Positions 1-64,000 of a DNA stretch of 64,000 nt are shown in pieces. Each line of letters begins with the position of its first letter. Positions within the stretch are counted from its first letter, which is position 1. The DNA lies in assembly GCA_020628095.1 (NCBI GenBank), contig JAHDFP010000002.1:310001-374000 (forward strand), in the 5' to 3' direction. Position numbers and translations under genes: made by a program. The stretch comes from Saprospiraceae bacterium. Lineage in GTDB: Bacteria; Bacteroidota; Bacteroidia; Chitinophagales; Saprospiraceae. The notes beneath the pieces were generated by a model. The model saw only the letters and a program-made list of their open reading frames with translations, had not been told where the DNA came from and made no database searches.

Positions 1-450
1 ATGCAAGAGCTAAGTTCTTATAATGAGTGCGATTTTGATACGATAGTGGTAGCTGCGGGTACAGGTACGACTGCGAGCGGAATTATCGAATGGTCCAATG
101 AAAATCAACATATCTATGTCATTAATACCTTGAGAAATCAATCTCTGACTGAAACCATAAAAAATAATCTATCCATCGATAAGGACAATTGGGAGGTAGT
201 ACATGATTATCATTTTGGAGGGTTTGCTAGAGTCAATAATGACTTGAGATTATTTGCGCAATCTATATGGGATAGATACGGGATTCCCCTAGATCCAGTC
301 TATAATTCTAAGATGATGTTTGCCATACATGATATGATTAGTAACGACCTTATACACGACAGGCATAATATATTACTAGTTCACACAGGAGGTCACCAAG
401 GTATTGCTGCGTATAATTATCTTAATAAAGACCCCTGGATAATTCAGTAG
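1..450 (+). CDS. PLP-dependent ACC deaminase/D-cysteine desulfhydrase family protein, 3' part
   Basis: This is the C-terminal part (149 residues visible) of a fold-type II PLP enzyme. The glycine- and threonine-rich loop VAAGTGTTASG near residue 18 is the cofactor phosphate-binding loop of this family, and the end LLVHTGGHQG matches the conserved C-terminal motif of 1-aminocyclopropane-1-carboxylate deaminase and D-cysteine desulfhydrase. Family members are about 300-330 residues, so the PLP lysine and N-terminal domain lie upstream of the window; the ATG at position 1 is probably internal. The 3' end overlaps by 7 bp the convergent M28 peptidase gene. Substrate cannot be decided from this fragment. 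Confidence 0.8.
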   Translation: MQELSSYNECDFDTIVVAAGTGTTASGIIEWSNENQHIYVINTLRNQSLTETIKNNLSIDKDNWEVVHDYHFGGFARVNNDLRLFAQSIWDRYGIPLDPVYNSKMMFAIHDMISNDLIHDRHNILLVHTGGHQGIAAYNYLNKDPWIIQ

Positions 451-2642
451 TTGATTTTTTGCACTACAGAAGAGAATCCATCTACTCTACATGCGTTTTT
501 TTCTATTTTGTCTGGTGTCGGTAGTTTCAGATATCTTGTACAGACATATATTTCTTCATTCACCGATGTATCCTTTTTTGTAATATTCAATAGCATTGAA
601 TCTTGTGTCATCCCAAAAACATCTATCACTCGTTTTCCCCTAAGGTCAGACCCAGATTTTATGATGGGCTGATTATTGATAGATGCCTCTTCGATATTTT
701 CCATGTCCTGAATTAATACACGGGTTAAATAGGCTTCGTCATTATGTCTTATGAGGAAGATGCTACTGTCCTGAGATACGGAAGGCACTTCTATATTATT
801 ATAAATCTCTGTGGATTTGTATATGTGTTCGTCAGAGCCGTGTAAAGGTACCACACCCATATTGTGATCTGACAAATACATTTGATTTCCAATATTTTTA
901 TGACTATCGTAGGTAACCCACTTGGCACTGTTGCCTACTGTATTATGCACATAGAATAAGCTGGATGGAAGAGGTTTTTCTTCTGAGGGTTTAGACTTAA
1001 TATGAGCAATAGCCATACAGGCTAAGAAGAGACTGATGCCAAAGAAGGGAGAAACTTTTTGCTTATATGATAGTAGGATCGGAAATATAGCAAATAGCCC
1101 AAGTGCAATAATCCCAAAGAAAACAGAAGCTAACGAGATGCCGGCTATACTAAATGCGTTATAGAATGTTCTATACACAGGAATCCAAAGCAAGCATGGA
1201 ATAAAAGCAAATAAATATGGAAGAAAATATCCAGCCTTGTTCTTCGCGTCATTCTCCTTATTGAGTAGAAGAAATAATATAATCAAGACAGCAGGCAATA
1301 AGAAAATATAGGTTGCGGTCTGAGCAATGAAGTAGGTCGCCGTGCTGATTGCTAATATGATAGTCAGAGCGGCCATTTGTATATTGTAAGTATTGAACTT
1401 TTTAGCGGCATAGCCGATGATCAGCCATAATATAATGATACACATCCCAGTCATCGCGCCCCAATACCACATGTGATTATAATACTGTCCAGAATAAAAT
1501 ACATCGTAATGTGGATATAGAATATATATCAATTTGCCAAGTAAATAAGACAAACCGAAACAGGCGAAAACTGAAAAGAGGAGAATGAAAAGAGATACTC
1601 CATAGTGAACAATCTTTATCTGATCTGCTCTATTTTTTTTATAAAACAAGAATATGAAAAGTAAAATCGACCCAATAAGAATGAATATGTCCCACTGACT
1701 CGGGTAGACGATAAGCGCGCCGAGCATATTAAAAAAAGAGGCATTGTGGCTTCTCACATCGGTTAAGTCCTGATTGACAAAATGACTTGCCAGACGATAC
1801 ATGTTATCACCAGTATGTTGTACGCTGGCGACGTTTACATTTTCTGCATTATCCTCTGGATTATGATAGTAAGAGAATCCATCTATAAAGGCATGGTTGA
1901 TACCAGGTACACCTTTTTCTTTGAACCTAGAATAGTCAGTATCATTAGGCAACATCTTATATATCTCATAAGAGAGAGAACTGGCGGTGGGTTTGATACC
2001 TACTTTCTTCAGTTGCTGCACCAGCCAGGCATTACCATCTGACCACTCGAATGTAATATTGGGTCCCGCATTACCCCGTGCTTCGTAATTGAGAATAAGG
2101 CCAAGGTTGCTGACATCATATTTTTCTGAGTAAGCCTTAGCTCCTAAGAGCCCCATTTCTTCTCCATCTGTAATAAGTAGTATGACGTCATTTTTTCTTT
2201 CTTGACGGAGTAGAAGCTTAGCCACTTCCATGATGCAAGCCACAGCATGGACATCGTCCGCTCCACCCGGTGCATTGAGCACGCTGTCATAATGAGCGCA
2301 TAGCATTAGTGTTTTGGTCGGGTCTGTACCTGGTATGCGCGCTATGATATTTTCTGTTTTGGCCAGTCTGGCATAACTCCCCCATGACAGTTGGCTATAT
2401 CCATCGAATTCCTCTGTGCTTATTCCCAGCCCTGTCAGATAGTCTATTATATATTCTTTTACTTTTCTATTTTCCGCAGTTCCCATGAAGTGGGGCACAG
2501 TACCCATTGCTTCTATATGCTTCATGGCATTAACAGCAGAAAATTCTTTATCAGAGGGCTCTATTATCCGATGAGGTGTTTCTATATAAATCTCCGTAAA
2601 GCCAAGAATACAAATGAAAAGTATGGGTAGGAGTGCTCTCAT
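444..2642 (-). CDS. M28 family zinc aminopeptidase with C-terminal multi-pass membrane domain
   Basis: The 732-residue protein starts with a hydrophobic segment (residues 1-19) that may be a signal anchor. An M28 peptidase domain follows (about 40-290) with the expected zinc-ligand positions: His117 in AHYDS, Asp129/130 in GGADD, the Glu pair 161-162 in DGEEMG, and His260 in YYHNPEDN. From about residue 305 to 560 there are roughly eight to nine hydrophobic stretches, then a soluble C-terminal domain of about 170 residues. This order resembles the membrane M28 peptidases related to Fxna/ER metallopeptidase. It probably trims peptides on the periplasmic side. It lies 18 bp downstream of the receiver gene on the same strand, so the two are likely co-transcribed. 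Confidence 0.85.
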   Translation of the reverse strand: MRALLPILFICILGFTEIYIETPHRIIEPSDKEFSAVNAMKHIEAMGTVPHFMGTAENRKVKEYIIDYLTGLGISTEEFDGYSQLSWGSYARLAKTENIIARIPGTDPTKTLMLCAHYDSVLNAPGGADDVHAVACIMEVAKLLLRQERKNDVILLITDGEEMGLLGAKAYSEKYDVSNLGLILNYEARGNAGPNITFEWSDGNAWLVQQLKKVGIKPTASSLSYEIYKMLPNDTDYSRFKEKGVPGINHAFIDGFSYYHNPEDNAENVNVASVQHTGDNMYRLASHFVNQDLTDVRSHNASFFNMLGALIVYPSQWDIFILIGSILLFIFLFYKKNRADQIKIVHYGVSLFILLFSVFACFGLSYLLGKLIYILYPHYDVFYSGQYYNHMWYWGAMTGMCIIILWLIIGYAAKKFNTYNIQMAALTIILAISTATYFIAQTATYIFLLPAVLIILFLLLNKENDAKNKAGYFLPYLFAFIPCLLWIPVYRTFYNAFSIAGISLASVFFGIIALGLFAIFPILLSYKQKVSPFFGISLFLACMAIAHIKSKPSEEKPLPSSLFYVHNTVGNSAKWVTYDSHKNIGNQMYLSDHNMGVVPLHGSDEHIYKSTEIYNNIEVPSVSQDSSIFLIRHNDEAYLTRVLIQDMENIEEASINNQPIIKSGSDLRGKRVIDVFGMTQDSMLLNITKKDTSVNEEIYVCTRYLKLPTPDKIEKNACRVDGFSSVVQKINY

Positions 2643-2660
2643 GCTAAACTAAGGTGGTTA

Positions 2661-3053
2661 CTAGAAGTAAGACTTTGCTATTTCTAGAATTTTTTCGGTG
2701 GTAAGAGGTTTTTCTATGATTGCTTCTACTATAGGAAATTCCTGAAGTCTTTCTAGGTCTCTTGGACTTTCTGAGGTGGAGCACATAAAGAGTTTGATAG
2801 ATTCTTTTTGTTCTATGGATAGATTCATGTACTCTTCTAAGAAGTCAAATCCACTTTTGCCAGGTAGATTAATATCAAATATGATGACATCAGGTCTCGG
2901 TTGATTGCTGTCTTTCAAGAAGATAATAGCTTCGTCGACACTCATGCACTTGTGGATATCATCGACGATTTTGGACTCTATAATGTATATCTCATGAAGA
3001 TATAGGGTGGGATAGTCATCATCTATAAGTAATATATTTTTAATTCTTTTCAA
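2661..3053 (-). CDS. Stand-alone response regulator receiver protein
   Basis: The 130-residue protein is a single CheY-like receiver domain with no output domain. The acidic pocket is Asp11-Asp13 (LLIDDD), the phosphoacceptor is Asp60 (IIFDINLPG), the conserved Ser/Thr switch is near Thr93 and the conserved lysine is Lys115 (EKPL). Such lone receivers in Bacteroidota act by protein-protein contact, often after phosphorylation by hybrid kinases. No kinase gene is in view. The gene precedes the M28 peptidase by 18 bp on the same strand; whether the two share a function is unknown. Confidence 0.9.
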   Translation of the reverse strand: MKRIKNILLIDDDYPTLYLHEIYIIESKIVDDIHKCMSVDEAIIFLKDSNQPRPDVIIFDINLPGKSGFDFLEEYMNLSIEQKESIKLFMCSTSESPRDLERLQEFPIVEAIIEKPLTTEKILEIAKSYF

Positions 3054-3226
3054 GGCAGGTTGGGTGTTAATTAAATCGGCAATCCAGTTACTAAAAGATT
3101 AAAATAAGAAAATAATACAATTGTCATCTGATATAGGATAGAAAGTTTTTTTGATAGAGAACTGTTAATATTTAGTTTTTTACTGAACAATTAAGGCAAA
3201 CTTGTCATAATTTTATAAAAGAAAGT

Positions 3227-3697
3227 ATGGTCAAAATCGCGAGAAATATATTCATTTTGGTTGTCGGGTTTACGCTCATGTTCAGATGCGAACCAGAAGA
3301 CCTTATAGAAACCGATGCGGTATTGCAACCATATTTTGACATTTTTAAAGAAGAAGCAGAGCTACGTGGTTTCGCTGTAGATTATGAAGCAGAACGTATA
3401 GAAGGTCTTCTACAGCAGATTCCTAATAGCAATGTGCAGGGACAATGTTTTCATAATACCTCTAAGCCGAAGAAGGTTGTCATCGATGTGGATTATTGGA
3501 ACAATGCCAACGAGTCACAGAAAGAGTTCATTATCTTTCATGAGTTGGGTCATTGCTTCCTTGATAGAGATCATCTGGATGAGTCTGATTCTTCGGGTAA
3601 TTGCCTGAGTATAATGCATAGTAGCCCCCAGGTGTGTAGGTTTAGCCTGACCCCTGCTAATCGAAAGTCTTATCTGGACGAACTTTTTTCTGAGTAA
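3227..3697 (+). CDS. Putative zinc metalloprotease lipoprotein (HELGH)
   Basis: A 156-residue protein with a lipoprotein-like N-terminus: a hydrophobic stretch followed by Cys21 in LMFRC. The motif HELGH is at residues 105-109, followed by RDH with His116, and a Met-turn-like SIMH around Met130. The third histidine sits one residue further away than in the classic metzincin HExxHxxGxxH spacing, so membership of that clan is uncertain. Four other cysteines suggest an exported, disulfide-bonded protein. A role as a small envelope metallopeptidase is inferred from the motif alone; a substrate cannot be named. Its stop codon abuts the convergent SDR gene with no spacer. Confidence 0.7.
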   Translation: MVKIARNIFILVVGFTLMFRCEPEDLIETDAVLQPYFDIFKEEAELRGFAVDYEAERIEGLLQQIPNSNVQGQCFHNTSKPKKVVIDVDYWNNANESQKEFIIFHELGHCFLDRDHLDESDSSGNCLSIMHSSPQVCRFSLTPANRKSYLDELFSE

Positions 3698-4414
3698 TTA
3701 TTTTTTCGGTGGTTTTGACGGTCTTACTTCTATTTTACTTGGTAAGGTACGTGGGTGCATTTTGAGCAGGTCTATAACCATCTGTCCCAGATCCTCGGGC
3801 TGAATTTTCCATCCATCATTATCACCTGGCACGCGATTATTAAAATAGGTAGATACAGAACCTGGCATAATAGTGGAGCATTTTACATCATGTTCTCTCA
3901 GGTCTAACATCATAGCCTGAGTAAATCCTACTAGACCAAATTTGCTGGCATTATAAGCTGCTCCTCTTGCAAAAAAGTTTGTGCCAGCCAGACTCGCTAT
4001 CGTAATGATATATCCTTTAGATAGAATGATTTCTGAAAGACTAGATTTCACTGTATTGAATACGCCGGTCAGGTTAATGTCAATCGTATCATTCCATTGC
4101 TGATGTGTCATTTCCTGTATCGGAGCAAAATGTCCTACGCCTGCATTGGCTATAACAACGTCTAGTCTGTTCCACTTATCCTTTATTTGCTGGACCGTAT
4201 CCAGCATTTGGTTGTAGTCGGTAACATCGCTGGATATTGATAGTACTTTGTCAGGATATTTTTGTAATAATTTGTCCGCTGATTCTTGTAAGGCGGTTGT
4301 ATTTCTGGCGGTTATACAGACATTCATGCCTTCTGCGAGCATATATTCCGCGATGGCGAGACCTATTCCTTTAGATCCACCTGTTATAAGCGCGCATTTA
4401 TTAGTTAATGACAT
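3698..4414 (-). CDS. Short-chain dehydrogenase/reductase (SDR) family oxidoreductase
   Basis: A 238-residue classical SDR. The cofactor-binding TGGSKGIG is at residues 11-18, NAG at 90-92, and the catalytic residues are Ser141, Tyr154 and Lys158 (YNASK). Arg37 after strand 2 suggests a preference for NADP(H). Length and motifs match 3-oxoacyl-ACP reductase-like enzymes, but the family is broad and the substrate is not known. It is divergently arranged with the FKBP lipoprotein gene, with 43 bp between the two start codons. Confidence 0.88.
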   Translation of the reverse strand: MSLTNKCALITGGSKGIGLAIAEYMLAEGMNVCITARNTTALQESADKLLQKYPDKVLSISSDVTDYNQMLDTVQQIKDKWNRLDVVIANAGVGHFAPIQEMTHQQWNDTIDINLTGVFNTVKSSLSEIILSKGYIITIASLAGTNFFARGAAYNASKFGLVGFTQAMMLDLREHDVKCSTIMPGSVSTYFNNRVPGDNDGWKIQPEDLGQMVIDLLKMHPRTLPSKIEVRPSKPPKK

Positions 4415-4435
4415 CTATTTATTTTTATATGAGAT

Positions 4436-4444
4436 TATCTTTGC
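4436..4444 (+). promoter_or_regulatory. Candidate Bacteroidota -7 element (TATCTTTGC)
   Basis: TATCTTTGC is an exact match to the Bacteroidota TAnnTTTGC -7 consensus and ends 13 bp before the FKBP lipoprotein start at 4458. No TTG is found at the expected -33 distance (only TTA near 4405), so the call rests on one element. Confidence 0.45.
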
Positions 4445-4457
4445 AGCAAAAAAGAAG

Positions 4458-4919
4458 ATGCAAATTAAATCAATAATAACAATTGCCATGAGTGCTTTTT
4501 TACTCTTCTCTTGTGGCAGTGATGAGACTGTAGAAGAAGTCAATATCAGAAACGAACAGGAGATATTAGATTATCTATCCGATAATAATATCACTGCTGA
4601 CAAAACTAGTTCTGGCCTATATGTACGTGTGCTAGAAGAGGGTTCTATAGAAAAGCCTAGTCTTACTGATACGGTCACTGTATTATATAAAGGATATTTG
4701 GATAATGATAACGTATTTGATGAGTCTACGCAGCCTATTTCATTTCCTCTTAATCGGGTAATATTAGGTTGGCAAGAAGGTATCCAATTTTTTGGAAGAG
4801 GGGGTAGTGGTAACTTGTATATTCCGTCGAGGTTGGCCTACGGTTCTAATCCACCCAGCCCAAGCATCCCTGAGAATGCAATCCTCATATTTGATGTGGA
4901 AGTTATTGATTTTTTCTAG
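4458..4919 (+). CDS. FKBP-type peptidyl-prolyl isomerase lipoprotein
   Basis: A 153-residue protein. The start at 4458 is chosen because it begins directly with a lipoprotein signal (LLFSC, Cys19); an upstream reading frame extends further but would overlap the SDR gene and bury the signal. The FKBP fold spans about residues 65-153, with the aromatic and hydrophobic pocket residues expected in the family: Tyr77, Phe87-Asp88, Val101-Ile102, Trp105, Tyr128 and Phe145. The domain has the GxxxxxIPxxLAYG block as IPSRLAYG. It would assist proline isomerisation in exported proteins at the membrane surface. The next gene begins immediately after the stop codon. Confidence 0.88.
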   Translation: MQIKSIITIAMSAFLLFSCGSDETVEEVNIRNEQEILDYLSDNNITADKTSSGLYVRVLEEGSIEKPSLTDTVTVLYKGYLDNDNVFDESTQPISFPLNRVILGWQEGIQFFGRGGSGNLYIPSRLAYGSNPPSPSIPENAILIFDVEVIDFF

Positions 4920-5855
4920 TTGAATCCAGATTATAGACCCTCACTTCTGTTACGGAATGGACATGTCAATACGATATATCCAGCCCTATATAGAAAACAG
5001 ACCGTAGATTTTCATCGCGAGAGAATAGATACGCCTGATGGAGACTTCCTTGATCTAGATTGTATAATAAACGGACGTAGGAAGTGCGCTATATTATGTC
5101 ATGGTCTGGAGGGAAGTAGTCAGTCTCAGTATATATTAGGTGTTGCAAGACTGTTATCAAAAAATGGTTGGGATATAATCGCTGCTAATTATAGAGGATG
5201 TAGTGGAGATGACAATAATAAGCCCTATGCCTATCATAGTGGTGCGACGTATGACCTAGATGCTATTATCAATTATATTCTGCCTTCTTATGACAGTATT
5301 TCTCTGGTAGGTTATAGTCTCGGTGGTAATTTGGTATTAAAATATGCAGGTGAGAATGGTGACGCACTTACACCTCAGATTAAGTCAATAGTTGCAGTCT
5401 CGGTACCGACTTATCTCAAAGGTGGCTCTATCCAGATAGAAAAAGCAGAAAACTGGCTCTATAAGCACAAGTTTCTTGTTTCTCTCAAAGAAAAGATAAA
5501 GAAGAAGCATGATAACTTTCCTGATCGCTTTGATATAGAGGCCGTACTAAAGGTAAAGACCATTTATGATTTCGATAATTTAGTAACAGCACCCATACAT
5601 GGGTTCGACGATGCAGAGCACTACTATGAGACATGTTCTTCTAAGTATTTCATAAAAGATATAAAGGCGAAGACCCTCATTATAAATGCTCTAGATGATC
5701 CTTTTTTGCCAGAGAGCTGCTATCCGCATGTGGAAGCAAGATCATCTGAATATGTTAATCTAGAAACCCCTAAGTATGGTGGTCATGTGGGTTTTTCTGA
5801 TTTTGGCGTCGATCACTACTGGATAGAAAAAAGAATAATGGAATTTATACAGTAG
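4920..5855 (+). CDS. YheT-like alpha/beta-fold hydrolase
   Basis: A 311-residue protein of the YheT (UPF0017) group of alpha/beta hydrolases. The opening RNGHVNTIYP is typical of this group. The oxyanion region CHGLEGSS is at 60-67, the nucleophile is Ser133 in GYSLGG, and the likely acid and base are Asp259 or Asp260 (INALDDPF) and His289 (GGHVGF). The start is TTG, directly following the stop of the FKBP gene; no in-frame ATG fits the conserved N-terminus. The family members act as carboxylesterase-like enzymes; the natural substrate is unknown. Confidence 0.87.
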   Translation: MNPDYRPSLLLRNGHVNTIYPALYRKQTVDFHRERIDTPDGDFLDLDCIINGRRKCAILCHGLEGSSQSQYILGVARLLSKNGWDIIAANYRGCSGDDNNKPYAYHSGATYDLDAIINYILPSYDSISLVGYSLGGNLVLKYAGENGDALTPQIKSIVAVSVPTYLKGGSIQIEKAENWLYKHKFLVSLKEKIKKKHDNFPDRFDIEAVLKVKTIYDFDNLVTAPIHGFDDAEHYYETCSSKYFIKDIKAKTLIINALDDPFLPESCYPHVEARSSEYVNLETPKYGGHVGFSDFGVDHYWIEKRIMEFIQ

Positions 5856-5879
5856 CTTGTTCCTGTAATTGGGTAAGTA

Positions 5880-7106
5880 TTATAAGATATTCTTTAAGGC
5901 TTCTACCAACATGTCAAGTTCCTTGTATGATGTACTCACATTCGGGCTGATTCTAATAAAGGGTTCTTTATTGTAAGAGGTGATTTTGACATGGATATTA
6001 TACTTTTCTTTTAACGCATTCCTGACAGAAACAGATGATTTAGGATGAGTTGTTATGCTGGCGATACCTCCCGATCTAGATATATCCGTTACTATCTTAC
6101 ATCCAGACAAATCCTTTACCTGATCAGTCCAATATTTTTTTAAAGATTCAAATCTTTTTTGTTTTGCACTTATCCCTGTGATTTCCAAAAAATCCAAAAC
6201 TGATTCTAAGGTCAGAAGGTTGGCAAATGATCTTGTGCCTAGATATTCAAATTTTTTCTTTTGATTCTTAAGGTCTAATGGATAGGACAAAGGAGGATTG
6301 GTCGTATTAATATGATTATCCTTTATGAAAATAACCCCTGTGCCATGTGGTGCATAAGACCATTTATGTAGACTGGATATGTAGTAATCACAGTTAATAT
6401 CATTGATACTCAGGTCTATGTGCCCTACAGCATGTGCACCATCAATTATCACGTCAACACCATTTTTCTTTGCCATGTCACATATCCGTTTTACTGGCAA
6501 AATCTGTCCTTCTCTATGCGTAATGTGCGTCAGGATAAGAAGCTTAGTCTTGTCGCTGATGGCATTTTTATATCGATCGACTATCTCATCGTCATCTATA
6601 ATCGGAAATCCTAAATCAATTTTTTTATTAGTGATTCCTTTTTCTTGGACCAGATGATCTACAGTATAATGCATGTAGGGATAATCACAAGATGCAGTGA
6701 TGACTTCGTCATTTTGCTGTAAGGGATACCCTCTGAGTGCTATGCTGATGCCTTCGGTCGTATTTCTTATAATATATAGGTGACCGTCTCGGACGCCGAT
6801 GAGTTGAGCTAATCGCTGTAACTGTGATTCGATTTTTTCCTGATTTCTGATCAGAACTTCGTAAGGCGCATGACTATTGAATCTTTTAATATTCTCGAAA
6901 TGACTTTCTATAATCGGGATAGGCATATTGGATGCAGAGCCATGGTTAAGATTGAGCAGACCCGTGTGATTGGGTAAAAAAAGAGACCTTATCTCTTCCC
7001 AGTCGACTGATGTTTCTTTTTCACGACTTTTTGAAAGTGGGTATTCTATGTTGGAAGCTATAGCAACACCGAACAAACTTTGAATAAAATCTCTTCGAGA
7101 GCTCAT
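5880..7106 (-). CDS. Tat-exported class V aminotransferase family protein
   Basis: A 408-residue fold-type I PLP enzyme. The N-terminus has a twin-arginine-like signal, SSRRDFIQSLFG, followed by a short hydrophobic region, so the folded cofactor-loaded protein is probably exported. The PLP-binding lysine is Lys248 (SSLHKWSYAPHG), and the cofactor-contacting DGAHAVGH has Asp222 and His225. The block KWxxAPxGTG resembles isopenicillin-N epimerase-like and cysteine desulfurase-like members. The reaction is not known. It converges with the hydrolase gene, with 24 bp between them. Confidence 0.85.
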   Translation of the reverse strand: MSSRRDFIQSLFGVAIASNIEYPLSKSREKETSVDWEEIRSLFLPNHTGLLNLNHGSASNMPIPIIESHFENIKRFNSHAPYEVLIRNQEKIESQLQRLAQLIGVRDGHLYIIRNTTEGISIALRGYPLQQNDEVITASCDYPYMHYTVDHLVQEKGITNKKIDLGFPIIDDDEIVDRYKNAISDKTKLLILTHITHREGQILPVKRICDMAKKNGVDVIIDGAHAVGHIDLSINDINCDYYISSLHKWSYAPHGTGVIFIKDNHINTTNPPLSYPLDLKNQKKKFEYLGTRSFANLLTLESVLDFLEITGISAKQKRFESLKKYWTDQVKDLSGCKIVTDISRSGGIASITTHPKSSVSVRNALKEKYNIHVKITSYNKEPFIRISPNVSTSYKELDMLVEALKNIL

Positions 7107-7284
7107 GATCTATGGGCACATTTAATTAAAAATGATAATCCGTCAAAAGATACATAATTATTGAGTAATCTTGTCAGATCATTGTAAAATCGTTACTTTA
7201 GCCTATACTGATCGCTTTCCTATTAGCATCTGACTTGCCTTAATTTTCTTATAACTATTTTTTATAATCTATAACCAGAACTAA

Positions 7285-7767
7285 ATGAATAAGTTAATCT
7301 GGATAATAGTCTTATTGATATGGATATTACTAGTATCCTGGATATGTCATAGACTATTATGTAATAACAGTGCAGATAATGTGGATGTCTGCGATAAGAT
7401 GGAATTGTCAGACGGAAAATGGAATTATGATGGAAAAGGCAACGTGATGTTTAAAAAATCCAGCGACGCATTGATACTTATAGATAACTATATGGATAAT
7501 GGGTTGGCTACTGTCAATAATTATCTGATCGATCATAAAGATCGCGCCGTCTTGATAACAGGACTATACGAAGAGAATGAATCTTATTCTGGCGGTACAG
7601 AGAAGAACTTAGGCCTGGCTAGAGCTAATTCTATCAAAGAAGTTTTTCTCAATAACGGAATCAAAGCAGAACAGATTTCCGTCAATGGTAAAATGTATAA
7701 ATCAGCTTGCACGTCAGGTGATACCTTGCGCAAAGCGGCAACCTTTAGTTTCAGATCAATTCAATAG
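7285..7767 (+). CDS. Single-span membrane protein with OmpA/MotB-like C-terminal domain
   Basis: A 160-residue protein with one strong membrane segment at about residues 4-25 and a soluble remainder. The region 70-160 follows the OmpA-like pattern: VLITGLYEE in place of the usual VxIxGHTD, then LARANSIKEVFLNNGI matching the LSxxRAxxVxxYLxxxGI helix, then a QISVNGK strand. The canonical peptidoglycan-contacting Asp is replaced, so peptidoglycan binding is uncertain. It lies 45 bp before the coiled-coil gene on the same strand with no visible terminator, so it may be the first gene of the helix-hairpin-helix cluster. Confidence 0.65.
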   Translation: MNKLIWIIVLLIWILLVSWICHRLLCNNSADNVDVCDKMELSDGKWNYDGKGNVMFKKSSDALILIDNYMDNGLATVNNYLIDHKDRAVLITGLYEENESYSGGTEKNLGLARANSIKEVFLNNGIKAEQISVNGKMYKSACTSGDTLRKAATFSFRSIQ

Positions 7768-7812
7768 ACTTATTAAGAACTTTTTTATTCAGACATTAAA
7801 ATTCTCACTCAA

Positions 7813-9942
7813 ATGATATATCAAACTTTATTTAGTCTCGTCCCATTAAGTGGAATATTGAGCTGGCTCATTCCTATATTATTATTGTTGCTTACGGCAT
7901 GGTTAGCTTGGTGGGCCGGTAGTCGCTCTATGAAAGCAAGTTATGAAGAGGCCAAAGCCAACTGGACTAATGAGAGATCGAGATATGCGAACCTCAAAAA
8001 AGAGTATGACGCTGTCAATAGTAATTATAGCAGTGCCATGTCTCAGTATGATACAGAAAAAAATAGCTGGGCATCCAAATTTACTTCTTGGGAAACAGAG
8101 CGTACGGGGTTACTAGGTAAGCTCAAAGAATCACCGTCTGAGATAGAGATAGAAAAAGAAATAGAAGTCATCAAAGAGATCGAAGTAGAGAAAGAAATAG
8201 AAGTAGTCAAAGAGGTGGAAGTGATCAAAGAAGTAGAGGTCATCAAAGAGGTAGAAGTGATCAAGGAAGTGGAAAAGCCCGTGGAAGTAATAAAAGAGGT
8301 AGAGAAGATAGTAGAGAAGCCAGTGGAGGTCATCAAAGAGGTGGAAAAGATAGTGGAGAAGCCCGTGGAAGTCATCAAAGAAGTAGAGGTAGTCAAAGAG
8401 GTGGAAGTGATCAAAGAAGTAGAAAAGCCAGTAGAGGTAATAAAAGAGGTAGAGAAGATAGTGGAGAAACCTGTAGAGGTTATCAAAGAAATAGAGAAAA
8501 TAGTAGAGAAGCCAGTCGAAGTCGTGAAAGAGGTGGAAGTGATCAAGGAAGTAGAAAAGATAGTGGAGAAGCCGGTAGAAGTTATTAAGGAAATAGAGAT
8601 CGTTTCCGAAAAGATAGTAGAGAAGCCAGTAGAAGTCATCAAAGAGGTGGAGGTAATAAAAGAGGTGGAAGTCATTAAGGAAGTAGAGAAACCAGTGGAG
8701 GTTATCAAAGAGGTAGAGAAGATTGTAGAGAAACCAGTGGAAGTGATCAAGGAAGTGGAGAAAATAGTGGAGAAGCCAGTCGAGGTAATAAAAGAGGTGG
8801 AAGTCATCAAAGAGGTACAAGATGAGAAGGCACTGAATGATCTACGAGGCAAGTATGAGAAGCTGGAGTCTGACTGGAATCTTAAGTGGACAAACTGGCA
8901 AACGGAGAAGCAGCAGATGACCTCAGACTTAGAGTCCAAGGCAAAAGACGAGAAAGCATTGAATGATATGCGTGGCAAGTATGAGAAGTTGGAGTCGGAC
9001 TGGAATCTTAAGTGGACAAATTGGCAAACGGAGAAGAAGCAAATGACCTCAGACTTAGAGTCTAAGGCAAAAGACGAGAAAGCATTAAATGATTTGCGAG
9101 GGAAGTATGAAAAATCTGAGTCAGATTGGAATCTTAAGTGGACAAACTGGCAAACGGAGAAGAAGCAGATGACCTCAGACTTAGCGGCTAAAGCAAAAGA
9201 TGAGAAGGCATTGAATGATCTACGTGGTAAGTATGAGAAGTTAGAGTCAGATTGGAATCTTAAGTGGACTAATTGGCAAGCAGAAAAGAAACAAATGACA
9301 GCGGAGCTGAAAGCAAAGCCGAAAGAAGTGGAAGTTATCAAAGAAGTCGAAGTCATCAGAGAGGTAGAAGTCATCAAGGAGGTGCCAGTAGAAATTATCA
9401 AAGAAGTAGAGGTTACCAAGGGAGTGGATATGGAAGCTTTATTGGCGATGGTCTCTCAGGTCGATACAGTAGAAGTATCTCGAAAGACAACAGGTACTCA
9501 AAGGACAGTCAAGAGCGAAGAAGCAAAAATTGTATCTAAAACTACCAAAGCCGCCAAAGCTAAATCTAGCGCAAAAGCGACCAAGTCAACAACTAAAAAG
9601 AAAACTACCGCATCAGGTGCCAAGGCTAAATCAGCAGCCAAAACGACAACGAAGTCTACTACTAAAAAAGCCACGGCCTCTAAAGGATCAAAACGTGATG
9701 ACTTGACCAAAATAGAAGGTATAGGTCCTAAGATTCAAGGACTACTATATGCGGATGGAATCTATACATGGCAAGCTTTGTCTAAGACAAAAGTCTCTGT
9801 AATACAAGCTATTCTAGACAAGGCAGGACCAAGATATAAAATGCACAACCCAGGATCATGGCCAAAGCAATCTAAGCTTGCTGCCACTGGAAAATGGGAT
9901 GCACTAAAAGTCCTACAGGACGAACTGCAAGGAGGGAAGTGA
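7813..9942 (+). CDS. Membrane-anchored repeat coiled-coil protein with H1-like linker and C-terminal HhH domain
   Basis: A 709-residue protein built of clear modules. Residues 10-36 form one membrane segment. Residues 40-108 are a Trp-containing coiled coil. Residues about 110-336 are an extreme low-complexity stretch of variants of EVIKEVEKIVEKPV. Residues 337-504 are four 42-residue tandem repeats, each with three tryptophans (DWNLKWTNWQ). A short EVIKEVE stretch and the segment KEVEVTKGVDMEAL follow, then a Lys/Ala/Thr-rich histone H1-like linker (about 575-627). Residues 629-709 are a helix-hairpin-helix domain (KIEGIGPKI). The last three modules recur in the protein at 11149. A membrane-bound, nucleic-acid-facing tether is inferred; no function is established. 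Confidence 0.85.
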   Translation: MIYQTLFSLVPLSGILSWLIPILLLLLTAWLAWWAGSRSMKASYEEAKANWTNERSRYANLKKEYDAVNSNYSSAMSQYDTEKNSWASKFTSWETERTGLLGKLKESPSEIEIEKEIEVIKEIEVEKEIEVVKEVEVIKEVEVIKEVEVIKEVEKPVEVIKEVEKIVEKPVEVIKEVEKIVEKPVEVIKEVEVVKEVEVIKEVEKPVEVIKEVEKIVEKPVEVIKEIEKIVEKPVEVVKEVEVIKEVEKIVEKPVEVIKEIEIVSEKIVEKPVEVIKEVEVIKEVEVIKEVEKPVEVIKEVEKIVEKPVEVIKEVEKIVEKPVEVIKEVEVIKEVQDEKALNDLRGKYEKLESDWNLKWTNWQTEKQQMTSDLESKAKDEKALNDMRGKYEKLESDWNLKWTNWQTEKKQMTSDLESKAKDEKALNDLRGKYEKSESDWNLKWTNWQTEKKQMTSDLAAKAKDEKALNDLRGKYEKLESDWNLKWTNWQAEKKQMTAELKAKPKEVEVIKEVEVIREVEVIKEVPVEIIKEVEVTKGVDMEALLAMVSQVDTVEVSRKTTGTQRTVKSEEAKIVSKTTKAAKAKSSAKATKSTTKKKTTASGAKAKSAAKTTTKSTTKKATASKGSKRDDLTKIEGIGPKIQGLLYADGIYTWQALSKTKVSVIQAILDKAGPRYKMHNPGSWPKQSKLAATGKWDALKVLQDELQGGK
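8140..8820 (+). repeat. Low-complexity VE/KE coding repeat
   Basis: About 680 bp coding for alternating charged and aliphatic residues in units such as EVIKEVEKIVEKPV. Unit lengths vary between about 5 and 14 residues, and synonymous codons differ between copies (GTA/GTG, GAA/GAG), so copies are diverged at DNA level while the protein pattern is kept. This creates long false open frames on the opposite strand. Confidence 0.9.
8821..9324 (+). repeat. Four 126-bp tandem repeats (42 residues each)
   Basis: The units start at 8821, 8947, 9073 and 9199. Each begins DEKALND(L/M)RGKYEK and carries DWNLKWTNWQ(T/A)EK. The copies are nearly identical in protein and very similar in DNA, pointing to recent expansion. 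The fourth unit ends in a diverged KAKPK that leads back into the VE/KE pattern. Confidence 0.92.
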
Positions 9943-9988
9943 TAAATTTTAATTTATAAAGAAACTTATTCTTAAAAAAGGAAATTGA

Positions 9989-10975
9989 ATGCAGTATTCT
10001 AAAAAGCGATTGGTTAATAAAGCCATCCCCGATAATGATCCTAATGGGCTATTGGATGTTGTCAGAGTAGTCAGAGATTTAACAGTGAAGGATGTCTGTG
10101 TCCATGTTAATATTAGTCATCCTTACACGGGAGATGTAAGTGTAGAGCTTACAGCACCTAATGGGAAGAAAAAAGTTCTGCACTCTCCGTCTCGAGTGCC
10201 TGGTAAAGATTTGAAAAAGAAATTCCAAGGCGATTTATTGGATTTATTCAATGGGCAAAAATCCAAAGGCGAGTGGATACTAAAGGTGTCAGATAATGGC
10301 GCGAAGGATAGCGGCACATTGGAGGATTGGACATTGGATTTGACCTTGGCTAATTCTAAGAGGTCAGAAGTTTTTGTTGATGATAAAGAAACCTTGAGCA
10401 GTACTCAGGTATGTCATCAGGGTGGAAAGATATCATCCCTAAGTTGTAGTATGCACGTGGAGCATGGGCATATAGGAGACTTGCATTGCGAGTTATTCTG
10501 CCCGAGCGGAAAGTCAGTAGTATTGCACAATAAGACTGGAGGTGCATCACAGAATCTAAATAAGACCTACGGTGACGATATCTTGAAAGGTCTGCATGGA
10601 GAGTCTGCTAAAGGTAAGTGGAGCTTAAAAATCAAAGATACCCTCAAAGGGGATGCAGGAAGATTGGTCTCTTGGAAGCTTAATATAAAGACACAATCGA
10701 AAAGTGCCGCAGCATCATCTGATCAAAAAGATGACTTAACCAAGATAGAAGGCATAGGTCCAAAAATCAAAGAACTTCTGTATAATGCTGGTATTTATTC
10801 TTTCAGGTCATTATCTCAGACGGAAGTATCTAAGATTAAAACTATTCTAGATAAAGAAGGTCCTCGATATCAGATGCATGACCCTGGCTCTTGGCCGAGG
10901 CAATCGTTGTTAGCGGCTGATGGAAAATGGAAGGAACTGGAAAAACTACAGGACGAATTAGACGGTGGAAAGTAG
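9989..10975 (+). CDS. Tandem P-domain protein with C-terminal HhH domain
   Basis: A 328-residue protein. Residues about 8-120 match the proprotein convertase P-domain (P/Homo B): IPDNDPNG, HPYTGDVSVELTAPNGK, then KGEWILKVSDNGAKDSGTL and WTLDL. A second, more diverged P-domain covers about 128-235 (HIGDLHCELFCPSGK, GKWSLKIKDTLKGDAGRL). Residues 248-328 are the 81-residue helix-hairpin-helix domain shared with the neighbouring genes. P-domains usually sit next to secreted proteases, but no protease domain and no signal peptide are present here, so the protein may stay in the cytoplasm. It is 46 bp after the coiled-coil gene and is followed by a strong terminator. Confidence 0.85.
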   Translation: MQYSKKRLVNKAIPDNDPNGLLDVVRVVRDLTVKDVCVHVNISHPYTGDVSVELTAPNGKKKVLHSPSRVPGKDLKKKFQGDLLDLFNGQKSKGEWILKVSDNGAKDSGTLEDWTLDLTLANSKRSEVFVDDKETLSSTQVCHQGGKISSLSCSMHVEHGHIGDLHCELFCPSGKSVVLHNKTGGASQNLNKTYGDDILKGLHGESAKGKWSLKIKDTLKGDAGRLVSWKLNIKTQSKSAAASSDQKDDLTKIEGIGPKIKELLYNAGIYSFRSLSQTEVSKIKTILDKEGPRYQMHDPGSWPRQSLLAADGKWKELEKLQDELDGGK

Positions 10976-11000
10976 ATTCTTTACGTAAAAAGAATACATG

Positions 11001-11034
11001 AAGAGGGAATTATTCTACGTAATTCCCTCTTTTT
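11001..11034 (+). terminator. Rho-independent terminator after the P-domain gene
   Basis: A perfect 12-bp stem (AAGAGGGAATTA at 11001-11012 paired with 11020-11031), a 7-nt loop and a T-rich tail. It separates the P-domain gene from the H1-like gene, so the third HhH gene is transcribed on its own. Confidence 0.88.
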
Positions 11035-11073
11035 AATTTGTGGGTGTTTGTCATTATAATCAACAGAAATACT

Positions 11074-11108
11074 TTGAGATATTATTAATTTTTTTAATGT
11101 AATTTTGC
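11074..11108 (+). promoter_or_regulatory. Bacteroidota-type promoter of the H1-like gene
   Basis: TTG at 11074-11076 and an exact TAnnTTTGC -7 box (TAATTTTGC, 11100-11108), separated by 23 bp, within the usual 17-23 bp range. The start codon at 11149 lies about 40 bp downstream. Together with the terminator just upstream this marks an independent transcription unit. Confidence 0.7.
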
Positions 11109-11148
11109 GTTCAGAAAATTAAAAAATTTATTTATTCAATAAAGACTA

Positions 11149-12810
11149 ATGGCAACGACAAGAAAGAAGACCACAGCCAAAAAAACAACTGCAAAGAAAA
11201 CTGGTAGCGCTAAGAAAACAGCGGTAAAGAAAACAGCAAAAAAAGCGACCGCTAAAAAGTCAATAACGGCAAAGACGACAGCGAAAAAGACAACAGCTAA
11301 AAAAGCAGCAGTAAAGAAGGCAACGCCAGCTAAGAAGACGGTTGCAAAAAAGACTACAAGGAAGTCAACAGCGAAGAAAGCAACACCTGTAAAAAAGGCA
11401 ACAACCAGAAAGACGACAGCGAAGAAGACAACAGCTAAAAAAGCGGCAGTAAAAAAGGCAGCGCCTGCTAAGAAGACGGTTGCGAAAAAAACAACTACAA
11501 GGAAGTCAACAGCAAAGAAAGCAACGCCTGTAAAAAAGGCAACAACCAGAAAAACCACAGCTAAAAAAGCGACACCAGCTAAGAAGACGGTAGCGAAAAA
11601 GACAACAAGAAAGACGACAGCGAAAAAAACAACTCCTGTCAAAAAGACGACAACAAGGAAGACCACTAGAAAAGTGACTCCTGCAAAGAAGACCGCTGCA
11701 AAGACGACAAGAAAAGCGACAACTAGCAGAACTGCAACTAAAAAAGCGACTCCAGCAAAGAAAGCCACAACCAGAAAAACAACCGCTAAAAAAGCAACAA
11801 CAAAGAAAGCTGCACCTGCTAAGAAGGCAACAACTAGAAAGTCGACTACTAAAACTACTACTAAAAGGGCAAGTGCTTCTGCTAAGAAAACAACAGGCAG
11901 AAAAACGACAGCAAAAAAGACGACGACAAGAAAAACGGTAAAAAAAAAAGTAAGTAGTACGGCGGGTAAGATTATATCTCGTACTGAAAAAATTACGAGA
12001 GGCAAAATCAGACGTCAGCCTACTCGTGAGGTAATCAAAAAGGTCGAGGTTATCAAGGAAGTGCCTGTAGAAGTAATCAAGGAGATTACAATTATAAGAG
12101 AGGTAGAAGTACCTGTGGTAAAGACAGTGATCAAAGAAGTGCCAGTAATCAAAACCGTTGTAAAGGAAGTCCCAGTAGAGGTGATCAAAGAGGTAGAGGT
12201 TATCAGAGAGGTCGTAAAAGAAGTTCCAGTAGAAGTGATCAAAGAAGTAGAAGTGACTAAAGGAATAGATATGAAGGCTCTTCAAAAAATGGTACTTGGT
12301 CTCAAGACAGTCGAGGTATCTAAGAAAGTGGTAGGGGAGAAACGAACCAAAGGTGAAGGTAAGATAGTATCACGAAAGGAGGTAAAACCGACAGGAAGAA
12401 AAGCCACTAAGGTTGTCACTAAAGAAGCTAAGGAAGTCAAAACATCTTCTTCTAAAATGGAAGGTAAAGCGACAACGACAGCAAAACCTACTACTGCTAA
12501 AAAGGTTGTAACTAAAACAACGACAAAGAAGAGTAGTGGAAGTAAAGCGAGAGCTAAAAAAGGTGATGATCTTACCAAGATAGAAGGTATAGGACCAGCA
12601 ATCCAAAATCTACTTAATGAGGATAACATCTTTACTTTCAAGGAGTTATCTGAGACTAAGATATCTGTATTACAGGCCATCTTGACTAAAGGAGGACCTA
12701 AGTTCCAGATGCATACCCCTGGATCATGGCCTAAGCAGTCTAGCCTAGCGGCGGCTGGTAAGTGGGACGATCTGAAAAAATTACAGGACGTACTATCAGG
12801 AGGCAGATAA
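11149..12810 (+). CDS. Histone H1-like Lys/Ala/Thr-rich protein with EVIKEVE stretch and C-terminal HhH domain
   Basis: A 553-residue protein. Residues 1-270 are almost only Lys, Ala, Thr, Arg and Pro in repeats like KKATPAKKTVAKKTT, as in eukaryotic H1 tails and bacterial H1-like proteins (HctB, BpH1 type); this part should bind DNA without sequence preference. Residues about 293-370 are VE/KE units with many VPV variants (KEVPVEVIKEVEVI). The junction KEVEVTKGIDMKAL and a following VEVSKK segment are shared with the protein at 7813. A second basic linker leads to the HhH domain at 473-553. No signal peptide or membrane segment is present. A nucleoid-associated role is inferred. A terminator follows directly. 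Confidence 0.87.
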   Translation: MATTRKKTTAKKTTAKKTGSAKKTAVKKTAKKATAKKSITAKTTAKKTTAKKAAVKKATPAKKTVAKKTTRKSTAKKATPVKKATTRKTTAKKTTAKKAAVKKAAPAKKTVAKKTTTRKSTAKKATPVKKATTRKTTAKKATPAKKTVAKKTTRKTTAKKTTPVKKTTTRKTTRKVTPAKKTAAKTTRKATTSRTATKKATPAKKATTRKTTAKKATTKKAAPAKKATTRKSTTKTTTKRASASAKKTTGRKTTAKKTTTRKTVKKKVSSTAGKIISRTEKITRGKIRRQPTREVIKKVEVIKEVPVEVIKEITIIREVEVPVVKTVIKEVPVIKTVVKEVPVEVIKEVEVIREVVKEVPVEVIKEVEVTKGIDMKALQKMVLGLKTVEVSKKVVGEKRTKGEGKIVSRKEVKPTGRKATKVVTKEAKEVKTSSSKMEGKATTTAKPTTAKKVVTKTTTKKSSGSKARAKKGDDLTKIEGIGPAIQNLLNEDNIFTFKELSETKISVLQAILTKGGPKFQMHTPGSWPKQSSLAAAGKWDDLKKLQDVLSGGR

Positions 12811-12839
12811 GAATTTACTTTATTCTTATAGTTATAGAG

Positions 12840-12873
12840 AAAAGAGGAAACATGGAATGTTTCCTCTTTTTTT
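12840..12873 (+). terminator. Rho-independent terminator after the H1-like gene
   Basis: A perfect 14-bp stem (12840-12853 with 12857-12870; arms AAAAGAGGAAACAT and its complement), a 3-nt loop GGA, and a run of T continuing to 12873. Confidence 0.9.
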
Positions 12874-12977
12874 GTTGCGTTATATATGGATTATAGTTTT
12901 CGATAACCAAAAATTTGTAGGATTTGCTGAACTGCATAAGGCAGAAATCCATTTCATATAAGTATAAATTAAAAAGT

Positions 12978-13682
12978 ATGCATTTTATATCAAATATATT
13001 ATTCGCACTTATTCTGGTGGCTCAGTCGTGTAATACATCTAATAAAAGTCTCGCCACAATAGATGATAAGCCTGCTACCCAAACTAATAAAGAAACTTAT
13101 CCCTTAGCAGATTATATCCAGTCGAATAGTCTTGAGAATGCTAGTGTGGCGATATTTGCAGGTGGATGTTTTTGGTGTACCGAGGCGGTGTATGAGAGAA
13201 TAGAAGGTGTCACGGATGTGATAAGTGGTTATGCGGGAGGAGATCAGGATTATCCTTCTTACTATGAAGTAGGTGCAGGCAAGACAGGGCATGCCGAGGC
13301 CATTGCCATATTCTATGATACGACGGTTGTGGACTATAAGACTCTATTGGAAGTATTTTTTGTAGCCCACGATCCGACCACGCTTAACAGGCAAGGTCCA
13401 GATGTAGGTAGCGAATATCGCTCCGCGATATATTATAATTCTGATAAAGAAAGAGAGATCATCAATAATCTAATATCAGAAACTGATAACAAAAAACTAT
13501 ACGACGATCCTATCGTCACAGAAGTAGAGCCTTACCAAGAATTTTGGGTCGCTGAAGGATACCACCAAAACTACTACGAACTCAATCCTAATCATGGCTA
13601 TGTCGTACGCGTAAGTCGCCCTAAGGTAGAAAAGGTCAAAAAAGTCTTTCCTTCGTTAATAAAAAAGAAGTACAGGTCCTAA
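12978..13682 (+). CDS. msrA: Peptide-methionine (S)-S-oxide reductase MsrA, exported lipoprotein form
   Basis: A 234-residue MsrA. The active-site motif GCFWCTE has the catalytic Cys64 and Cys67. Other MsrA blocks are present: GYAGGDQDYPSYYEV, GHAEAI, FFVAHDPTTLNRQGPDVGSEYRS and the C-terminal YHQNYYELNP. It reduces methionine-S-sulfoxide in proteins. The start at 12978 places a signal directly at the N-terminus with a possible lipid-modified Cys18 (AQSC, a weak lipobox), so it probably protects envelope proteins. A start at 12924 is possible but would add 18 polar residues before the signal. Confidence 0.93.
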   Translation: MHFISNILFALILVAQSCNTSNKSLATIDDKPATQTNKETYPLADYIQSNSLENASVAIFAGGCFWCTEAVYERIEGVTDVISGYAGGDQDYPSYYEVGAGKTGHAEAIAIFYDTTVVDYKTLLEVFFVAHDPTTLNRQGPDVGSEYRSAIYYNSDKEREIINNLISETDNKKLYDDPIVTEVEPYQEFWVAEGYHQNYYELNPNHGYVVRVSRPKVEKVKKVFPSLIKKKYRS

Positions 13683-13701
13683 GACTAAAATGTTACTTAT
13701 T

Positions 13702-15378
13702 TCAGGAAGAAATCAAACTTTTAAATCTTGGCCTCTTTGGCTTTAGTTCACCGAGCTCTTCTTTTTTCTTGGCTTCGTAGGCACTAAAGTTACCCTCGAA
13801 GAATCTCACCTTGGCTTCATCCTCGAATGCGAGAATATGCGTGGCTAATCTATCTATAAACCATCGGTCATGCGATATGACCATAACGCATCCAGCAAAA
13901 TTATCAATTGCTTCTTCTAAGGCTCTGAGTGTATTGACGTCGATATCATTAGTGGGTTCGTCTAAGAGCAATACATTGCCTCCTTCTCTCAGAGTGATAG
14001 CCAGATGTATTCTGTTTCTTTCGCCACCAGATAAGACCTCCAGCTTTTTTTGTTGGTCTGACCCAGCAAAATTGAATTTACTAATGTATGCTCTGGCGTT
14101 AATTTCTTTATTACCTATGGTTATAATTTCATTACCGCCACTGACTATTTCGTAGACTGTTTTATCTGGAAGGAGGTCTTTGTGAGATTGGTCTACATAG
14201 CTGAGGTGGACGGTAGAGCCTATATTAATATCGCCCTTGTCAGGTTTTTCTTCTCCCATAATCATACGGAAGAGTGTTGATTTTCCGACGCCGTTAGCAC
14301 CGATTATACCGACGATTGCGTTCTTTGGTACAGAAAGACTGAGGTCTTCTATCAGTATTCTATCATCATAGGACTTAGAGATATTATTCAGTTCTATTAC
14401 CTGATCTCCTAGTCGTGGACCAGGTGGTATATAGAGCTCTAGTTTTTGTTCTTTTTCTTTGGCCTCTTCGCTAGCTAATTTTTCATATGCATTCAATCTG
14501 GCTTTCCCTTTAGCCTGTTTAGCCTTTTGGGCTAATCGTGTCCATTCCAGTTCTCTCTTCAGTGCCTTTTGCCTTCTTGTCTCTTGTTTTTCCTCCTGAG
14601 CAAGGCGGTTAGATTTTTGCTCCAGCCAGGAGCTATAATTACCCTCCCACGGTATGCCTTCACCTCTATCCAGCTCTAATATCCACCCCGCCACATTATC
14701 AAGAAAATATCTATCGTGCGTTACTGCTATAACTGTACCTGGAAAACTCGCTAAGAACTGCTCCAGCCAATGCACAGATTCCGCATCTAAATGGTTAGTA
14801 GGCTCATCAAGTAGCAGTATGTCTGGCTTAGACAAAAGCAGTCTGCATAGAGCAACCCGCCGACGCTCACCTCCTGATAAGACCGAGACCTTCTGATCAT
14901 CTGGTGGCAATCTAAGAGAGTCCATCGCGACCTCCAAAGTATGGTCCAGTTCCCATGCGTTGTGCAGATCCATTTTTTCAGCGAGTTCTCCCTGCCTCTC
15001 AAGTAGTTTATTCATTTCGTCATCGGACATGGGTTCAGCGAATTTTTCATTGACTGCATTGTATTCCTTGACGACATCGACGACTTCTTGCATTCCTTCT
15101 TCGACAACTTCTCTGACCGTTTTGCTCTCATCCAGTTGAGGTTCTTGTCTGAGGTATCCTATTTTATACTCTTTATCAAAATGAACCTTCCCCTCGTAAT
15201 TATCATCTATACCAGCAATGATCTTGAGAAGGCTTGACTTACCAGATCCGTTCAGACCGATAACACCGATTTTGGCACCATAAAAGAAGGATAACCATAT
15301 ATTATTAAGTACTTTTTTCTTAGGTGGATAAGTCTTGGAGACTCCTTCCATTGCAAAAATGACTTTGTTGTCTGACAT
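13702..15378 (-). CDS. ettA: Energy-dependent translational throttle protein EttA (ABC-F ATPase)
   Basis: A 558-residue ABC-F protein with two ATPase domains and no membrane part. Domain 1 has Walker A GLNGSGKS (41-48), signature LSGGERRR and Walker B LLLDEPTNHLD; domain 2 has GANGVGKS, LSGGERNR and LLLDEPTNDID. The inter-domain linker is rich in Lys/Arg/Glu and followed by PPGPRLGDQVIE, a hallmark of EttA rather than Uup or resistance ABC-Fs. Length agrees with E. coli EttA (about 555). It binds the ribosomal E site and gates entry into elongation according to ATP/ADP ratio. It converges with msrA. Confidence 0.95.
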   Translation of the reverse strand: MSDNKVIFAMEGVSKTYPPKKKVLNNIWLSFFYGAKIGVIGLNGSGKSSLLKIIAGIDDNYEGKVHFDKEYKIGYLRQEPQLDESKTVREVVEEGMQEVVDVVKEYNAVNEKFAEPMSDDEMNKLLERQGELAEKMDLHNAWELDHTLEVAMDSLRLPPDDQKVSVLSGGERRRVALCRLLLSKPDILLLDEPTNHLDAESVHWLEQFLASFPGTVIAVTHDRYFLDNVAGWILELDRGEGIPWEGNYSSWLEQKSNRLAQEEKQETRRQKALKRELEWTRLAQKAKQAKGKARLNAYEKLASEEAKEKEQKLELYIPPGPRLGDQVIELNNISKSYDDRILIEDLSLSVPKNAIVGIIGANGVGKSTLFRMIMGEEKPDKGDINIGSTVHLSYVDQSHKDLLPDKTVYEIVSGGNEIITIGNKEINARAYISKFNFAGSDQQKKLEVLSGGERNRIHLAITLREGGNVLLLDEPTNDIDVNTLRALEEAIDNFAGCVMVISHDRWFIDRLATHILAFEDEAKVRFFEGNFSAYEAKKKEELGELKPKRPRFKSLISS

Positions 15379-15512
15379 GTCGTTTTGTATTTTGGATGTG
15401 CAAATATTCTAATATTAGATCATATTAATAGCATAACAGGGCATCCAAATAGGATGGAAACTAAAGGAACTTAGTTGATTATAAAGCGTTGTAAATATTA
15501 AATTACTTGACT

Positions 15513-15716
15513 ATGGATGGATTAATCTTTTTTTCTGTCTCACAGATAAAAGTCATGACCGCGCTGCACATACTTGAGGAGGCGGGCATCAAAGCCTTTA
15601 AGGTGGACAAAATGGACTCAGCGCACGCTGGGGCATTCGGTAACATAGAGCTATATGTACCTAAAGAGAAGGAAGAAGAGGCACGCGTGATTTTGTTTGA
15701 TGCCGAGATACTCTAA
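15513..15716 (+). CDS. DUF2007-like small protein
   Basis: A 67-residue protein starting at the ATG at 15513; an in-frame TTG lies two codons upstream. It resembles the DUF2007 'putative signal transducing protein' family: a first strand, a helix ending HILEEAGIKAF, a glycine turn (GAFGNIELYVP) and a closing EEEEARVIL helix, giving a ferredoxin-like half fold. The family's function is not established. It stands alone between ettA (divergent) and the thioredoxin-fold gene. Confidence 0.7.
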   Translation: MDGLIFFSVSQIKVMTALHILEEAGIKAFKVDKMDSAHAGAFGNIELYVPKEKEEEARVILFDAEIL

Positions 15717-15859
15717 AGTAAAGGTGTAATTATCATATAATATTTATTTTTAATGTTATAACCTTAACAAGATTTTAGATATTTGCCTCTGATAATTATA
15801 AGATATTTGTTCTCAGAATAATTAATATGAAAAATTCCTGGATTATAAATCTCAATAAT

Positions 15860-16363
15860 ATGAAATCGTTTCTTTTTATGGTGTGCCTAATTGGTTCATC
15901 TATATTGTCTTATGGGCAAGCTCAGACGATGGCTGATGTAGAACCAGAAAATGAAGGCTGGCTCATCAATCTCGAAGAAGCTTACGCGATCTCCCAGAAA
16001 ACTGGCAAACCTATTATGGCGAACTTTACTGGTAGTGATTGGTGCGGATGGTGCAAGAAATTAACTAAGAGTGTATTTGTACACAAAGAGTTTAAAGATT
16101 GGGCGGATAAGAATGTTGTACTTCTTGAGTTAGATTACCCAAGAAGGAAGCAACTTCCTGCAGATCTTAAGCAGCAGAATTCAGGATTACAGCGTGCCTT
16201 CGGCATCAGAGGCTACCCGACAGTATGGGTGTTCCAACTAGAAAAAGATCCTACTGGCAAGTTTACTATAGACCCTTATGGTAAGACGGGATACTCTAAG
16301 ACGGTGAAAGAATTTACTGATGGCATCGATGCCATGATCTCTAAGAAAAAAGGCGCAGAGTAA
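15860..16363 (+). CDS. Exported thioredoxin-fold protein (CGWC)
   Basis: A 167-residue protein from the ATG at 15860, which gives a clean signal peptide ending near YGQAQ; an upstream ATG at 15827 would add 11 residues. The thioredoxin-like fold carries GSDWCGWCKKL with Cys62 and Cys65, and the cis-proline region RGYPTVW. The SDWCGWC context is typical of the thioredoxin_7/DUF255-like exported proteins of Bacteroidota, which handle disulfides in the periplasm. A terminator follows 25 bp after the stop. Confidence 0.85.
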   Translation: MKSFLFMVCLIGSSILSYGQAQTMADVEPENEGWLINLEEAYAISQKTGKPIMANFTGSDWCGWCKKLTKSVFVHKEFKDWADKNVVLLELDYPRRKQLPADLKQQNSGLQRAFGIRGYPTVWVFQLEKDPTGKFTIDPYGKTGYSKTVKEFTDGIDAMISKKKGAE

Positions 16364-16387
16364 AAGACTCTCCACTCAAAAATATAT

Positions 16388-16424
16388 AAGCCCAAGTGAA
16401 TTAAATTTTGCTTGGGCTTTTTTG
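16388..16424 (+). terminator. Rho-independent terminator after the thioredoxin-fold gene
   Basis: The stem AAGCCCAAG (16388-16396) pairs with CTTGGGCTT (16411-16419), with a 14-nt AT-rich loop and a T-rich tail. The remaining spacer to 16657 is very AT-rich, with no gene and no convincing promoter; a TAATTTCG at 16602-16609 is only an approximate -7 box. Confidence 0.88.
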
Positions 16425-16657
16425 ATTTTCACCAATTTTTTTGATCAATTTATGTAAGCCGCACGACTCTATTATAGATTATTTCTATGGATTAGACTTT
16501 TAACAATTTGTATAGTCTACAGATTCAGAATGTTTATATATCGAAAAATAAATATTTATTCATCCAGTTTAAATTTGGTTTTATGTAATTCAAAAAAGTT
16601 ATAATTTCGTATTTAGTTATAGAAACAAAACTTTTTATTTAATTAAAATTATTGTAG

Positions 16658-19600
16658 ATGCATTTCCCAAAACCGGTAACACCGCTTGCCCCTGCACGTG
16701 TATATTTTACTTTATTATCATCAGGCAACTTAACCAAATTCTTTTTTCTTATTTCCTTCTTACTTTTTACCCATCTTACTTCTATTGCACAATGCGATAA
16801 TGATATTTATGATTTGGCGGATGAAAGTTTAGTAGATGACGTGCCTGACGAAGCTGAATTGGAAGCTGGTACTTTGTACTGTACGGAAGCGAATCTTCTT
16901 GCTTGGTTCAAGACTATTGAGGCAATGAATGCGGATGGAGACATTGTCTCAAGTTGGTATGATTTCAGTAATTGTGGAAGGCAGTTAAAAATATTTCAAG
17001 AAGAATGTGACGACAGAACTGATTTCTTTGGTAAGATATATAGTATTAATTACAACAGAGCCTTGAGAATAGGAGAATTTGGTATAGATACCGAATTTCG
17101 TATAGGTAACTCTCTTAGTAACGAAATTACTGTCATGGCCGTTTTAGTACCTCAAAAAAGAAGAATTGAGGATAGAGAAACGGAAGATGTGAGATTGGAT
17201 TTGCCAGATATTGGAACAGTTCGTTCATTAGATATTGATGTTTTGCATGTGCTCTCACCATTATCTAACAAAGAAGATATAGATTATGACCACTATGAAG
17301 ATATAGAAAGTAACTGTATTGGTATAGATGGCAGTGGAGCAGATATGCTGATCCAAGCACCAGCAGTATCTCCTTATACACCTGATGAGAATTATGATTT
17401 TGAGAGATACGGAAAGATTATTACGTACCAAACGGTTATAAGACAAGATAGATGTTATTCTATTAATGGTATGATGGGACAACTATACCGTTTAAATTTT
17501 GATGCTACGTTTCCTTTTATTCAGCAGGATGGATTAATTCCAGAATTTTTAGTATTCGATGGAATACTGAGCGAACACGATAGAGCCAAAGCGGAAACCT
17601 ATCTGGCCATAAAGTATGGCATCTCCAAGGAGATGGACTACGTTTGGTGTGGGGAAGAGGAAGATGAAGCGGTCTGGGATTATTGTCCAGAAATGAATGA
17701 AGAATTTCCTGCATATCAAAGATACAATTATCGTAAGACAGGTATTGCAAGAGATGATCAATGGAGTTTACAGCAATCTAGATCTAATAGCTATTATGAT
17801 GAGCGAATAAAAAGAGAAGATGATTTTACGCTTGGCAGATACATTCAATACGATGATCCGATGCAATCAGATTATTCTCACTCCAAGGAAAGACTTCTAA
17901 CGATAGGTATAGAAGATGAATCCAGCGGTATCCGTTGTAGAGCAGAAGATAGGAGTTATCATATATGGGGAGATAATGATGCAGGTCTTGATCTATTAGA
18001 TGAGACAGGAATTGGATGGAATAATCAGGAAGTAGAACATCTGGAACGTATCTGGAAGATGGAGAAGACTGGTGCGCAAGGATACGTGCCATCAATAAGA
18101 TGGCTTAATTATGTAGGCCTAGATAACTTTGGACTCAGAAGAGATCATGAATTTGGATATTGTGCATCGACTACACATATAGTTGAAGATCCAATTACTG
18201 AAACCACCGAAGGTACTTTCAGCTTTATGATTAATAGTTTGGGTGGTGATGGAACGCTAATCGGTTTTGCATCTAATAATATGGATTTTGTTTTAGGGTC
18301 ATCTGGTAGTTCCGAGGCTGGCCTATTATATGGAATCGAGATTAAAGGAGGTACAGCTCAGATAGTAAGAGACATTGGCGGTACTGGAACGCATCAGTAT
18401 TTGGACCCTCCTCAGATACTATCACTTAGTGAAGACGTAGAATATACATTTTATCACAGAAGAGAACCAGATCAGACTTATTATTTTGAGCTTCGTGGAG
18501 CGGGAGATGAAGTGTACCCTTTCCGTAGTGATTATGTATGTGTAGGTACTGGGGAAGTATACGCCAAGATTTATATTAATGGTGGAGGCAGTTTTTATAA
18601 TTTGGAAGGGGAAAACTTTCTAGGCTCTTTTCAGCAAGCAACCAATGTAGAATTTTCAATTTCACAGGTGTCTGAACTTGCAGGTATGTCTGATTCTGAT
18701 ATGAAATCAAAGGTTCCATTATTATTGATTAGTAACCAAGATAGAGAGTTTAGAGATCCAATAGATGCCATAGCAGGGAGTTACAGTATAACTCCTGGTG
18801 GTCAACATGATAAGATAGAATTTACAAGAGTACTTTGGGACGATACCAGATCGCAATTATTTACTCTTGGTTTTGCCGATTGCCCTGAGCCAAAACTTGA
18901 TGCGGTAGACACAAAAGTTTGTTGTGATAGGCTTATGATTGGATTTACAGCAATAGAGAATTGCAAACCAGATCACCCTATAAGATACGAGTTAAGGGAT
19001 GATTCTGATGCACTCGTCACCAGTGGCTTATATGAGCCAGGTAATCATAATCCTGATGATTGTATAGAGGCGGCATATCAGATACCTGGCACATTTGACT
19101 TAGGTGTTTCTTATACGCTTCACGTTCATTTTAGTGATTGCTATGAGCTAACGGCATCTATTAACGAGGATGAACTTCCTTTTCCTGAAGAACTGATTGA
19201 AGATCCTAGTATATGTATTGGTGAGCGAGTAACATTGGTGGAGTCGGATATCTTGACTAAATGCAGCAATGGCGTTAACTATAATTGGTATCGCGTTTCT
19301 GATGATGTAATGGAGGATTTAGGGTCTACAGGAGGACCTGATATAAATGATGATTTAGAGGAAGGTGTCTACCTACTGGTTGTAGAAAAAGAATGTATTG
19401 ATGGATATTTCTGTGAGGCCACTGAAGAAGTAATAATAGAAAATTGCTGTGCTGTGGATGTTATTGTGGAAGAAGAATTTTGCTGTCCTTGTGCTTATGT
19501 TAATGTTAGTATTCAGACTAATGATGTGCAATGCGAAGAAATTATTTCGGGGCCAGCTTTAATGACTATTACTAATCTCAATAATACCTGTGACTATTCA

Positions 19601-22600
19601 TTCGAGATCCCTCTTAATGGAGACCCTGTACCACTTGATATTTGTTTTGAACCAGGTTCTTACGATTATTACCTAACATATGCTAATGGTGAAATAGAGG
19701 AAGGGTTAGATTTTGAGATAAAAGGTTATGATCAGTATAAGAATAATATAGATCTAGGACTACAAAAATTGGACTTTGATTTATCTACTCATAGTGAATT
19801 CGGGCAATACGGAAATTTTATTGGTTTAGTTTCGGAGTTAGTGAGTAATGGTGATGTTCCCACAGAAAAAGAATGTGGTCTAGCACAATTTGATGCAGCT
19901 AATGCTGAAGCGCGCGATGCAGACGAATTAATCTTCAGTGATGTGGGTTGCTACTTGGTTGAAATTATTGAGCTCTGTGATAATGAAGATCTATTATTTT
20001 CTTGTCCTAGCGGATTAGAAACCAACGAATTTGACTTTTTTCAAAATAATTATGACTTATTTGATAATACATGTCGTGATAGATATTGTTTTTGTATTAG
20101 CGAATGTGACCAACCAATAATAGGATATGACGCCGATGTTAAACATCCCACTTGTGATAATCCAGTGGGTTCTGTAATCATTACTCCAGAAGGAGGAGAA
20201 TTGCCTTATAGTTACATATTGGAAGAAGGTGGTTTAGAGCTTATTTTGGATGCAGATGGGCGCATAGAGAATCTTTTACCAGGTACTTATAATACGACAG
20301 TAACAGACGCATGTGATTATGCTGTAGTGGATAGTTTTACTGTAGAATTCCCTGCTCCTCCTGACGTGACGACGATAATACCTGATTTGCTTTGCGCAAG
20401 TGATCTACCGGGTATTCTAACTGTAGAAGCAAGCGGTGTAGAACCTTTATCGTATGAATGGTCTACAGGAGAGACGACCCCTTCTATAGAATATGATAGC
20501 TCTGGTATATACTCCGTAATTGTTACAGATGCTCAGGGGTGTCAGACTACAGATGAGGTAACTATCGATGCACTGACTGATGTAGTCGCATCAGCAACGA
20601 GTAATAGTCCAGTATGTACAGGAGATGAGATTATGCTCATGTCCTCTCCTGATAATATGGCAAGTTATGTATGGGAAGGTCCCCTAGGGTTTTCTTCTAC
20701 ATTACAGAACCCATCAAGAATAGCAGAGCAAAATAATTATGCAGGAATCTATACAGTCACAGTAACAGATCATAGTGGCTGTAGCAGTACTGCTAGTACA
20801 TTAGTACAGATTAATCCGCATATACAATCTTTCGTTGATTATATAACGAATGATATATGCGGCTCAGGCGTAGGTGAGATTGATATCTTTTCTGTAAGTG
20901 GTGGTACTGAACCTTTCAGTTACAATTGGTCTGGACCAGAAGGCTTTACTTCTGATCAAAATCATATAACAGGATTGTACGAAGGGGATTATTTGATAAC
21001 AATAACAGATATCAATGGTTGTTCCTACGACAAGAAGATAATAGTATCTAATAATCAGCGATGCTCGGAATTTAGTTCTATAGAGATTAGCGGGGATAAT
21101 GTGAATAGTTGTCTTGATAATTATGCTGAAGTATTTGTAAGTGCTGCATGTATGCAACCAATAACTTACGAAGTGACATCAACAGGATTTTCTTACTATG
21201 ATAGTGGAGAGTATAATGGAGGTCGTATACATCTCAACCTTGATCAGCTACCTGCGCAGTCTGAAGGCACGGTTACCGTAACATTGACTGATGGTAACGG
21301 ATGTAGTTGGTCAGATACACGTGATTATTCCAAGTGTCCTTATACGGATAATTGCAGTATTGTAAATACATATATAGATGGAACATATTGTGAGTTCAAT
21401 AATGCTCTTAACAAAATGCAGGTAAGAGTTGATTTCAATGCTGAATTAGAAATAGGATGTTTAAATCAAGAATGTGAGCCAGATTGTGCTAGTACTCGGT
21501 GCAATTTGAGATCAACCAACGAAGTTATGATAGTTAATGGGCATGATATTAGTCATGAGCTATCTAGGTGGCCAATTTTGTATCCGAAGCAATGTGATGA
21601 TTCATCGATTAAGATTTTCCAATCTTTTTTTGAATGGGATTGCAGGTTTGCTGGGATGTCAGGGGTATTTTCTATTGATATAATTAATTATGTAGAAGGA
21701 GAAATTGTAGGGTCTTACTCTGGTTCATTTATATATCCATCAGGATGCTCAGATCCTGTAGACGTAGAAATAACTGGAGAGACTATATTATGTAATGGAG
21801 AAGAGAGTACAACACTTTTTGCAGATGTTCTTGATGGAAGCCCAGTCTACAGTTATGACTGGTCTACAGGAGAAGAGAGTGGCTATATCGATGTGACGGA
21901 ATCGGGGTTATATAATGTTACGGTGACAGACCAGTATAATTGTACCGACGAGGCACAAGCCGAGGTAGTATTCGCTACAGGCTTCTCTGCAGAGTGTGAG
22001 ATACAACAACTCCGCCCTACACTAAACCATCCAAAAGGTATCTGCGAGGCACAATGGCAGGATAAAGGAACAACTAATAATGATGTACGATTATATGCCA
22101 GAACAGATAAGTCTGGACTGCAGTACCACTGGACTACTGATTGGACTAGTAATATAACAAGGTTTGACCTCAATTATCTAAACCTAAAGGACCTTACTCC
22201 AGGTATATGGACAGCTAGCGTGACAATTACTGACCCTTCTACAGGATGTATAGAAGTATTAGATTATACTATTATAGTAGAAGGAACATGCCTACCAGAA
22301 TGTATAGAAGTCCAAGATGATTGCAACGGGGCAAGTAATGGTAGCATCACAATAGAAGAAAACGCTGTAGCGCCTTTCACTTATGAGTGGAGTGATGGAC
22401 AGACGACTAATCCAGCGACGGGATTATCTGCAGGTATATATAGTGTCACCATTACAGATGCTTTAGGCTGTACTGGCGAGGTGACTTGTGAGGTAGAAGG
22501 TTCGGATTACTCTAAAACTTGTCAAATAAGAGAACACTATTTACCTGATAAACTTCATGATGGCTTATGCGAGTTAGTGTGGACGGACAAGGGTACAACT

Positions 22601-25600
22601 CTTAACGATGCGACACTATACGCTCAGAGCGGTACTTCTGGACAGACATTCGTCTGGACAACAGATTGGACTGGTCCCACATCTGGAGGGACAAGTACCA
22701 GTAATTGGATAAGACTCAATAATATGACCGTCGGTAAATGGAACGCCAGTGTTACTGTAACTGATAATAATACGGGATGTACAGAGACCTTAGACTATTG
22801 CATTACCATATTACCTCCTTGTGCGGACTCAGAAGTGTCTGCAAGTAATAATAGTCCAATATGTGAAGGTGACGATATTTTATTTTTATCAGGACCTGAT
22901 GATATGGTGTCATATGCTTGGGAAGGACCACAGGGTTTCACTTCGACGCTACAGAATCCTATTATTACTAATGCTGAGCGTAATCAATACGGATTATATA
23001 CGCTTACGGTTACTGATGATGAAGGATGCACTGGTACTGCTAGTACTCGTGTTAGAGTAATTGCTAACTTATTGAGTACTCCTGATTTTGTTACGCCTGA
23101 TTATTGCGATGCTTCTATAGGTGCTATAGATATCAATGCTTATAACGGGTTGCCGCCATACTCATATTCTTGGTCTGGTCCTGATGGTTATACTGCAACG
23201 ACCCAAGACATTTCATCATTGAGATCGGGTATTTATACTGTTCTTATAGAGGATGCATTAGGTTGCTCTAAATCTGAAACTGTGGAAGTTCCTAACTTTA
23301 ATGATTGCTCACTCAATAGTCGTATAAGCTTTCATCAAGGGGATTATGCTTATAGCCATCCTGGATGTAAAGATATAACTGTCGGTTTTATAGCTGATAG
23401 TAAATGTGCCTCACCAATTACTTTCGAGATAAGCTCTTCTGGGGATTTAACTTTTGAGACTATTTCACCTCAGGTATGGACGAGAGGTGATAATTTTATA
23501 ATTCCAGCGACCCAAGAAGCCATTGGTGCTTCTGGTGAATATACTGTTACGGTCACTGATGCGAATGGATGTATTTTTAGTGATTCATTTGCATTTACTA
23601 GGTGTTCATACGAAGATGGTATTCAACTAACCAATTCAGGTACGTTGATAGAAGTGGGATGTAGTGAATCAGATTATAGGTTTATCGAAATGACTTTTTC
23701 ATTTGATTTAGAAATAGGTTGTAACCCCGAGTATAACGCCGGAGTGTTAGGGTATCACCTTAGAGGAACTAACGAAAATGTTGAGGTGGGTGGAGAAAAT
23801 CTTTGGGCGAGCTTCTCTTTCGGTAATAATGCGACAGGATTATGTAACACTACCACTTATTACGAAAAGTTAAAAGTTCTTTGGGATTGTTCTTTGGCTG
23901 GGCAAGAAGGGATTTACAGTTTTGATCTTTATAGTGAGACGATTAATGAGGTCGTCGGAACTGCATCAGGCATATTCACTTATCCTACAGGCTGTAGTCC
24001 AGATACTGAAGTACTTATCAGTAGTGGGGATATATCTTGTGACGGTAGTATTCCGACAACTCTTACTGCTAATGTAGAAAACGGATCATCTAATTATGAT
24101 TTCTTATGGTCTACTGGTGAGGTTACAAAAAGTATTAATGTAATGAGTTCTGGAACGTACTCTGTTACTGTTAGTGATTATTATAACTGCACAGATGAGG
24201 ATGACATCGTGCTAGATATGAGCAGTGGAATTATAACACCAGAATGTGTGGCAGTAAGAGATGAATCTAATGCACAAGCTAATGGTATGATCTTAGTGGG
24301 TAGCGATGGTACGGCACCATATGCATATGAGTGGAGTAATGGACAGACTACTAATCCAGCAGTAGGCCTCGTGGCTGGAACATATACCGTAACGGTCACT
24401 GATGATACAGGTTGTTCAGGAGTTATGTCCTGTCAAGTAAAATCATGTCAGAATTCGAGTAATTTTAGTGCCGATGTGCCACCTGATCCAGGTGGAGATC
24501 CATGTCCTTGTACAGAAGCTATATCTGCATCGTATACTGTAGACTCTGGTCACTGTGGTCTGAATGATGCAAGTGTGACTCTGGATATAGTTGGCGGAGC
24601 ACCTCCTTACTATTATGAATTGGGTACTATTTCTGGAGTATTCCAGAACGGTCAAGGTAATGTTATTGAAAACCTTGCACCTGGTTCCTATAATTTATAC
24701 ATCGCAGATTTTGGACATTGTACTTTTGAGACTATAGTTGTTATTCAGCCTCCGACAACCTTAGGAGATATTACAATTGAAATTACAAACGAAACTTGTC
24801 AAGAGAATGAGTTCTATGTAGATGTCGTAGATGTTACAGGTGGTACGCCTCCATATACATATCTATGGGAAAATGGTGAGACGACATCATTTATTAAGGA
24901 TGTTAGTGGTTATCATCGCCTTACGGTTACCGATGAATTAGGCTGTACAGCAGTAAAAGCGGTACAAGCGTATTTGCCGAATATCATGAGAATAGACAAA
25001 GAAGACCCATTATGTGGTATTAATAACGGATCACTATCTCCAGTTGTATGGTTTGGAGTTCCAGGATATTCTTATCTATGGAATACAGGAGAAACTACTG
25101 AGACTATTCAAAATCTGGGACCTGGTAATTATACTCTTACCGTTACAGATGCTATGGGATGTACGGATGTAGAAAATATTGCTTTGAATTATGTGGATGA
25201 AATAGAAATCTCTACTAGTGGCGGCAACCAAGGTTTTTTAGAAGGAAGATACTTACCTGCTGGTATGAATATAAACTGGTGGTTCAATCCGCAATATGTT
25301 ACTGACCAATTAATAATTAGAGATGCAAATGGAACTGTCATAATTAATACTGCTGGCGTTACGAATGGTAGCCAGGTAGATTGTAATTCGGCTCTTTGCT
25401 GTAATTGCTGCTCGGACCATTTCTTGGCAGATTTGAATGGTCAGATTATTAATCTGGCGCCAGGAATAGGAACTGCTTATGTCAATACGCCAGGGCTCGA
25501 AGGTTCTTTTACTACAACGACATCGGGTAATTATCAGATAGAAGTTATAGGAAGCTTGTGCACTGGGTCAACTAACTGGGAACTTAGTTTAAGTTGTAGT

Positions 25601-25966
25601 ACAACTATTGCTAAGAATGATGCACGATATAGTGAAGAATTTGTTGGCGCAATATCAGACACATTTTCTCATAATAGACTAATGCAGACAATATCTCCAG
25701 AGATAGAAAACATCTCTTTCGATCTAATGCCTAATCCTGCCAAGGATCATGTAACATTAAGAAAATACGGAGCGTATTCTGATCCTTATAATCTGAAAAT
25801 ACTGGACTTGAGCGGAAGGGCTGTTATCACTGCTAATGATATAGACTCTGATAATTATGTTATCGACTTAACTAATTTATCTCCTGGTTTGTATCTGGTA
25901 CATGTTACGATAGAAGATATGGTCGTCATCAAAAAACTAGTCGTAGAAAGAAAGTATGATGATTAA
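16658..25966 (+). CDS. Giant T9SS-secreted adhesin-like protein with SprB-type repeats
   Basis: A 3102-residue surface or secreted protein. A signal segment (about residues 24-46, ending SIAQ) is followed by an N-terminal module containing YLAIKYGISKEMDYV and GIARDD, a pattern seen in many large Bacteroidota surface proteins, and then a Cys-rich region. From about residue 1150 there are many SprB/PKD-like repeats of the form PPYTYLWSTGETT...GxYTVTVTDxxGC. Residues about 1308-2597 hold nested duplications (see the repeat entry). The C-terminus is a type A T9SS sorting domain: LMPNPAKDHVTL, LDLSGR, LSPGLYLVHV and VIKKLVV. Function is likely adhesion, gliding or matrix building. No convincing promoter was found upstream. 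Confidence 0.88.
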   Translation: MHFPKPVTPLAPARVYFTLLSSGNLTKFFFLISFLLFTHLTSIAQCDNDIYDLADESLVDDVPDEAELEAGTLYCTEANLLAWFKTIEAMNADGDIVSSWYDFSNCGRQLKIFQEECDDRTDFFGKIYSINYNRALRIGEFGIDTEFRIGNSLSNEITVMAVLVPQKRRIEDRETEDVRLDLPDIGTVRSLDIDVLHVLSPLSNKEDIDYDHYEDIESNCIGIDGSGADMLIQAPAVSPYTPDENYDFERYGKIITYQTVIRQDRCYSINGMMGQLYRLNFDATFPFIQQDGLIPEFLVFDGILSEHDRAKAETYLAIKYGISKEMDYVWCGEEEDEAVWDYCPEMNEEFPAYQRYNYRKTGIARDDQWSLQQSRSNSYYDERIKREDDFTLGRYIQYDDPMQSDYSHSKERLLTIGIEDESSGIRCRAEDRSYHIWGDNDAGLDLLDETGIGWNNQEVEHLERIWKMEKTGAQGYVPSIRWLNYVGLDNFGLRRDHEFGYCASTTHIVEDPITETTEGTFSFMINSLGGDGTLIGFASNNMDFVLGSSGSSEAGLLYGIEIKGGTAQIVRDIGGTGTHQYLDPPQILSLSEDVEYTFYHRREPDQTYYFELRGAGDEVYPFRSDYVCVGTGEVYAKIYINGGGSFYNLEGENFLGSFQQATNVEFSISQVSELAGMSDSDMKSKVPLLLISNQDREFRDPIDAIAGSYSITPGGQHDKIEFTRVLWDDTRSQLFTLGFADCPEPKLDAVDTKVCCDRLMIGFTAIENCKPDHPIRYELRDDSDALVTSGLYEPGNHNPDDCIEAAYQIPGTFDLGVSYTLHVHFSDCYELTASINEDELPFPEELIEDPSICIGERVTLVESDILTKCSNGVNYNWYRVSDDVMEDLGSTGGPDINDDLEEGVYLLVVEKECIDGYFCEATEEVIIENCCAVDVIVEEEFCCPCAYVNVSIQTNDVQCEEIISGPALMTITNLNNTCDYSFEIPLNGDPVPLDICFEPGSYDYYLTYANGEIEEGLDFEIKGYDQYKNNIDLGLQKLDFDLSTHSEFGQYGNFIGLVSELVSNGDVPTEKECGLAQFDAANAEARDADELIFSDVGCYLVEIIELCDNEDLLFSCPSGLETNEFDFFQNNYDLFDNTCRDRYCFCISECDQPIIGYDADVKHPTCDNPVGSVIITPEGGELPYSYILEEGGLELILDADGRIENLLPGTYNTTVTDACDYAVVDSFTVEFPAPPDVTTIIPDLLCASDLPGILTVEASGVEPLSYEWSTGETTPSIEYDSSGIYSVIVTDAQGCQTTDEVTIDALTDVVASATSNSPVCTGDEIMLMSSPDNMASYVWEGPLGFSSTLQNPSRIAEQNNYAGIYTVTVTDHSGCSSTASTLVQINPHIQSFVDYITNDICGSGVGEIDIFSVSGGTEPFSYNWSGPEGFTSDQNHITGLYEGDYLITITDINGCSYDKKIIVSNNQRCSEFSSIEISGDNVNSCLDNYAEVFVSAACMQPITYEVTSTGFSYYDSGEYNGGRIHLNLDQLPAQSEGTVTVTLTDGNGCSWSDTRDYSKCPYTDNCSIVNTYIDGTYCEFNNALNKMQVRVDFNAELEIGCLNQECEPDCASTRCNLRSTNEVMIVNGHDISHELSRWPILYPKQCDDSSIKIFQSFFEWDCRFAGMSGVFSIDIINYVEGEIVGSYSGSFIYPSGCSDPVDVEITGETILCNGEESTTLFADVLDGSPVYSYDWSTGEESGYIDVTESGLYNVTVTDQYNCTDEAQAEVVFATGFSAECEIQQLRPTLNHPKGICEAQWQDKGTTNNDVRLYARTDKSGLQYHWTTDWTSNITRFDLNYLNLKDLTPGIWTASVTITDPSTGCIEVLDYTIIVEGTCLPECIEVQDDCNGASNGSITIEENAVAPFTYEWSDGQTTNPATGLSAGIYSVTITDALGCTGEVTCEVEGSDYSKTCQIREHYLPDKLHDGLCELVWTDKGTTLNDATLYAQSGTSGQTFVWTTDWTGPTSGGTSTSNWIRLNNMTVGKWNASVTVTDNNTGCTETLDYCITILPPCADSEVSASNNSPICEGDDILFLSGPDDMVSYAWEGPQGFTSTLQNPIITNAERNQYGLYTLTVTDDEGCTGTASTRVRVIANLLSTPDFVTPDYCDASIGAIDINAYNGLPPYSYSWSGPDGYTATTQDISSLRSGIYTVLIEDALGCSKSETVEVPNFNDCSLNSRISFHQGDYAYSHPGCKDITVGFIADSKCASPITFEISSSGDLTFETISPQVWTRGDNFIIPATQEAIGASGEYTVTVTDANGCIFSDSFAFTRCSYEDGIQLTNSGTLIEVGCSESDYRFIEMTFSFDLEIGCNPEYNAGVLGYHLRGTNENVEVGGENLWASFSFGNNATGLCNTTTYYEKLKVLWDCSLAGQEGIYSFDLYSETINEVVGTASGIFTYPTGCSPDTEVLISSGDISCDGSIPTTLTANVENGSSNYDFLWSTGEVTKSINVMSSGTYSVTVSDYYNCTDEDDIVLDMSSGIITPECVAVRDESNAQANGMILVGSDGTAPYAYEWSNGQTTNPAVGLVAGTYTVTVTDDTGCSGVMSCQVKSCQNSSNFSADVPPDPGGDPCPCTEAISASYTVDSGHCGLNDASVTLDIVGGAPPYYYELGTISGVFQNGQGNVIENLAPGSYNLYIADFGHCTFETIVVIQPPTTLGDITIEITNETCQENEFYVDVVDVTGGTPPYTYLWENGETTSFIKDVSGYHRLTVTDELGCTAVKAVQAYLPNIMRIDKEDPLCGINNGSLSPVVWFGVPGYSYLWNTGETTETIQNLGPGNYTLTVTDAMGCTDVENIALNYVDEIEISTSGGNQGFLEGRYLPAGMNINWWFNPQYVTDQLIIRDANGTVIINTAGVTNGSQVDCNSALCCNCCSDHFLADLNGQIINLAPGIGTAYVNTPGLEGSFTTTTSGNYQIEVIGSLCTGSTNWELSLSCSTTIAKNDARYSEEFVGAISDTFSHNRLMQTISPEIENISFDLMPNPAKDHVTLRKYGAYSDPYNLKILDLSGRAVITANDIDSDNYVIDLTNLSPGLYLVHVTIEDMVVIKKLVVERKYDD
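20580..24450 (+). repeat. Nested long duplications A1-B1-C1-B2-A2-C2 inside the giant adhesin-like gene
   Basis: Three module types each occur twice. Module A (about 20580-21995 and 22830-24230) begins SNSPVCTGDEI or NNSPICEGDDI and contains WEGPLGF/WEGPQGF, a Cys-rich central part with LEIGC and IYPSGCS or TYPTGCS. Module B (about 21995-22290 and 22510-22815) has KGTTNNDVRLYA or KGTTLNDATLYA and TTDWT. Module C (about 22293-22505 and 24240-24450) has EWSDGQTTNPA or EWSNGQTTNPA. The copies are diverged at the DNA level, so the duplication is old. Confidence 0.82.
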
Positions 25967-26034
25967 AACGAAAACCATTGGTAATCTAATAAATATAGTT
26001 CAATAAAATCCAAAAATTCTAAAAATCGATAAAG

Positions 26035-29000
26035 ATGCTTATTACAAAAATCATTAGAGGCACATTGATTATAGTCATATTATTGTTCACTAATAATCTG
26101 ACGCTAAGCGCGGGATCTGCAAGTTCCACTAATATGGAACCCATTGATAGCACAGTCGCTAATCCTAAGGTCTTCGCTGCGGATATCAGTAATGCATGGA
26201 TAGGTGGATCAGAAGAGGGAACTGTGGACAGTCCTTATGATAATATATTCCGAGTCACAATAGATGAGCCTGTGACTAGTGATGATCGGATTATGCTCCA
26301 TTATGAAATCCAAGGTGTCTCTAATGGCAACGCTGTTGCACTTATAGTCAATGATAATACATCTATAGGTGGTTATATAATCAGTCAATCCGATGAGTGG
26401 GTAACACACAAGGAAGAGTTAGACCAATCATGGATACAGCAAGGAGTCAATCGTATACAGTTCTCTAAGCTATCTAATGTACATTATAAGTACAAGGTCA
26501 AAAATTTACGCCTTGTCATAGAATCGGATCTGGTAACGAAAGATATTATAGAAGTCAATTCTACCTGGGCTACTGACGTCGACAAGGTATACTTAAGAGG
26601 ATTTGTGCGTAACAATGTCGATAATATAGACAGAGTGACCTTTAACAATGAGCAGATAGAATTGCGAGATAATACCTTTGAGCAGATCATGGATTGTCAG
26701 GGCTGTAAGGAAGAAGAGGGTGTTATTAATATTGTCTACAAAGATGGTCGAGTAGAGAATCAGAAGTTTGTCTATGATAATATAGTCGATAATACTGTTA
26801 CAGTAGAAGCCATAGAATCTTATAGTAGCACTAATCATCAGATTACGGCATTATCAGAGTATAGTATACAAGAAGATCATTTTGCCTTTGATATAGGACC
26901 TAGTGTATTGCCTAAGGATATGGACATCAGTCTGACTAATCTGAGAGATGTGGATCTGCCACCGATGAGTAATTATATGACTAATGTTTCCAAAAAGCAG
27001 AGTGGCTATAGATTATTGCCGCATGGTCACCATTTCAGTGACGAAGGGGCTATGCTCAAGATGTCTTATGATATAACTAAGCTTCCCGCTGGATATTCTG
27101 TAGACGATATTCGTACATTTTATTTTGATATTGATGCGTCTACATGGAAACCCTTAGAAAGGGACAGTCTGGATATAGTAGAAGGTATTATATACTCTAG
27201 AGTCAATCATTTTACCGATTATATTAACGGTGTTCTGGCAGCACCAGAATCACCTACAACTTCTAATTTTTCTCAGACAGATTTTGAGGATCTGATCAAA
27301 GCCAACCCTATGGCTGGGATCAATCTTATGAGTCCACCATCAGTCAGTCAGACGGGAGAAGCATCGATGTCCTATCCTATAGAGGTCCCTCCTGGTAGAA
27401 ATGGTATGCAACCTAACCTAGCCCTGACATATAGCAGTGATGGAGGTAGTAGCTGGGTAGGATATGGATGGAATATACCTATTCCTAGTATCGATATAGA
27501 GACACGATGGGGTGTCCCTAGATACGATCCTTCTGTAGAGTCAGAGGCTTATCTTCTCTCTGGAGAACAGCTTGTGATGCCTGATCCTAATGTACAGGCT
27601 ACTGCGGGAACTATGTATCTTGCTCATCGCGCTAACGGATTTATTGGAAGACAACCAGGACCAGTAGAGTTTTATAAGCGTGTACAAAGTCCATCAGGTT
27701 TTGAAGAAATAGTAAGAAACGGAGGCTCGCCTGCTGATTATTACTGGACAGTTACGGATAGAAATGGAACAACTTATTACTATGGTGGCGTCAGTGGAGT
27801 TGCCGACGATTATGTGATAAGAACAGATGCCAGTGATCAGTCACAAGGTAACATTGCCAAGTGGTTACTGGCGCGTGTAGAGGACACCTATGGCAACTAT
27901 ATGGATTATACTTATGTTAAAGAAACGTCCAACTTAGGATCACAGAGTCAACCTGTCTATACTATTTCTTGTTATCCAGAAACAATTACATATACCCATA
28001 ACGACAATAGTGCTAATGGAGTAGGTATCTATTCTGTTGTATTTAATAGTACTGTAGGTAGAAGGGATGCTAGACTAGATGGTCGCCTTGGAGTTTTGAT
28101 ATCGGATAACAGAAGTCTTAATAGCATACAGGTGATGTCTGGAGGGGCTTTAAATGTAAGAACTTATAATCTTATTAAAACTGGGGGAAGTTTTCAAAAA
28201 GATTGGCTACAGGATATAATCTGCCTTGGATCTAACAACGAAGAATTTTACCGTCACAGTTTTGAACCACATAATGATATTTATAATGTCCCGGCTTACA
28301 CTGATGATACCTCAACAGGTTCTACATGGAACACTAGGAACAATACCCCGGCCGTCGGAGGACAACTGGCGGAATTTTCTAACTCAGGCTCAGAAATCAA
28401 TCTTTCGCCATTGGGTGGCTCAGAGTCTAATGGTCTTGGTGCTTCTTTATATCTTGGTTTTGGTCAGGATCCGTTATGTAGTCAAGATAAAAGAGAGTCT
28501 TTTGGGTTGTCATTTAGTTATCTTAACTCCGAGCAGATTTCTAAGGTATCATTCCTTGATATAAACGGTGATGGATTACCTGATAAAGTGTTTGATGGAG
28601 CAAACGGGTTGCAATATTCTCAAAACATGGCAAGAGTTCCTGCCGATCCTTTTGATCAATATGGTCCTAATCAGAATATACAATTTAATTTTTTGGCTAA
28701 TCCATTAGACATAATGGGTCCTGATGAAGTTTTTCTGAGTAAGAATAGGGATATTACTACTGAGATAGGTGGAAAGAAATTTTTTACAGGTTCTTATGCT
28801 GGAGCTTCCTTAAGCAATAGCAGATCTACAACCTCTGCCTACACGTCTGATGTCAATGGTGATGGATTCGTTGATTTCATAAGTGAAGGTGTTGTTCACT
28901 TCTGCAGACCCGCTGCTGGGTCTTCTGGAATGTCTTTGTCCAGCGATGCGACCTCATTAGGACGCTGTTCTTTGGCTACACCGAGTTTTAATTTAGATTT

Positions 29001-32000
29001 GTTTACTGATGACACAGAACACGAAGAATTTAAAGATCAGAATCCACCACTCGATGTGGTAAGGGTATGGCGAGCTCCTATGACAGGAGATATTATTATC
29101 CCAGCAACAACAGTCATTGTATCTACTGGAGTGAGGTCAGAAGATGGTGTGTCGATACAGATACAGCATGAGGATAATACTGCTTCATTGGTATATGACA
29201 CTCAAGGATTAGTAACAAATGATGTCATGATCAGTGAAAGAAGAGTCAATAATATACAAGAAGGTGATCGTATTTTCTTCCGAGTATCTTCCGTTATAAA
29301 CAGAGATGGAAATGGAGAAAATGACGGTGTCATATGGGATACAAGAGTGATGTACGATACCAGTAATGATCCTAGTATGGAAAATCTAGATGTCTATGGT
29401 CGCCCAGGTCATATTTATTCTTTTGAAGATGATATGGTTGCTACATCATTAGAAAATACTGGATACGCCATTCCCGAAGATGGCAATTATGAGTTTGAGT
29501 TTACAATACCATTTACAGAATTATCAGACCAAATTCACCTTCAAGTGATAATAGATGGAACGATAGATAGCGAACAGGTGTTCGATTTTCAGGGAGGTCA
29601 GGATGGTGTTCTTACTTATTCTAATAATCTTACGAGAGAACAATTATTAGAATTCCGACTGTTAGCGCGAAGTCCCATCAACTGGAGAAATGTAACAATA
29701 AGTCAGGTTAACCGATTCGATGGTAGTGTTGAAGATGATATACAGGTTCCCTATGTTATAATAAGTCATACCGAAATAATAGATGATAACAACGATAACT
29801 TCCATGAAACAAAAGATATAATAAACAATTCTTGGGCAGATAATCCCAATTATAATGTAACCCCTATTGTTAATAATCTTACAGGAGTTACACAGGGAAC
29901 ATTCTTTGTTACTATCAAATCTGATGATGAAGTATTTTTTCAGAATCAATATGATGCTAACGGATTAGCTATAGGCACTGCGCTTCCCAGAGAAGTACCA
30001 TCTGGTACAGAGCTATACTGTACTATTACTTCTGATAATAGAGAATTACTAGCCAATGATATAGAAATTGTAGAGGTCAATGTGCTATTGGGCGTTGGAG
30101 GTGTACAGACTTTTACACCTACTTTGTATGCACATAACCCAGATGTTACGTCAAGATTTAATTCGCAGAGTAGAGGATGGGGTGTATTCGCATATAATCC
30201 AGATTATTCTACAGATGATGATACTGATGGGGAATACGATTATATAGATGTAGATCAGTTGGATGCGGAAATAGAAGTGGATGAGGAAGATATACCTACA
30301 GATGAATCTGATTTAGCTAACGCACCAAGGGGATATGATGTGCTATTATGGCCTATGACTATGACACTCACAGATGATGGTAGTTATCGATGGCAAGCAC
30401 CAGATGATAATACATTCATTACAAGGACCATTATGAATCCATCCAGACTGGGTTCAGATAATGTGGATCGGACAATGACTTTAGGTGGTAATAGTTATCC
30501 AGGATTTCCTATTGTATCTACATCCGAATCTATTGCTTTAATGGGGAACGCAAATCCAGGTACTTTAACAGTACTATCCAATGGAGAAACGGAGTCCCAA
30601 GTAGATTATAGAGATCTCAATGGAGATAGGATTCCTGATCTGATGGAAAGAGGCACTATACATTATACATTGCCTAATGGAGCGTTACAAACTCCAGACC
30701 CTAATCTGAGAGTCGATATGACTCGATCCTCCAGTCGCTTAGATGGACCAGCAATTTCTTTTAACGGAAACATTTTCCACGCAACATCAAGTCGCTCTGC
30801 AACGCAAGGTGCCAAATACGCCATAGCTAGTGGTTCTTTTGGTGCGGGTGTATCGGACAATGTAAGTGAAGGAGAAATTGTCTGGATAGATGTCAATGGC
30901 GATGGGTTAGCAGATATCATAAATGTGGATGATGGTCAGGTGCAGTATAATCTGGGATATGCATTCACCTTGCCTGTAAATATTAGTTTTGAAAATAATG
31001 CACTGAATAATAGTATATCCAACTCCTCTAACTTTGGCTTATCCATTAGTTTGTTTGAAGGCAGTTATTCGGCTGGTCTTAGTTTTTCCAAGACATTAGG
31101 TGATGGTCGCTCAGCTTTTGTAGATCTCAATGGTGATGGATTGCAAGATTTGGTATTCAGTAATGGTCTTGGTTTAGACTATTTGCTCAATAATGGTCTT
31201 GCGTTCGTCGATGATACAAGCTTGAATTTAGGTAATGACCTGAATACTAATCATGCCAATAGGTCCCTCATGAATGGCACATCTATAAATGCGGCATTTT
31301 CCATAGCACCTTGCTTTTTAGGATTTAAGATAGTTATCAATCCCGGAATAAATAAGTCTCAATCTACAAGTCGAGTACAAGCCACTTTTCAAGATATCGA
31401 TGGTGATGGTTATGCGGACTTTCTGTCATCTGGAACTGAAGGACTTAATGAGGATTATAATAACTCAGGATTTCAGGCGCAGCGCTCTACCATCCACCGT
31501 ACTAATAAGTTAGCCTCTGTCACTAACTCTTTGGGCGGGGTTTATACTTTAGATTATGCACTGACACCAGCTACAGTAGAGCACCCAGGTGGCAAGTATG
31601 TGATGTCTGAGCTAACGGTGGATGATGGATTCGATGAGAATGGTGTGATGCAACAATATAGATTCGAATATGCTAATGGTTTTTATGACCGTTGCGAGCG
31701 TGCTTTCTTAGGATTTGAGAATGTCAATACGGTAGAAGTCGGCGGACCGATGCGTACAACGACTAATGTATATAATAATGACAATGTATATACGAAGGGC
31801 CTGATCACGGAATCCGCAGTACGCGCTGGTAATAGAGATGGTTCTCCGTGGAAAAGAAATGATTATACCTATGAGTCCCATATCGTAGACCCTCGACAAA
31901 ATAATGATCATAATCAAGTAGGACCAACAAATTATTGGCCTAATAGTAATGTACCGACACCCAACTGGCAAGATGATGAGATAGTATTCAATGGTGTTGC

Positions 32001-35000
32001 CCGTACTAAGACCTGTCTTCCTCAGGAAGGAAACATCGGTGACGAGATGAACTTAACTTATGATGACAGAGGCAATGTTATTTCTTACACCTACGATAAT
32101 GGAGCAGGGGGATATACAGCCACCCTGATGTACGAGAATGCCTATCTCGCCGATAACTTACTAGGACTAGGAACCTCTCTGACGATACCTGGTCTGCGAG
32201 AGCGCTCAGCAATGTATTATCCTACAGGTAAGATACAGACCTCCACAGTCAATATGGGAACTACTAATGCCGTAACAGATTATCAGTACGATAATTATGG
32301 TAATCTAACACAGGTCATGTTGCCTAGTAGTGGAGGTAGACAGGTCATAAACTTTGAGTATGAGAACAATGCCGAGACTTTCTTGTCACAGGTGAATAAT
32401 ACATCACTAGGTTTTACGTCTTCCATGTCAGGGTATGATTATAGATTCGGTAAGCCAGGTACAAGTACTGATATCAATAATAATGCATTCATATTTAACT
32501 ATGATGACTTTGGTCGATTAGATGATTTTACCTTCACGGGATTTGGTCTGGGAGCAGACCTTCAGTATCAGGTAGGTTCTCCAGGTGTACCGAGCCTAGC
32601 CAGAACGATGAGGGATGACCCTGAGCATGGCGGTGATTTGACATCTGTATTCTATGCTGATGGTCTAGGACGTATGCTACAGTCTGTCGCGGACGCTGAG
32701 GTAGGTGGCGATCCTTCTACGGTCTATTCTGGTATACCTGTCTATGATCAGCTGGGTAGGACCGTCACATCATGGTATCCCATAAATGGAAGTGGTAATT
32801 ATAATTACAATAATACGTACGGCGGCACTAATAATGCTAGTAGCAGTCTACCGACGACCCAGACTTATGACTTACTGGATAGAAAAATAACAACGACCCA
32901 TCCAGGTGATAGACCAGAAACCTATAGCTACAGTGGTGCGGCGCCATACCTCAGCACAGCTTATAGTGACCTGAATGGTAACTCCAGTACAACGCTCTCT
33001 GAGTATAATGGACCTGTATATCAGCAGATATCTAATGAAGGCTTTCTGACGTCATTCTATTATGATGATATCAATCAACTGACGATGGTAGAGCATCCTG
33101 ATCCTAGGAGAACTGAAAACTGCGACGGTAATAAGCCTAGTAGACTACAAGTCTCTTCATACGATTATGATATGGTCGGCAATATGACTCGTATGACAAC
33201 CCCTGATAAGACAACTAATTATACGTATGATGGTCTCAATAATATGACCACTAAAACAGATAGATGGGCGGTCCAGTATGTCTATGCTTTTGGACGATTG
33301 AGGAGCATCAATTATCCCGATACTCGTGAGGATGTTACATTCACGTACGATACAGGAGGTGGCAGTGGCGTCGGCCGCCTGGCGACGATGAGTGATATAA
33401 CAGGGACGCAGTCCTACAGTTATGATCCACTGGGCAAGGTAACACAGATAGATCGTTCTATAGCATTACCATTTAAGGTGATAGGAGATGATGATAATTC
33501 ATTAGAATTTACGACGAGGTGGAGATATGATATCTGGGGTAGGATACAGAGTATGGTCTATCCTGATGGAGAAAGTCTCACTTTCACCTATGATCCATCA
33601 GGTACTCTGGAGGCGATTAGTGGACGAAAATCTGGCAATTTGTATAACTATGTTTCTAGTTTAGAATATGACGAGTTTGGTGCGCGTACTTTGCTGGAAT
33701 ATGGTAATGGTCATAGCATAAGCTATACCTATATGCCAGCAGAAAGATTCCCGGATGTGACGGATATGACATTTGCAGATGGCAGTTTTGAGGTGGATTA
33801 TACGGCTTATGATAACATCGGTAATCTATCGAGTGTTGATTATAATGCCACGGCGATGGGATTATATGGTACGGGTAATCAGTCCTATACGTATGATGAT
33901 GACTATAGGGTGCTGAGTGGTACGGGTTCTATGACGGCAGGAGATTTCTGTAAGGGAAAATATACCAGAGCCTTCAGCTATACGCATAACTATTGCTACG
34001 ATGATATGGGTAATATATTATCTAAGTCGAGTGAATCAGAACGGACTGATCCGACTTATAGGCTGGGTTATGAGCAGAATTATGACCTGATCTATAAGTA
34101 TAATAGCAACAATAATAGGATACAGACCATAGATGAGACCTATTATGATGATTATGACGATAATGCAGTGACACGTGAATCAGATCATAGTTTTAGTTAT
34201 GATGACAACGGTAATACAGAAGCTCAAAACCAAGCGGTAGAGGACTTGCATAATGATCTGCCAGAAGACCAAAGACATATCTATAATACGAATCGGAATC
34301 TAATCTGGAAGAGTGGAGATATAATGGCGGCATCAGGGGATAATAATGCGATTACGCATTATATTTATGATGGTAACAATGAGCGTGTCCTCAAGATGTC
34401 GGGATCACATGATGCTATATATACTAATGCGGAGTTGTCTAATTATACAGATACGACCAAGCTCAACTATGTGATCTATGTCAATCCATACATGGTACTG
34501 AGGCCCGATGGGCATTATACCAAGCATTATTTTATAGATAGTGAGCGTATAGTGTCTAAGATCGGTAATCCAGAGGATTATCCGACGGGGGGACTATTCG
34601 GGGATAGTAATGGACAGCGAGATCCTATGCAAGATTATATCAATGATAATGTATCCCAGTTATCTGCTATAATGGAGGATGATTTTATAGAGAAAGAAGA
34701 GACTGGAATGATAGAGGAGATGGATATAGAGACCTCAGACATTGGCTTATCAGATGATAATGATGATGAGGAGGAGTACAGATACTTTTTCTCCAAGGAT
34801 CATCTGGGCTCCTCGACGCTGATCTCAGATGCTGGCGGAATGCTGATACAACATATTCAGTATGCGCCATTTGGTGAGTCGTGGGTGGATATGCGTAAGG
34901 AAGATTTTGCGACGCCATATAGATTTACGGGTAAGGAGCAGGATTGTGAGACGGGGTTATATTATTATGGGGCACGGTATTATGATTCTAGACTGGGACG

Positions 35001-35637
35001 GTTCTTAAGTGTCGATCCATTGGCCGATCAGTTCCCAAGTCACTCACCTTATAATTATACATTTAATAATCCACTGAAATATACTGACCCGACGGGAATG
35101 TATCCAGATCCCCCAGGTTGGTTGAAGAGAGGTATTGATTATATTAAGAATAAAGTGAATTTAAAGTTTAGTGCTGGTGTTAGTTTAGGTCCTCAATTAG
35201 GAGTTAAATCTAAGTTTGTACAAGTTCAAGCCAAATATGCTTCCGATGTAATTAGGATTGATGGATCTACTCAGGAGGGTTTTGAAGCTACCCATGGTTT
35301 AAACTACCCCCAATATGGTTTAGAACCTGATGAGATGAGAACAAATGTATCTTTAGGCGCTGGAGTTGGTATAGGATTAGATGGGAAAGATCCTGTTGGT
35401 ATGGGAATACAGTTTGAGGAAAGCGGAGTACCTGATGGAATTAGAGGAGCTCCCATGTTTGACGAAAGTACTGTGGAACGATCTTTTCGATGGGTGACTC
35501 CTCTAGGACCTGTTGATCTTGAAGGAGGTCAGGAAATCAATAATGACCAAACTACAGACATTTCAGTTGGTGCAGAGGTTAATGCATTTTTTATTGGGCT
35601 AGACGTAAAGGTTTCTTTGGAAATTGATAAAGATTAG
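26035..35637 (+). CDS. Giant SpvB/RHS-repeat protein, candidate polymorphic toxin
   Basis: A 3200-residue protein with an N-terminal signal (about 1-27). Residues about 430-660 match the SpvB domain of Tc-type and Salmonella virulence proteins (SYPIEVPPGRNGMQPNLALTY without break in frame). Six FG-GAP/VCBS calcium loops follow, e.g. DINGDGLPD near 841, DVNGDGLAD near 1620, DLNGDGLQD near 1698. A TcdB-middle-like segment (1838-1902, FLGFENV) leads into RHS/YD repeats (about 2010-2900). The RHS core YRFTGKEQDCETGLYYYGARYYD and RFLSVDPLA...NNPLKYTDPTGM is at 2962-3022. The last 178 residues are unlike the rest and would be the variable effector or partner tail. Two small genes follow within 10 bp. 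Confidence 0.88.
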   Translation: MLITKIIRGTLIIVILLFTNNLTLSAGSASSTNMEPIDSTVANPKVFAADISNAWIGGSEEGTVDSPYDNIFRVTIDEPVTSDDRIMLHYEIQGVSNGNAVALIVNDNTSIGGYIISQSDEWVTHKEELDQSWIQQGVNRIQFSKLSNVHYKYKVKNLRLVIESDLVTKDIIEVNSTWATDVDKVYLRGFVRNNVDNIDRVTFNNEQIELRDNTFEQIMDCQGCKEEEGVINIVYKDGRVENQKFVYDNIVDNTVTVEAIESYSSTNHQITALSEYSIQEDHFAFDIGPSVLPKDMDISLTNLRDVDLPPMSNYMTNVSKKQSGYRLLPHGHHFSDEGAMLKMSYDITKLPAGYSVDDIRTFYFDIDASTWKPLERDSLDIVEGIIYSRVNHFTDYINGVLAAPESPTTSNFSQTDFEDLIKANPMAGINLMSPPSVSQTGEASMSYPIEVPPGRNGMQPNLALTYSSDGGSSWVGYGWNIPIPSIDIETRWGVPRYDPSVESEAYLLSGEQLVMPDPNVQATAGTMYLAHRANGFIGRQPGPVEFYKRVQSPSGFEEIVRNGGSPADYYWTVTDRNGTTYYYGGVSGVADDYVIRTDASDQSQGNIAKWLLARVEDTYGNYMDYTYVKETSNLGSQSQPVYTISCYPETITYTHNDNSANGVGIYSVVFNSTVGRRDARLDGRLGVLISDNRSLNSIQVMSGGALNVRTYNLIKTGGSFQKDWLQDIICLGSNNEEFYRHSFEPHNDIYNVPAYTDDTSTGSTWNTRNNTPAVGGQLAEFSNSGSEINLSPLGGSESNGLGASLYLGFGQDPLCSQDKRESFGLSFSYLNSEQISKVSFLDINGDGLPDKVFDGANGLQYSQNMARVPADPFDQYGPNQNIQFNFLANPLDIMGPDEVFLSKNRDITTEIGGKKFFTGSYAGASLSNSRSTTSAYTSDVNGDGFVDFISEGVVHFCRPAAGSSGMSLSSDATSLGRCSLATPSFNLDLFTDDTEHEEFKDQNPPLDVVRVWRAPMTGDIIIPATTVIVSTGVRSEDGVSIQIQHEDNTASLVYDTQGLVTNDVMISERRVNNIQEGDRIFFRVSSVINRDGNGENDGVIWDTRVMYDTSNDPSMENLDVYGRPGHIYSFEDDMVATSLENTGYAIPEDGNYEFEFTIPFTELSDQIHLQVIIDGTIDSEQVFDFQGGQDGVLTYSNNLTREQLLEFRLLARSPINWRNVTISQVNRFDGSVEDDIQVPYVIISHTEIIDDNNDNFHETKDIINNSWADNPNYNVTPIVNNLTGVTQGTFFVTIKSDDEVFFQNQYDANGLAIGTALPREVPSGTELYCTITSDNRELLANDIEIVEVNVLLGVGGVQTFTPTLYAHNPDVTSRFNSQSRGWGVFAYNPDYSTDDDTDGEYDYIDVDQLDAEIEVDEEDIPTDESDLANAPRGYDVLLWPMTMTLTDDGSYRWQAPDDNTFITRTIMNPSRLGSDNVDRTMTLGGNSYPGFPIVSTSESIALMGNANPGTLTVLSNGETESQVDYRDLNGDRIPDLMERGTIHYTLPNGALQTPDPNLRVDMTRSSSRLDGPAISFNGNIFHATSSRSATQGAKYAIASGSFGAGVSDNVSEGEIVWIDVNGDGLADIINVDDGQVQYNLGYAFTLPVNISFENNALNNSISNSSNFGLSISLFEGSYSAGLSFSKTLGDGRSAFVDLNGDGLQDLVFSNGLGLDYLLNNGLAFVDDTSLNLGNDLNTNHANRSLMNGTSINAAFSIAPCFLGFKIVINPGINKSQSTSRVQATFQDIDGDGYADFLSSGTEGLNEDYNNSGFQAQRSTIHRTNKLASVTNSLGGVYTLDYALTPATVEHPGGKYVMSELTVDDGFDENGVMQQYRFEYANGFYDRCERAFLGFENVNTVEVGGPMRTTTNVYNNDNVYTKGLITESAVRAGNRDGSPWKRNDYTYESHIVDPRQNNDHNQVGPTNYWPNSNVPTPNWQDDEIVFNGVARTKTCLPQEGNIGDEMNLTYDDRGNVISYTYDNGAGGYTATLMYENAYLADNLLGLGTSLTIPGLRERSAMYYPTGKIQTSTVNMGTTNAVTDYQYDNYGNLTQVMLPSSGGRQVINFEYENNAETFLSQVNNTSLGFTSSMSGYDYRFGKPGTSTDINNNAFIFNYDDFGRLDDFTFTGFGLGADLQYQVGSPGVPSLARTMRDDPEHGGDLTSVFYADGLGRMLQSVADAEVGGDPSTVYSGIPVYDQLGRTVTSWYPINGSGNYNYNNTYGGTNNASSSLPTTQTYDLLDRKITTTHPGDRPETYSYSGAAPYLSTAYSDLNGNSSTTLSEYNGPVYQQISNEGFLTSFYYDDINQLTMVEHPDPRRTENCDGNKPSRLQVSSYDYDMVGNMTRMTTPDKTTNYTYDGLNNMTTKTDRWAVQYVYAFGRLRSINYPDTREDVTFTYDTGGGSGVGRLATMSDITGTQSYSYDPLGKVTQIDRSIALPFKVIGDDDNSLEFTTRWRYDIWGRIQSMVYPDGESLTFTYDPSGTLEAISGRKSGNLYNYVSSLEYDEFGARTLLEYGNGHSISYTYMPAERFPDVTDMTFADGSFEVDYTAYDNIGNLSSVDYNATAMGLYGTGNQSYTYDDDYRVLSGTGSMTAGDFCKGKYTRAFSYTHNYCYDDMGNILSKSSESERTDPTYRLGYEQNYDLIYKYNSNNNRIQTIDETYYDDYDDNAVTRESDHSFSYDDNGNTEAQNQAVEDLHNDLPEDQRHIYNTNRNLIWKSGDIMAASGDNNAITHYIYDGNNERVLKMSGSHDAIYTNAELSNYTDTTKLNYVIYVNPYMVLRPDGHYTKHYFIDSERIVSKIGNPEDYPTGGLFGDSNGQRDPMQDYINDNVSQLSAIMEDDFIEKEETGMIEEMDIETSDIGLSDDNDDEEEYRYFFSKDHLGSSTLISDAGGMLIQHIQYAPFGESWVDMRKEDFATPYRFTGKEQDCETGLYYYGARYYDSRLGRFLSVDPLADQFPSHSPYNYTFNNPLKYTDPTGMYPDPPGWLKRGIDYIKNKVNLKFSAGVSLGPQLGVKSKFVQVQAKYASDVIRIDGSTQEGFEATHGLNYPQYGLEPDEMRTNVSLGAGVGIGLDGKDPVGMGIQFEESGVPDGIRGAPMFDESTVERSFRWVTPLGPVDLEGGQEINNDQTTDISVGAEVNAFFIGLDVKVSLEIDKD

Positions 35638-35646
35638 ACTAAGAGA

Positions 35647-36225
35647 ATGATAAAGAAATTAATAATAAGTCTTTTTGCTATTAGCATGTTTCATTGTTCA
35701 TCAGATCATAAACCTGGATACTTTACCAAAACCAATTATGATGGTAGCTTGAGTTTTTATTACTCTAAGGAAGGCGAAATTACTCCTGTTGAATTTGAAA
35801 AAATTATGTTTGGGAAATTTGAGACTTGGACTCCAAAGTCATGGGTGCTAAAAATCTTTAATGACTCAACGATGGTATTTGTAGATACCAATGATTCATT
35901 AGGTGATAATATCTCCATAGTAAAAACGTCGATCAAAGAATGTGGTGATTCTGTTGTGTTTAATTTGAAACGAAACTCATTAAAAAGTTCTCCTAATACC
36001 AAATTGTTAGATTATGAGAATTTGTTGTACACTAACAATGGTGAAACATTTTATTTACAAAACTCCTTGTTAGGAAGAAACGATAAAAGATATAGTCAAG
36101 ATTGTTATTTCACTTGTTTGGATAATAACAGTTTAATTTCTTGTTGTTTAACTTATTCCGAAATTGATACTTTTAGTAAAAGAGCCATACTGGACTATTT
36201 AAGTGAACGTTTTTTTCAATTATGA
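35647..36225 (+). CDS. Small exported protein of unknown function, candidate immunity or accessory gene of the RHS locus
   Basis: A 192-residue protein, not recognised. A signal-like N-terminus (KKLIISLFAISMFHC) ends at Cys17 with a poor lipobox, suggesting a lipoprotein. The rest is predicted to be a small beta-rich domain with FYYSKEGEITPVEF and YFTCLDNNSLISCC; four cysteines fall in the last third. It starts 9 bp after the RHS stop codon. Position directly behind an RHS tail is the usual place for a cognate immunity gene, but envelope location and lack of homology by eye keep that as inference. Confidence 0.7.
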   Translation: MIKKLIISLFAISMFHCSSDHKPGYFTKTNYDGSLSFYYSKEGEITPVEFEKIMFGKFETWTPKSWVLKIFNDSTMVFVDTNDSLGDNISIVKTSIKECGDSVVFNLKRNSLKSSPNTKLLDYENLLYTNNGETFYLQNSLLGRNDKRYSQDCYFTCLDNNSLISCCLTYSEIDTFSKRAILDYLSERFFQL

Positions 36226-36229
36226 ATAA

Positions 36230-36577
36230 ATGATAATAGCGATCTTATTTCTTTCAGCATTTTCTTTGTATTTGATTTTCAGAATGGATAAGTCAATAAG
36301 GCGTTATGTTTTAAGACATTTAAAAAACAATGTTAAGGAGAGATTGGAAACCGAAATTTGGCAGATTACTTCGATTGAGGATGCAGAGAATAATCCAGAC
36401 TTACCTTTTAATACTAATGCGATTGGTTTAGGTGGTACTGGTCAAACATATCTACATATTAAAATTTTTTTATTAGTTATTATGGAAAATAAGAAGAAGG
36501 ATATTAAAGAAGTTTGGGTACATTCTGATTATGTTTTAGGAATGCAAGTAATGTTTATTACTAAGTCTGCCACCTGA
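36230..36577 (+). CDS. Small membrane-anchored protein of unknown function
   Basis: A 115-residue protein starting 4 bp after the previous gene. Residues 1-17 are a membrane segment followed by a positive cluster (RMDKSIRRYVLRHLKK-like), then a small soluble domain with GLGGTGQTYLHIKI and a conserved-looking KEVWVHSDYVLGM. No family was recognised. Its stop codon lies inside a palindromic element (36570-36583), so the last few residues may come from insertion of that element and the natural end may have been lost. Confidence 0.55.
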   Translation: MIIAILFLSAFSLYLIFRMDKSIRRYVLRHLKNNVKERLETEIWQITSIEDAENNPDLPFNTNAIGLGGTGQTYLHIKIFLLVIMENKKKDIKEVWVHSDYVLGMQVMFITKSAT

Positions 36578-36597
36578 TGGTGGAGGTTTGCAACCTC
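36570..36597. repeat. REP-like double palindrome
   Basis: Two adjoining inverted repeats: CCACC-TGAT-GGTGG (36570-36583) and GAGGTT-TGC-AACCTC (36583-36597, sharing one base). They are followed by GATCTGATCTGCTT, of which GATCTGCT recurs at 37878 on the far side of the toxin-antitoxin genes. The remnant of a REP-associated transposase lies 310 bp away, which fits a REP element mobilised by such an enzyme. Confidence 0.6.
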
Positions 36598-36622
36598 GAT
36601 CTGATCTGCTTGAATAAATAGA

Positions 36623-36653
36623 AAATAGCCCTTGCTTGTGGTGAGGGTTATTT
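36623..36653 (+). terminator. Probable terminator
   Basis: The stem AAATAGCCCT (36623-36632) pairs with AGGGTTATTT (36644-36653) with one G-U pair and an 11-nt loop. It is followed by TATTTTAA. It would end the transcript from the RHS locus; being nearly symmetric it may also work for the reverse-strand remnant. Confidence 0.6.
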
Positions 36654-36656
36654 ATT

Positions 36657-36842
36657 TTAAAGAGCGGCTACATTTTTATGAAAGAAGTCTTTGAACTTCT
36701 TGTTGGTGAGCATTTTGTCGATGATAGAGAATACGGTTTTTCGATCATCTTCGTCGAGCTGCTGAATAAGATTGATTTGTTCTACAGTGGTTTTATCTTC
36801 AAGAGTAACCCACGATGCTCGATGTTTATAACATCGATCCAA
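36657..36842 (-). pseudogene. Remnant of an XRE-family transcriptional regulator (C-terminal tail only)
   Basis: A 61-codon frame whose second half, LIQQLDEDDRKTVFSIIDKM followed by LTNKKFKDFF, looks like the helical tail of short XRE regulators of Bacteroidota, in which the pattern (L)xxLxEEDRKxVFxIID follows the DNA-binding domain. No helix-turn-helix is found upstream in any frame before the next features. The fragment is therefore read as a decayed gene; a small intact protein of the same length is the alternative. Confidence 0.5.
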
Positions 36843-36907
36843 TGCACTTAAAACAAATGAAACAAATGAAGAAATAAAAAATGAACGGGCACAAAATCAT
36901 AAACTAA

Positions 36908-37343
36908 AATGCGCTATACTACATGACGTTTACAGCGGTGGGTTGGATAGATGTATTTACTCGTAAAGTGTACAAGGACGTAATAATCGATAGTTTGCAA
37001 TATTGCATTTCGAACAAGGGATTAGTAGTGTATGCCTATGTGATTATGAGTAATCATATACATGTCATGATGTCTGCTAAAGAAGGATTTAAGTTGTCAG
37101 ATATAATATGGGATTTTAAAAAATATACATCAAAACAGATAATAGGGAAAGATCACAATAAAGTTTGTAAGCTAGATAGTATAAGCTTGAAGTTATCTAG
37201 TCCTTTGCAGAGGTGCGAGGGTTGTTTTATTTAAAGGAGATCATTTTGCGACCATTCATTATCCCTGGCTAATTTGGCAATAATTTATCATGCATAAGGA
37301 GAATACAATAATGCTCGAGGCTATCATGAATCCTTTGAAATGA
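36908..37343 (+). pseudogene. Decayed REP-associated tyrosine transposase (RAYT, Y1_Tnp family)
   Basis: The N-terminal half is readable from the in-frame ATG at 36923: MTFTAVGWIDVFTRK, then YVIMSNHIHVMM, the HxH metal-binding motif of Y1 transposases, then FKKYTSKQI. The frame ends at 37234 after a diverged segment. In another frame, across an internal stop, FWQ (near 37272) and NTIMLEA...MNPLK (to 37343) recall the usual FWxxxxHxxE...MLExKxxYIHNNPVK block. The catalytic tyrosine helix YIHNNP is not intact. Both a frameshift and an in-frame stop indicate an inactive copy. Confidence 0.75.
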
Positions 37344-37394
37344 AATCATATTAGTGCCAAAATCGTTAAGTTTACAATACATAAATAATGAACT

Positions 37395-37586
37395 ATGGAA
37401 GGAATACATTTTGTTAAAGACGAGAATGATAACAAGATAGCTGTTCAATTAAGTTATGATGTATATGGTGAACTCTTGGATGATTTAGTAGATGGCCTCA
37501 TTGCTGAGTCGAGAAAGAATGAAGAGTCTATACCTTTTGATGAAGCAATGGAGCAACTAAGAAAAGCGGGTAAGTTAGATGGGTGA
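37395..37586 (+). CDS. Antitoxin of a RelE-type toxin-antitoxin pair
   Basis: A 63-residue acidic protein. Its N-terminus has a strand-like FVKDENDNKIAVQLSYDVYG, as in Phd/YefM-like or prevent-host-death-type partners, and its C-terminus IPFDEAMEQLRKAGKLDG has the helical tail that wraps the toxin. It overlaps the toxin gene by 8 bp, a common arrangement for translational coupling. The assignment depends mainly on the partner. Confidence 0.8.
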   Translation: MEGIHFVKDENDNKIAVQLSYDVYGELLDDLVDGLIAESRKNEESIPFDEAMEQLRKAGKLDG

Positions 37587-37836
37587 ATATAAAGTCAGCT
37601 TTAAGAAAACTGCATTTAAAGAACTACATAGCCTTCCGAATAAAGCTGTCACAAAGATTGTTTCCTTAATAGGCGATCTATCTAAAGAACCCCGTCCGAG
37701 AAGCTGCAAGAAACTAAGAGGATATGCGAATTTATGGCGCATTCGATCAGGAAACTATAGAGTAATTTATAAGATAGAAGACCATGTCTTAATAGTAGAA
37801 ATATTAAAGATAGTTGACCGTAAAAATGCTTATTAG
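37579..37836 (+). CDS. RelE/ParE superfamily toxin
   Basis: An 85-residue basic protein with the RelE fold pattern: YKVSFKKTAFKELHSLPNKA, then PRPRSCKKLRGYANLWRIR, GNYRVIYKI and VLIVEILKIVDRKNAY. The LWRIRxGNYRVIY core and the final (D)RKxAY are highly typical of RelE/StbE mRNA interferases. Catalytic Arg/Lys residues cluster near 50-68. It appears complete and intact, unlike its decayed neighbours, as expected for a gene kept by its antitoxin. Confidence 0.88.
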   Translation: MGEYKVSFKKTAFKELHSLPNKAVTKIVSLIGDLSKEPRPRSCKKLRGYANLWRIRSGNYRVIYKIEDHVLIVEILKIVDRKNAY

Positions 37837-37952
37837 TAAGAGTAATCTGCTCCTTGCGGTCGCAAAACTTAAAAGTTGATCTGCTGCTGGTCCCAAATGC
37901 AATCACCAAGAATGTGAATCACTTTAATACAGTTACCTACTAGCAACCCCTC

Positions 37953-39347
37953 TCACTTCCCAATACAAAAATTATTAAATATATTATCCAGCAGATCATC
38001 TGTGCTAATCGTCCCGGTAAGCTCACCGATATGATGTAAGGCATGACGGATGTCTATGGCTAAGAGGTCGGAGCTGACGTATTGATTCGAGAGTCCGTCA
38101 GTGATGGACTGTAAGTGGGTATGCAACTGAGAGAGAGACTCATAGTGTCGGAGATTGCTGACGATGGTTTGGCTGGAAGGATTGTTGAGCTTGATGGATT
38201 GTGTGAGGGCATCTTTGAGTTGGTCGATGCCTTCATTATTTTTGGCTGAGATGGCGAGGCATTTATTTTTAGTCAGTGTGCTGACGGCTTCCTCTATATC
38301 GTATCGATGGCAAGTATGGAAGGTGTCTGTTTTGTTGAGTAGTATGATAAGTTGTTGGTCAGGTTTTAGCTCGATGGATTTGGCTTCTTCTACGATGGAT
38401 TTGTGGTCTTCGGATATTTCTGTGACGTATAAGATGATATTCGATTTAGATATGGACTCATAGGTTTTTGCTATACCGATCGACTCTATAGTATCCGTTG
38501 TATCCCTTATCCCAGCCGTATCAAGGAATCTGAACTTCATACCTTCTATAATCATCATATCCTCAATGACGTCTCGCGTTGTACCAGGTATATCGCTGAT
38601 GATAGCTTTGTCATCTTTGAGTAGTGCATTGAGCAAGGTAGATTTTCCGACATTAGGTTTACCGATGATAGAGACGGCAATTCCATTTTTGATGGCATTT
38701 CCATAATCGAATGACCTTATAAGTTCTGCTGTTTCCCTATGTGCTGTTGATATCAAGTTTGATAATTGGCTGCGATCAGCAAATTCTACGTCCTCTTCAC
38801 CAAAATCATTTTCCAGTTCCAGCAAACTGGCGAATTCGATAAGGTTTTCTTTGAGTTCCCCCAGTGATTTAGAAAAACCTCCTCTCATTTGATTCATGGC
38901 GATTTGATGTTGAGAGGCTGTTTCGGAGTTGATAAGATCGCAGATGGCTTCTGCTCTTGGTAGATCTACCTGACCATTGACGAAGGCGCGCATAGTAAAC
39001 TCTCCCGGTCTCGCATGTCGGACACCTTCGTGGATGAATAGTTTGACTATTGCTTTCAGAATATAAGAAGAGCCGTGACAGGATAATTCCACGACGTCTT
39101 CTTTGGTATAACTTCGCGGTGCACGGAAGACAGAAGCCAGGCACTCGTCCAGAATTTGATCTTGGTGGTCTACTATTTTTCCGTAGTGTATCGTGTTACC
39201 CTCGACTTGACTTAGGTTTTTTCCTCTGAAAAAAGTATCGACTATAGATATACAATTAGGCCCTGAGAGACGTATTATACCTATAGCACCCTGACCAGAT
39301 GGCGTTGCAATGGCAATGATATCATCTTGTATTAGACTTTGTGACAC
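37953..39347 (-). CDS. mnmE: tRNA uridine-5-carboxymethylaminomethyl(34) synthesis GTPase MnmE
   Basis: A 464-residue MnmE (TrmE), full length for the family. The N-terminal tetrahydrofolate-binding domain begins DDIIAIATPSGQGAIGIIRLSG and contains ARPGEFTMRAFVNG. The inserted G domain has G1 GKPNVGKS (229-236), DIPGTTRD (252-259), DTAGIRDT (276-283) and NKTD. The protein ends in the conserved FCIGK with the essential cysteine of the C-terminal CxGK motif. With MnmG it modifies U34 of several tRNAs. It is transcribed away from the large T9SS gene. Confidence 0.97.
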   Translation of the reverse strand: MSQSLIQDDIIAIATPSGQGAIGIIRLSGPNCISIVDTFFRGKNLSQVEGNTIHYGKIVDHQDQILDECLASVFRAPRSYTKEDVVELSCHGSSYILKAIVKLFIHEGVRHARPGEFTMRAFVNGQVDLPRAEAICDLINSETASQHQIAMNQMRGGFSKSLGELKENLIEFASLLELENDFGEEDVEFADRSQLSNLISTAHRETAELIRSFDYGNAIKNGIAVSIIGKPNVGKSTLLNALLKDDKAIISDIPGTTRDVIEDMMIIEGMKFRFLDTAGIRDTTDTIESIGIAKTYESISKSNIILYVTEISEDHKSIVEEAKSIELKPDQQLIILLNKTDTFHTCHRYDIEEAVSTLTKNKCLAISAKNNEGIDQLKDALTQSIKLNNPSSQTIVSNLRHYESLSQLHTHLQSITDGLSNQYVSSDLLAIDIRHALHHIGELTGTISTDDLLDNIFNNFCIGK

Positions 39348-39700
39348 GTATTATTACTTTATATCAGGTGACTTGTATTGACACATTAAGGATTATAACA
39401 ATTTGATTTTCATATAGTTATCAAAACCAATCCTTACAGTTGTCATTTTAAGGTCAATTAGAATTTTTTATCCCAATTTATTGATTTTGCGAAAAGTAGT
39501 TTATTATATTTGAATTGACGAAATTATTTTAAGCATTAATTTAAACTACGATCTCAACCGATTTTTAAAAGAATCAAACGCTGAAAGCTGTATGTAACCC
39601 TTTCCCCGTTATTCTTACCTGATTTTAGTTTTTTTATGCGTAATCACATGGTTCTGACCTGTTAGTCAGGGTACTATGTATTATAAAAAAATTCAATCTC
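39348..39700. other. Intergenic region between mnmE and the 1460-residue T9SS gene
   Basis: A 353-bp AT-rich divergent spacer without any supported gene. It holds one good promoter candidate (39481-39512) and a long possible leader of about 180 nt. A short inverted repeat CTGAC-CTGTTA-GTCAG near 39656-39671 lies in the leader; it is too short to call a riboswitch. Confidence 0.6.
39481..39512 (+). promoter_or_regulatory. Candidate Bacteroidota promoter for the T9SS gene
   Basis: TTG at 39481-39483 and TATATTTG (an exact TAnnTTTG) at 39505-39512, separated by 21 bp. The start codon at 39701 is about 190 bp downstream, giving a long leader. Confidence 0.55.
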
Positions 39701-42700
39701 ATGAAAAGACAGATACCTTTATTCTGTTTGCTCCTACTATGCGTATTTGCATATAAGGTAGATGCTCAGACCATTTCTTGCAATAATCATGTAAATATTA
39801 GTGTCAATGGCTCCTGTAACATTGATCTATCCGTCGATGCCTTCATGGAAGGAGCATCCAGTGATAGTGATGTGCAAGCAGGACTCTATGAGTATGACAT
39901 ATTGTTTAATGGTCAAGTACTAATGACTGGTAACCAAAATGGACCTCTCAATGGTGGTAATGTAGATATGTCACCCTTCATAGGCCAGACCTTACAATTT
40001 AATGTGAGGTATACGCCAAGAGGAAACTTTTGCTGGGGAACAGTATTGTTAGAAGATAAAATCGCACCTCAGATCAATTGTGATTGTCCAGTAGGTGGAT
40101 TAGGTGGCGGTAATTATGATGCGGATTGCACATTATCTTGTGTTGAGTTGCCATTAGTCAGAGACCAGTTTTGGAATCCATTGCAGAATGCCATTATCAA
40201 TAATGACCCTAATGATGTCTTAGCACTGGATGTTACGGATAACTGCAATAATTTTTCGGCCTCTGATTTATCATACTCAGATCAGGTTTTTGATTTAGGT
40301 AATTGCGATGGCAGTGTGCTAAGAAGAACATGGAATGTCAATGGTAGTAGAGGCCCTATTGCGACATGTGTAAAGGAATATTATTTCCGACCACTGAAAG
40401 TATCAGAAGCGATGGAGGCCACCTTTACTTCTGTCGGCGGTACAGATGTGCCAGATGTCATACAAGACAAATTGGTCTTACCTAAGCGTATCGTCAATAT
40501 CCCAAGTTGTGGTGTTGGTAATTCACCCGCAGAGATAGCGGCTTATTTTGATAATCCACAGACTGTAGATCAGGATACGGATGGAGACAATATCACTCCA
40601 GCGGACTTAGATATAGATTTAGTCATAGAAAATAACGAAGGTTACTGGTATGGATTTCCTCATTATTATGTCTTAGGAAGGGCACCTATGGGTTACCATG
40701 CGCAGGCTGTAGATAACTCTATATGTACTATAAATACAGGCTATACGGATTTAGAAACAGAAGCTTGTGCGCCTGGATGTAGCGGTAACTCTAAGACGAT
40801 AAGAACATGGTCTATTTTGGATTGGTGTACAGGAGAGCTGATTACTTATGATCAGATTATCAAAATAGTAGATCAGGATGGTCCTAGTATCACCGTAGCA
40901 GATATAACAACGAGCGTTGACCCGTGGGAGTGCGAGGCTACAGTACATCTTCCAAGTCCTGAGCACCTATTCGATAATTGTGATAATATATTGTCTTACT
41001 CGGTAAGCAGTGTTAACGGTTATCAGATTACAGGTAATTCTCTACAAGGTTATGTGGCTAACGGAGTTGCTGTAGGAGAAAGTATGTTCCAATATAGTGC
41101 CGTGGACTGTTGCAATAATGAGTCACGAGTCAATATCAGAATAGTGGTACGAGATAATACCCCACCAGTTGCAGTGACTAAGGAAAGGCTTGTGACTTCG
41201 CTTACCTCAGTAGGCACACCTAATAATGCAGAATATGGAATCTCTAAAATATTTGCGATCGAATTCGATAATGGTAGCTATGATGGATGTAGTGAGGTCA
41301 CTATAGAGATAAGAAGACCTAATGACTTCTATTGTGAGCCTAACGATACATTATGGGGAGATTTTGTCAAGTTCTGTTGTGAAGATCTGAATGGACAAGA
41401 ATTCGTGGAGATTCCAGTGGAGATGCGCGTGTCTGATCTTGGTGGAAACTCTAATATTTCTTGGTCGATAGTCAGATTGGAGGATAAGGCATTACCTAAT
41501 GTCTTTTGTCCTGAGCCATTGATTTTGACCTGTGATATGGATTATAATAATCTTGAGATGACAGGTCTACCAGAAGGTTTTTCTCCTTGCGGAGAATTCA
41601 ATTTTAATATCGACCCTGTGCGCATAATGGAAGATACAGAACCCCAGCGCAAGTTGGCTGGTACCTTGCCTTTATATGATGTGGATGGTGATGGAGATTT
41701 TGATGATGTGCCGCCTTATGATCAGAGTTGTGGTTTTGGTGCTCTCAGAAGAGAATTCAGAAATGCGGACAATGTCAATTTCTGTACGCAATGGATAGTT
41801 ATAGAAAGAACAGGAGATTTTGATGCGACGACAATAGAGTTCCCAGATGATGTTGTATTGGATTGTAATGATTATGACGAAGGTGAACCGACATGGCTCA
41901 ATGATAATGCCTGTAATCTTATAGGCGTCTCTGTGGACATAGATACTTTCTTTCAGGAGAGAGGATCATGTATGACTATAGTCAAAAACTGGACTGTTAT
42001 AGATTGGTGTCTACAAGATCCGACAGACCCAGATCAAGGAAAATATACGGATGTACAGGTGATCCAAATCAACGATACAGAAGATCCAGAACTCACAGTC
42101 GTAGATAGTTTGATATATAGCGTTGATGCTAATTGTGTAAGTAAGGGTATTGTGTTACAAGCGTCTGCCGATGATGATGGTATCTGTAGTAGTGATTGGA
42201 TAGGATGGGAGGTATCTATTGACCTTAATGCAGATTGGACACAGGATTATTACTATGCTAATACAATACCTGCTATTATCAATGGGGAACCTAATCCTTT
42301 CTATGTAGAAAAAACAGCCAATGGTGAGCAAGTAGAAATTGTCTTACCAGATAATCTGCCATCGTCTAAAGTGTGGCATAGAGTAGTATGGCGTGCGACT
42401 GATGGTTGTAATAACAATAGATCTCATACGAGATACTTCCAGATATCAGATGCCAAAGCACCGACGCCTTATTGCTATAATCTAAGTACAGCATTTATGC
42501 AGAATGGGCAGGTGGAGTTATGGGCTAAAGATTTCTCTCTTGGAAGTTTTGATAATTGTACATCTGAGGATGACTTGTTATTTACTTTCACAGATGTCGT
42601 TCCGCCAGTAAGAGATGACTCTCAGTATGATCCTTCTCCGAGTGGTAATAATCCAGCACCAGACCCTTGGTATGACGGTACATACTGGTATTATGATGCC

Positions 42701-44083
42701 AACGATGGCTCTTATGCTGATCAGGCAGAATATGGTAGTGATATTCACCTATGGAACGAAGGATCCAGAACCTCAGGAAAGATTTTTACAGGTGATGAGA
42801 TAGACGCTAATGGATTTACTTCTGTCAAGGTATATGTATGGGACGAATGCGAGAATATTGACTTCTGTACGGTCAACCTAAGAGTCGTAGACAATGATGG
42901 TGGAGGTAGTGTGTCTGGCAGAATTGCAACGGAACAAGGCGAAGGAATCTCGGGAATCAAGACAGAGCTTGTGGCTTCTTTGCCTGGTTATCCATTAGAA
43001 GACACCACTGATGGACAGGGATACTATGCTTTCGAAAATACACCTTATAATATAGATTATAGTCTCAGAGCAGTGAGCGCTAATGATAATTATCTTAACG
43101 GCGTGTCTACTTTAGATTTGGTTTTGATTCAGAAACATATTCTTGGCCAACAATTTTTCCGTTCGCCTTACAAGATGATCGCGGCGGATGCTAATTCCGA
43201 TGATTTTGTTACAGCGATAGATTTGATCGAGTTAAGAAAACTTATACTCGGTGTCTATGATGAGTTGCCAGAAAGTGATAGCTGGAAATTTGTCAATAAT
43301 AATGAAGAACTATCTATGTCTAATCCTTGGGCATATCGAGAGTCAAATGATATAGTAACCATGTCATCTGACATGATTAATCAAGACTTCGTTGCAGTCA
43401 AGATAGGAGATGTCAGCGGTAATGTGCAATTATCGTTATCAGACCAGCAGATAGAAAGTCGATCTCAATCATTCCTAGAGTACGATGAGCGAAATATATC
43501 CGCAGGTGAGACAGTAAGTATTGAGTTTTCGGTGTCTGCTAAAGATGTACAAGGCGCACAATTAGCACTACAACTAAAGGGCTTAGATGTATTATCTGTA
43601 GATGGATTACATGAAGGAGAATATCTGATTACTGATAATCTATTTAAGGTTGCAGCGGCTAATGTCAATGAGAAATTTGCATTTACTCTTACTGTAATAT
43701 CATCTCAAACCAGTGCAACATCAGATTTAATAGGTCTTGATAAATTGTCTCTTGCTCCAGAGATCTATAAAGGAGAGAATCTTGAAACGATTGATCTTAA
43801 CTTAAGAGCTAAAGGGGATACTGGTTTTTCACTAGATCAAAATACCCCTAATCCTTTCAGCGATAATACAATAATTGGTTTTTCACTTTCAGAAGCGCAG
43901 AATATAGAATTAAGTTTTTACAACGTAGATGGCAAGCTATTGCATACAATGAGGTCTAATGCTAATGCGGGATATAATGCACTCAGTGTATCCGCTGGGG
44001 ACCTACAAGCAGAAGGACTGGTCTACTACAAGCTTAAAACAAAGGAACATACAGCCACTAAGCAAATGGTTTTACTCAGGTAA
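39701..44083 (+). CDS. Large T9SS-secreted protein with dockerin-like segment
   Basis: A 1460-residue secreted protein. The signal peptide spans residues 1-22 (ending KVDAQ). The body consists of several HYR/Ig-like units with paired cysteines, each opening with motifs such as DKIAPQINCDC, DNTPPVAV or DKALPNVFCPEPL, as in many Bacteroidota cell-surface proteins. A carboxypeptidase-regulatory-like domain (about 1067-1125, SVSGRIATEQGEGISGIKTEL) is followed by a dockerin-like calcium-binding pair (about 1132-1185, STLDLVLIQKHILG ... ADANSDDFVTAIDLIELRKLILG). The C-terminus (1378-1460) is a type A T9SS sorting domain (QNTPNPFSDNTIIGFSL). No enzyme domain was recognised. Confidence 0.87.
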   Translation: MKRQIPLFCLLLLCVFAYKVDAQTISCNNHVNISVNGSCNIDLSVDAFMEGASSDSDVQAGLYEYDILFNGQVLMTGNQNGPLNGGNVDMSPFIGQTLQFNVRYTPRGNFCWGTVLLEDKIAPQINCDCPVGGLGGGNYDADCTLSCVELPLVRDQFWNPLQNAIINNDPNDVLALDVTDNCNNFSASDLSYSDQVFDLGNCDGSVLRRTWNVNGSRGPIATCVKEYYFRPLKVSEAMEATFTSVGGTDVPDVIQDKLVLPKRIVNIPSCGVGNSPAEIAAYFDNPQTVDQDTDGDNITPADLDIDLVIENNEGYWYGFPHYYVLGRAPMGYHAQAVDNSICTINTGYTDLETEACAPGCSGNSKTIRTWSILDWCTGELITYDQIIKIVDQDGPSITVADITTSVDPWECEATVHLPSPEHLFDNCDNILSYSVSSVNGYQITGNSLQGYVANGVAVGESMFQYSAVDCCNNESRVNIRIVVRDNTPPVAVTKERLVTSLTSVGTPNNAEYGISKIFAIEFDNGSYDGCSEVTIEIRRPNDFYCEPNDTLWGDFVKFCCEDLNGQEFVEIPVEMRVSDLGGNSNISWSIVRLEDKALPNVFCPEPLILTCDMDYNNLEMTGLPEGFSPCGEFNFNIDPVRIMEDTEPQRKLAGTLPLYDVDGDGDFDDVPPYDQSCGFGALRREFRNADNVNFCTQWIVIERTGDFDATTIEFPDDVVLDCNDYDEGEPTWLNDNACNLIGVSVDIDTFFQERGSCMTIVKNWTVIDWCLQDPTDPDQGKYTDVQVIQINDTEDPELTVVDSLIYSVDANCVSKGIVLQASADDDGICSSDWIGWEVSIDLNADWTQDYYYANTIPAIINGEPNPFYVEKTANGEQVEIVLPDNLPSSKVWHRVVWRATDGCNNNRSHTRYFQISDAKAPTPYCYNLSTAFMQNGQVELWAKDFSLGSFDNCTSEDDLLFTFTDVVPPVRDDSQYDPSPSGNNPAPDPWYDGTYWYYDANDGSYADQAEYGSDIHLWNEGSRTSGKIFTGDEIDANGFTSVKVYVWDECENIDFCTVNLRVVDNDGGGSVSGRIATEQGEGISGIKTELVASLPGYPLEDTTDGQGYYAFENTPYNIDYSLRAVSANDNYLNGVSTLDLVLIQKHILGQQFFRSPYKMIAADANSDDFVTAIDLIELRKLILGVYDELPESDSWKFVNNNEELSMSNPWAYRESNDIVTMSSDMINQDFVAVKIGDVSGNVQLSLSDQQIESRSQSFLEYDERNISAGETVSIEFSVSAKDVQGAQLALQLKGLDVLSVDGLHEGEYLITDNLFKVAAANVNEKFAFTLTVISSQTSATSDLIGLDKLSLAPEIYKGENLETIDLNLRAKGDTGFSLDQNTPNPFSDNTIIGFSLSEAQNIELSFYNVDGKLLHTMRSNANAGYNALSVSAGDLQAEGLVYYKLKTKEHTATKQMVLLR

Positions 44084-44110
44084 TTGTCCTGAGATACATT
44101 TTGGTTTAGT

Positions 44111-44153
44111 AAAAGCCCTGCTCGCAGTTATTGTGGCAGGGTTTTCTTTTTTT
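44111..44153 (+). terminator. Rho-independent terminator after the dockerin-like T9SS gene
   Basis: The stem AAAGCCCTGC (44112-44121) pairs with GCAGGGTTTT (44136-44145) with one G-U pair; a run rich in T follows (TTTTCTTTTTTT). It separates this gene from the polysaccharide utilization operon. Confidence 0.85.
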
Positions 44154-44238
44154 GTGCAGAAAAAAAGTCAAAATATTTATATTTTTCAAAATTGTATAAT
44201 TGACACTAACCAAAGGTAAAGGTCAAAAAACAGTAAAT

Positions 44239-46104
44239 ATGAAAAAACTATTATGTGTTCTATTGAGCATTGTGATGACATGTTCTATAGGGTTTTCTCA
44301 GACGACTATTCTTGATTTTGAGGCCGATGAGACGAGTACCGTCTTCCAATATTTCGGTAGTACTCTAGAGGAAGAAACCACCAATGTTATAGCTAATCCA
44401 GACCCTAGTGGCATCAATACAAGTGCCATGGTATCTGATTTTGTTAAGCCTGCAGATTCAGAATCATGGGCTGGGGCATTCGCTACGACTGATTTAGTTC
44501 CGATCTCCTTGACTGCTGGGGAGCAGATATGTGTTAAAGTCTGGTCACCAGCCAGTGGTAATCTTGGACTTAAGCTAGAATCAGGTAATCAGGCAGATTG
44601 GATCACAACGCAAGAGATAAATGTTACTAACCAATGGACAGAACTTTGTTTCGACACAAGTAATCCTTCAGTAGAAGATCCAAGAACTCCTGCGGCAGGT
44701 GGTGTGTATAATCAGTTGGTGTTATTTTTCGATTTTGGTACTGTACTCTCTCAAGAGCAAACTTATTATTTTGATGATGTAGTGGTATCTGGTGGATCGA
44801 CTGGTCCAGCCAGCGTCACTTTCTCTGTAGATATGAATGGTTATGGCGGAAGCTTTACAGATGTGTACGTCTCGGGTACATTCAATAATTGGGCAGATGA
44901 TCAGCAATTATTATCTGATGATGATGGCGATGGTGTGTTTACTGGTACAGTAGCTGATGTAGAATTAGGTAGCCATGAGTATTTATTTCAGGTAGACAAG
45001 TTTACAGATGCGGAGGACTTAGATCCTTCGGCTTCTTGTACAGTAACAGATGATACAGGTGAATTTACTAACAGGTCGCTAGTTGTAGCTTCTGATGTGA
45101 CTCTCGATCCTGTCTGCTGGAACAGTTGTTTTGCTTGCGAAGAATCTGTAAAAATCACATTCAATGTAGCTAAAGGAGTCTTAGGTGAAGTTAGTCCAGA
45201 AGGCATGTATGTGGCTGGAGGGATAGGCTTTGGTTTTCCTGGCGATAATAGATTAACCGATGATGACGGAGATGGTATTTACTCAATTACAATAGAGAGA
45301 GAAAAGGGATTTGAATCTTATTACACTTTCACTAATGGCGCCTGTGGAGATTTTAGTTGCAAAGAAAGTATCGTAGGTCAGGATTGCGCTAATCCAGATC
45401 ATTTTAATGATAGAGCGATAGGGCCAGTCGATAGTGATATAACGGTTAATACTTGTTTCGGTCTTTGTTCTGAGAATACAGATTGTGAGACAGATGCTTT
45501 TATAGATTTTCAGTTTAGTGTCGATATGACAGGATATTCTGGTTCTTTTACAACGGTATTCGTATCTGGTAATTTCAATAATTGGTCAGCTGATGCTTTG
45601 CCTTTGACATTTGATGATACTAAGAATCTCTGGACTGGCAATGCTAACTTATTACCAGGCGATTATGAATTTAAGTATCAAGTCGATGGATGGACAGATG
45701 AAGAAAACTTTATGGAAGGAGATCCATGTACAGCAACGGATGAAACAGGTATGTTTACTAATAGAACATTGACTGTATCTGAGCAGGAGACTAGCGTCTG
45801 TTATCAGTGGAACTTATGTAGTACTTGCAATACAGTAAGCATAGACGATTTAGTAAAGGTCAATAATCTGTTTTCTATACAACCAAATATTGTAGAAACG
45901 GATCTACGTATCATTTATGGAGATTCGTTTTCGGGTAAGGCCAAGATCATTATCCAGAGCAACATAGGTGAATTATTAGTAAACAAGACAGTTACTAATT
46001 CTGGGGTAGAACACATTGATATTTCTTCTTTCGAAGGAGGATTATATTACATCACAGTGCTCAATGAGGATAAAAGACAAACTCATAAATTCATAAAAGA
46101 ATAA
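44239..46104 (+). CDS. T9SS-secreted carbohydrate-binding protein, first gene of the PUL
   Basis: A 621-residue protein. The start at 44239 places a signal peptide (MKKLLCVLLSIVMTCSIGFSQ-type, residues 1-20) first; an earlier in-frame start would add 13 residues. Residues about 22-185 are a jelly-roll domain like family 4/9-type carbohydrate-binding modules. Two related E-set/CBM48-like domains follow (VTFSVDMNGYGGSFTDVYVSG with FNNW, and FQFSVDMTGYSGSFTTVFVSG with FNNW), with a third, more diverged, between them. A type A T9SS sorting tail ends the protein. It heads the SusC/D operon, so it is probably a surface glycan binder. No catalytic residues were recognised. Confidence 0.82.
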   Translation: MKKLLCVLLSIVMTCSIGFSQTTILDFEADETSTVFQYFGSTLEEETTNVIANPDPSGINTSAMVSDFVKPADSESWAGAFATTDLVPISLTAGEQICVKVWSPASGNLGLKLESGNQADWITTQEINVTNQWTELCFDTSNPSVEDPRTPAAGGVYNQLVLFFDFGTVLSQEQTYYFDDVVVSGGSTGPASVTFSVDMNGYGGSFTDVYVSGTFNNWADDQQLLSDDDGDGVFTGTVADVELGSHEYLFQVDKFTDAEDLDPSASCTVTDDTGEFTNRSLVVASDVTLDPVCWNSCFACEESVKITFNVAKGVLGEVSPEGMYVAGGIGFGFPGDNRLTDDDGDGIYSITIEREKGFESYYTFTNGACGDFSCKESIVGQDCANPDHFNDRAIGPVDSDITVNTCFGLCSENTDCETDAFIDFQFSVDMTGYSGSFTTVFVSGNFNNWSADALPLTFDDTKNLWTGNANLLPGDYEFKYQVDGWTDEENFMEGDPCTATDETGMFTNRTLTVSEQETSVCYQWNLCSTCNTVSIDDLVKVNNLFSIQPNIVETDLRIIYGDSFSGKAKIIIQSNIGELLVNKTVTNSGVEHIDISSFEGGLYYITVLNEDKRQTHKFIKE

Positions 46105-46125
46105 GCCCTCAAAAGACCGGATAGT

Positions 46126-49100
46126 ATGAAACTAAAAATAAATATCATACTGTTTCTTACTTTTCTTACACTGACTGTGCAAGCGCAGATTAGTGTGACT
46201 GGAAAGGTAATAGAAGCAGGAGAGGGCTCGGAACTTATAGGAGTAACCATACTCGAAAAAGGTACTAGTAATGGAACAATTACAGAAATAGATGGAAGCT
46301 TCGCGATAGAAGTTACAGATAATAATTCTGTGCTGGAAGTGTCTTATGTCGGTTACAAAAAACAAGATGTCCTAGTCGGTAACCAAACGGATTTCAATAT
46401 AGAATTGGTAATAGATGCCGAAGAGCTGGACGAAATCGTGGTAGTTGGATACGGTACTCAGAAGAAAAAGGTGGTTACAGGTGCAATATCTAAAGTCACC
46501 TCCGATGATCTTACAGATATGCCTCTGACAAGGATAGAATCCACGCTACAAGGTCGTACATCAGGAGTACGGGTAACAACTAACTCTGGACAACCAGGAG
46601 AAGGAGGGACGGTGCGGATACGTGGTACTACTTCTATCAATAATAGCGAACCATTATATGTAGTGGATGGCGTCCCTATCGGTGGTGGTATAGATTATCT
46701 TAACCAAGGAGATATAGAATCAATAGAAGTACTCAAAGATGCAGCGTCGGCATCCATCTATGGCGCTAGGGCAGCTAACGGTGTCATACTCGTTACTACC
46801 AAGCAAGGAACAGCAGGCCAGATGGATGTCAACTATAGTGCCTATTATGGTGTACAAGCCCCGTGGAAAAAATTAGCCTTACTCGATGCCACCGAATATG
46901 CAACACTGATGAACGAATCATCTGTTGCCGCAGGTGGAAGTATTCTATTCGAAGACCCTCAGTCATTAGGTGTGGGAACGGATTGGCAAGATGCGGTATT
47001 CAGAAATGATGCACCGATGCAGAATCATGAGTTAAGTCTTACTGCTGGTACTGATCGATCTAATTATTATGTGTCTTTTGGATACTTTGATCAAGATGGC
47101 ATCGTCTCTCAGGATAATTCTAATTTTAGACGATATACTGCACGTTTTAATTCTTCTCACAAGATAAGCGATCATGTTAGATTTGGTAACACACTAGCGT
47201 ATACTAGAATTAATAGCCGTGGTGTTTCTACTAATTCAGAATTTGGTTCTCCACTAGGTAGAGCGATTAACTTGGATCCTCTGACGCCTATTATAGAAAC
47301 AGATCCGGAAGTGTTAAACTCCAGTGTGTTCAGGAATTTTAATGTGGTCAGAGACGAGGATGGTATGCCTTATGGTATATCCAATTATGTGACATCGGAG
47401 GTACTTAACCCCGTTGCCGCTCTTTCAATACAGCAAGGCTATGGATGGAGTGATAAGATCGTAGCCAGCATCTTTGCCGAGATTAGTTTTCTTAATGGAT
47501 TTAAGTATCGTTCGAGCTTCGGTACAGATTTGGCATTTTGGGGTAATGAAGGTTTTACACCGATATTTTATCTCAATGCTTCTAATAGAAATGACATCAC
47601 ACGATATAACAGAGCTCAGAATAGAGGTCTTAAGTGGATCATCGAAAACACTATCTCGTATGCCAAAGACTTTGATAGACATAGTCTGAATGTAGTCGCA
47701 GGAATCGTGCACGAAAAGAATAAGGGAGAGGGAATCGGCGGTAGTATTCAGGATATACCTGTCAATAGTATAGACGATGCCTCGCTGGCATTCCCTACGA
47801 CGGCAGAAAGTCAAACCTTTTTTGGTTTCGAATATCTTAATACACAACTTTCATATCTAGGACGTATCAATTATAATTTTGATCAGAAATATTTGTTCTC
47901 TGCAACTCTTAGAGTTGATGGTTCATCAAGATTTGGAGCTAATAATCGCTTTGGATTTTTTCCATCGGTCTCCGTCGGCTGGATATTAACAGACGAGCCA
48001 TTCTTGAGAAATAATTCAATTCTCAATTTTGCCAAATTGAGAGCATCCTGGGGTGTGAATGGAAATGACCAAATTGGTGATTTCAGATTTGTATCTACTG
48101 TCGGTGGTGGAAGAAATTATATTTTCGGACTTAATGACCAGCTCATCAATGGTGTCAGCCCGAATGCCATTGCCAATCCTGACTTGAGATGGGAAGAGAC
48201 AACTCAGATTAATATAGGATTGGATGCCAAACTCTTCAGAGGCGTCAGTATGACCTTGGACTTATTCCAAAAGAATACAGATGGTATGTTATTGGATATA
48301 GCTGTACCAGGCTATGTAGGTAATGGTGGGCCTGTCGGTAACATCGCGAGTATGTCCAATAAAGGAATCGAATTAGAATTGGGTTACGGCAATAATATAG
48401 GCAAGCTCAATTATGACCTTAGTGCTAATGTGTCATATAATAAGAATGAAGTGACAGACCTTGGCGCTGATAAAGAATTCTTACCAGGACAAAGATTTTC
48501 TCCTCAGGGATTAGAGATAACGAGAACAGCAGTAGGAATGCCTGTCAGTTTTCTATACGGATATAGAACAGATGGAATTTTCCAAAATCAAGCAGAGGTA
48601 GATGCTTATGTCAATCCTGATGGAGAACGCATCCAACCAGATGCGAGGCCTGGTGATATCAGATTTGTAGATGTTAATGATAACGGACTTATAGATCCTG
48701 ATGATAGGACAATGATAGGTGATCCGACACCGAGCTGGACCTATGGTGTCAATGTCTCGTTAGGATGGAATAATTTCGATCTGATCATGTTTGGTCAGGG
48801 TGTAGCAGGTAATGATGTATTCAAGGCTACCAGAAGATTCGATCTTCAGATGGCCAATATGACAGCAGATGCACTGGGTAGATGGACTGGTGAAGGCACC
48901 AGCAACACTTACCCAAGATTATCTATGAACGATCCGAACAGAAACTTTAGTCGTAGTTCTGATTTCTACGTCGAGGATGGTTCGTTTTTTAGAATCAAGA
49001 CCTTACAACTCGGATATACCATTCCTGACTCAGTCTTAGGAAAGATAGGTATGAAAAAGATCAGATTATATGTATCAGGTAATAACCTGCTTACAGTAAC

Positions 49101-49209
49101 TAATTATAGTGGCTATGATCCAGAGATAGGCGGAGGTAGTTTTGGTGTGGATCGTGGATTATATCCGCAACCAAGATTTTTCTTATTTGGTGTCAATGCA
49201 TCATTTTAA
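46126..49209 (+). CDS. SusC/RagA family TonB-linked outer membrane transporter
   Basis: A 1027-residue SusC homologue with signal peptide (1-21). Residues about 23-105 are the carboxypeptidase-regulatory-like domain (VTGKVIEAGEGSELIGVTI). The TonB box and plug follow: DEIVVVGYGTQKKKVVTGAI, then ISKVTSDDL and the plug motif YVVDGVPI. The rest is a 22-strand barrel, ending in an aromatic FLFGVNASF. It imports oligosaccharides with TonB energy together with the SusD partner 21 bp downstream. Confidence 0.95.
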   Translation: MKLKINIILFLTFLTLTVQAQISVTGKVIEAGEGSELIGVTILEKGTSNGTITEIDGSFAIEVTDNNSVLEVSYVGYKKQDVLVGNQTDFNIELVIDAEELDEIVVVGYGTQKKKVVTGAISKVTSDDLTDMPLTRIESTLQGRTSGVRVTTNSGQPGEGGTVRIRGTTSINNSEPLYVVDGVPIGGGIDYLNQGDIESIEVLKDAASASIYGARAANGVILVTTKQGTAGQMDVNYSAYYGVQAPWKKLALLDATEYATLMNESSVAAGGSILFEDPQSLGVGTDWQDAVFRNDAPMQNHELSLTAGTDRSNYYVSFGYFDQDGIVSQDNSNFRRYTARFNSSHKISDHVRFGNTLAYTRINSRGVSTNSEFGSPLGRAINLDPLTPIIETDPEVLNSSVFRNFNVVRDEDGMPYGISNYVTSEVLNPVAALSIQQGYGWSDKIVASIFAEISFLNGFKYRSSFGTDLAFWGNEGFTPIFYLNASNRNDITRYNRAQNRGLKWIIENTISYAKDFDRHSLNVVAGIVHEKNKGEGIGGSIQDIPVNSIDDASLAFPTTAESQTFFGFEYLNTQLSYLGRINYNFDQKYLFSATLRVDGSSRFGANNRFGFFPSVSVGWILTDEPFLRNNSILNFAKLRASWGVNGNDQIGDFRFVSTVGGGRNYIFGLNDQLINGVSPNAIANPDLRWEETTQINIGLDAKLFRGVSMTLDLFQKNTDGMLLDIAVPGYVGNGGPVGNIASMSNKGIELELGYGNNIGKLNYDLSANVSYNKNEVTDLGADKEFLPGQRFSPQGLEITRTAVGMPVSFLYGYRTDGIFQNQAEVDAYVNPDGERIQPDARPGDIRFVDVNDNGLIDPDDRTMIGDPTPSWTYGVNVSLGWNNFDLIMFGQGVAGNDVFKATRRFDLQMANMTADALGRWTGEGTSNTYPRLSMNDPNRNFSRSSDFYVEDGSFFRIKTLQLGYTIPDSVLGKIGMKKIRLYVSGNNLLTVTNYSGYDPEIGGGSFGVDRGLYPQPRFFLFGVNASF

Positions 49210-49229
49210 TAAATCAAAGAATTACAACT

Positions 49230-50735
49230 ATGAAAATATCACAAAGGTTAGTAATACTTTTTAGTGTTCTTTTTTTCGTCTCTTGTGGTGAGGACTTTTT
49301 AGAATTGGATCCAAGAGGTACGGAGTTAGAAACTAATTTTTATCAAAACGAAGAAGAAATATTCCAAGGTCTGGTGGCGGCTTATGATGTATTGCAGTGG
49401 GGAGGTACGGATGGCTGGACTATGAAACTGGGGTTATATAATGCCGCGTCGGATGACACCTATGCTGGTGGTAGTGATCCATCGGATCAACCTAGTTGGG
49501 TGGCGATGGACCAGTTTACCTTAGATCCATTTTTGGGACCGCAGTCTGGTCTATGGAGAAAAAATTATACAGGAATCTACCGAGCTAATCTTGTACTTCA
49601 AAAACTGGAAGAAGTAGAAGGGCTGGCTACAGACTTTGTAGCACGTACGCAGGCTGAGGCTAAGTTTTTGAGAGCGTATTACTATTTTGATTTAGTCCGC
49701 ATGTTTGGTAGTGTTCCATTGATTACTACTGTCCTGTCTGGAGACGAACTATACGACCAAGTGCAAGCGACACCTGATCTTATATATGCTCAGATAGAAC
49801 AAGATCTCAATGATGCCAGAAATACATTTGAGTTACCCGCCACTTTGCCAGCAGATGAGTTTGGTCGTGTAACAAAGGGTGCAGCGACCGCGTTACTCGG
49901 AAAAGCAATTCTTTATCAGAATGACGAATCGAGAATGCAAGAATGCGCCAGTGTATTAGAAGAGGTTATAAGTTCTGGTATATATGCTTTAGAGGCGGAT
50001 TATAGTACCATCTTTGATACGAATAATGAATTTGGAATTGAGTCTGTATTTGAGATCCAATACTCTGGAGCACAACGCGGAGGATGGGGTAATTTTAGTA
50101 ATGGTACAGAGGGCAATTATAACGTGCAGTTTTTCGGTATGAGAGATTATGTGGGGCCTTCCTATTCTTCTGGATGGAGTTTTTGTCCAGTAACCGAAAA
50201 ACTCGTTGATGTTTTACGAAATGATCCAAGATTTGATGCGACAGTAATAGATGGTAATGCGCTAAGAGGGCAAGGAGCATCTTACACAGAGGGATATCAG
50301 AATACAGATTATTTCATTAAGAAATATTCTGGACTGCAAGCTGATCGTGCTACTGATGGAGAGCCAGCTCTTAACTGGAATAAAAATATTAGGGAAATAA
50401 GATATGCTGACGTATTGCTTATGGCCGCTGAGGCTTATGTAAGATCGGGTAATGATTCGGCAGGTAAGTCTTACCTCAACGAAGTCAGACGACGTGTCTT
50501 TTTACAGCCGATTACTTCTGCATCTGGTTCGCAGCTATTAGATTTTATTTATAGAGAAAGACAATTGGAGCTTGCGACGGAGGGTCATCGCTTTTTTGAT
50601 TTGGTAAGGACGGGAAGGGCTGAGGCAGAACTATCGGATCAGGGATATACTTCGAGTAAGAACGAGGTGTTGCCTATACCGCAGACGGAAATAGATATAT
50701 CTGAGGGTAACCTTTCTCAAAATTCTGGTTATTAA
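49230..50735 (+). CDS. SusD/RagB family nutrient-binding lipoprotein
   Basis: A 501-residue SusD homologue. The lipobox FFVSC has Cys19, followed by GEDFLELDPRG, a start typical of the family. The tetratricopeptide-like helical core includes ARTQAEAKFLRAYYYFDLVRMFGSVPLI and the C-terminal RERQLELATEGHRFFDLVRTG and NEVLPIPQTEI motifs. It binds oligosaccharide over the SusC barrel. It follows SusC by 20 bp in one operon. Confidence 0.95.
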   Translation: MKISQRLVILFSVLFFVSCGEDFLELDPRGTELETNFYQNEEEIFQGLVAAYDVLQWGGTDGWTMKLGLYNAASDDTYAGGSDPSDQPSWVAMDQFTLDPFLGPQSGLWRKNYTGIYRANLVLQKLEEVEGLATDFVARTQAEAKFLRAYYYFDLVRMFGSVPLITTVLSGDELYDQVQATPDLIYAQIEQDLNDARNTFELPATLPADEFGRVTKGAATALLGKAILYQNDESRMQECASVLEEVISSGIYALEADYSTIFDTNNEFGIESVFEIQYSGAQRGGWGNFSNGTEGNYNVQFFGMRDYVGPSYSSGWSFCPVTEKLVDVLRNDPRFDATVIDGNALRGQGASYTEGYQNTDYFIKKYSGLQADRATDGEPALNWNKNIREIRYADVLLMAAEAYVRSGNDSAGKSYLNEVRRRVFLQPITSASGSQLLDFIYRERQLELATEGHRFFDLVRTGRAEAELSDQGYTSSKNEVLPIPQTEIDISEGNLSQNSGY

Positions 50736-50755
50736 ATAATATCGAAGAAAGACTT

Positions 50756-51622
50756 ATGAAAACTATAATAAGATTCCTTTTTATTCTGTTTGTAGTCGTT
50801 AATATCGGTTGCGAACCACAGGTGGATGATAAGATTGGTCTAGGAGAAGCACCAATAGCTAGCTTTGATGTAGTAAGTGGTTCCACGCCCAATGAATTTA
50901 CATTGATTAATACAACGGACGGTGCTTTTATTACGCAGTGGGAAGTAGAGGCGAACGGAAAATTTGAAGGCGAAACTGTAGAGGTTAGTATTCCTTTGAA
51001 GGGTGAATACACGGTGACCATGACCACGTTCAATAGCGGAGGACATGCCACAGCGACCAGTAGTGTAATAGTAACAGAAGATGACCCAGATAATTGTTTT
51101 GGTAATATGGAACTGCTGACAGGATGCGGAGAAAAAGTATGGAGAGTAGCATCAGAACCTTCAGCACTGCATGTCGGTCCTAATCTGGAAGAAACATGGT
51201 GGGGCAACTCAGAATCTGATATCGGGGAAAGAGCGTGCCTGTTTAATGATGAGTATATATTCAGAGCTAACGGTGAATTCGTTTATGATAACAAAGGAGA
51301 CTTTTGGGCGGATACAGATGGCGGTGGAGCGGTTTGGCCTTCTGATTTAGGTCTTGATCCTGGCTGTCATGGTAGTGATGAGTGGCCTGACAAGTATAGT
51401 TCTTGGTCTTCGGGCAATCATACTTTCGCTATTAATGATGACAATATTACAGTGGTGGGAGAAGGTGCTCATTTGGCTCTATATAAAATAGGTACTACAG
51501 CCGAGGTTACATCGCCGCAATCCTCTGTGTCTTTGCGTATAGCAGAAATGTCAGCAGACAGAATGGTGTTATTCGCCGATTATAGCGGTGTCGTATGGAG
51601 ACTTACTTTTGTATCAGAGTAA
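50756..51622 (+). CDS. PKD-domain surface lipoprotein, probable glycan-binding protein of the PUL
   Basis: A 288-residue lipoprotein (VVNIGC, Cys19). A PKD-like domain (about 35-108, ASFDVVSGSTPNEFTLINTT ... GEYTVTMTTFNSGG) is followed by a C-terminal domain rich in Trp and acidic residues (WWGNSESDIG, GDFWADTDGGGAVWPSDLG, DEWPDKYSSWSSG). The position behind SusD and the aromatic surface suggest a surface glycan-binding protein (the SusE/SGBP slot). No enzyme motif was seen. Binding specificity is inferred from neighbours. Confidence 0.75.
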   Translation: MKTIIRFLFILFVVVNIGCEPQVDDKIGLGEAPIASFDVVSGSTPNEFTLINTTDGAFITQWEVEANGKFEGETVEVSIPLKGEYTVTMTTFNSGGHATATSSVIVTEDDPDNCFGNMELLTGCGEKVWRVASEPSALHVGPNLEETWWGNSESDIGERACLFNDEYIFRANGEFVYDNKGDFWADTDGGGAVWPSDLGLDPGCHGSDEWPDKYSSWSSGNHTFAINDDNITVVGEGAHLALYKIGTTAEVTSPQSSVSLRIAEMSADRMVLFADYSGVVWRLTFVSE

Positions 51623-51634
51623 AAAGAGAACAAA

Positions 51635-52828
51635 ATGAGAATGACATTCAGAAATATAGTAACAGCATTTGTCATATTAATACTTGCGGGTTGTGGAAGT
51701 TCTGGTACTGAGCCTGGTATGGAAAATTTACCACGAGTAAGTATCTCTAACTTCACATTATTTGAAGGAAATGATGTGACCAATTTTACTTTTAATGTTT
51801 CCCTCAATCTTGTATCAGATAAAGAGGTCAGAGTAGATTATGCGACTAAAGATGATACTGCAGAAAAAGGAACAGATTATCAGGAAACTAATGGAACTGT
51901 TACAATTGCCGCAGGAGAAAGAGGTGCTGAGATACAGATAGAAATAATCACCGATGATCTTAAAGAGCCTGACGAAAACTTCAAGGTAATCTTGTCTAAT
52001 GCAGTGAATGCAGAGATAGCTAACGGAGAGGGTATAGGCACTATAAGAAATGATGATACCCGTGTGGACATACCTGAGGATGGATATATTACGCCTGAAT
52101 CTTATGCTGGATATCGACTTAACTGGAGTGACGAGTTTGAAGGCAATGAAATAAATACGGAAAATTGGACTCACGAATTCGGGGCCTCGGGCTGGGGCAA
52201 TCAAGAATCGCAATACTATACTGATAGACCAGATAACTCTTTTGTGCAGGATGGTCGATTAGTGATAGAAGCCAAAAGAGAAAATTTTGATGGGGCACCG
52301 TATACATCTGCACGAATGATAACCAAAGAAAAGCAGACTTTTACTTTTGGACGAGTTGATATTAGAGCGACATTACCAGAGGGGCAAGGAATATGGCCCG
52401 CACTGTGGATGTTGGGTAGTAATATTTCTACTATCGGCTGGCCTGCCTGTGGAGAAATTGATATTATGGAATTGGTCGGTCACGAGCCAGATATTGTTCA
52501 TGGTACGGGGCACTGGGGAGAGCAAGGTCAAGTACCTAGTGACCGTAGAGGGGGCGATTACAAATTACCAAGAGGAGAAAAGTTTTCGGACCAATTTCAC
52601 GTATTTTCTATAATATGGGAACCTGGACAGATAGAGTGGTATGTAGATGATAACAAATATTTTACTCTGCGTACTTCTGATGTCAATGGCAATTATCCTT
52701 TTGATAATGAATTCTTTTTTATTTTCAATATAGCAGTAGGTGGACAGTGGCCAGGATATCCTGATGCCACGACTCAGTTTCCACAAAGAATGATAGTCGA
52801 CTACATTAGAGTGTTCGATAGAATCTAA
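51635..52828 (+). CDS. GH16 endo-beta-1,3-glucanase (laminarinase-like) lipoprotein with Calx-beta domain
   Basis: A 397-residue lipoprotein (ILAGC). A Calx-beta domain covers about residues 33-140 (VSISNFTLFEGND ... EPDENFKVILSNA ... GIGTIRNDD). The GH16 catalytic domain follows (about 158-397) with the active-site motif EIDIME: Glu274 nucleophile, Asp276 and Glu279 acid/base. LPEGQGIWPALWMLG and the closing DYIRVF are typical of bacterial laminarinases. It would cut beta-1,3-glucan into oligosaccharides at the cell surface. Calx-beta is unusual as the N-terminal partner and may act as spacer or calcium-binding anchor. Confidence 0.9.
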   Translation: MRMTFRNIVTAFVILILAGCGSSGTEPGMENLPRVSISNFTLFEGNDVTNFTFNVSLNLVSDKEVRVDYATKDDTAEKGTDYQETNGTVTIAAGERGAEIQIEIITDDLKEPDENFKVILSNAVNAEIANGEGIGTIRNDDTRVDIPEDGYITPESYAGYRLNWSDEFEGNEINTENWTHEFGASGWGNQESQYYTDRPDNSFVQDGRLVIEAKRENFDGAPYTSARMITKEKQTFTFGRVDIRATLPEGQGIWPALWMLGSNISTIGWPACGEIDIMELVGHEPDIVHGTGHWGEQGQVPSDRRGGDYKLPRGEKFSDQFHVFSIIWEPGQIEWYVDDNKYFTLRTSDVNGNYPFDNEFFFIFNIAVGGQWPGYPDATTQFPQRMIVDYIRVFDRI

Positions 52829-52850
52829 TTACTAAAAATTTACATTGTTC

Positions 52851-55115
52851 ATGTTTCGTTTTTTATTTCTTTTTTACTCGATAGTAATAATAGCTGGTTG
52901 TGCTGTGAAGGCTCAGGAAGACAGTGCTCAAAACAAAGTAGAAGAGCTATTAGCTCAGATGACATTAGAAGAAAAAATTGGACAGATGAACCAGTATTCC
53001 AGTTTTTACGATGTCACAGGTCCAGCACCCGGTGCAGGTTACCAGAAAGATAGATACGAACATGTCAAGAATGGGTTAGTGGGATCAATGCTTAATGTAA
53101 GAGGTGCGGAACAAGTCAGAAAAATGCAGGAGGTAGCTGTAGAGAATTCTAGACTCGGCATTCCGTTGATATTTGGTTTTGATGTGATTCATGGATTTAA
53201 GACAACGATGCCCGTTCCTATTGCGGAGGCGGCAAGTTGGGATATGGATGCCGTAGAGCAATCTGCGCGTATTGCGGCAGTAGAAGCTTCTGCGGCTGGA
53301 CTCAATTGGACATTCGCACCTATGGTGGATATATGTCGTGATGCGAGATGGGGTAGACTGATGGAAGGCGCTGGAGAAGATCCTTTCTTGGGTAGTGCAG
53401 TGGCAGCGGCTAGAGTCAAAGGCTTCCAAGGAGATAACTTAGCTGCACCTAATACTATTGCGGCATGTACTAAGCATTTTGCAGCCTATGGGTTTGCAGA
53501 AGCTGGAAAAGATTATAACACAGCAGACATTGGATTGAGTACATTGTATAATGTTGTTCTTCCACCATTTAAGGCAACTGTTGATGCTGGTGTACAAACT
53601 TTTATGAATTCTTTCAACGAACTCAACGGTATACCCGCCACTGGAGATGTCTTTTTGCAGCGTGATATATTAAAAGGAGAGTGGGGATTTAACGGATTTA
53701 TTGTGTCCGACTGGGGTTCTATTACAGAGATGTTATACCATGGCTTTGCGAGTGATGGCAAGCACGCGTCAGAGATTGCTGCCAATGCAGGTTCTGATAT
53801 GGATATGGAATCGCATCTATATCTAAAACATCTCAAAGAATTAGTGGACGAAGGAAAAGTGGACAACGAGCATATAGATGATGCCGTCAAAAGAATTCTT
53901 ACTGTCAAGCATAACCTTGGTCTCTTTGATGATCCATATAAATATTGCGATGTAACGAGAGAAAAGAATGTCACCATGAGCAAGGAGCACTTGGATGCAT
54001 CATTGGATATTGCAAAAAAATCTATTGTTCTGCTCAAGAACGAAAACAACATGTTACCGCTTTCTAAAAGTGGTAAAAAGATTGCGGTGATAGGTCAGTT
54101 AGCGGATAACAAAAATAGCCCGTTGGGAAATTGGAGATTGGCCGCTGATGATAATACAGCCGTTTCTGTTATCGAAGGCCTTGGTGAGTATGGTAATGAG
54201 ATAAGTCATGCGCAGGGAGTAAAATTCTTTGAAGGGCAGGAAGCATTTATACATGAGCTAAAGATCAATAATGAAGATGAAAGTGGTATTCCCGAAGCAG
54301 TCGAATTGGCCAAAAGTTCTGATGTTGTCATATTGGTGCTTGGCGAACATGGATACATGACAGGTGAAGGTAGAAGTCGCGCTCACATTGATCTACCAGG
54401 AAAACAGCAGAAGCTAATGGAAGAAGTCTATGCCGCTAATAGTAATGTCGTCTTAGTACTTATGAATGGTAGACCACTCGACTTAGATTGGGCTAACGGT
54501 AATATACCTGCTATAGTGGAGGCATGGCACCTTGGTACTCAATCAGGTCATGCTATTGCTCAAGTTTTATACGGTGATTATAATCCAAGCGGAAAATTAC
54601 CAATGACCTTCCCTAAGAATGGCGGACAAATCCCTATTTATTATAACTATAAAAATACGGGTAGACCAGGACCTAGTGGACTTGTATTCTGGTCGCATTA
54701 TATAGACGAAACTAATATGCCACTCTATCCATTTGGTCATGGATTGAGTTATACGACTTATAAGTATTCAGACCTGCAAGTGAATGTGGACAGTTTATCA
54801 GGTGTCGTGAATGTCAGTGTAGAAGTAGCTAATACAGGTGATATGGATGGCGACGAAGTAGTGCAACTGTATATAAGAGATAAAGTGGCTAGTGTAACAA
54901 GACCTGTCCGCGAACTAAAAGGATTTGAAAAGGTCACTATAAGTGCAGGTTCTAGTAAGACAATAAAATTCAAACTGACCAAAGACCAATTAGGTTTCTA
55001 TAACAACCAAGGAAAATTTGTAACTGAGCCTGGTCAATTTGATGTCATGGTTGGCTGGAGTTCAAAAGATGGAGTGGTTTCCAATTTTACGCTTGGTGAT
55101 AATTTTCAATTTTAG
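52851..55115 (+). CDS. GH3 beta-glucosidase lipoprotein
   Basis: A 754-residue GH3 enzyme. The ATG at 52851 directly precedes a lipoprotein signal (IIAGC, Cys17); an in-frame TTG two codons earlier is less likely. The (beta/alpha)8 domain includes FGFDVIHGF, KHFAAYG and the nucleophile Asp287 in GFIVSDWGS. The second domain carries the candidate acid/base in TGEGRSRAHIDLPGKQ. A fibronectin III-like domain follows (LYPFGHGLSYTTY onward). Length and layout fit BglX-like exo-beta-glucosidases, which release glucose from oligosaccharides. It ends 3 bp before the GH5 gene. Confidence 0.94.
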   Translation: MFRFLFLFYSIVIIAGCAVKAQEDSAQNKVEELLAQMTLEEKIGQMNQYSSFYDVTGPAPGAGYQKDRYEHVKNGLVGSMLNVRGAEQVRKMQEVAVENSRLGIPLIFGFDVIHGFKTTMPVPIAEAASWDMDAVEQSARIAAVEASAAGLNWTFAPMVDICRDARWGRLMEGAGEDPFLGSAVAAARVKGFQGDNLAAPNTIAACTKHFAAYGFAEAGKDYNTADIGLSTLYNVVLPPFKATVDAGVQTFMNSFNELNGIPATGDVFLQRDILKGEWGFNGFIVSDWGSITEMLYHGFASDGKHASEIAANAGSDMDMESHLYLKHLKELVDEGKVDNEHIDDAVKRILTVKHNLGLFDDPYKYCDVTREKNVTMSKEHLDASLDIAKKSIVLLKNENNMLPLSKSGKKIAVIGQLADNKNSPLGNWRLAADDNTAVSVIEGLGEYGNEISHAQGVKFFEGQEAFIHELKINNEDESGIPEAVELAKSSDVVILVLGEHGYMTGEGRSRAHIDLPGKQQKLMEEVYAANSNVVLVLMNGRPLDLDWANGNIPAIVEAWHLGTQSGHAIAQVLYGDYNPSGKLPMTFPKNGGQIPIYYNYKNTGRPGPSGLVFWSHYIDETNMPLYPFGHGLSYTTYKYSDLQVNVDSLSGVVNVSVEVANTGDMDGDEVVQLYIRDKVASVTRPVRELKGFEKVTISAGSSKTIKFKLTKDQLGFYNNQGKFVTEPGQFDVMVGWSSKDGVVSNFTLGDNFQF

Positions 55116-55118
55116 AGG

Positions 55119-57809
55119 ATGATTCGATGCTGTTTCTTTTCGCTCTTGTTTATTCTTTTTGCAGGTAGTAGCCTGTCGCAAGGTTTTTTAAAAACAGAAG
55201 GTAAAGAAATAGTAGACGGACAAGGAGACCCCATCTTGCTAAGAGCTATGGGCTTGGGAGGATGGATGATACAGGAGGGGTATATGCTCAATACGGCAGA
55301 TTTCGCCAGTGCACAATTTGAAATAAAAGCGAAAATAGAAGAGCTTATTGGAAAGGAGGCGATGGAAGAGTTTTATGATCTGTGGCACGCTAACCATTGC
55401 AGGAAAATAGATGTAGACTCTATGAGTGCGTGGGGTTTTAACGCTGTGCGACTACCGATGCATTATAACCTTTTCACCTTACCCATAGAAGAAGAACCAG
55501 TGACAGGTCAGAATACATGGATAGAGAAAGGCTTCGTCATGACAGACAGTCTGCTCTCGTGGTGTGCCGCTAACGAAATGTATCTTATACTCGATCTACA
55601 TGCCGCACCAGGAGGACAAGGTTATGACAAGGGCATCTCAGATTATGACGAGACCAAACCGTCATTATGGGAATTAAAGGCTAATAGAGACAAGGCGGTG
55701 GCCCTTTGGGGAAGATTAGCGGAAAGATACAAGGACTCAGAATGGATAGCAGGCTACGACCTACTTAACGAACCCAATTGGGATTTGCCAGGTGGAACAC
55801 TTTTGAGATCATTCTACGAAGAAGTAACGGAAGCGATACGTGCGGTGGATAATAATCATATCATTTTTATAGAAGGCAATTGGTTTGCAAATGATTTTAC
55901 TGGATTGACTCCACCCTGGGATGATAACATGGTCTATAGTCCACATAAGTATTGGTCATTCAATACAGAGAATGATCTCGACTGGATACTGCCAATGAGA
56001 GAAACTTATAACGTGCCGCTCTACTTTGGAGAAAGTGGAGAAAATAGTAATGTGTGGTTCCGAGACGCCATCAATTTGTTTGAATCCAATAATATAGGTT
56101 GGGCTTGGTGGCCACTCAAAAAATTCCAATCTATCTCTTGCCCTTTATCTGTAAATCAAAGTTTTGGCTGGCAAGCTCTCTTGAATTATTGGAGAGGAAA
56201 TGGTGCTAAACCTACCGCAGAAAATGCCAAGACTTGGTTGTTTCAGATGGCGGATAATTTGAAATTAGAAAAATGTATTTACCGCAAAGATGTCACTGAT
56301 GCTATGTTTCGTCAGGTAAGATCTGCTGAATCAAAACCCTATACACAACACACAGTTCCAGGAGTTATCCAATCTATAGATTATGATCTTGGTCGTGATG
56401 GTGTGGCCTACAAGGATGCACAAGTCGCAACATACCATATATCTAACGGCAGCTTTACGGCATGGAATAACGGATGGTTTTACCGCAATGATGGTGTGGA
56501 TATAGATATAAGTCAAGATGGACAAAACTCTAACGAATATTGTGTTGCATGGACAGAAGAAGGAGAATGGCTGCAGTATGAGACGGAAGTATTGGAGGAT
56601 GGCATATACAACATAGAAATGCGGACGGCGACGGGTGATTTTGGTGGGCGCTTTCATTGGGCTGTCGATTCTACAGATTTGAGTATATCATATTTTGTGC
56701 CTTTTAGTGGTGATTACCAGTCATGGCAGACTACGCTGGTAGAAAATGTACCGCTCAAGAAAGGAACTAGAAAGTTGCGTCTATATATAGATGGAACGGG
56801 ATTTAATTTAGGCAATATGACTTTCACAAGACAGGGTAGTCTGACGGACATACCAGCGTCCTATGTTACCTCATCTACTGTCAATGCTAATAGAATAAGA
56901 GTCAATATCAATAAAGAAATAGATCGCAGTTCTAATTATACCGAAGATGACTTTGCTGTATTGGTAAATGGAGAGATTGTAACTGTGACCGATGTAACTG
57001 TGGGGCAGGATGGCTACCATTTCCTGTTGGATTTAGATTATGATATGGATTTTACTCAGACTATAAAGGTGTCCTATTTTGGGACTGGTGTGTCGGCGTT
57101 AGATGGTACTCTATTAGAGGGTTTTGCATTAAAAGATGTCACTAATAATTTACCAGAGTATTTTCTAATTCCTGGTAAGATAGAGGCTGAAGACTTTTAT
57201 AATCAAAATGGAATCCAACTAGAGGCAACGACAGATGATGGTGGTGGAGAAAATGTGGGATATCTTGATGTAGACGATTATATAGATTATGATGTATTTG
57301 TCACAGAAGCGGGATTATATAATGTCTCTTTTCGCACGGCATCAGAAAGTGCTGGTGGTGGCTTAAAAGTCCAACTTATAAATGATCAAGGTGTCGTATC
57401 TGACAGGCAAACATTTGAGTTTCCTTCCACGGGTGGATGGCAATCATGGGAGACAACGACGGGAGAACTGATTTTGCCTGAGGGTAGAACGACTCTGAGA
57501 CTTCTTATCACAGAAGCTTTATTCAATATCAACTGGATGAGTTTTGATTTTCTTACCAGCTCAGATCAAATTACAGACTTCCCACTAACGCTATCGCCTA
57601 ACCCGACGGCCTCCATAATTAATATAATAGGGGATGTGAATATAGATATGGATGCCCTTCAAGTATATGATATGAATGGTCGCCTATGTCAAGACTATTC
57701 CGTAGTAAGCAGAGATCAAATAGATGTATCTAATCTTACTAATGGTGTTTACACCCTTCTTATAAAAAGTAAGGAAAGGTCTGTTATCAAAAAGTTCGTC
57801 AAAATCTAA
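55119..57809 (+). CDS. GH5 glucanase with two CBM6-like domains and T9SS sorting domain
   Basis: An 896-residue secreted enzyme with a signal peptide (1-20). The GH5 domain spans about 22-380. The LRAMGLGGWM opening recalls exo-beta-1,3-glucanases of the yeast Exg type. Catalytic residues are Glu218 in the NEP motif (DLLNEPN) and Glu305 in YFGESGEN; LDLHAAPGGQ is also conserved. Two CBM6-like beta-sandwiches follow (about 408-570, and about 688-820 beginning GKIEAEDF). A type A T9SS sorting domain closes the protein (LSPNPTASIINI, LTNGVYTLLI). As last gene of the operon it completes the beta-1,3-glucan set. It overlaps the convergent GNAT gene by 4 bp. Confidence 0.92.
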   Translation: MIRCCFFSLLFILFAGSSLSQGFLKTEGKEIVDGQGDPILLRAMGLGGWMIQEGYMLNTADFASAQFEIKAKIEELIGKEAMEEFYDLWHANHCRKIDVDSMSAWGFNAVRLPMHYNLFTLPIEEEPVTGQNTWIEKGFVMTDSLLSWCAANEMYLILDLHAAPGGQGYDKGISDYDETKPSLWELKANRDKAVALWGRLAERYKDSEWIAGYDLLNEPNWDLPGGTLLRSFYEEVTEAIRAVDNNHIIFIEGNWFANDFTGLTPPWDDNMVYSPHKYWSFNTENDLDWILPMRETYNVPLYFGESGENSNVWFRDAINLFESNNIGWAWWPLKKFQSISCPLSVNQSFGWQALLNYWRGNGAKPTAENAKTWLFQMADNLKLEKCIYRKDVTDAMFRQVRSAESKPYTQHTVPGVIQSIDYDLGRDGVAYKDAQVATYHISNGSFTAWNNGWFYRNDGVDIDISQDGQNSNEYCVAWTEEGEWLQYETEVLEDGIYNIEMRTATGDFGGRFHWAVDSTDLSISYFVPFSGDYQSWQTTLVENVPLKKGTRKLRLYIDGTGFNLGNMTFTRQGSLTDIPASYVTSSTVNANRIRVNINKEIDRSSNYTEDDFAVLVNGEIVTVTDVTVGQDGYHFLLDLDYDMDFTQTIKVSYFGTGVSALDGTLLEGFALKDVTNNLPEYFLIPGKIEAEDFYNQNGIQLEATTDDGGGENVGYLDVDDYIDYDVFVTEAGLYNVSFRTASESAGGGLKVQLINDQGVVSDRQTFEFPSTGGWQSWETTTGELILPEGRTTLRLLITEALFNINWMSFDFLTSSDQITDFPLTLSPNPTASIINIIGDVNIDMDALQVYDMNGRLCQDYSVVSRDQIDVSNLTNGVYTLLIKSKERSVIKKFVKI

Positions 57810-58324
57810 GGAGCCATATATAGAAGCAAATCTTCATCATCATTGGGTATCCTAATAGTATCTACATAACGAAGACCTAATTTTTCCAATAACTTTTGTG
57901 AGGAGATATTCTCTTTAGTGGTAATCGCTTTGACTATCTTAATATTGAACACGTTATGTGCGGCATCCATTATTTTCGTTGCTGCTTCGTGGGCATACCC
58001 TTTTCTTTCGTATTCAGGTAGCAAAGCAAATCCGATATCTATTCCTTCTAACCCAGGTCTATCATAGAGACCAACTGCTCCTACTTTTGTTTTATCGGAT
58101 TTTCTAGTAATAGTGTAATTAGAGAATCCATGCTTCACCAGTTGAGGGGTGATTTTGGATTTTATATATTCCTTGGCGTCTTTCAGGTTGTATACATTTC
58201 TATCACCGATATATTTTAGCCAGGTCGGCGAATTAAGAAGCTCCAGCATAAAAGATGCATCGTCTACCGACGTCGGTGTAATAAAGAGTCTTTCTGTCTC
58301 GAAAGAAATCGGTTTTTCTTTCAT
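57806..58324 (-). CDS. GNAT family N-acetyltransferase (RimJ/RimL-like)
   Basis: A 172-residue GNAT protein. The N-terminus FETERLFITPTSVDDASFML is typical of RimJ/RimL-type enzymes. The acetyl-CoA-binding region is GFALLPEYERKGYAHEAA, with the R-x-x-G-x-A-type loop, and the C-terminal NISSQKLLEKLGLRY is the family's final helix and strand. The acceptor is unknown. It runs against the PUL operon and is probably unrelated to it. Confidence 0.9.
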   Translation of the reverse strand: MKEKPISFETERLFITPTSVDDASFMLELLNSPTWLKYIGDRNVYNLKDAKEYIKSKITPQLVKHGFSNYTITRKSDKTKVGAVGLYDRPGLEGIDIGFALLPEYERKGYAHEAATKIMDAAHNVFNIKIVKAITTKENISSQKLLEKLGLRYVDTIRIPNDDEDLLLYMAP

Positions 58325-58437
58325 GTTTTAGAAAATTACAATAGACTGACGGTGGTTATTTATATTTCATAATCATCAACTTTACGCACTGGTTATTTTG
58401 CTCTAAAGTGGTGTCGATTATTCCGCCAGAAGTTCAT

Positions 58438-61400
58438 TTATCGGACTATGGTAATATTACCGTGTTTGACTTTTGATACGCCATTGATACTGTAGACTAT
58501 GCGATATACATAAACTCCAACCTCTACTAACTTCTGATCTTTTCGACCATCCCAGCCAGAGACATTAACAGATTCTTGGTGGACAATATTTCCCCACTTA
58601 TCGAAAATGCTCAAATCATCAATTACGAGCTCAACATCCGATGATACTAATGGCATGAAAGTATTATTAATCGTACCCTGATCATTAGGATCAAAAATTG
58701 TCGGTAAATAGACTTCAGGTTCTGGCTCGGATACGACAGATACATTCACTATAATTTCAGTCAATATGAGACATCCTTGATCATCCTCGACAGTTACCGT
58801 ATAGGTTGTTGTCTCCTCAGGTTGGGCCGTAACGATCTCGCAGTCACTACAGTCAAGACTCGAGTTAGGCAACCAAGTAACTGACAGAGGGCTAAATGAT
58901 AAGCCCAGATCAATTGTTATAGATTCACCCTGCGTGATATCGAAAGGTCCAATTGGATTAATACTCTGTGCACTTTCAGATATAATGGATATAGCTTCTG
59001 ATAATTCGCAACCATTGCTGTCCTTTATGGTTACTAAATAGTTGCCAGTAGATAGCCCCTCATATATTTGATCTGCGGAGAACGTAACACCATCTATAGA
59101 TACGGTATATGGCATTGCGCCACCAGAGATGTTAATGACTTCGATCACTCCTCCATCAGTTGCACCGCATGGAATATTTGTTTGCATGATCTCGAAGCTT
59201 AATTCTTCTGGTGCCGTAAGTGTTATTGAGGCTTCGTCTGTACAATCGTTATCATCTGTAACGGTGACGGTATAATCTCCTGCGACTATTCCAGTTAGTT
59301 GAGCGTCACTTTCGCCATTATCCCAGAGGTAGTTGTAGCTTGCTGTACCGCCTTGAGCAGATGCGGATATGTCTCCTGTCTCTCCAGAGCATAATATATC
59401 CAGTTCTACTTCGACAGTCGTTGTCAATGGATCTGGTTGGATAATTACAAATGATTCTATAGCGACCTCAATGGTATTTCCATCGAGAATTATTACTTGG
59501 TAATTACCTGCATCTAAATTCTCAAAAGAAATAGTTTCATTATTAGAGATGCTGCCGATCTGGTTATAACCATTATCACCTATGACCGAGTAAGAATAAT
59601 TATCTGCATTCATCGAGGATATAGAAAACTCCAAATTTCCCGTATTGTCTTGATAACATGATAAGTCATTCCAGACCACGGATAGGGATACATCACATGG
59701 TGTTATCTCTACCTGAGTCTGTATAATGCTATCGCAGCCATTCGCATTAGATAAGGTGTCCAGGACTAATGATTGATTATATATGTATTCATCTATGACG
59801 AAAACACTATCACCTGGGCAAATGGTACTTACGTTTTCTGTAAGAGGCGTCTCAGCGAAAAATAGTAGATCAATGCTAAGGATAGAATCGCATCCATTGA
59901 TACTTTGCATGGTCTCGATGCCAGTAGGTGTGCTAATGTCGTAAGTGTTTCCATTAACTACTATGGACTCATCAGGACATAGCTCAGGGCTAATAGGTGT
60001 AACAATCGCTCGTACAAAAGATAAGTTTACTTCTAGAATGCTATCACACCCATTAACTGATTGTAATACTTCTGTACCTGTATTGTTGTTTTCATCATAT
60101 ACATGACCATTTATAATTACTGATTCTCCCTCGCAATATTGATCATTGATAGGTGTGGTTATGGCCTGTACGAATGAGAGGTTGATGTCAAGAATACTAT
60201 CACATCCGCTTGCGGATTGTAATATTTCTATACCTACTGGATTATTTTCATCGTAGGTGTTCCCATTAAGGACTAAAGATTGTCCTGCACATAGCTCATC
60301 TGTTACAGGGGTATTTATAGCTTGTACGAAAGATAGATTGATGTCTAATATACTGTCGCAACCTGATGTGGATTGTAATATTTCCATTCCAGTTGCATTG
60401 GACTCGCTATATGTATTGCCATTAAACACTAAGGTCTCACCAGTACATAACTCTTCGTTGATAGGCGTCATAATAGATTGTACGAACGAAATATTAATAT
60501 CCAAGATGCTATCACAACCACTGACAGATTGCAAGATCTCCGAGCCGGTCGTATTACTTTGGTCGTACGTCGTACCGTTAATAACTACAGACTGACCATC
60601 ACATAGTTCTTCGTTAACGGGAGTGGTGATGGATTGTACAAATGTCAAGTCTACAGTGATCAAACTATCACAGCCAGCGACACTAGTCAACATCTCTTGG
60701 CCCGTAGGATTATTTTCGTCATAAGTTCTTCCATTGACCACGCGGAAATCTCCAGTACATAATTCTTCTATGATATCCGTATTGATGGCACTTGTAAAAG
60801 AAAGGTCCACAGTAATTATACTATCACAGCCATTGCTTCCAGTCAGCGTCTCCACACCAGTACTATTATTTTCGTCGTAAGTTCTTCCATTGACTGTAAG
60901 GGATTGGCCCTGGCACAAGGCATCATCTATAAGAATATTTTCTTCTTGTAAAAATCTTAGTTCTATCGTCACTATACTATCACAACCGTTAAGGTCTCTT
61001 AGTACTTCTCTACCTGATGGATTAGAGCTGTCATAACGAGTTCCATTGATTACTATGGATTCATTTTGGCAATACTCTTCTTCTACTAGTTCTTCTTGTA
61101 TGTCATAGAATTGCAACTCTATATAGGAGGTATCATTTTCGCAGGGTGCGTTATTTCTTACAACATATTCGAATCTATAACTTCCCGTCAGACCCCTTAG
61201 ATCTAAGTCAGAACCATTCAATCCACCACTACCATCTATATCATTCCATTGACCATTTGTACTAGCACTACTAGCTAAATACAAACTGAGATCTACCGTC
61301 CCATTGCCAGGACAAGTTGTCAAAAAACCATCACCACCAGCAGATCTTGCTTGGCTTATGATGACATCTACTGTATCGGAGGTAGTCGGACAATTTATAT

Positions 61401-62586
61401 CATTAAGGAGATTAAGGATATATTCTCCATCTGTATTGACATCCAGAAATTTGCCGTAGCTGGTATCTCTTCCATAGACCCATTGATAAGTATAGCTTCT
61501 GTTATCATTCGTCGGAATGAAGGCTTCTAATCTCACATCTTCATCACACAATCTGATGGTCCGTGAGCTAGTTTCGTTGATTTGAGCTACTGATATTTGT
61601 CCAAGTTCTATATATACCTCAGCTTCTTGAGCACAGGTGGTTGTTTCGTCTATGACCTGTAGGGTATAATCCCCAGTAAGCTGTGGAGCAATGCGCGGTC
61701 TTTGTGATATACTGTTGTCTGGATAAGTCCAGATATATTCATAACCGGGGACATTGGTGTTGCCATTAATTATAGCCTCTAGGTCTTGGACATTATCTAT
61801 ATCGCATATTTTGAGAGTGTCTGATGCATTTATTTCAAGATCAAAACTGGGATAGCTATATACCTCTATATTATCAAAGCCAGTACAACCATTTTCATCT
61901 GTTACAATTAGCTCGTAGCGACCTTCTATTACATTATCTAGTATCTGACCTGATCCAGACAGTGTTCCACTCCAATCATAAGCAATAAAATCATCAGGAC
62001 CTATAAGGGACGTAGTTTCTCCTTCGCAGATTTCTACAAAGTCCTCTAAGTCTATTTCTGGCCCAAGCAATTCATAATTTACCGTCATACAGACTTCTAT
62101 ACTTGCGCTATAAAGCCCATCGGTAATTAACCTTTGAGTACATAAGGGGTCCCAAAGAAAATTAGATATCGCAACGAGATCAAAGCCTATCACATCGCCT
62201 GGATTGTAAGTATCGTTGAGATTAGATAGGATAGGTTCTTGTACACCGCCATTTTCCCATATCGTACCACAACTAGCAGGAGAATTAGTTCCACAATTGA
62301 GAAAAACATTGGTATATATACCTTCGAGACAATCATTGACTGCCGGACTATCGCTAAAATCTACAGTAAATTCTATAGACTCTATTCGATTACATTCATC
62401 TGGCGTGTCTGGGATCTCAAAATCAAACTGATAAGCTTCACTTAGATCCGACACTGGAGCCCAATTTTTGCGGTCCAGTTCGACTACGGCTTGAGAGTTG
62501 CCTTGACATTCTATATATGGTGGTAATTGGGAATATGTAATACACACACAACCAAGGGCGAGTAAAAATGTCAATATTAATTTCAT
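58438..62586 (-). CDS. Large secreted protein with nine 52-residue repeats and T9SS type B sorting domain
   Basis: A 1382-residue protein. The start at 62586 gives a clean signal peptide (ending ITYSQ); an upstream in-frame ATG would add 31 polar residues. Residues 20-190 are an N-terminal domain with paired cysteines. Ig-like units then lead into nine tandem repeats (59691-61095) with GCDSI. Two SprB-like repeats follow (YNYLWDNGESDAQL ... GDYTVTVTDDNDC). The C-terminus is the type B (gliding motility-associated CHU_C) domain: VYLPTIFDPNDQG, LSIFDKWGNIVH, GWDGRKDQKLVEVGVYVYRI. Type B proteins are typically exported with the help of a PorP/SprF-like partner; none lies next to it here. Adhesin-like function is inferred. 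Confidence 0.9.
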   Translation of the reverse strand: MKLILTFLLALGCVCITYSQLPPYIECQGNSQAVVELDRKNWAPVSDLSEAYQFDFEIPDTPDECNRIESIEFTVDFSDSPAVNDCLEGIYTNVFLNCGTNSPASCGTIWENGGVQEPILSNLNDTYNPGDVIGFDLVAISNFLWDPLCTQRLITDGLYSASIEVCMTVNYELLGPEIDLEDFVEICEGETTSLIGPDDFIAYDWSGTLSGSGQILDNVIEGRYELIVTDENGCTGFDNIEVYSYPSFDLEINASDTLKICDIDNVQDLEAIINGNTNVPGYEYIWTYPDNSISQRPRIAPQLTGDYTLQVIDETTTCAQEAEVYIELGQISVAQINETSSRTIRLCDEDVRLEAFIPTNDNRSYTYQWVYGRDTSYGKFLDVNTDGEYILNLLNDINCPTTSDTVDVIISQARSAGGDGFLTTCPGNGTVDLSLYLASSASTNGQWNDIDGSGGLNGSDLDLRGLTGSYRFEYVVRNNAPCENDTSYIELQFYDIQEELVEEEYCQNESIVINGTRYDSSNPSGREVLRDLNGCDSIVTIELRFLQEENILIDDALCQGQSLTVNGRTYDENNSTGVETLTGSNGCDSIITVDLSFTSAINTDIIEELCTGDFRVVNGRTYDENNPTGQEMLTSVAGCDSLITVDLTFVQSITTPVNEELCDGQSVVINGTTYDQSNTTGSEILQSVSGCDSILDINISFVQSIMTPINEELCTGETLVFNGNTYSESNATGMEILQSTSGCDSILDINLSFVQAINTPVTDELCAGQSLVLNGNTYDENNPVGIEILQSASGCDSILDINLSFVQAITTPINDQYCEGESVIINGHVYDENNNTGTEVLQSVNGCDSILEVNLSFVRAIVTPISPELCPDESIVVNGNTYDISTPTGIETMQSINGCDSILSIDLLFFAETPLTENVSTICPGDSVFVIDEYIYNQSLVLDTLSNANGCDSIIQTQVEITPCDVSLSVVWNDLSCYQDNTGNLEFSISSMNADNYSYSVIGDNGYNQIGSISNNETISFENLDAGNYQVIILDGNTIEVAIESFVIIQPDPLTTTVEVELDILCSGETGDISASAQGGTASYNYLWDNGESDAQLTGIVAGDYTVTVTDDNDCTDEASITLTAPEELSFEIMQTNIPCGATDGGVIEVINISGGAMPYTVSIDGVTFSADQIYEGLSTGNYLVTIKDSNGCELSEAISIISESAQSINPIGPFDITQGESITIDLGLSFSPLSVTWLPNSSLDCSDCEIVTAQPEETTTYTVTVEDDQGCLILTEIIVNVSVVSEPEPEVYLPTIFDPNDQGTINNTFMPLVSSDVELVIDDLSIFDKWGNIVHQESVNVSGWDGRKDQKLVEVGVYVYRIVYSINGVSKVKHGNITIVR
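59691..61095 (-). repeat. Nine tandem 156-bp coding repeats
   Basis: The unit is 52 residues with the pattern (E)ELCxGxxxxxNGxTYDENNxTGxExLxSxxGCDSIxxxxLxFVxxxxTPxN. Eight units are regular and the ninth (last) is diverged (VFVIDEYIYN). Each unit keeps two cysteines, at positions 4 and 33. DNA divergence between units is clear, so the array is not newly amplified. Confidence 0.9.
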
Positions 62587-62706
62587 GTTATGTAAATTAT
62601 TATTTTTTACAAACTTTGATTGAATCACTAAAAAATAATTTTTATTCCCTATTTTGCCGTCTGAATTTACATTACTCAATAAAATAAATCACTCAATCTC
62701 AGTGTT

Positions 62707-63525
62707 ATGAAATCGACACACAAATTTTTTCTTTTTGCCTTGATGATTGTGACTTCCTTCAGTCTCAATGCTCAGTTGGTCCCAGGCATAACAATTTATG
62801 ATAACGCTACTCTTGGACCTAATATATTGGAAAACGGAAGTTTTGAAGATTATGCTGTAGGGCCTGCTCCTTATTGTGGCTTTGGTTGTGGACCAGGATG
62901 GTGTCATTTTGGAGGTTGCCAAAGTGTATTTATCACTGATGCCAATGATGTAATCTGCAACTTTGGTGGATTCACAGCAGTACCTGCTCCTGTACCTGTA
63001 GATGGTGCAAAAGCACTTAAGATGTTTGGAGATTTTGGAAATGGTGGATTTTCCGTAACTGGAACATTCTCTAATCCTAACATTCCTATCAAGCCAGGCG
63101 TCGCATATCAGACTTCTTGCTATATGTATTCTCCGACTGAGGCATATTGTCCTGGAGATCACATTGGTACAACTGATAACTTTGCAGAAATTCACTTAGA
63201 ATTTAAAGATGCTGCTGGTAACTTAATAGAATATATTAACGCAGATGTATTTACTGGTGCTAATGCTAATGGAGAATGGCAAGAATTTACTGCGGCTGGT
63301 ATCGCTCCTTCTAATGCGGCCTTTGCGACAGTAATTGTTCTTTTCTTGCAGCCTTCTAATCAAGGAGGAGCAGTTTTCTTTGATGGTGTGCAATTAAACG
63401 AAGTAAGATTCCCTAATGCTCCTACATTGGGCGAGTGGGGTATACTTAACTTAGGATTAATTCTACTTATCATCGGTATAGTAGCTATCAGACAGGTGTC
63501 AATATCAAGAGCGAAAGTCGCTTAA
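62707..63525 (+). CDS. Exported jelly-roll protein with IPTL-CTERM-like C-terminal anchor
   Basis: A 272-residue protein. The signal peptide spans residues 1-22 (ending SLNAQ). A carbohydrate-binding-like jelly-roll domain covers about 38-235, starting LGPNILENGSFEDY and ending GAVFFDGVQLNEV, with a Cys-rich loop (CGFGCGPGWCHFGGC). The C-terminus is PTLGEWGILNLGLILLIIG followed by a short basic end (RQVSISRAKVA). PTLxEWG plus one membrane segment plus basic tail is the IPTL-CTERM pattern of proteins sorted or anchored at the envelope. It is divergent from the type B T9SS gene across 120 bp. Confidence 0.8.
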   Translation: MKSTHKFFLFALMIVTSFSLNAQLVPGITIYDNATLGPNILENGSFEDYAVGPAPYCGFGCGPGWCHFGGCQSVFITDANDVICNFGGFTAVPAPVPVDGAKALKMFGDFGNGGFSVTGTFSNPNIPIKPGVAYQTSCYMYSPTEAYCPGDHIGTTDNFAEIHLEFKDAAGNLIEYINADVFTGANANGEWQEFTAAGIAPSNAAFATVIVLFLQPSNQGGAVFFDGVQLNEVRFPNAPTLGEWGILNLGLILLIIGIVAIRQVSISRAKVA

Positions 63526-63570
63526 GAAAAAGATATATATATAAATCCACCCACTAACTGATTTGTATTT

Positions 63571-63816
63571 ATGAAGAATGCTCAAGCTGTGGAGGACACA
63601 GAGAAAAATCTGATTCGTTTTGAGGCCTTTGGTCTTCAATTTGAGATAGATAAGAAAAGATGGCTTTTCTACTCTCTGATTTCTCTTCTAGGTTTGAGCA
63701 TTCTTTTATTAGTATCTACAGTATTCTTTGAGTACGAAATGACCAATGCGGATCTACCAGGTGGATTTGTATTTGGTATTTTGCTGGGCTGCTTTCTCCA
63801 TTTGCTGCTAGATTAG
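63571..63816 (+). CDS. Small two-span membrane protein of unknown function
   Basis: An 81-residue protein. A short polar N-terminus (ENLIRFEAFGLQFEIDKKRW) is followed by a membrane segment at about 32-53 and a second at about 63-80 (GGFVFGILLGCFLHLLLD). No family was recognised. It lies 45 bp after the IPTL-CTERM-like gene and 24 bp before the next, and may be co-transcribed with both. Confidence 0.65.
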   Translation: MKNAQAVEDTEKNLIRFEAFGLQFEIDKKRWLFYSLISLLGLSILLLVSTVFFEYEMTNADLPGGFVFGILLGCFLHLLLD

Positions 63817-63840
63817 TGGCTTCCAATCTTACAGCATAAA

Positions 63841-64000
63841 GTGGCAAAAAAATCAAAGAAAAAAAACAGCCCTTCCGATAAGGACTCAGCTTCTAAAGCT
63901 CAAAGCTTCTCTGCGAAATCTCCAGAAGAAAAAAAGCTCAAACGAAAATTCTTTATCTATACAGCTTTTGTTGTCATTTTTTCTTTGATATTGTTCGGTA
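63841..64000 (+). CDS. Membrane protein, 5' part, GTG start
   Basis: From the GTG at 63841 a frame stays open to the window end (53 codons). It codes for a very lysine- and serine-rich N-terminus (AKKSKKKNSPSDKD) followed by a hydrophobic segment (FFIYTAFVVIFSLILFG). This order fits a protein with a basic cytoplasmic tail and one or more membrane spans. It starts 24 bp after the previous stop. No family can be named from this fragment. Confidence 0.6.
   Translation, partial: MAKKSKKKNSPSDKDSASKAQSFSAKSPEEKKLKRKFFIYTAFVVIFSLILFG

What the first reader, a model, noticed from the sequence alone, without database searches (positions are those of the whole stretch)
7285..12873. Three neighbouring genes share one C-terminal helix-hairpin-helix domain behind entirely different front ends
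Residues 629-709, 248-328 and 473-553 of the proteins at 7813, 9989 and 11149 are the same 81-residue domain: DDLTKIEGIGP...GP(R/K)(Y/F)xMHxPGSWP(K/R)QS...GKW..LxxLQDxLxGG(K/R). The front ends are a membrane-anchored repeat coiled coil, a pair of P-domains, and an H1-like DNA-binding tail. Similar HhH modules are known as C-terminal tails on some other bacterial proteins, but a three-gene set with this mix looks like a dedicated assembly. Domain order suggests a link from membrane to nucleoid, with the common tail as a shared DNA- or protein-binding unit. The OmpA-like gene at 7285 may be the fourth part.
Basis: partly seen in the sequence, partly recalled or inferred. Interest (0 to 1): 0.85.

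Follow-up and report, generated by a model that had tools for sequence, protein, structure and literature searches.

The report
Shared DNA-tether-like tail, envelope–nucleoid gene block
Four neighbouring genes, probably from a Saprospiraceae bacterium, look like parts of a bridge from the cell envelope to the chromosome, built around a small protein tail that the same bacteria also attach to ribosomal proteins, respiratory complexes and other proteins.

Summary
Three proteins end in the same 81-residue helix-hairpin-helix (HhH) domain (49-57 of 81 residues identical). The tail is not exclusive to this block: this genome has nine, the other six on ribosomal proteins S1, S6, S16, L27, an NrfD/ActC-like respiratory subunit, and a second OmpA + repeat-protein pair. 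51 of 60 family genomes carry it, up to 18 matches in one. A system defined by the tail is refuted. The gene set is nevertheless real: in relatives OmpA-like, membrane-repeat+tail, double P-domain and H1/HU-like+tail genes keep together; OmpA sits directly before the membrane-tail gene in 26 of 26 counted named loci. AlphaFold gives a confident five-helix domain. Its sequence is kin to the C-terminus of PhaH, the Caulobacter phasin reported to bind DNA non-specifically through an HhH domain and to position PHB granules along the nucleoid. Best reading: the tail is a nucleoid-tethering tag, and the block an envelope-to-chromosome tether. DNA binding is inferred, not shown; acidic tails on S1, S16 and ActC keep a protein-docking rival open.

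The parts
7285..7767 (+). OmpA-like gene: N-terminal membrane anchor plus one degenerate OmpA domain (no canonical peptidoglycan motif found)
   Evidence: OmpA 3e-6; the weakest of 21 OmpA matches in the genome; degenerate motif ITG...NLGLARA, canonical motif absent
7813..9942 (+). membrane-anchored repeat (coiled-coil-like) protein with HhH tail, 709 aa
   Evidence: membrane segment about 7837-7926, EVEVIK-type repeats 8140-8820, four WNLKWTNWQ-type repeats 42 residues apart; C-terminal side cytoplasmic by K+R density in 22 of 25 pairs
9406..9555 (+). second shared module in the 7813 protein
   Evidence: profile of 29 relatives: 1.5e-14 in the 7813 protein, 1.1e-23 in the 11149 protein, 3.7e-23 in the C16 paralogue; coordinates
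9556..9696 (+). basic H1-like linker before the tail (net +17 over the last 50 residues)
9697..9939 (+). HhH tail 1
9989..10975 (+). double P-domain protein with HhH tail, no signal peptide seen by eye, 328 aa
   Evidence: P_proprotein 7e-41, two stretches; kept beside tailed genes in relatives
10730..10972 (+). HhH tail 2
11000..11032 (.). 14-pair terminator-like hairpin between the P-domain gene and the H1-like gene; may split the transcription unit
   Evidence: consensus scan only; 9 such sites found in 7000-13100, 4.7 expected
11149..12810 (+). H1-like (Lys-rich) protein with EVEVIK-type repeats, second shared module and HhH tail, 553 aa
   Evidence: HC2 2e-24; residues 1-293 are 38% K+R; HU-type hairpin in relatives instead or in addition
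12247..12396 (+). second shared module in the 11149 protein
12565..12807 (+). HhH tail 3
   Evidence: AlphaFold pLDDT 96-98 over most of it

Best explanation
The 81-residue tail is a PhaH-type HhH domain that acts as a nucleoid-tethering tag: it binds DNA without sequence preference and holds whatever it is attached to against the chromosome. In this block an OmpA-like protein (periplasm, cell-wall side) pairs with an inner-membrane protein whose long repeat reaches into the cytoplasm and ends in a basic H1-like linker plus the tail. The soluble H1/HU-like protein, which carries the same kind of repeats, the same second module and the same tail, coats DNA and co-assembles with it; the double P-domain protein is a further cytoplasmic subunit. 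Together they would tether the envelope to the nucleoid. Shown here: domain identity, conserved gene linkage, the predicted fold of the tail, its sequence kinship to PhaH's HhH domain, and the HU-type hairpin in the partner of relatives. Inferred: topology (charge rule), DNA binding, co-assembly, tethering.
For: (1) Tail-only sequences match C-terminal positions of NCBIfam PhasinPhaH (from 171 to at most 232 of 234) at 3e-8 to 0.04 in 8 of 10 tails given; a 2025 review says PhaH, like PhaM and PhaF, binds PHB granules by its N-terminus and DNA non-specifically by its C-terminus, PhaH through a helix-hairpin-helix domain, and that granules are disorganised without phaH (PMC13052382, passages). 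(2) Fold: confident five-helix model; highest-Z chains are DNA polymerase theta 9.3, RadA 7.9, NusA C-terminal repeat 7.4; the GIGPK hairpin is nearly invariant in 176 tails. (3) The partner gene has an H1-like part here, an HU-type hairpin in relatives (HU-alpha hit 5e-4; Foldseek ranks 1-20 and 22 are HU chains, top rows 0.5 A over 29 residues, E near 1), or both in one chain (L085, L119). (4) Tailed repeat proteins have strongly basic linkers (mean +16.7 over 50 residues, n=6 by best-hit class). (5) Linkage: OmpA directly upstream in 26 of 26 and 13 of 15 loci, in the four two-tail membrane genes of L063, L068, L070, L071, and in L131 and L151; 13 of 17 H1/HU genes follow the repeat-protein gene. 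(6) 13 of 49 matching genomes have exactly one, strong match, so the tail need not find a second tailed protein. (7) In the Dinoroseobacter RC-LH1 map only residues 8-59 of protein-O, which has a related tail, could be traced; the authors say the rest is flexible or was lost (PMC12079452).
Against: No DNA binding was measured. Tail charge is not conserved (-10 to +8), and tails and linkers on S1 and S16 are acidic on average. The tail-only PhaH match is weak for the P-domain tail (0.04) and not listed up to E 1 for the 11149 and 7813 tails. The fold class also includes NusA C-terminal repeats, which are known (recalled) to bind proteins. The HU-like part is only the two-helix hairpin; beta arms are not predicted in a modest model. 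In this genome the OmpA protein lacks the canonical peptidoglycan motif. The block is not universal: its tailed membrane or H1/HU gene was seen in 7 of 14 genus genomes (not every match of the other seven was fetched), and tail genes in separate frames within 5 kb in at least 8 of 60 family genomes (the list was cut). No OmpA neighbour was found for L059, L164, L166.
Confidence: 0.5

Rival explanations
1. The tail is a protein-docking tag of the NusA C-terminal-repeat kind: it binds one common protein (for example RNA polymerase) or itself, so that ribosomes, respiratory complexes, envelope and nucleoid proteins share one partner.
For: The NusA repeat is among the highest-Z folds (7.4 and 7.1) and a weak sequence relative (0.0077); charge is not conserved while W55, Q58, W67, Q74 of the second half are invariant or nearly so, more than non-specific DNA binding needs; very different hosts carry it.
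Against: Its closest functionally studied relative, PhaH, is reported to use the domain for DNA binding; basic linkers, H1 and HU parts accompany it in this block.
Confidence: 0.27
2. The tail binds RNA rather than DNA: it holds ribosomes to messages or rRNA, and in the membrane block anchors translating mRNA or polysomes to the membrane.
For: Nine ribosomal proteins carry it in one genome or another.
Against: H1/HU-like partners and PhaH point to DNA; ribosomal proteins already sit on RNA; enzymes and carbohydrate-binding-module-like proteins carry it too.
Confidence: 0.1
3. The tail is a promiscuous C-terminal add-on (stability or solubility cap) without one common function; the gene block is an envelope-related operon that happens to have it three times.
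For: Hosts are very varied, matches per genome run from 0 to 19, and host kinds change at least 54 times on the tail tree where 12 would be the minimum (few columns, many unresolved forks).
Against: Five positions are invariant and 17 more at least 90% conserved over 79 diverse rows; in the block most members keep it, next to kept OmpA and H1/HU genes.
Confidence: 0.13

Closest known systems
PhaH, HhH phasin of Caulobacter crescentus (NCBIfam NF045508); PhaF, PhaM and AlgP as histone-like analogues
   Same: C-terminal HhH (or histone-like) domain behind a part that sits on a large assembly; reported to hold the assembly to the nucleoid by non-specific DNA binding (PMC13052382); tail-only sequence match in 8 of 10 tails
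   Different: front ends here are an envelope anchor, P-domains and an H1/HU-like part, not a phasin; three tailed genes in a row with OmpA; no window protein reaches the family cut-off
HhH-tailed NuoE, L21 and S2 models (NCBIfam PRK12373, PRK12278, PRK12311; alphaproteobacterial origin recalled) and RC-LH1 protein-O (PMC12079452)
   Same: same kind of C-terminal domain shared by unrelated proteins; tail-only matches down to 3e-7; the paper notes the sharing and calls the function obscure
   Different: no linked set and no envelope or nucleoid partner genes described in the passages read; profile matches mostly stop before the last 10-20 residues of our tail
NusA C-terminal repeat (AR2)
   Different: single transcription factor, protein-binding role (recalled); sequence match only 0.0077
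HU family
   Same: helix 1-helix 2 hairpin at the front of the third protein in relatives
   Different: beta arms not predicted; no match in the window's own protein

Membership tests
PhaH-type HhH phasin | HhH domain at the C-terminus homologous to PhaH positions about 171-232 | tested here: met
   8 of 10 tails match at 3e-8 to 0.04; the 11149 tail and L162 not listed at E 1; 7813 tail not listed. Met for the domain family as a whole, weakly or not for the window's own copies
PhaH-type HhH phasin | granule-binding phasin N-terminus | tested here: not met
   no window protein matches PhaH in its front end; scores 16-17 bits against a cut-off of 250
PhaH-type HhH phasin | non-specific DNA binding, nucleoid tethering | not testable with these tools
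   needs binding and localisation experiments
Peptidoglycan-binding OmpA/Pal partner | canonical GHTD...LS..RA motif (motif recalled, searched as a regular expression) | tested here: not met
   absent in the window protein and in the C16 paralogue; present in 21 of 32 partner OmpA proteins, 13 of which also show the degenerate motif
HU/IHF family | complete HU fold with beta arms | tested here: inconclusive
   relatives: hairpin matches HU, remainder unstructured in a model of mean pLDDT 66; no match for the window protein
Histone H1-like HC2 | HC2 profile above cut-off | tested here: met
   87 bits against 40, but the match is largely compositional and NCBIfam's HC2 model is not reached (35.5 of 135)
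   nine tails in this genome, six outside the block

The most novel reading that the evidence does not exclude
These bacteria build a counterpart of the eukaryotic nuclear-envelope linker: an OmpA/cell-wall - inner membrane - long repeat - H1/HU-nucleoid bridge, and use the same DNA-tether tail to hang ribosomes, respiratory complexes and storage-related proteins on the chromosome, so that one tag organises much of the cytoplasm around the nucleoid.
Probability: 0.3. Interest if true: 0.88.

Novelty: new variant of a known kind. Interest (0 to 1): 0.66.

Why it matters
If right, one small domain is a reusable address label for the chromosome, attached in parallel to many large assemblies, and this block would be a candidate physical envelope-to-nucleoid tether, a link long postulated (transertion, membrane attachment of chromosomes; recalled) but with few known protein bridges. 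It also makes the puzzle of HhH tails on ribosomal and respiratory proteins testable with one assay: does the isolated tail bind DNA, RNA or a protein?

Full report
OBSERVATION. The proteins at 7813, 9989 and 11149 end in one and the same 81-residue domain, residues 629-709, 248-328 and 473-553, with 57, 56 and 49 identical residues in the three ungapped comparisons. A search with one tail finds the other two at about 7e-34 in this genome. Pfam gives OmpA at 7285 (barely over cut-off), two P-domains at 9989 and HC2 (H1-like) at 11149; HHH_5 is the best Pfam match of the tail but below its cut-off. Two of the three also share a second module of about 50 residues between the repeat and the basic linker; a profile of 29 relatives finds it in the 11149 protein, the 7813 protein and a paralogue (1.1e-23, 1.5e-14, 3.7e-23).

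WHOSE GENOME. A genus relative, G004, has a contig C18 of 119,291 bases, the same length as the named contig CAKZVK010000018.1, an uncultured Saprospiraceae MAG (L072), with the same genes. Saprospiraceae for the family and Bacteroidota for the phylum are inferred from that.

THE TAIL IS A GENERAL MODULE. This genome has nine tails: the three of the window and six others, on ribosomal proteins S1, L27, S16 and S6, on an NrfD-family (ActC-like) respiratory subunit, and on a 427-residue repeat protein (C16) that again has an OmpA-like gene directly upstream. In 296 genomes drawn evenly from the phylum, 49 have a match at E 1e-3, the weakest of which are other HhH proteins. In the family, 51 of 60 genomes have one at E 1e-10, with up to 18 in a genome (19 in that genome at 1e-6). 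I extracted 173 distinct tail proteins from 157 loci. Pfam on chosen representatives confirms L20, L21, S2, L15, L17, ActD and cytochrome oxidase subunit I and, below cut-off, an AMPK/CBM48-like carbohydrate-binding domain; from the tail-rich genomes it adds an FAD-binding molybdopterin-dehydrogenase subunit, an acyl-CoA ligase and AMPK/CBM48-like proteins over cut-off. Many hosts sit on large assemblies; the enzymes do not obviously fit that pattern.

THE GENE SET IS REAL. In relatives of the same genus the order [neighbours] - OmpA - membrane protein+tail - P-domain+tail - third protein+tail - [ABC-F gene] is kept in full in L054 and L055; L052 lacks the P-domain gene; L059 keeps the membrane gene and a tailless P-domain gene but no recognised OmpA or third gene; L056 is cut by the contig end. 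In 80 named loci (chosen by tail similarity, so not a random sample) I count 26 membrane-anchored tail genes, after dropping ActC and ActD (L083), cytochrome oxidase (L123) and an S1 with a hydrophobic ORF extension (L122); all 26 have an OmpA-like gene directly upstream. Of 17 H1/HU-like tail genes 13 follow a tailed repeat-protein gene (in two with the P-domain gene between), two are cut at the contig start (L079, L119) and two (L081, L089) have none within 6 kb. The 10 P-domain genes recognised, four of them tailless, lie beside a tailed gene, one (L078) on the opposite strand. Gaps in 25 OmpA/membrane pairs, the window's included, are 11-74 bases. In 15 loci of mostly short membrane-tail genes have OmpA adjacent; L164 and L166 do not. 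The membrane genes of L063, L068, L070 and L071, three with two tails in one frame and L071 with the two in adjacent frames, and the tail frames of L131 and L151 also have OmpA upstream. Tail genes in separate frames within 5 kb are seen in at least 8 of 60 family genomes (G000, G324, G331, G346, G359, G360, G362 in the cut list; G371). The OmpA-membrane-tail pair is thus the widespread core, the H1/HU and P-domain genes an elaboration seen here mainly in Saprospiraceae-labelled MAGs.

THE THIRD PROTEIN. Here its front is H1-like. In relatives it begins with a motif whose profile hits HU proteins in the PDB set (best 5e-4, over the first two helices). A modest AlphaFold model (mean pLDDT 66, helices better) puts a two-helix hairpin there, and Foldseek's ranks 1-20 and 22 are HU chains, the best at 0.5 A over 29 residues, though with E-values near 1. 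In L085 and L119 one chain has both the Lys-rich and the HU-like part. Five of 14 genus genomes have the HU-like front; the window's own has none. So different DNA-protein-like fronts are exchanged at the same place, while repeat, second module and tail stay.

MECHANISM. By K+R density the membrane protein's long C-terminal part faces the cytoplasm (22 of 25) and the OmpA part the periplasm (22 of 25, weak because the N-terminal flank is short). By best-hit class, basic linkers precede the tails of the repeat proteins (mean +16.7 over 50 residues, n=6) and of the H1/HU proteins (+11.4 and +11.9, n=14 each, a class that includes some membrane proteins), acidic ones on average those of S1 (-4.3, n=30, range -19 to +10) and S16 (-9.3, n=6). 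The most economical reading is a DNA tether: envelope anchor, repeat spacer, basic linker and HhH tail on one side; DNA-coating H1/HU protein with matching repeat, second module and tail on the other. The tails of the 7813 and 11149 proteins are sisters on the tail tree (98/90), next to the repeat-protein tail of a genus relative, so tails seem to be copied between members of the block. Steps shown: anatomy, linkage, predicted fold, kinship. Steps inferred: topology, DNA binding, co-assembly, function.

AGAINST. Net tail charge runs from -10 to +8. The window's OmpA lacks the canonical peptidoglycan motif which 21 of 32 partners have, so in this organism the periplasmic end may bind something else. 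A terminator-like hairpin at 11000-11032 may separate the H1-like gene from the others. The block's tailed membrane or H1/HU gene was seen in 7 of 14 genus genomes (G000, G001, G002, G004, G005, G007, G011); not every match of the other seven was fetched. In 13 of the 49 matching genomes there is exactly one, strong tail, which excludes bridging between two different tailed proteins as a general rule but fits DNA binding, a common protein partner, or self-association equally. The second half of the tail (W55 and Q58 invariant, W67 and Q74 nearly so in 176 tails) is more conserved than simple non-specific DNA binding would ask for and is the best argument for the docking rival.

VERDICT. Observation confirmed; interpretation partly supported; a new variant of a known kind (PhaH-like HhH tethers), interesting because of its breadth and because the OmpA-linked block would extend it to the envelope.

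Noticed in passing
window 26035-35637 (+): 3200-residue protein with SpvB, TcdB-middle, FG-GAP and RHS matches; described only, not pursued.
   Followed up: no
window 16658-25966 (+): 3102-residue protein with SprB repeats and a T9SS sorting domain, probably a surface adhesin or gliding-related protein.
   Followed up: no
L063, L068, L070, L071 (genus relatives): A further OmpA + membrane protein pair, the membrane gene with two tails (in L071 the second is in an adjacent frame), beside an MsrA-like gene; not among the nine tails of the window's genome.
   Followed up: partly
plasmid records NZ_CP081938, NZ_CP081932, NZ_CP072187: Ribosomal protein L21 with a related tail is annotated on Riemerella anatipestifer plasmid records of about 100 kb, an odd place for a ribosomal protein.
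   Followed up: no
G371 (19 matches; among L186-L215): A genome with the tail on many proteins, including enzymes (acyl-CoA ligase L208, molybdopterin-dehydrogenase FAD subunit L200).
   Followed up: partly
L088, L141 (labelled Acidobacteriota), L123 (labelled Chloroflexi): Tail proteins very like Bacteroidota ones in MAGs labelled as other phyla; mis-binning or transfer, not resolved.
   Followed up: no
L098, L116, L125, L145: Two or three tandem tails on one protein (L27-type with three in L098, L20 with two in L145).
   Followed up: no
L059 4137-5459: Membrane-tail gene without OmpA upstream whose first residues resemble an OmpA-partner anchor followed by a second membrane segment; possibly a fusion of the two anchors.
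   Followed up: no
L113 1032-1976: P-domain protein whose tail has diverged far from the consensus.
   Followed up: no
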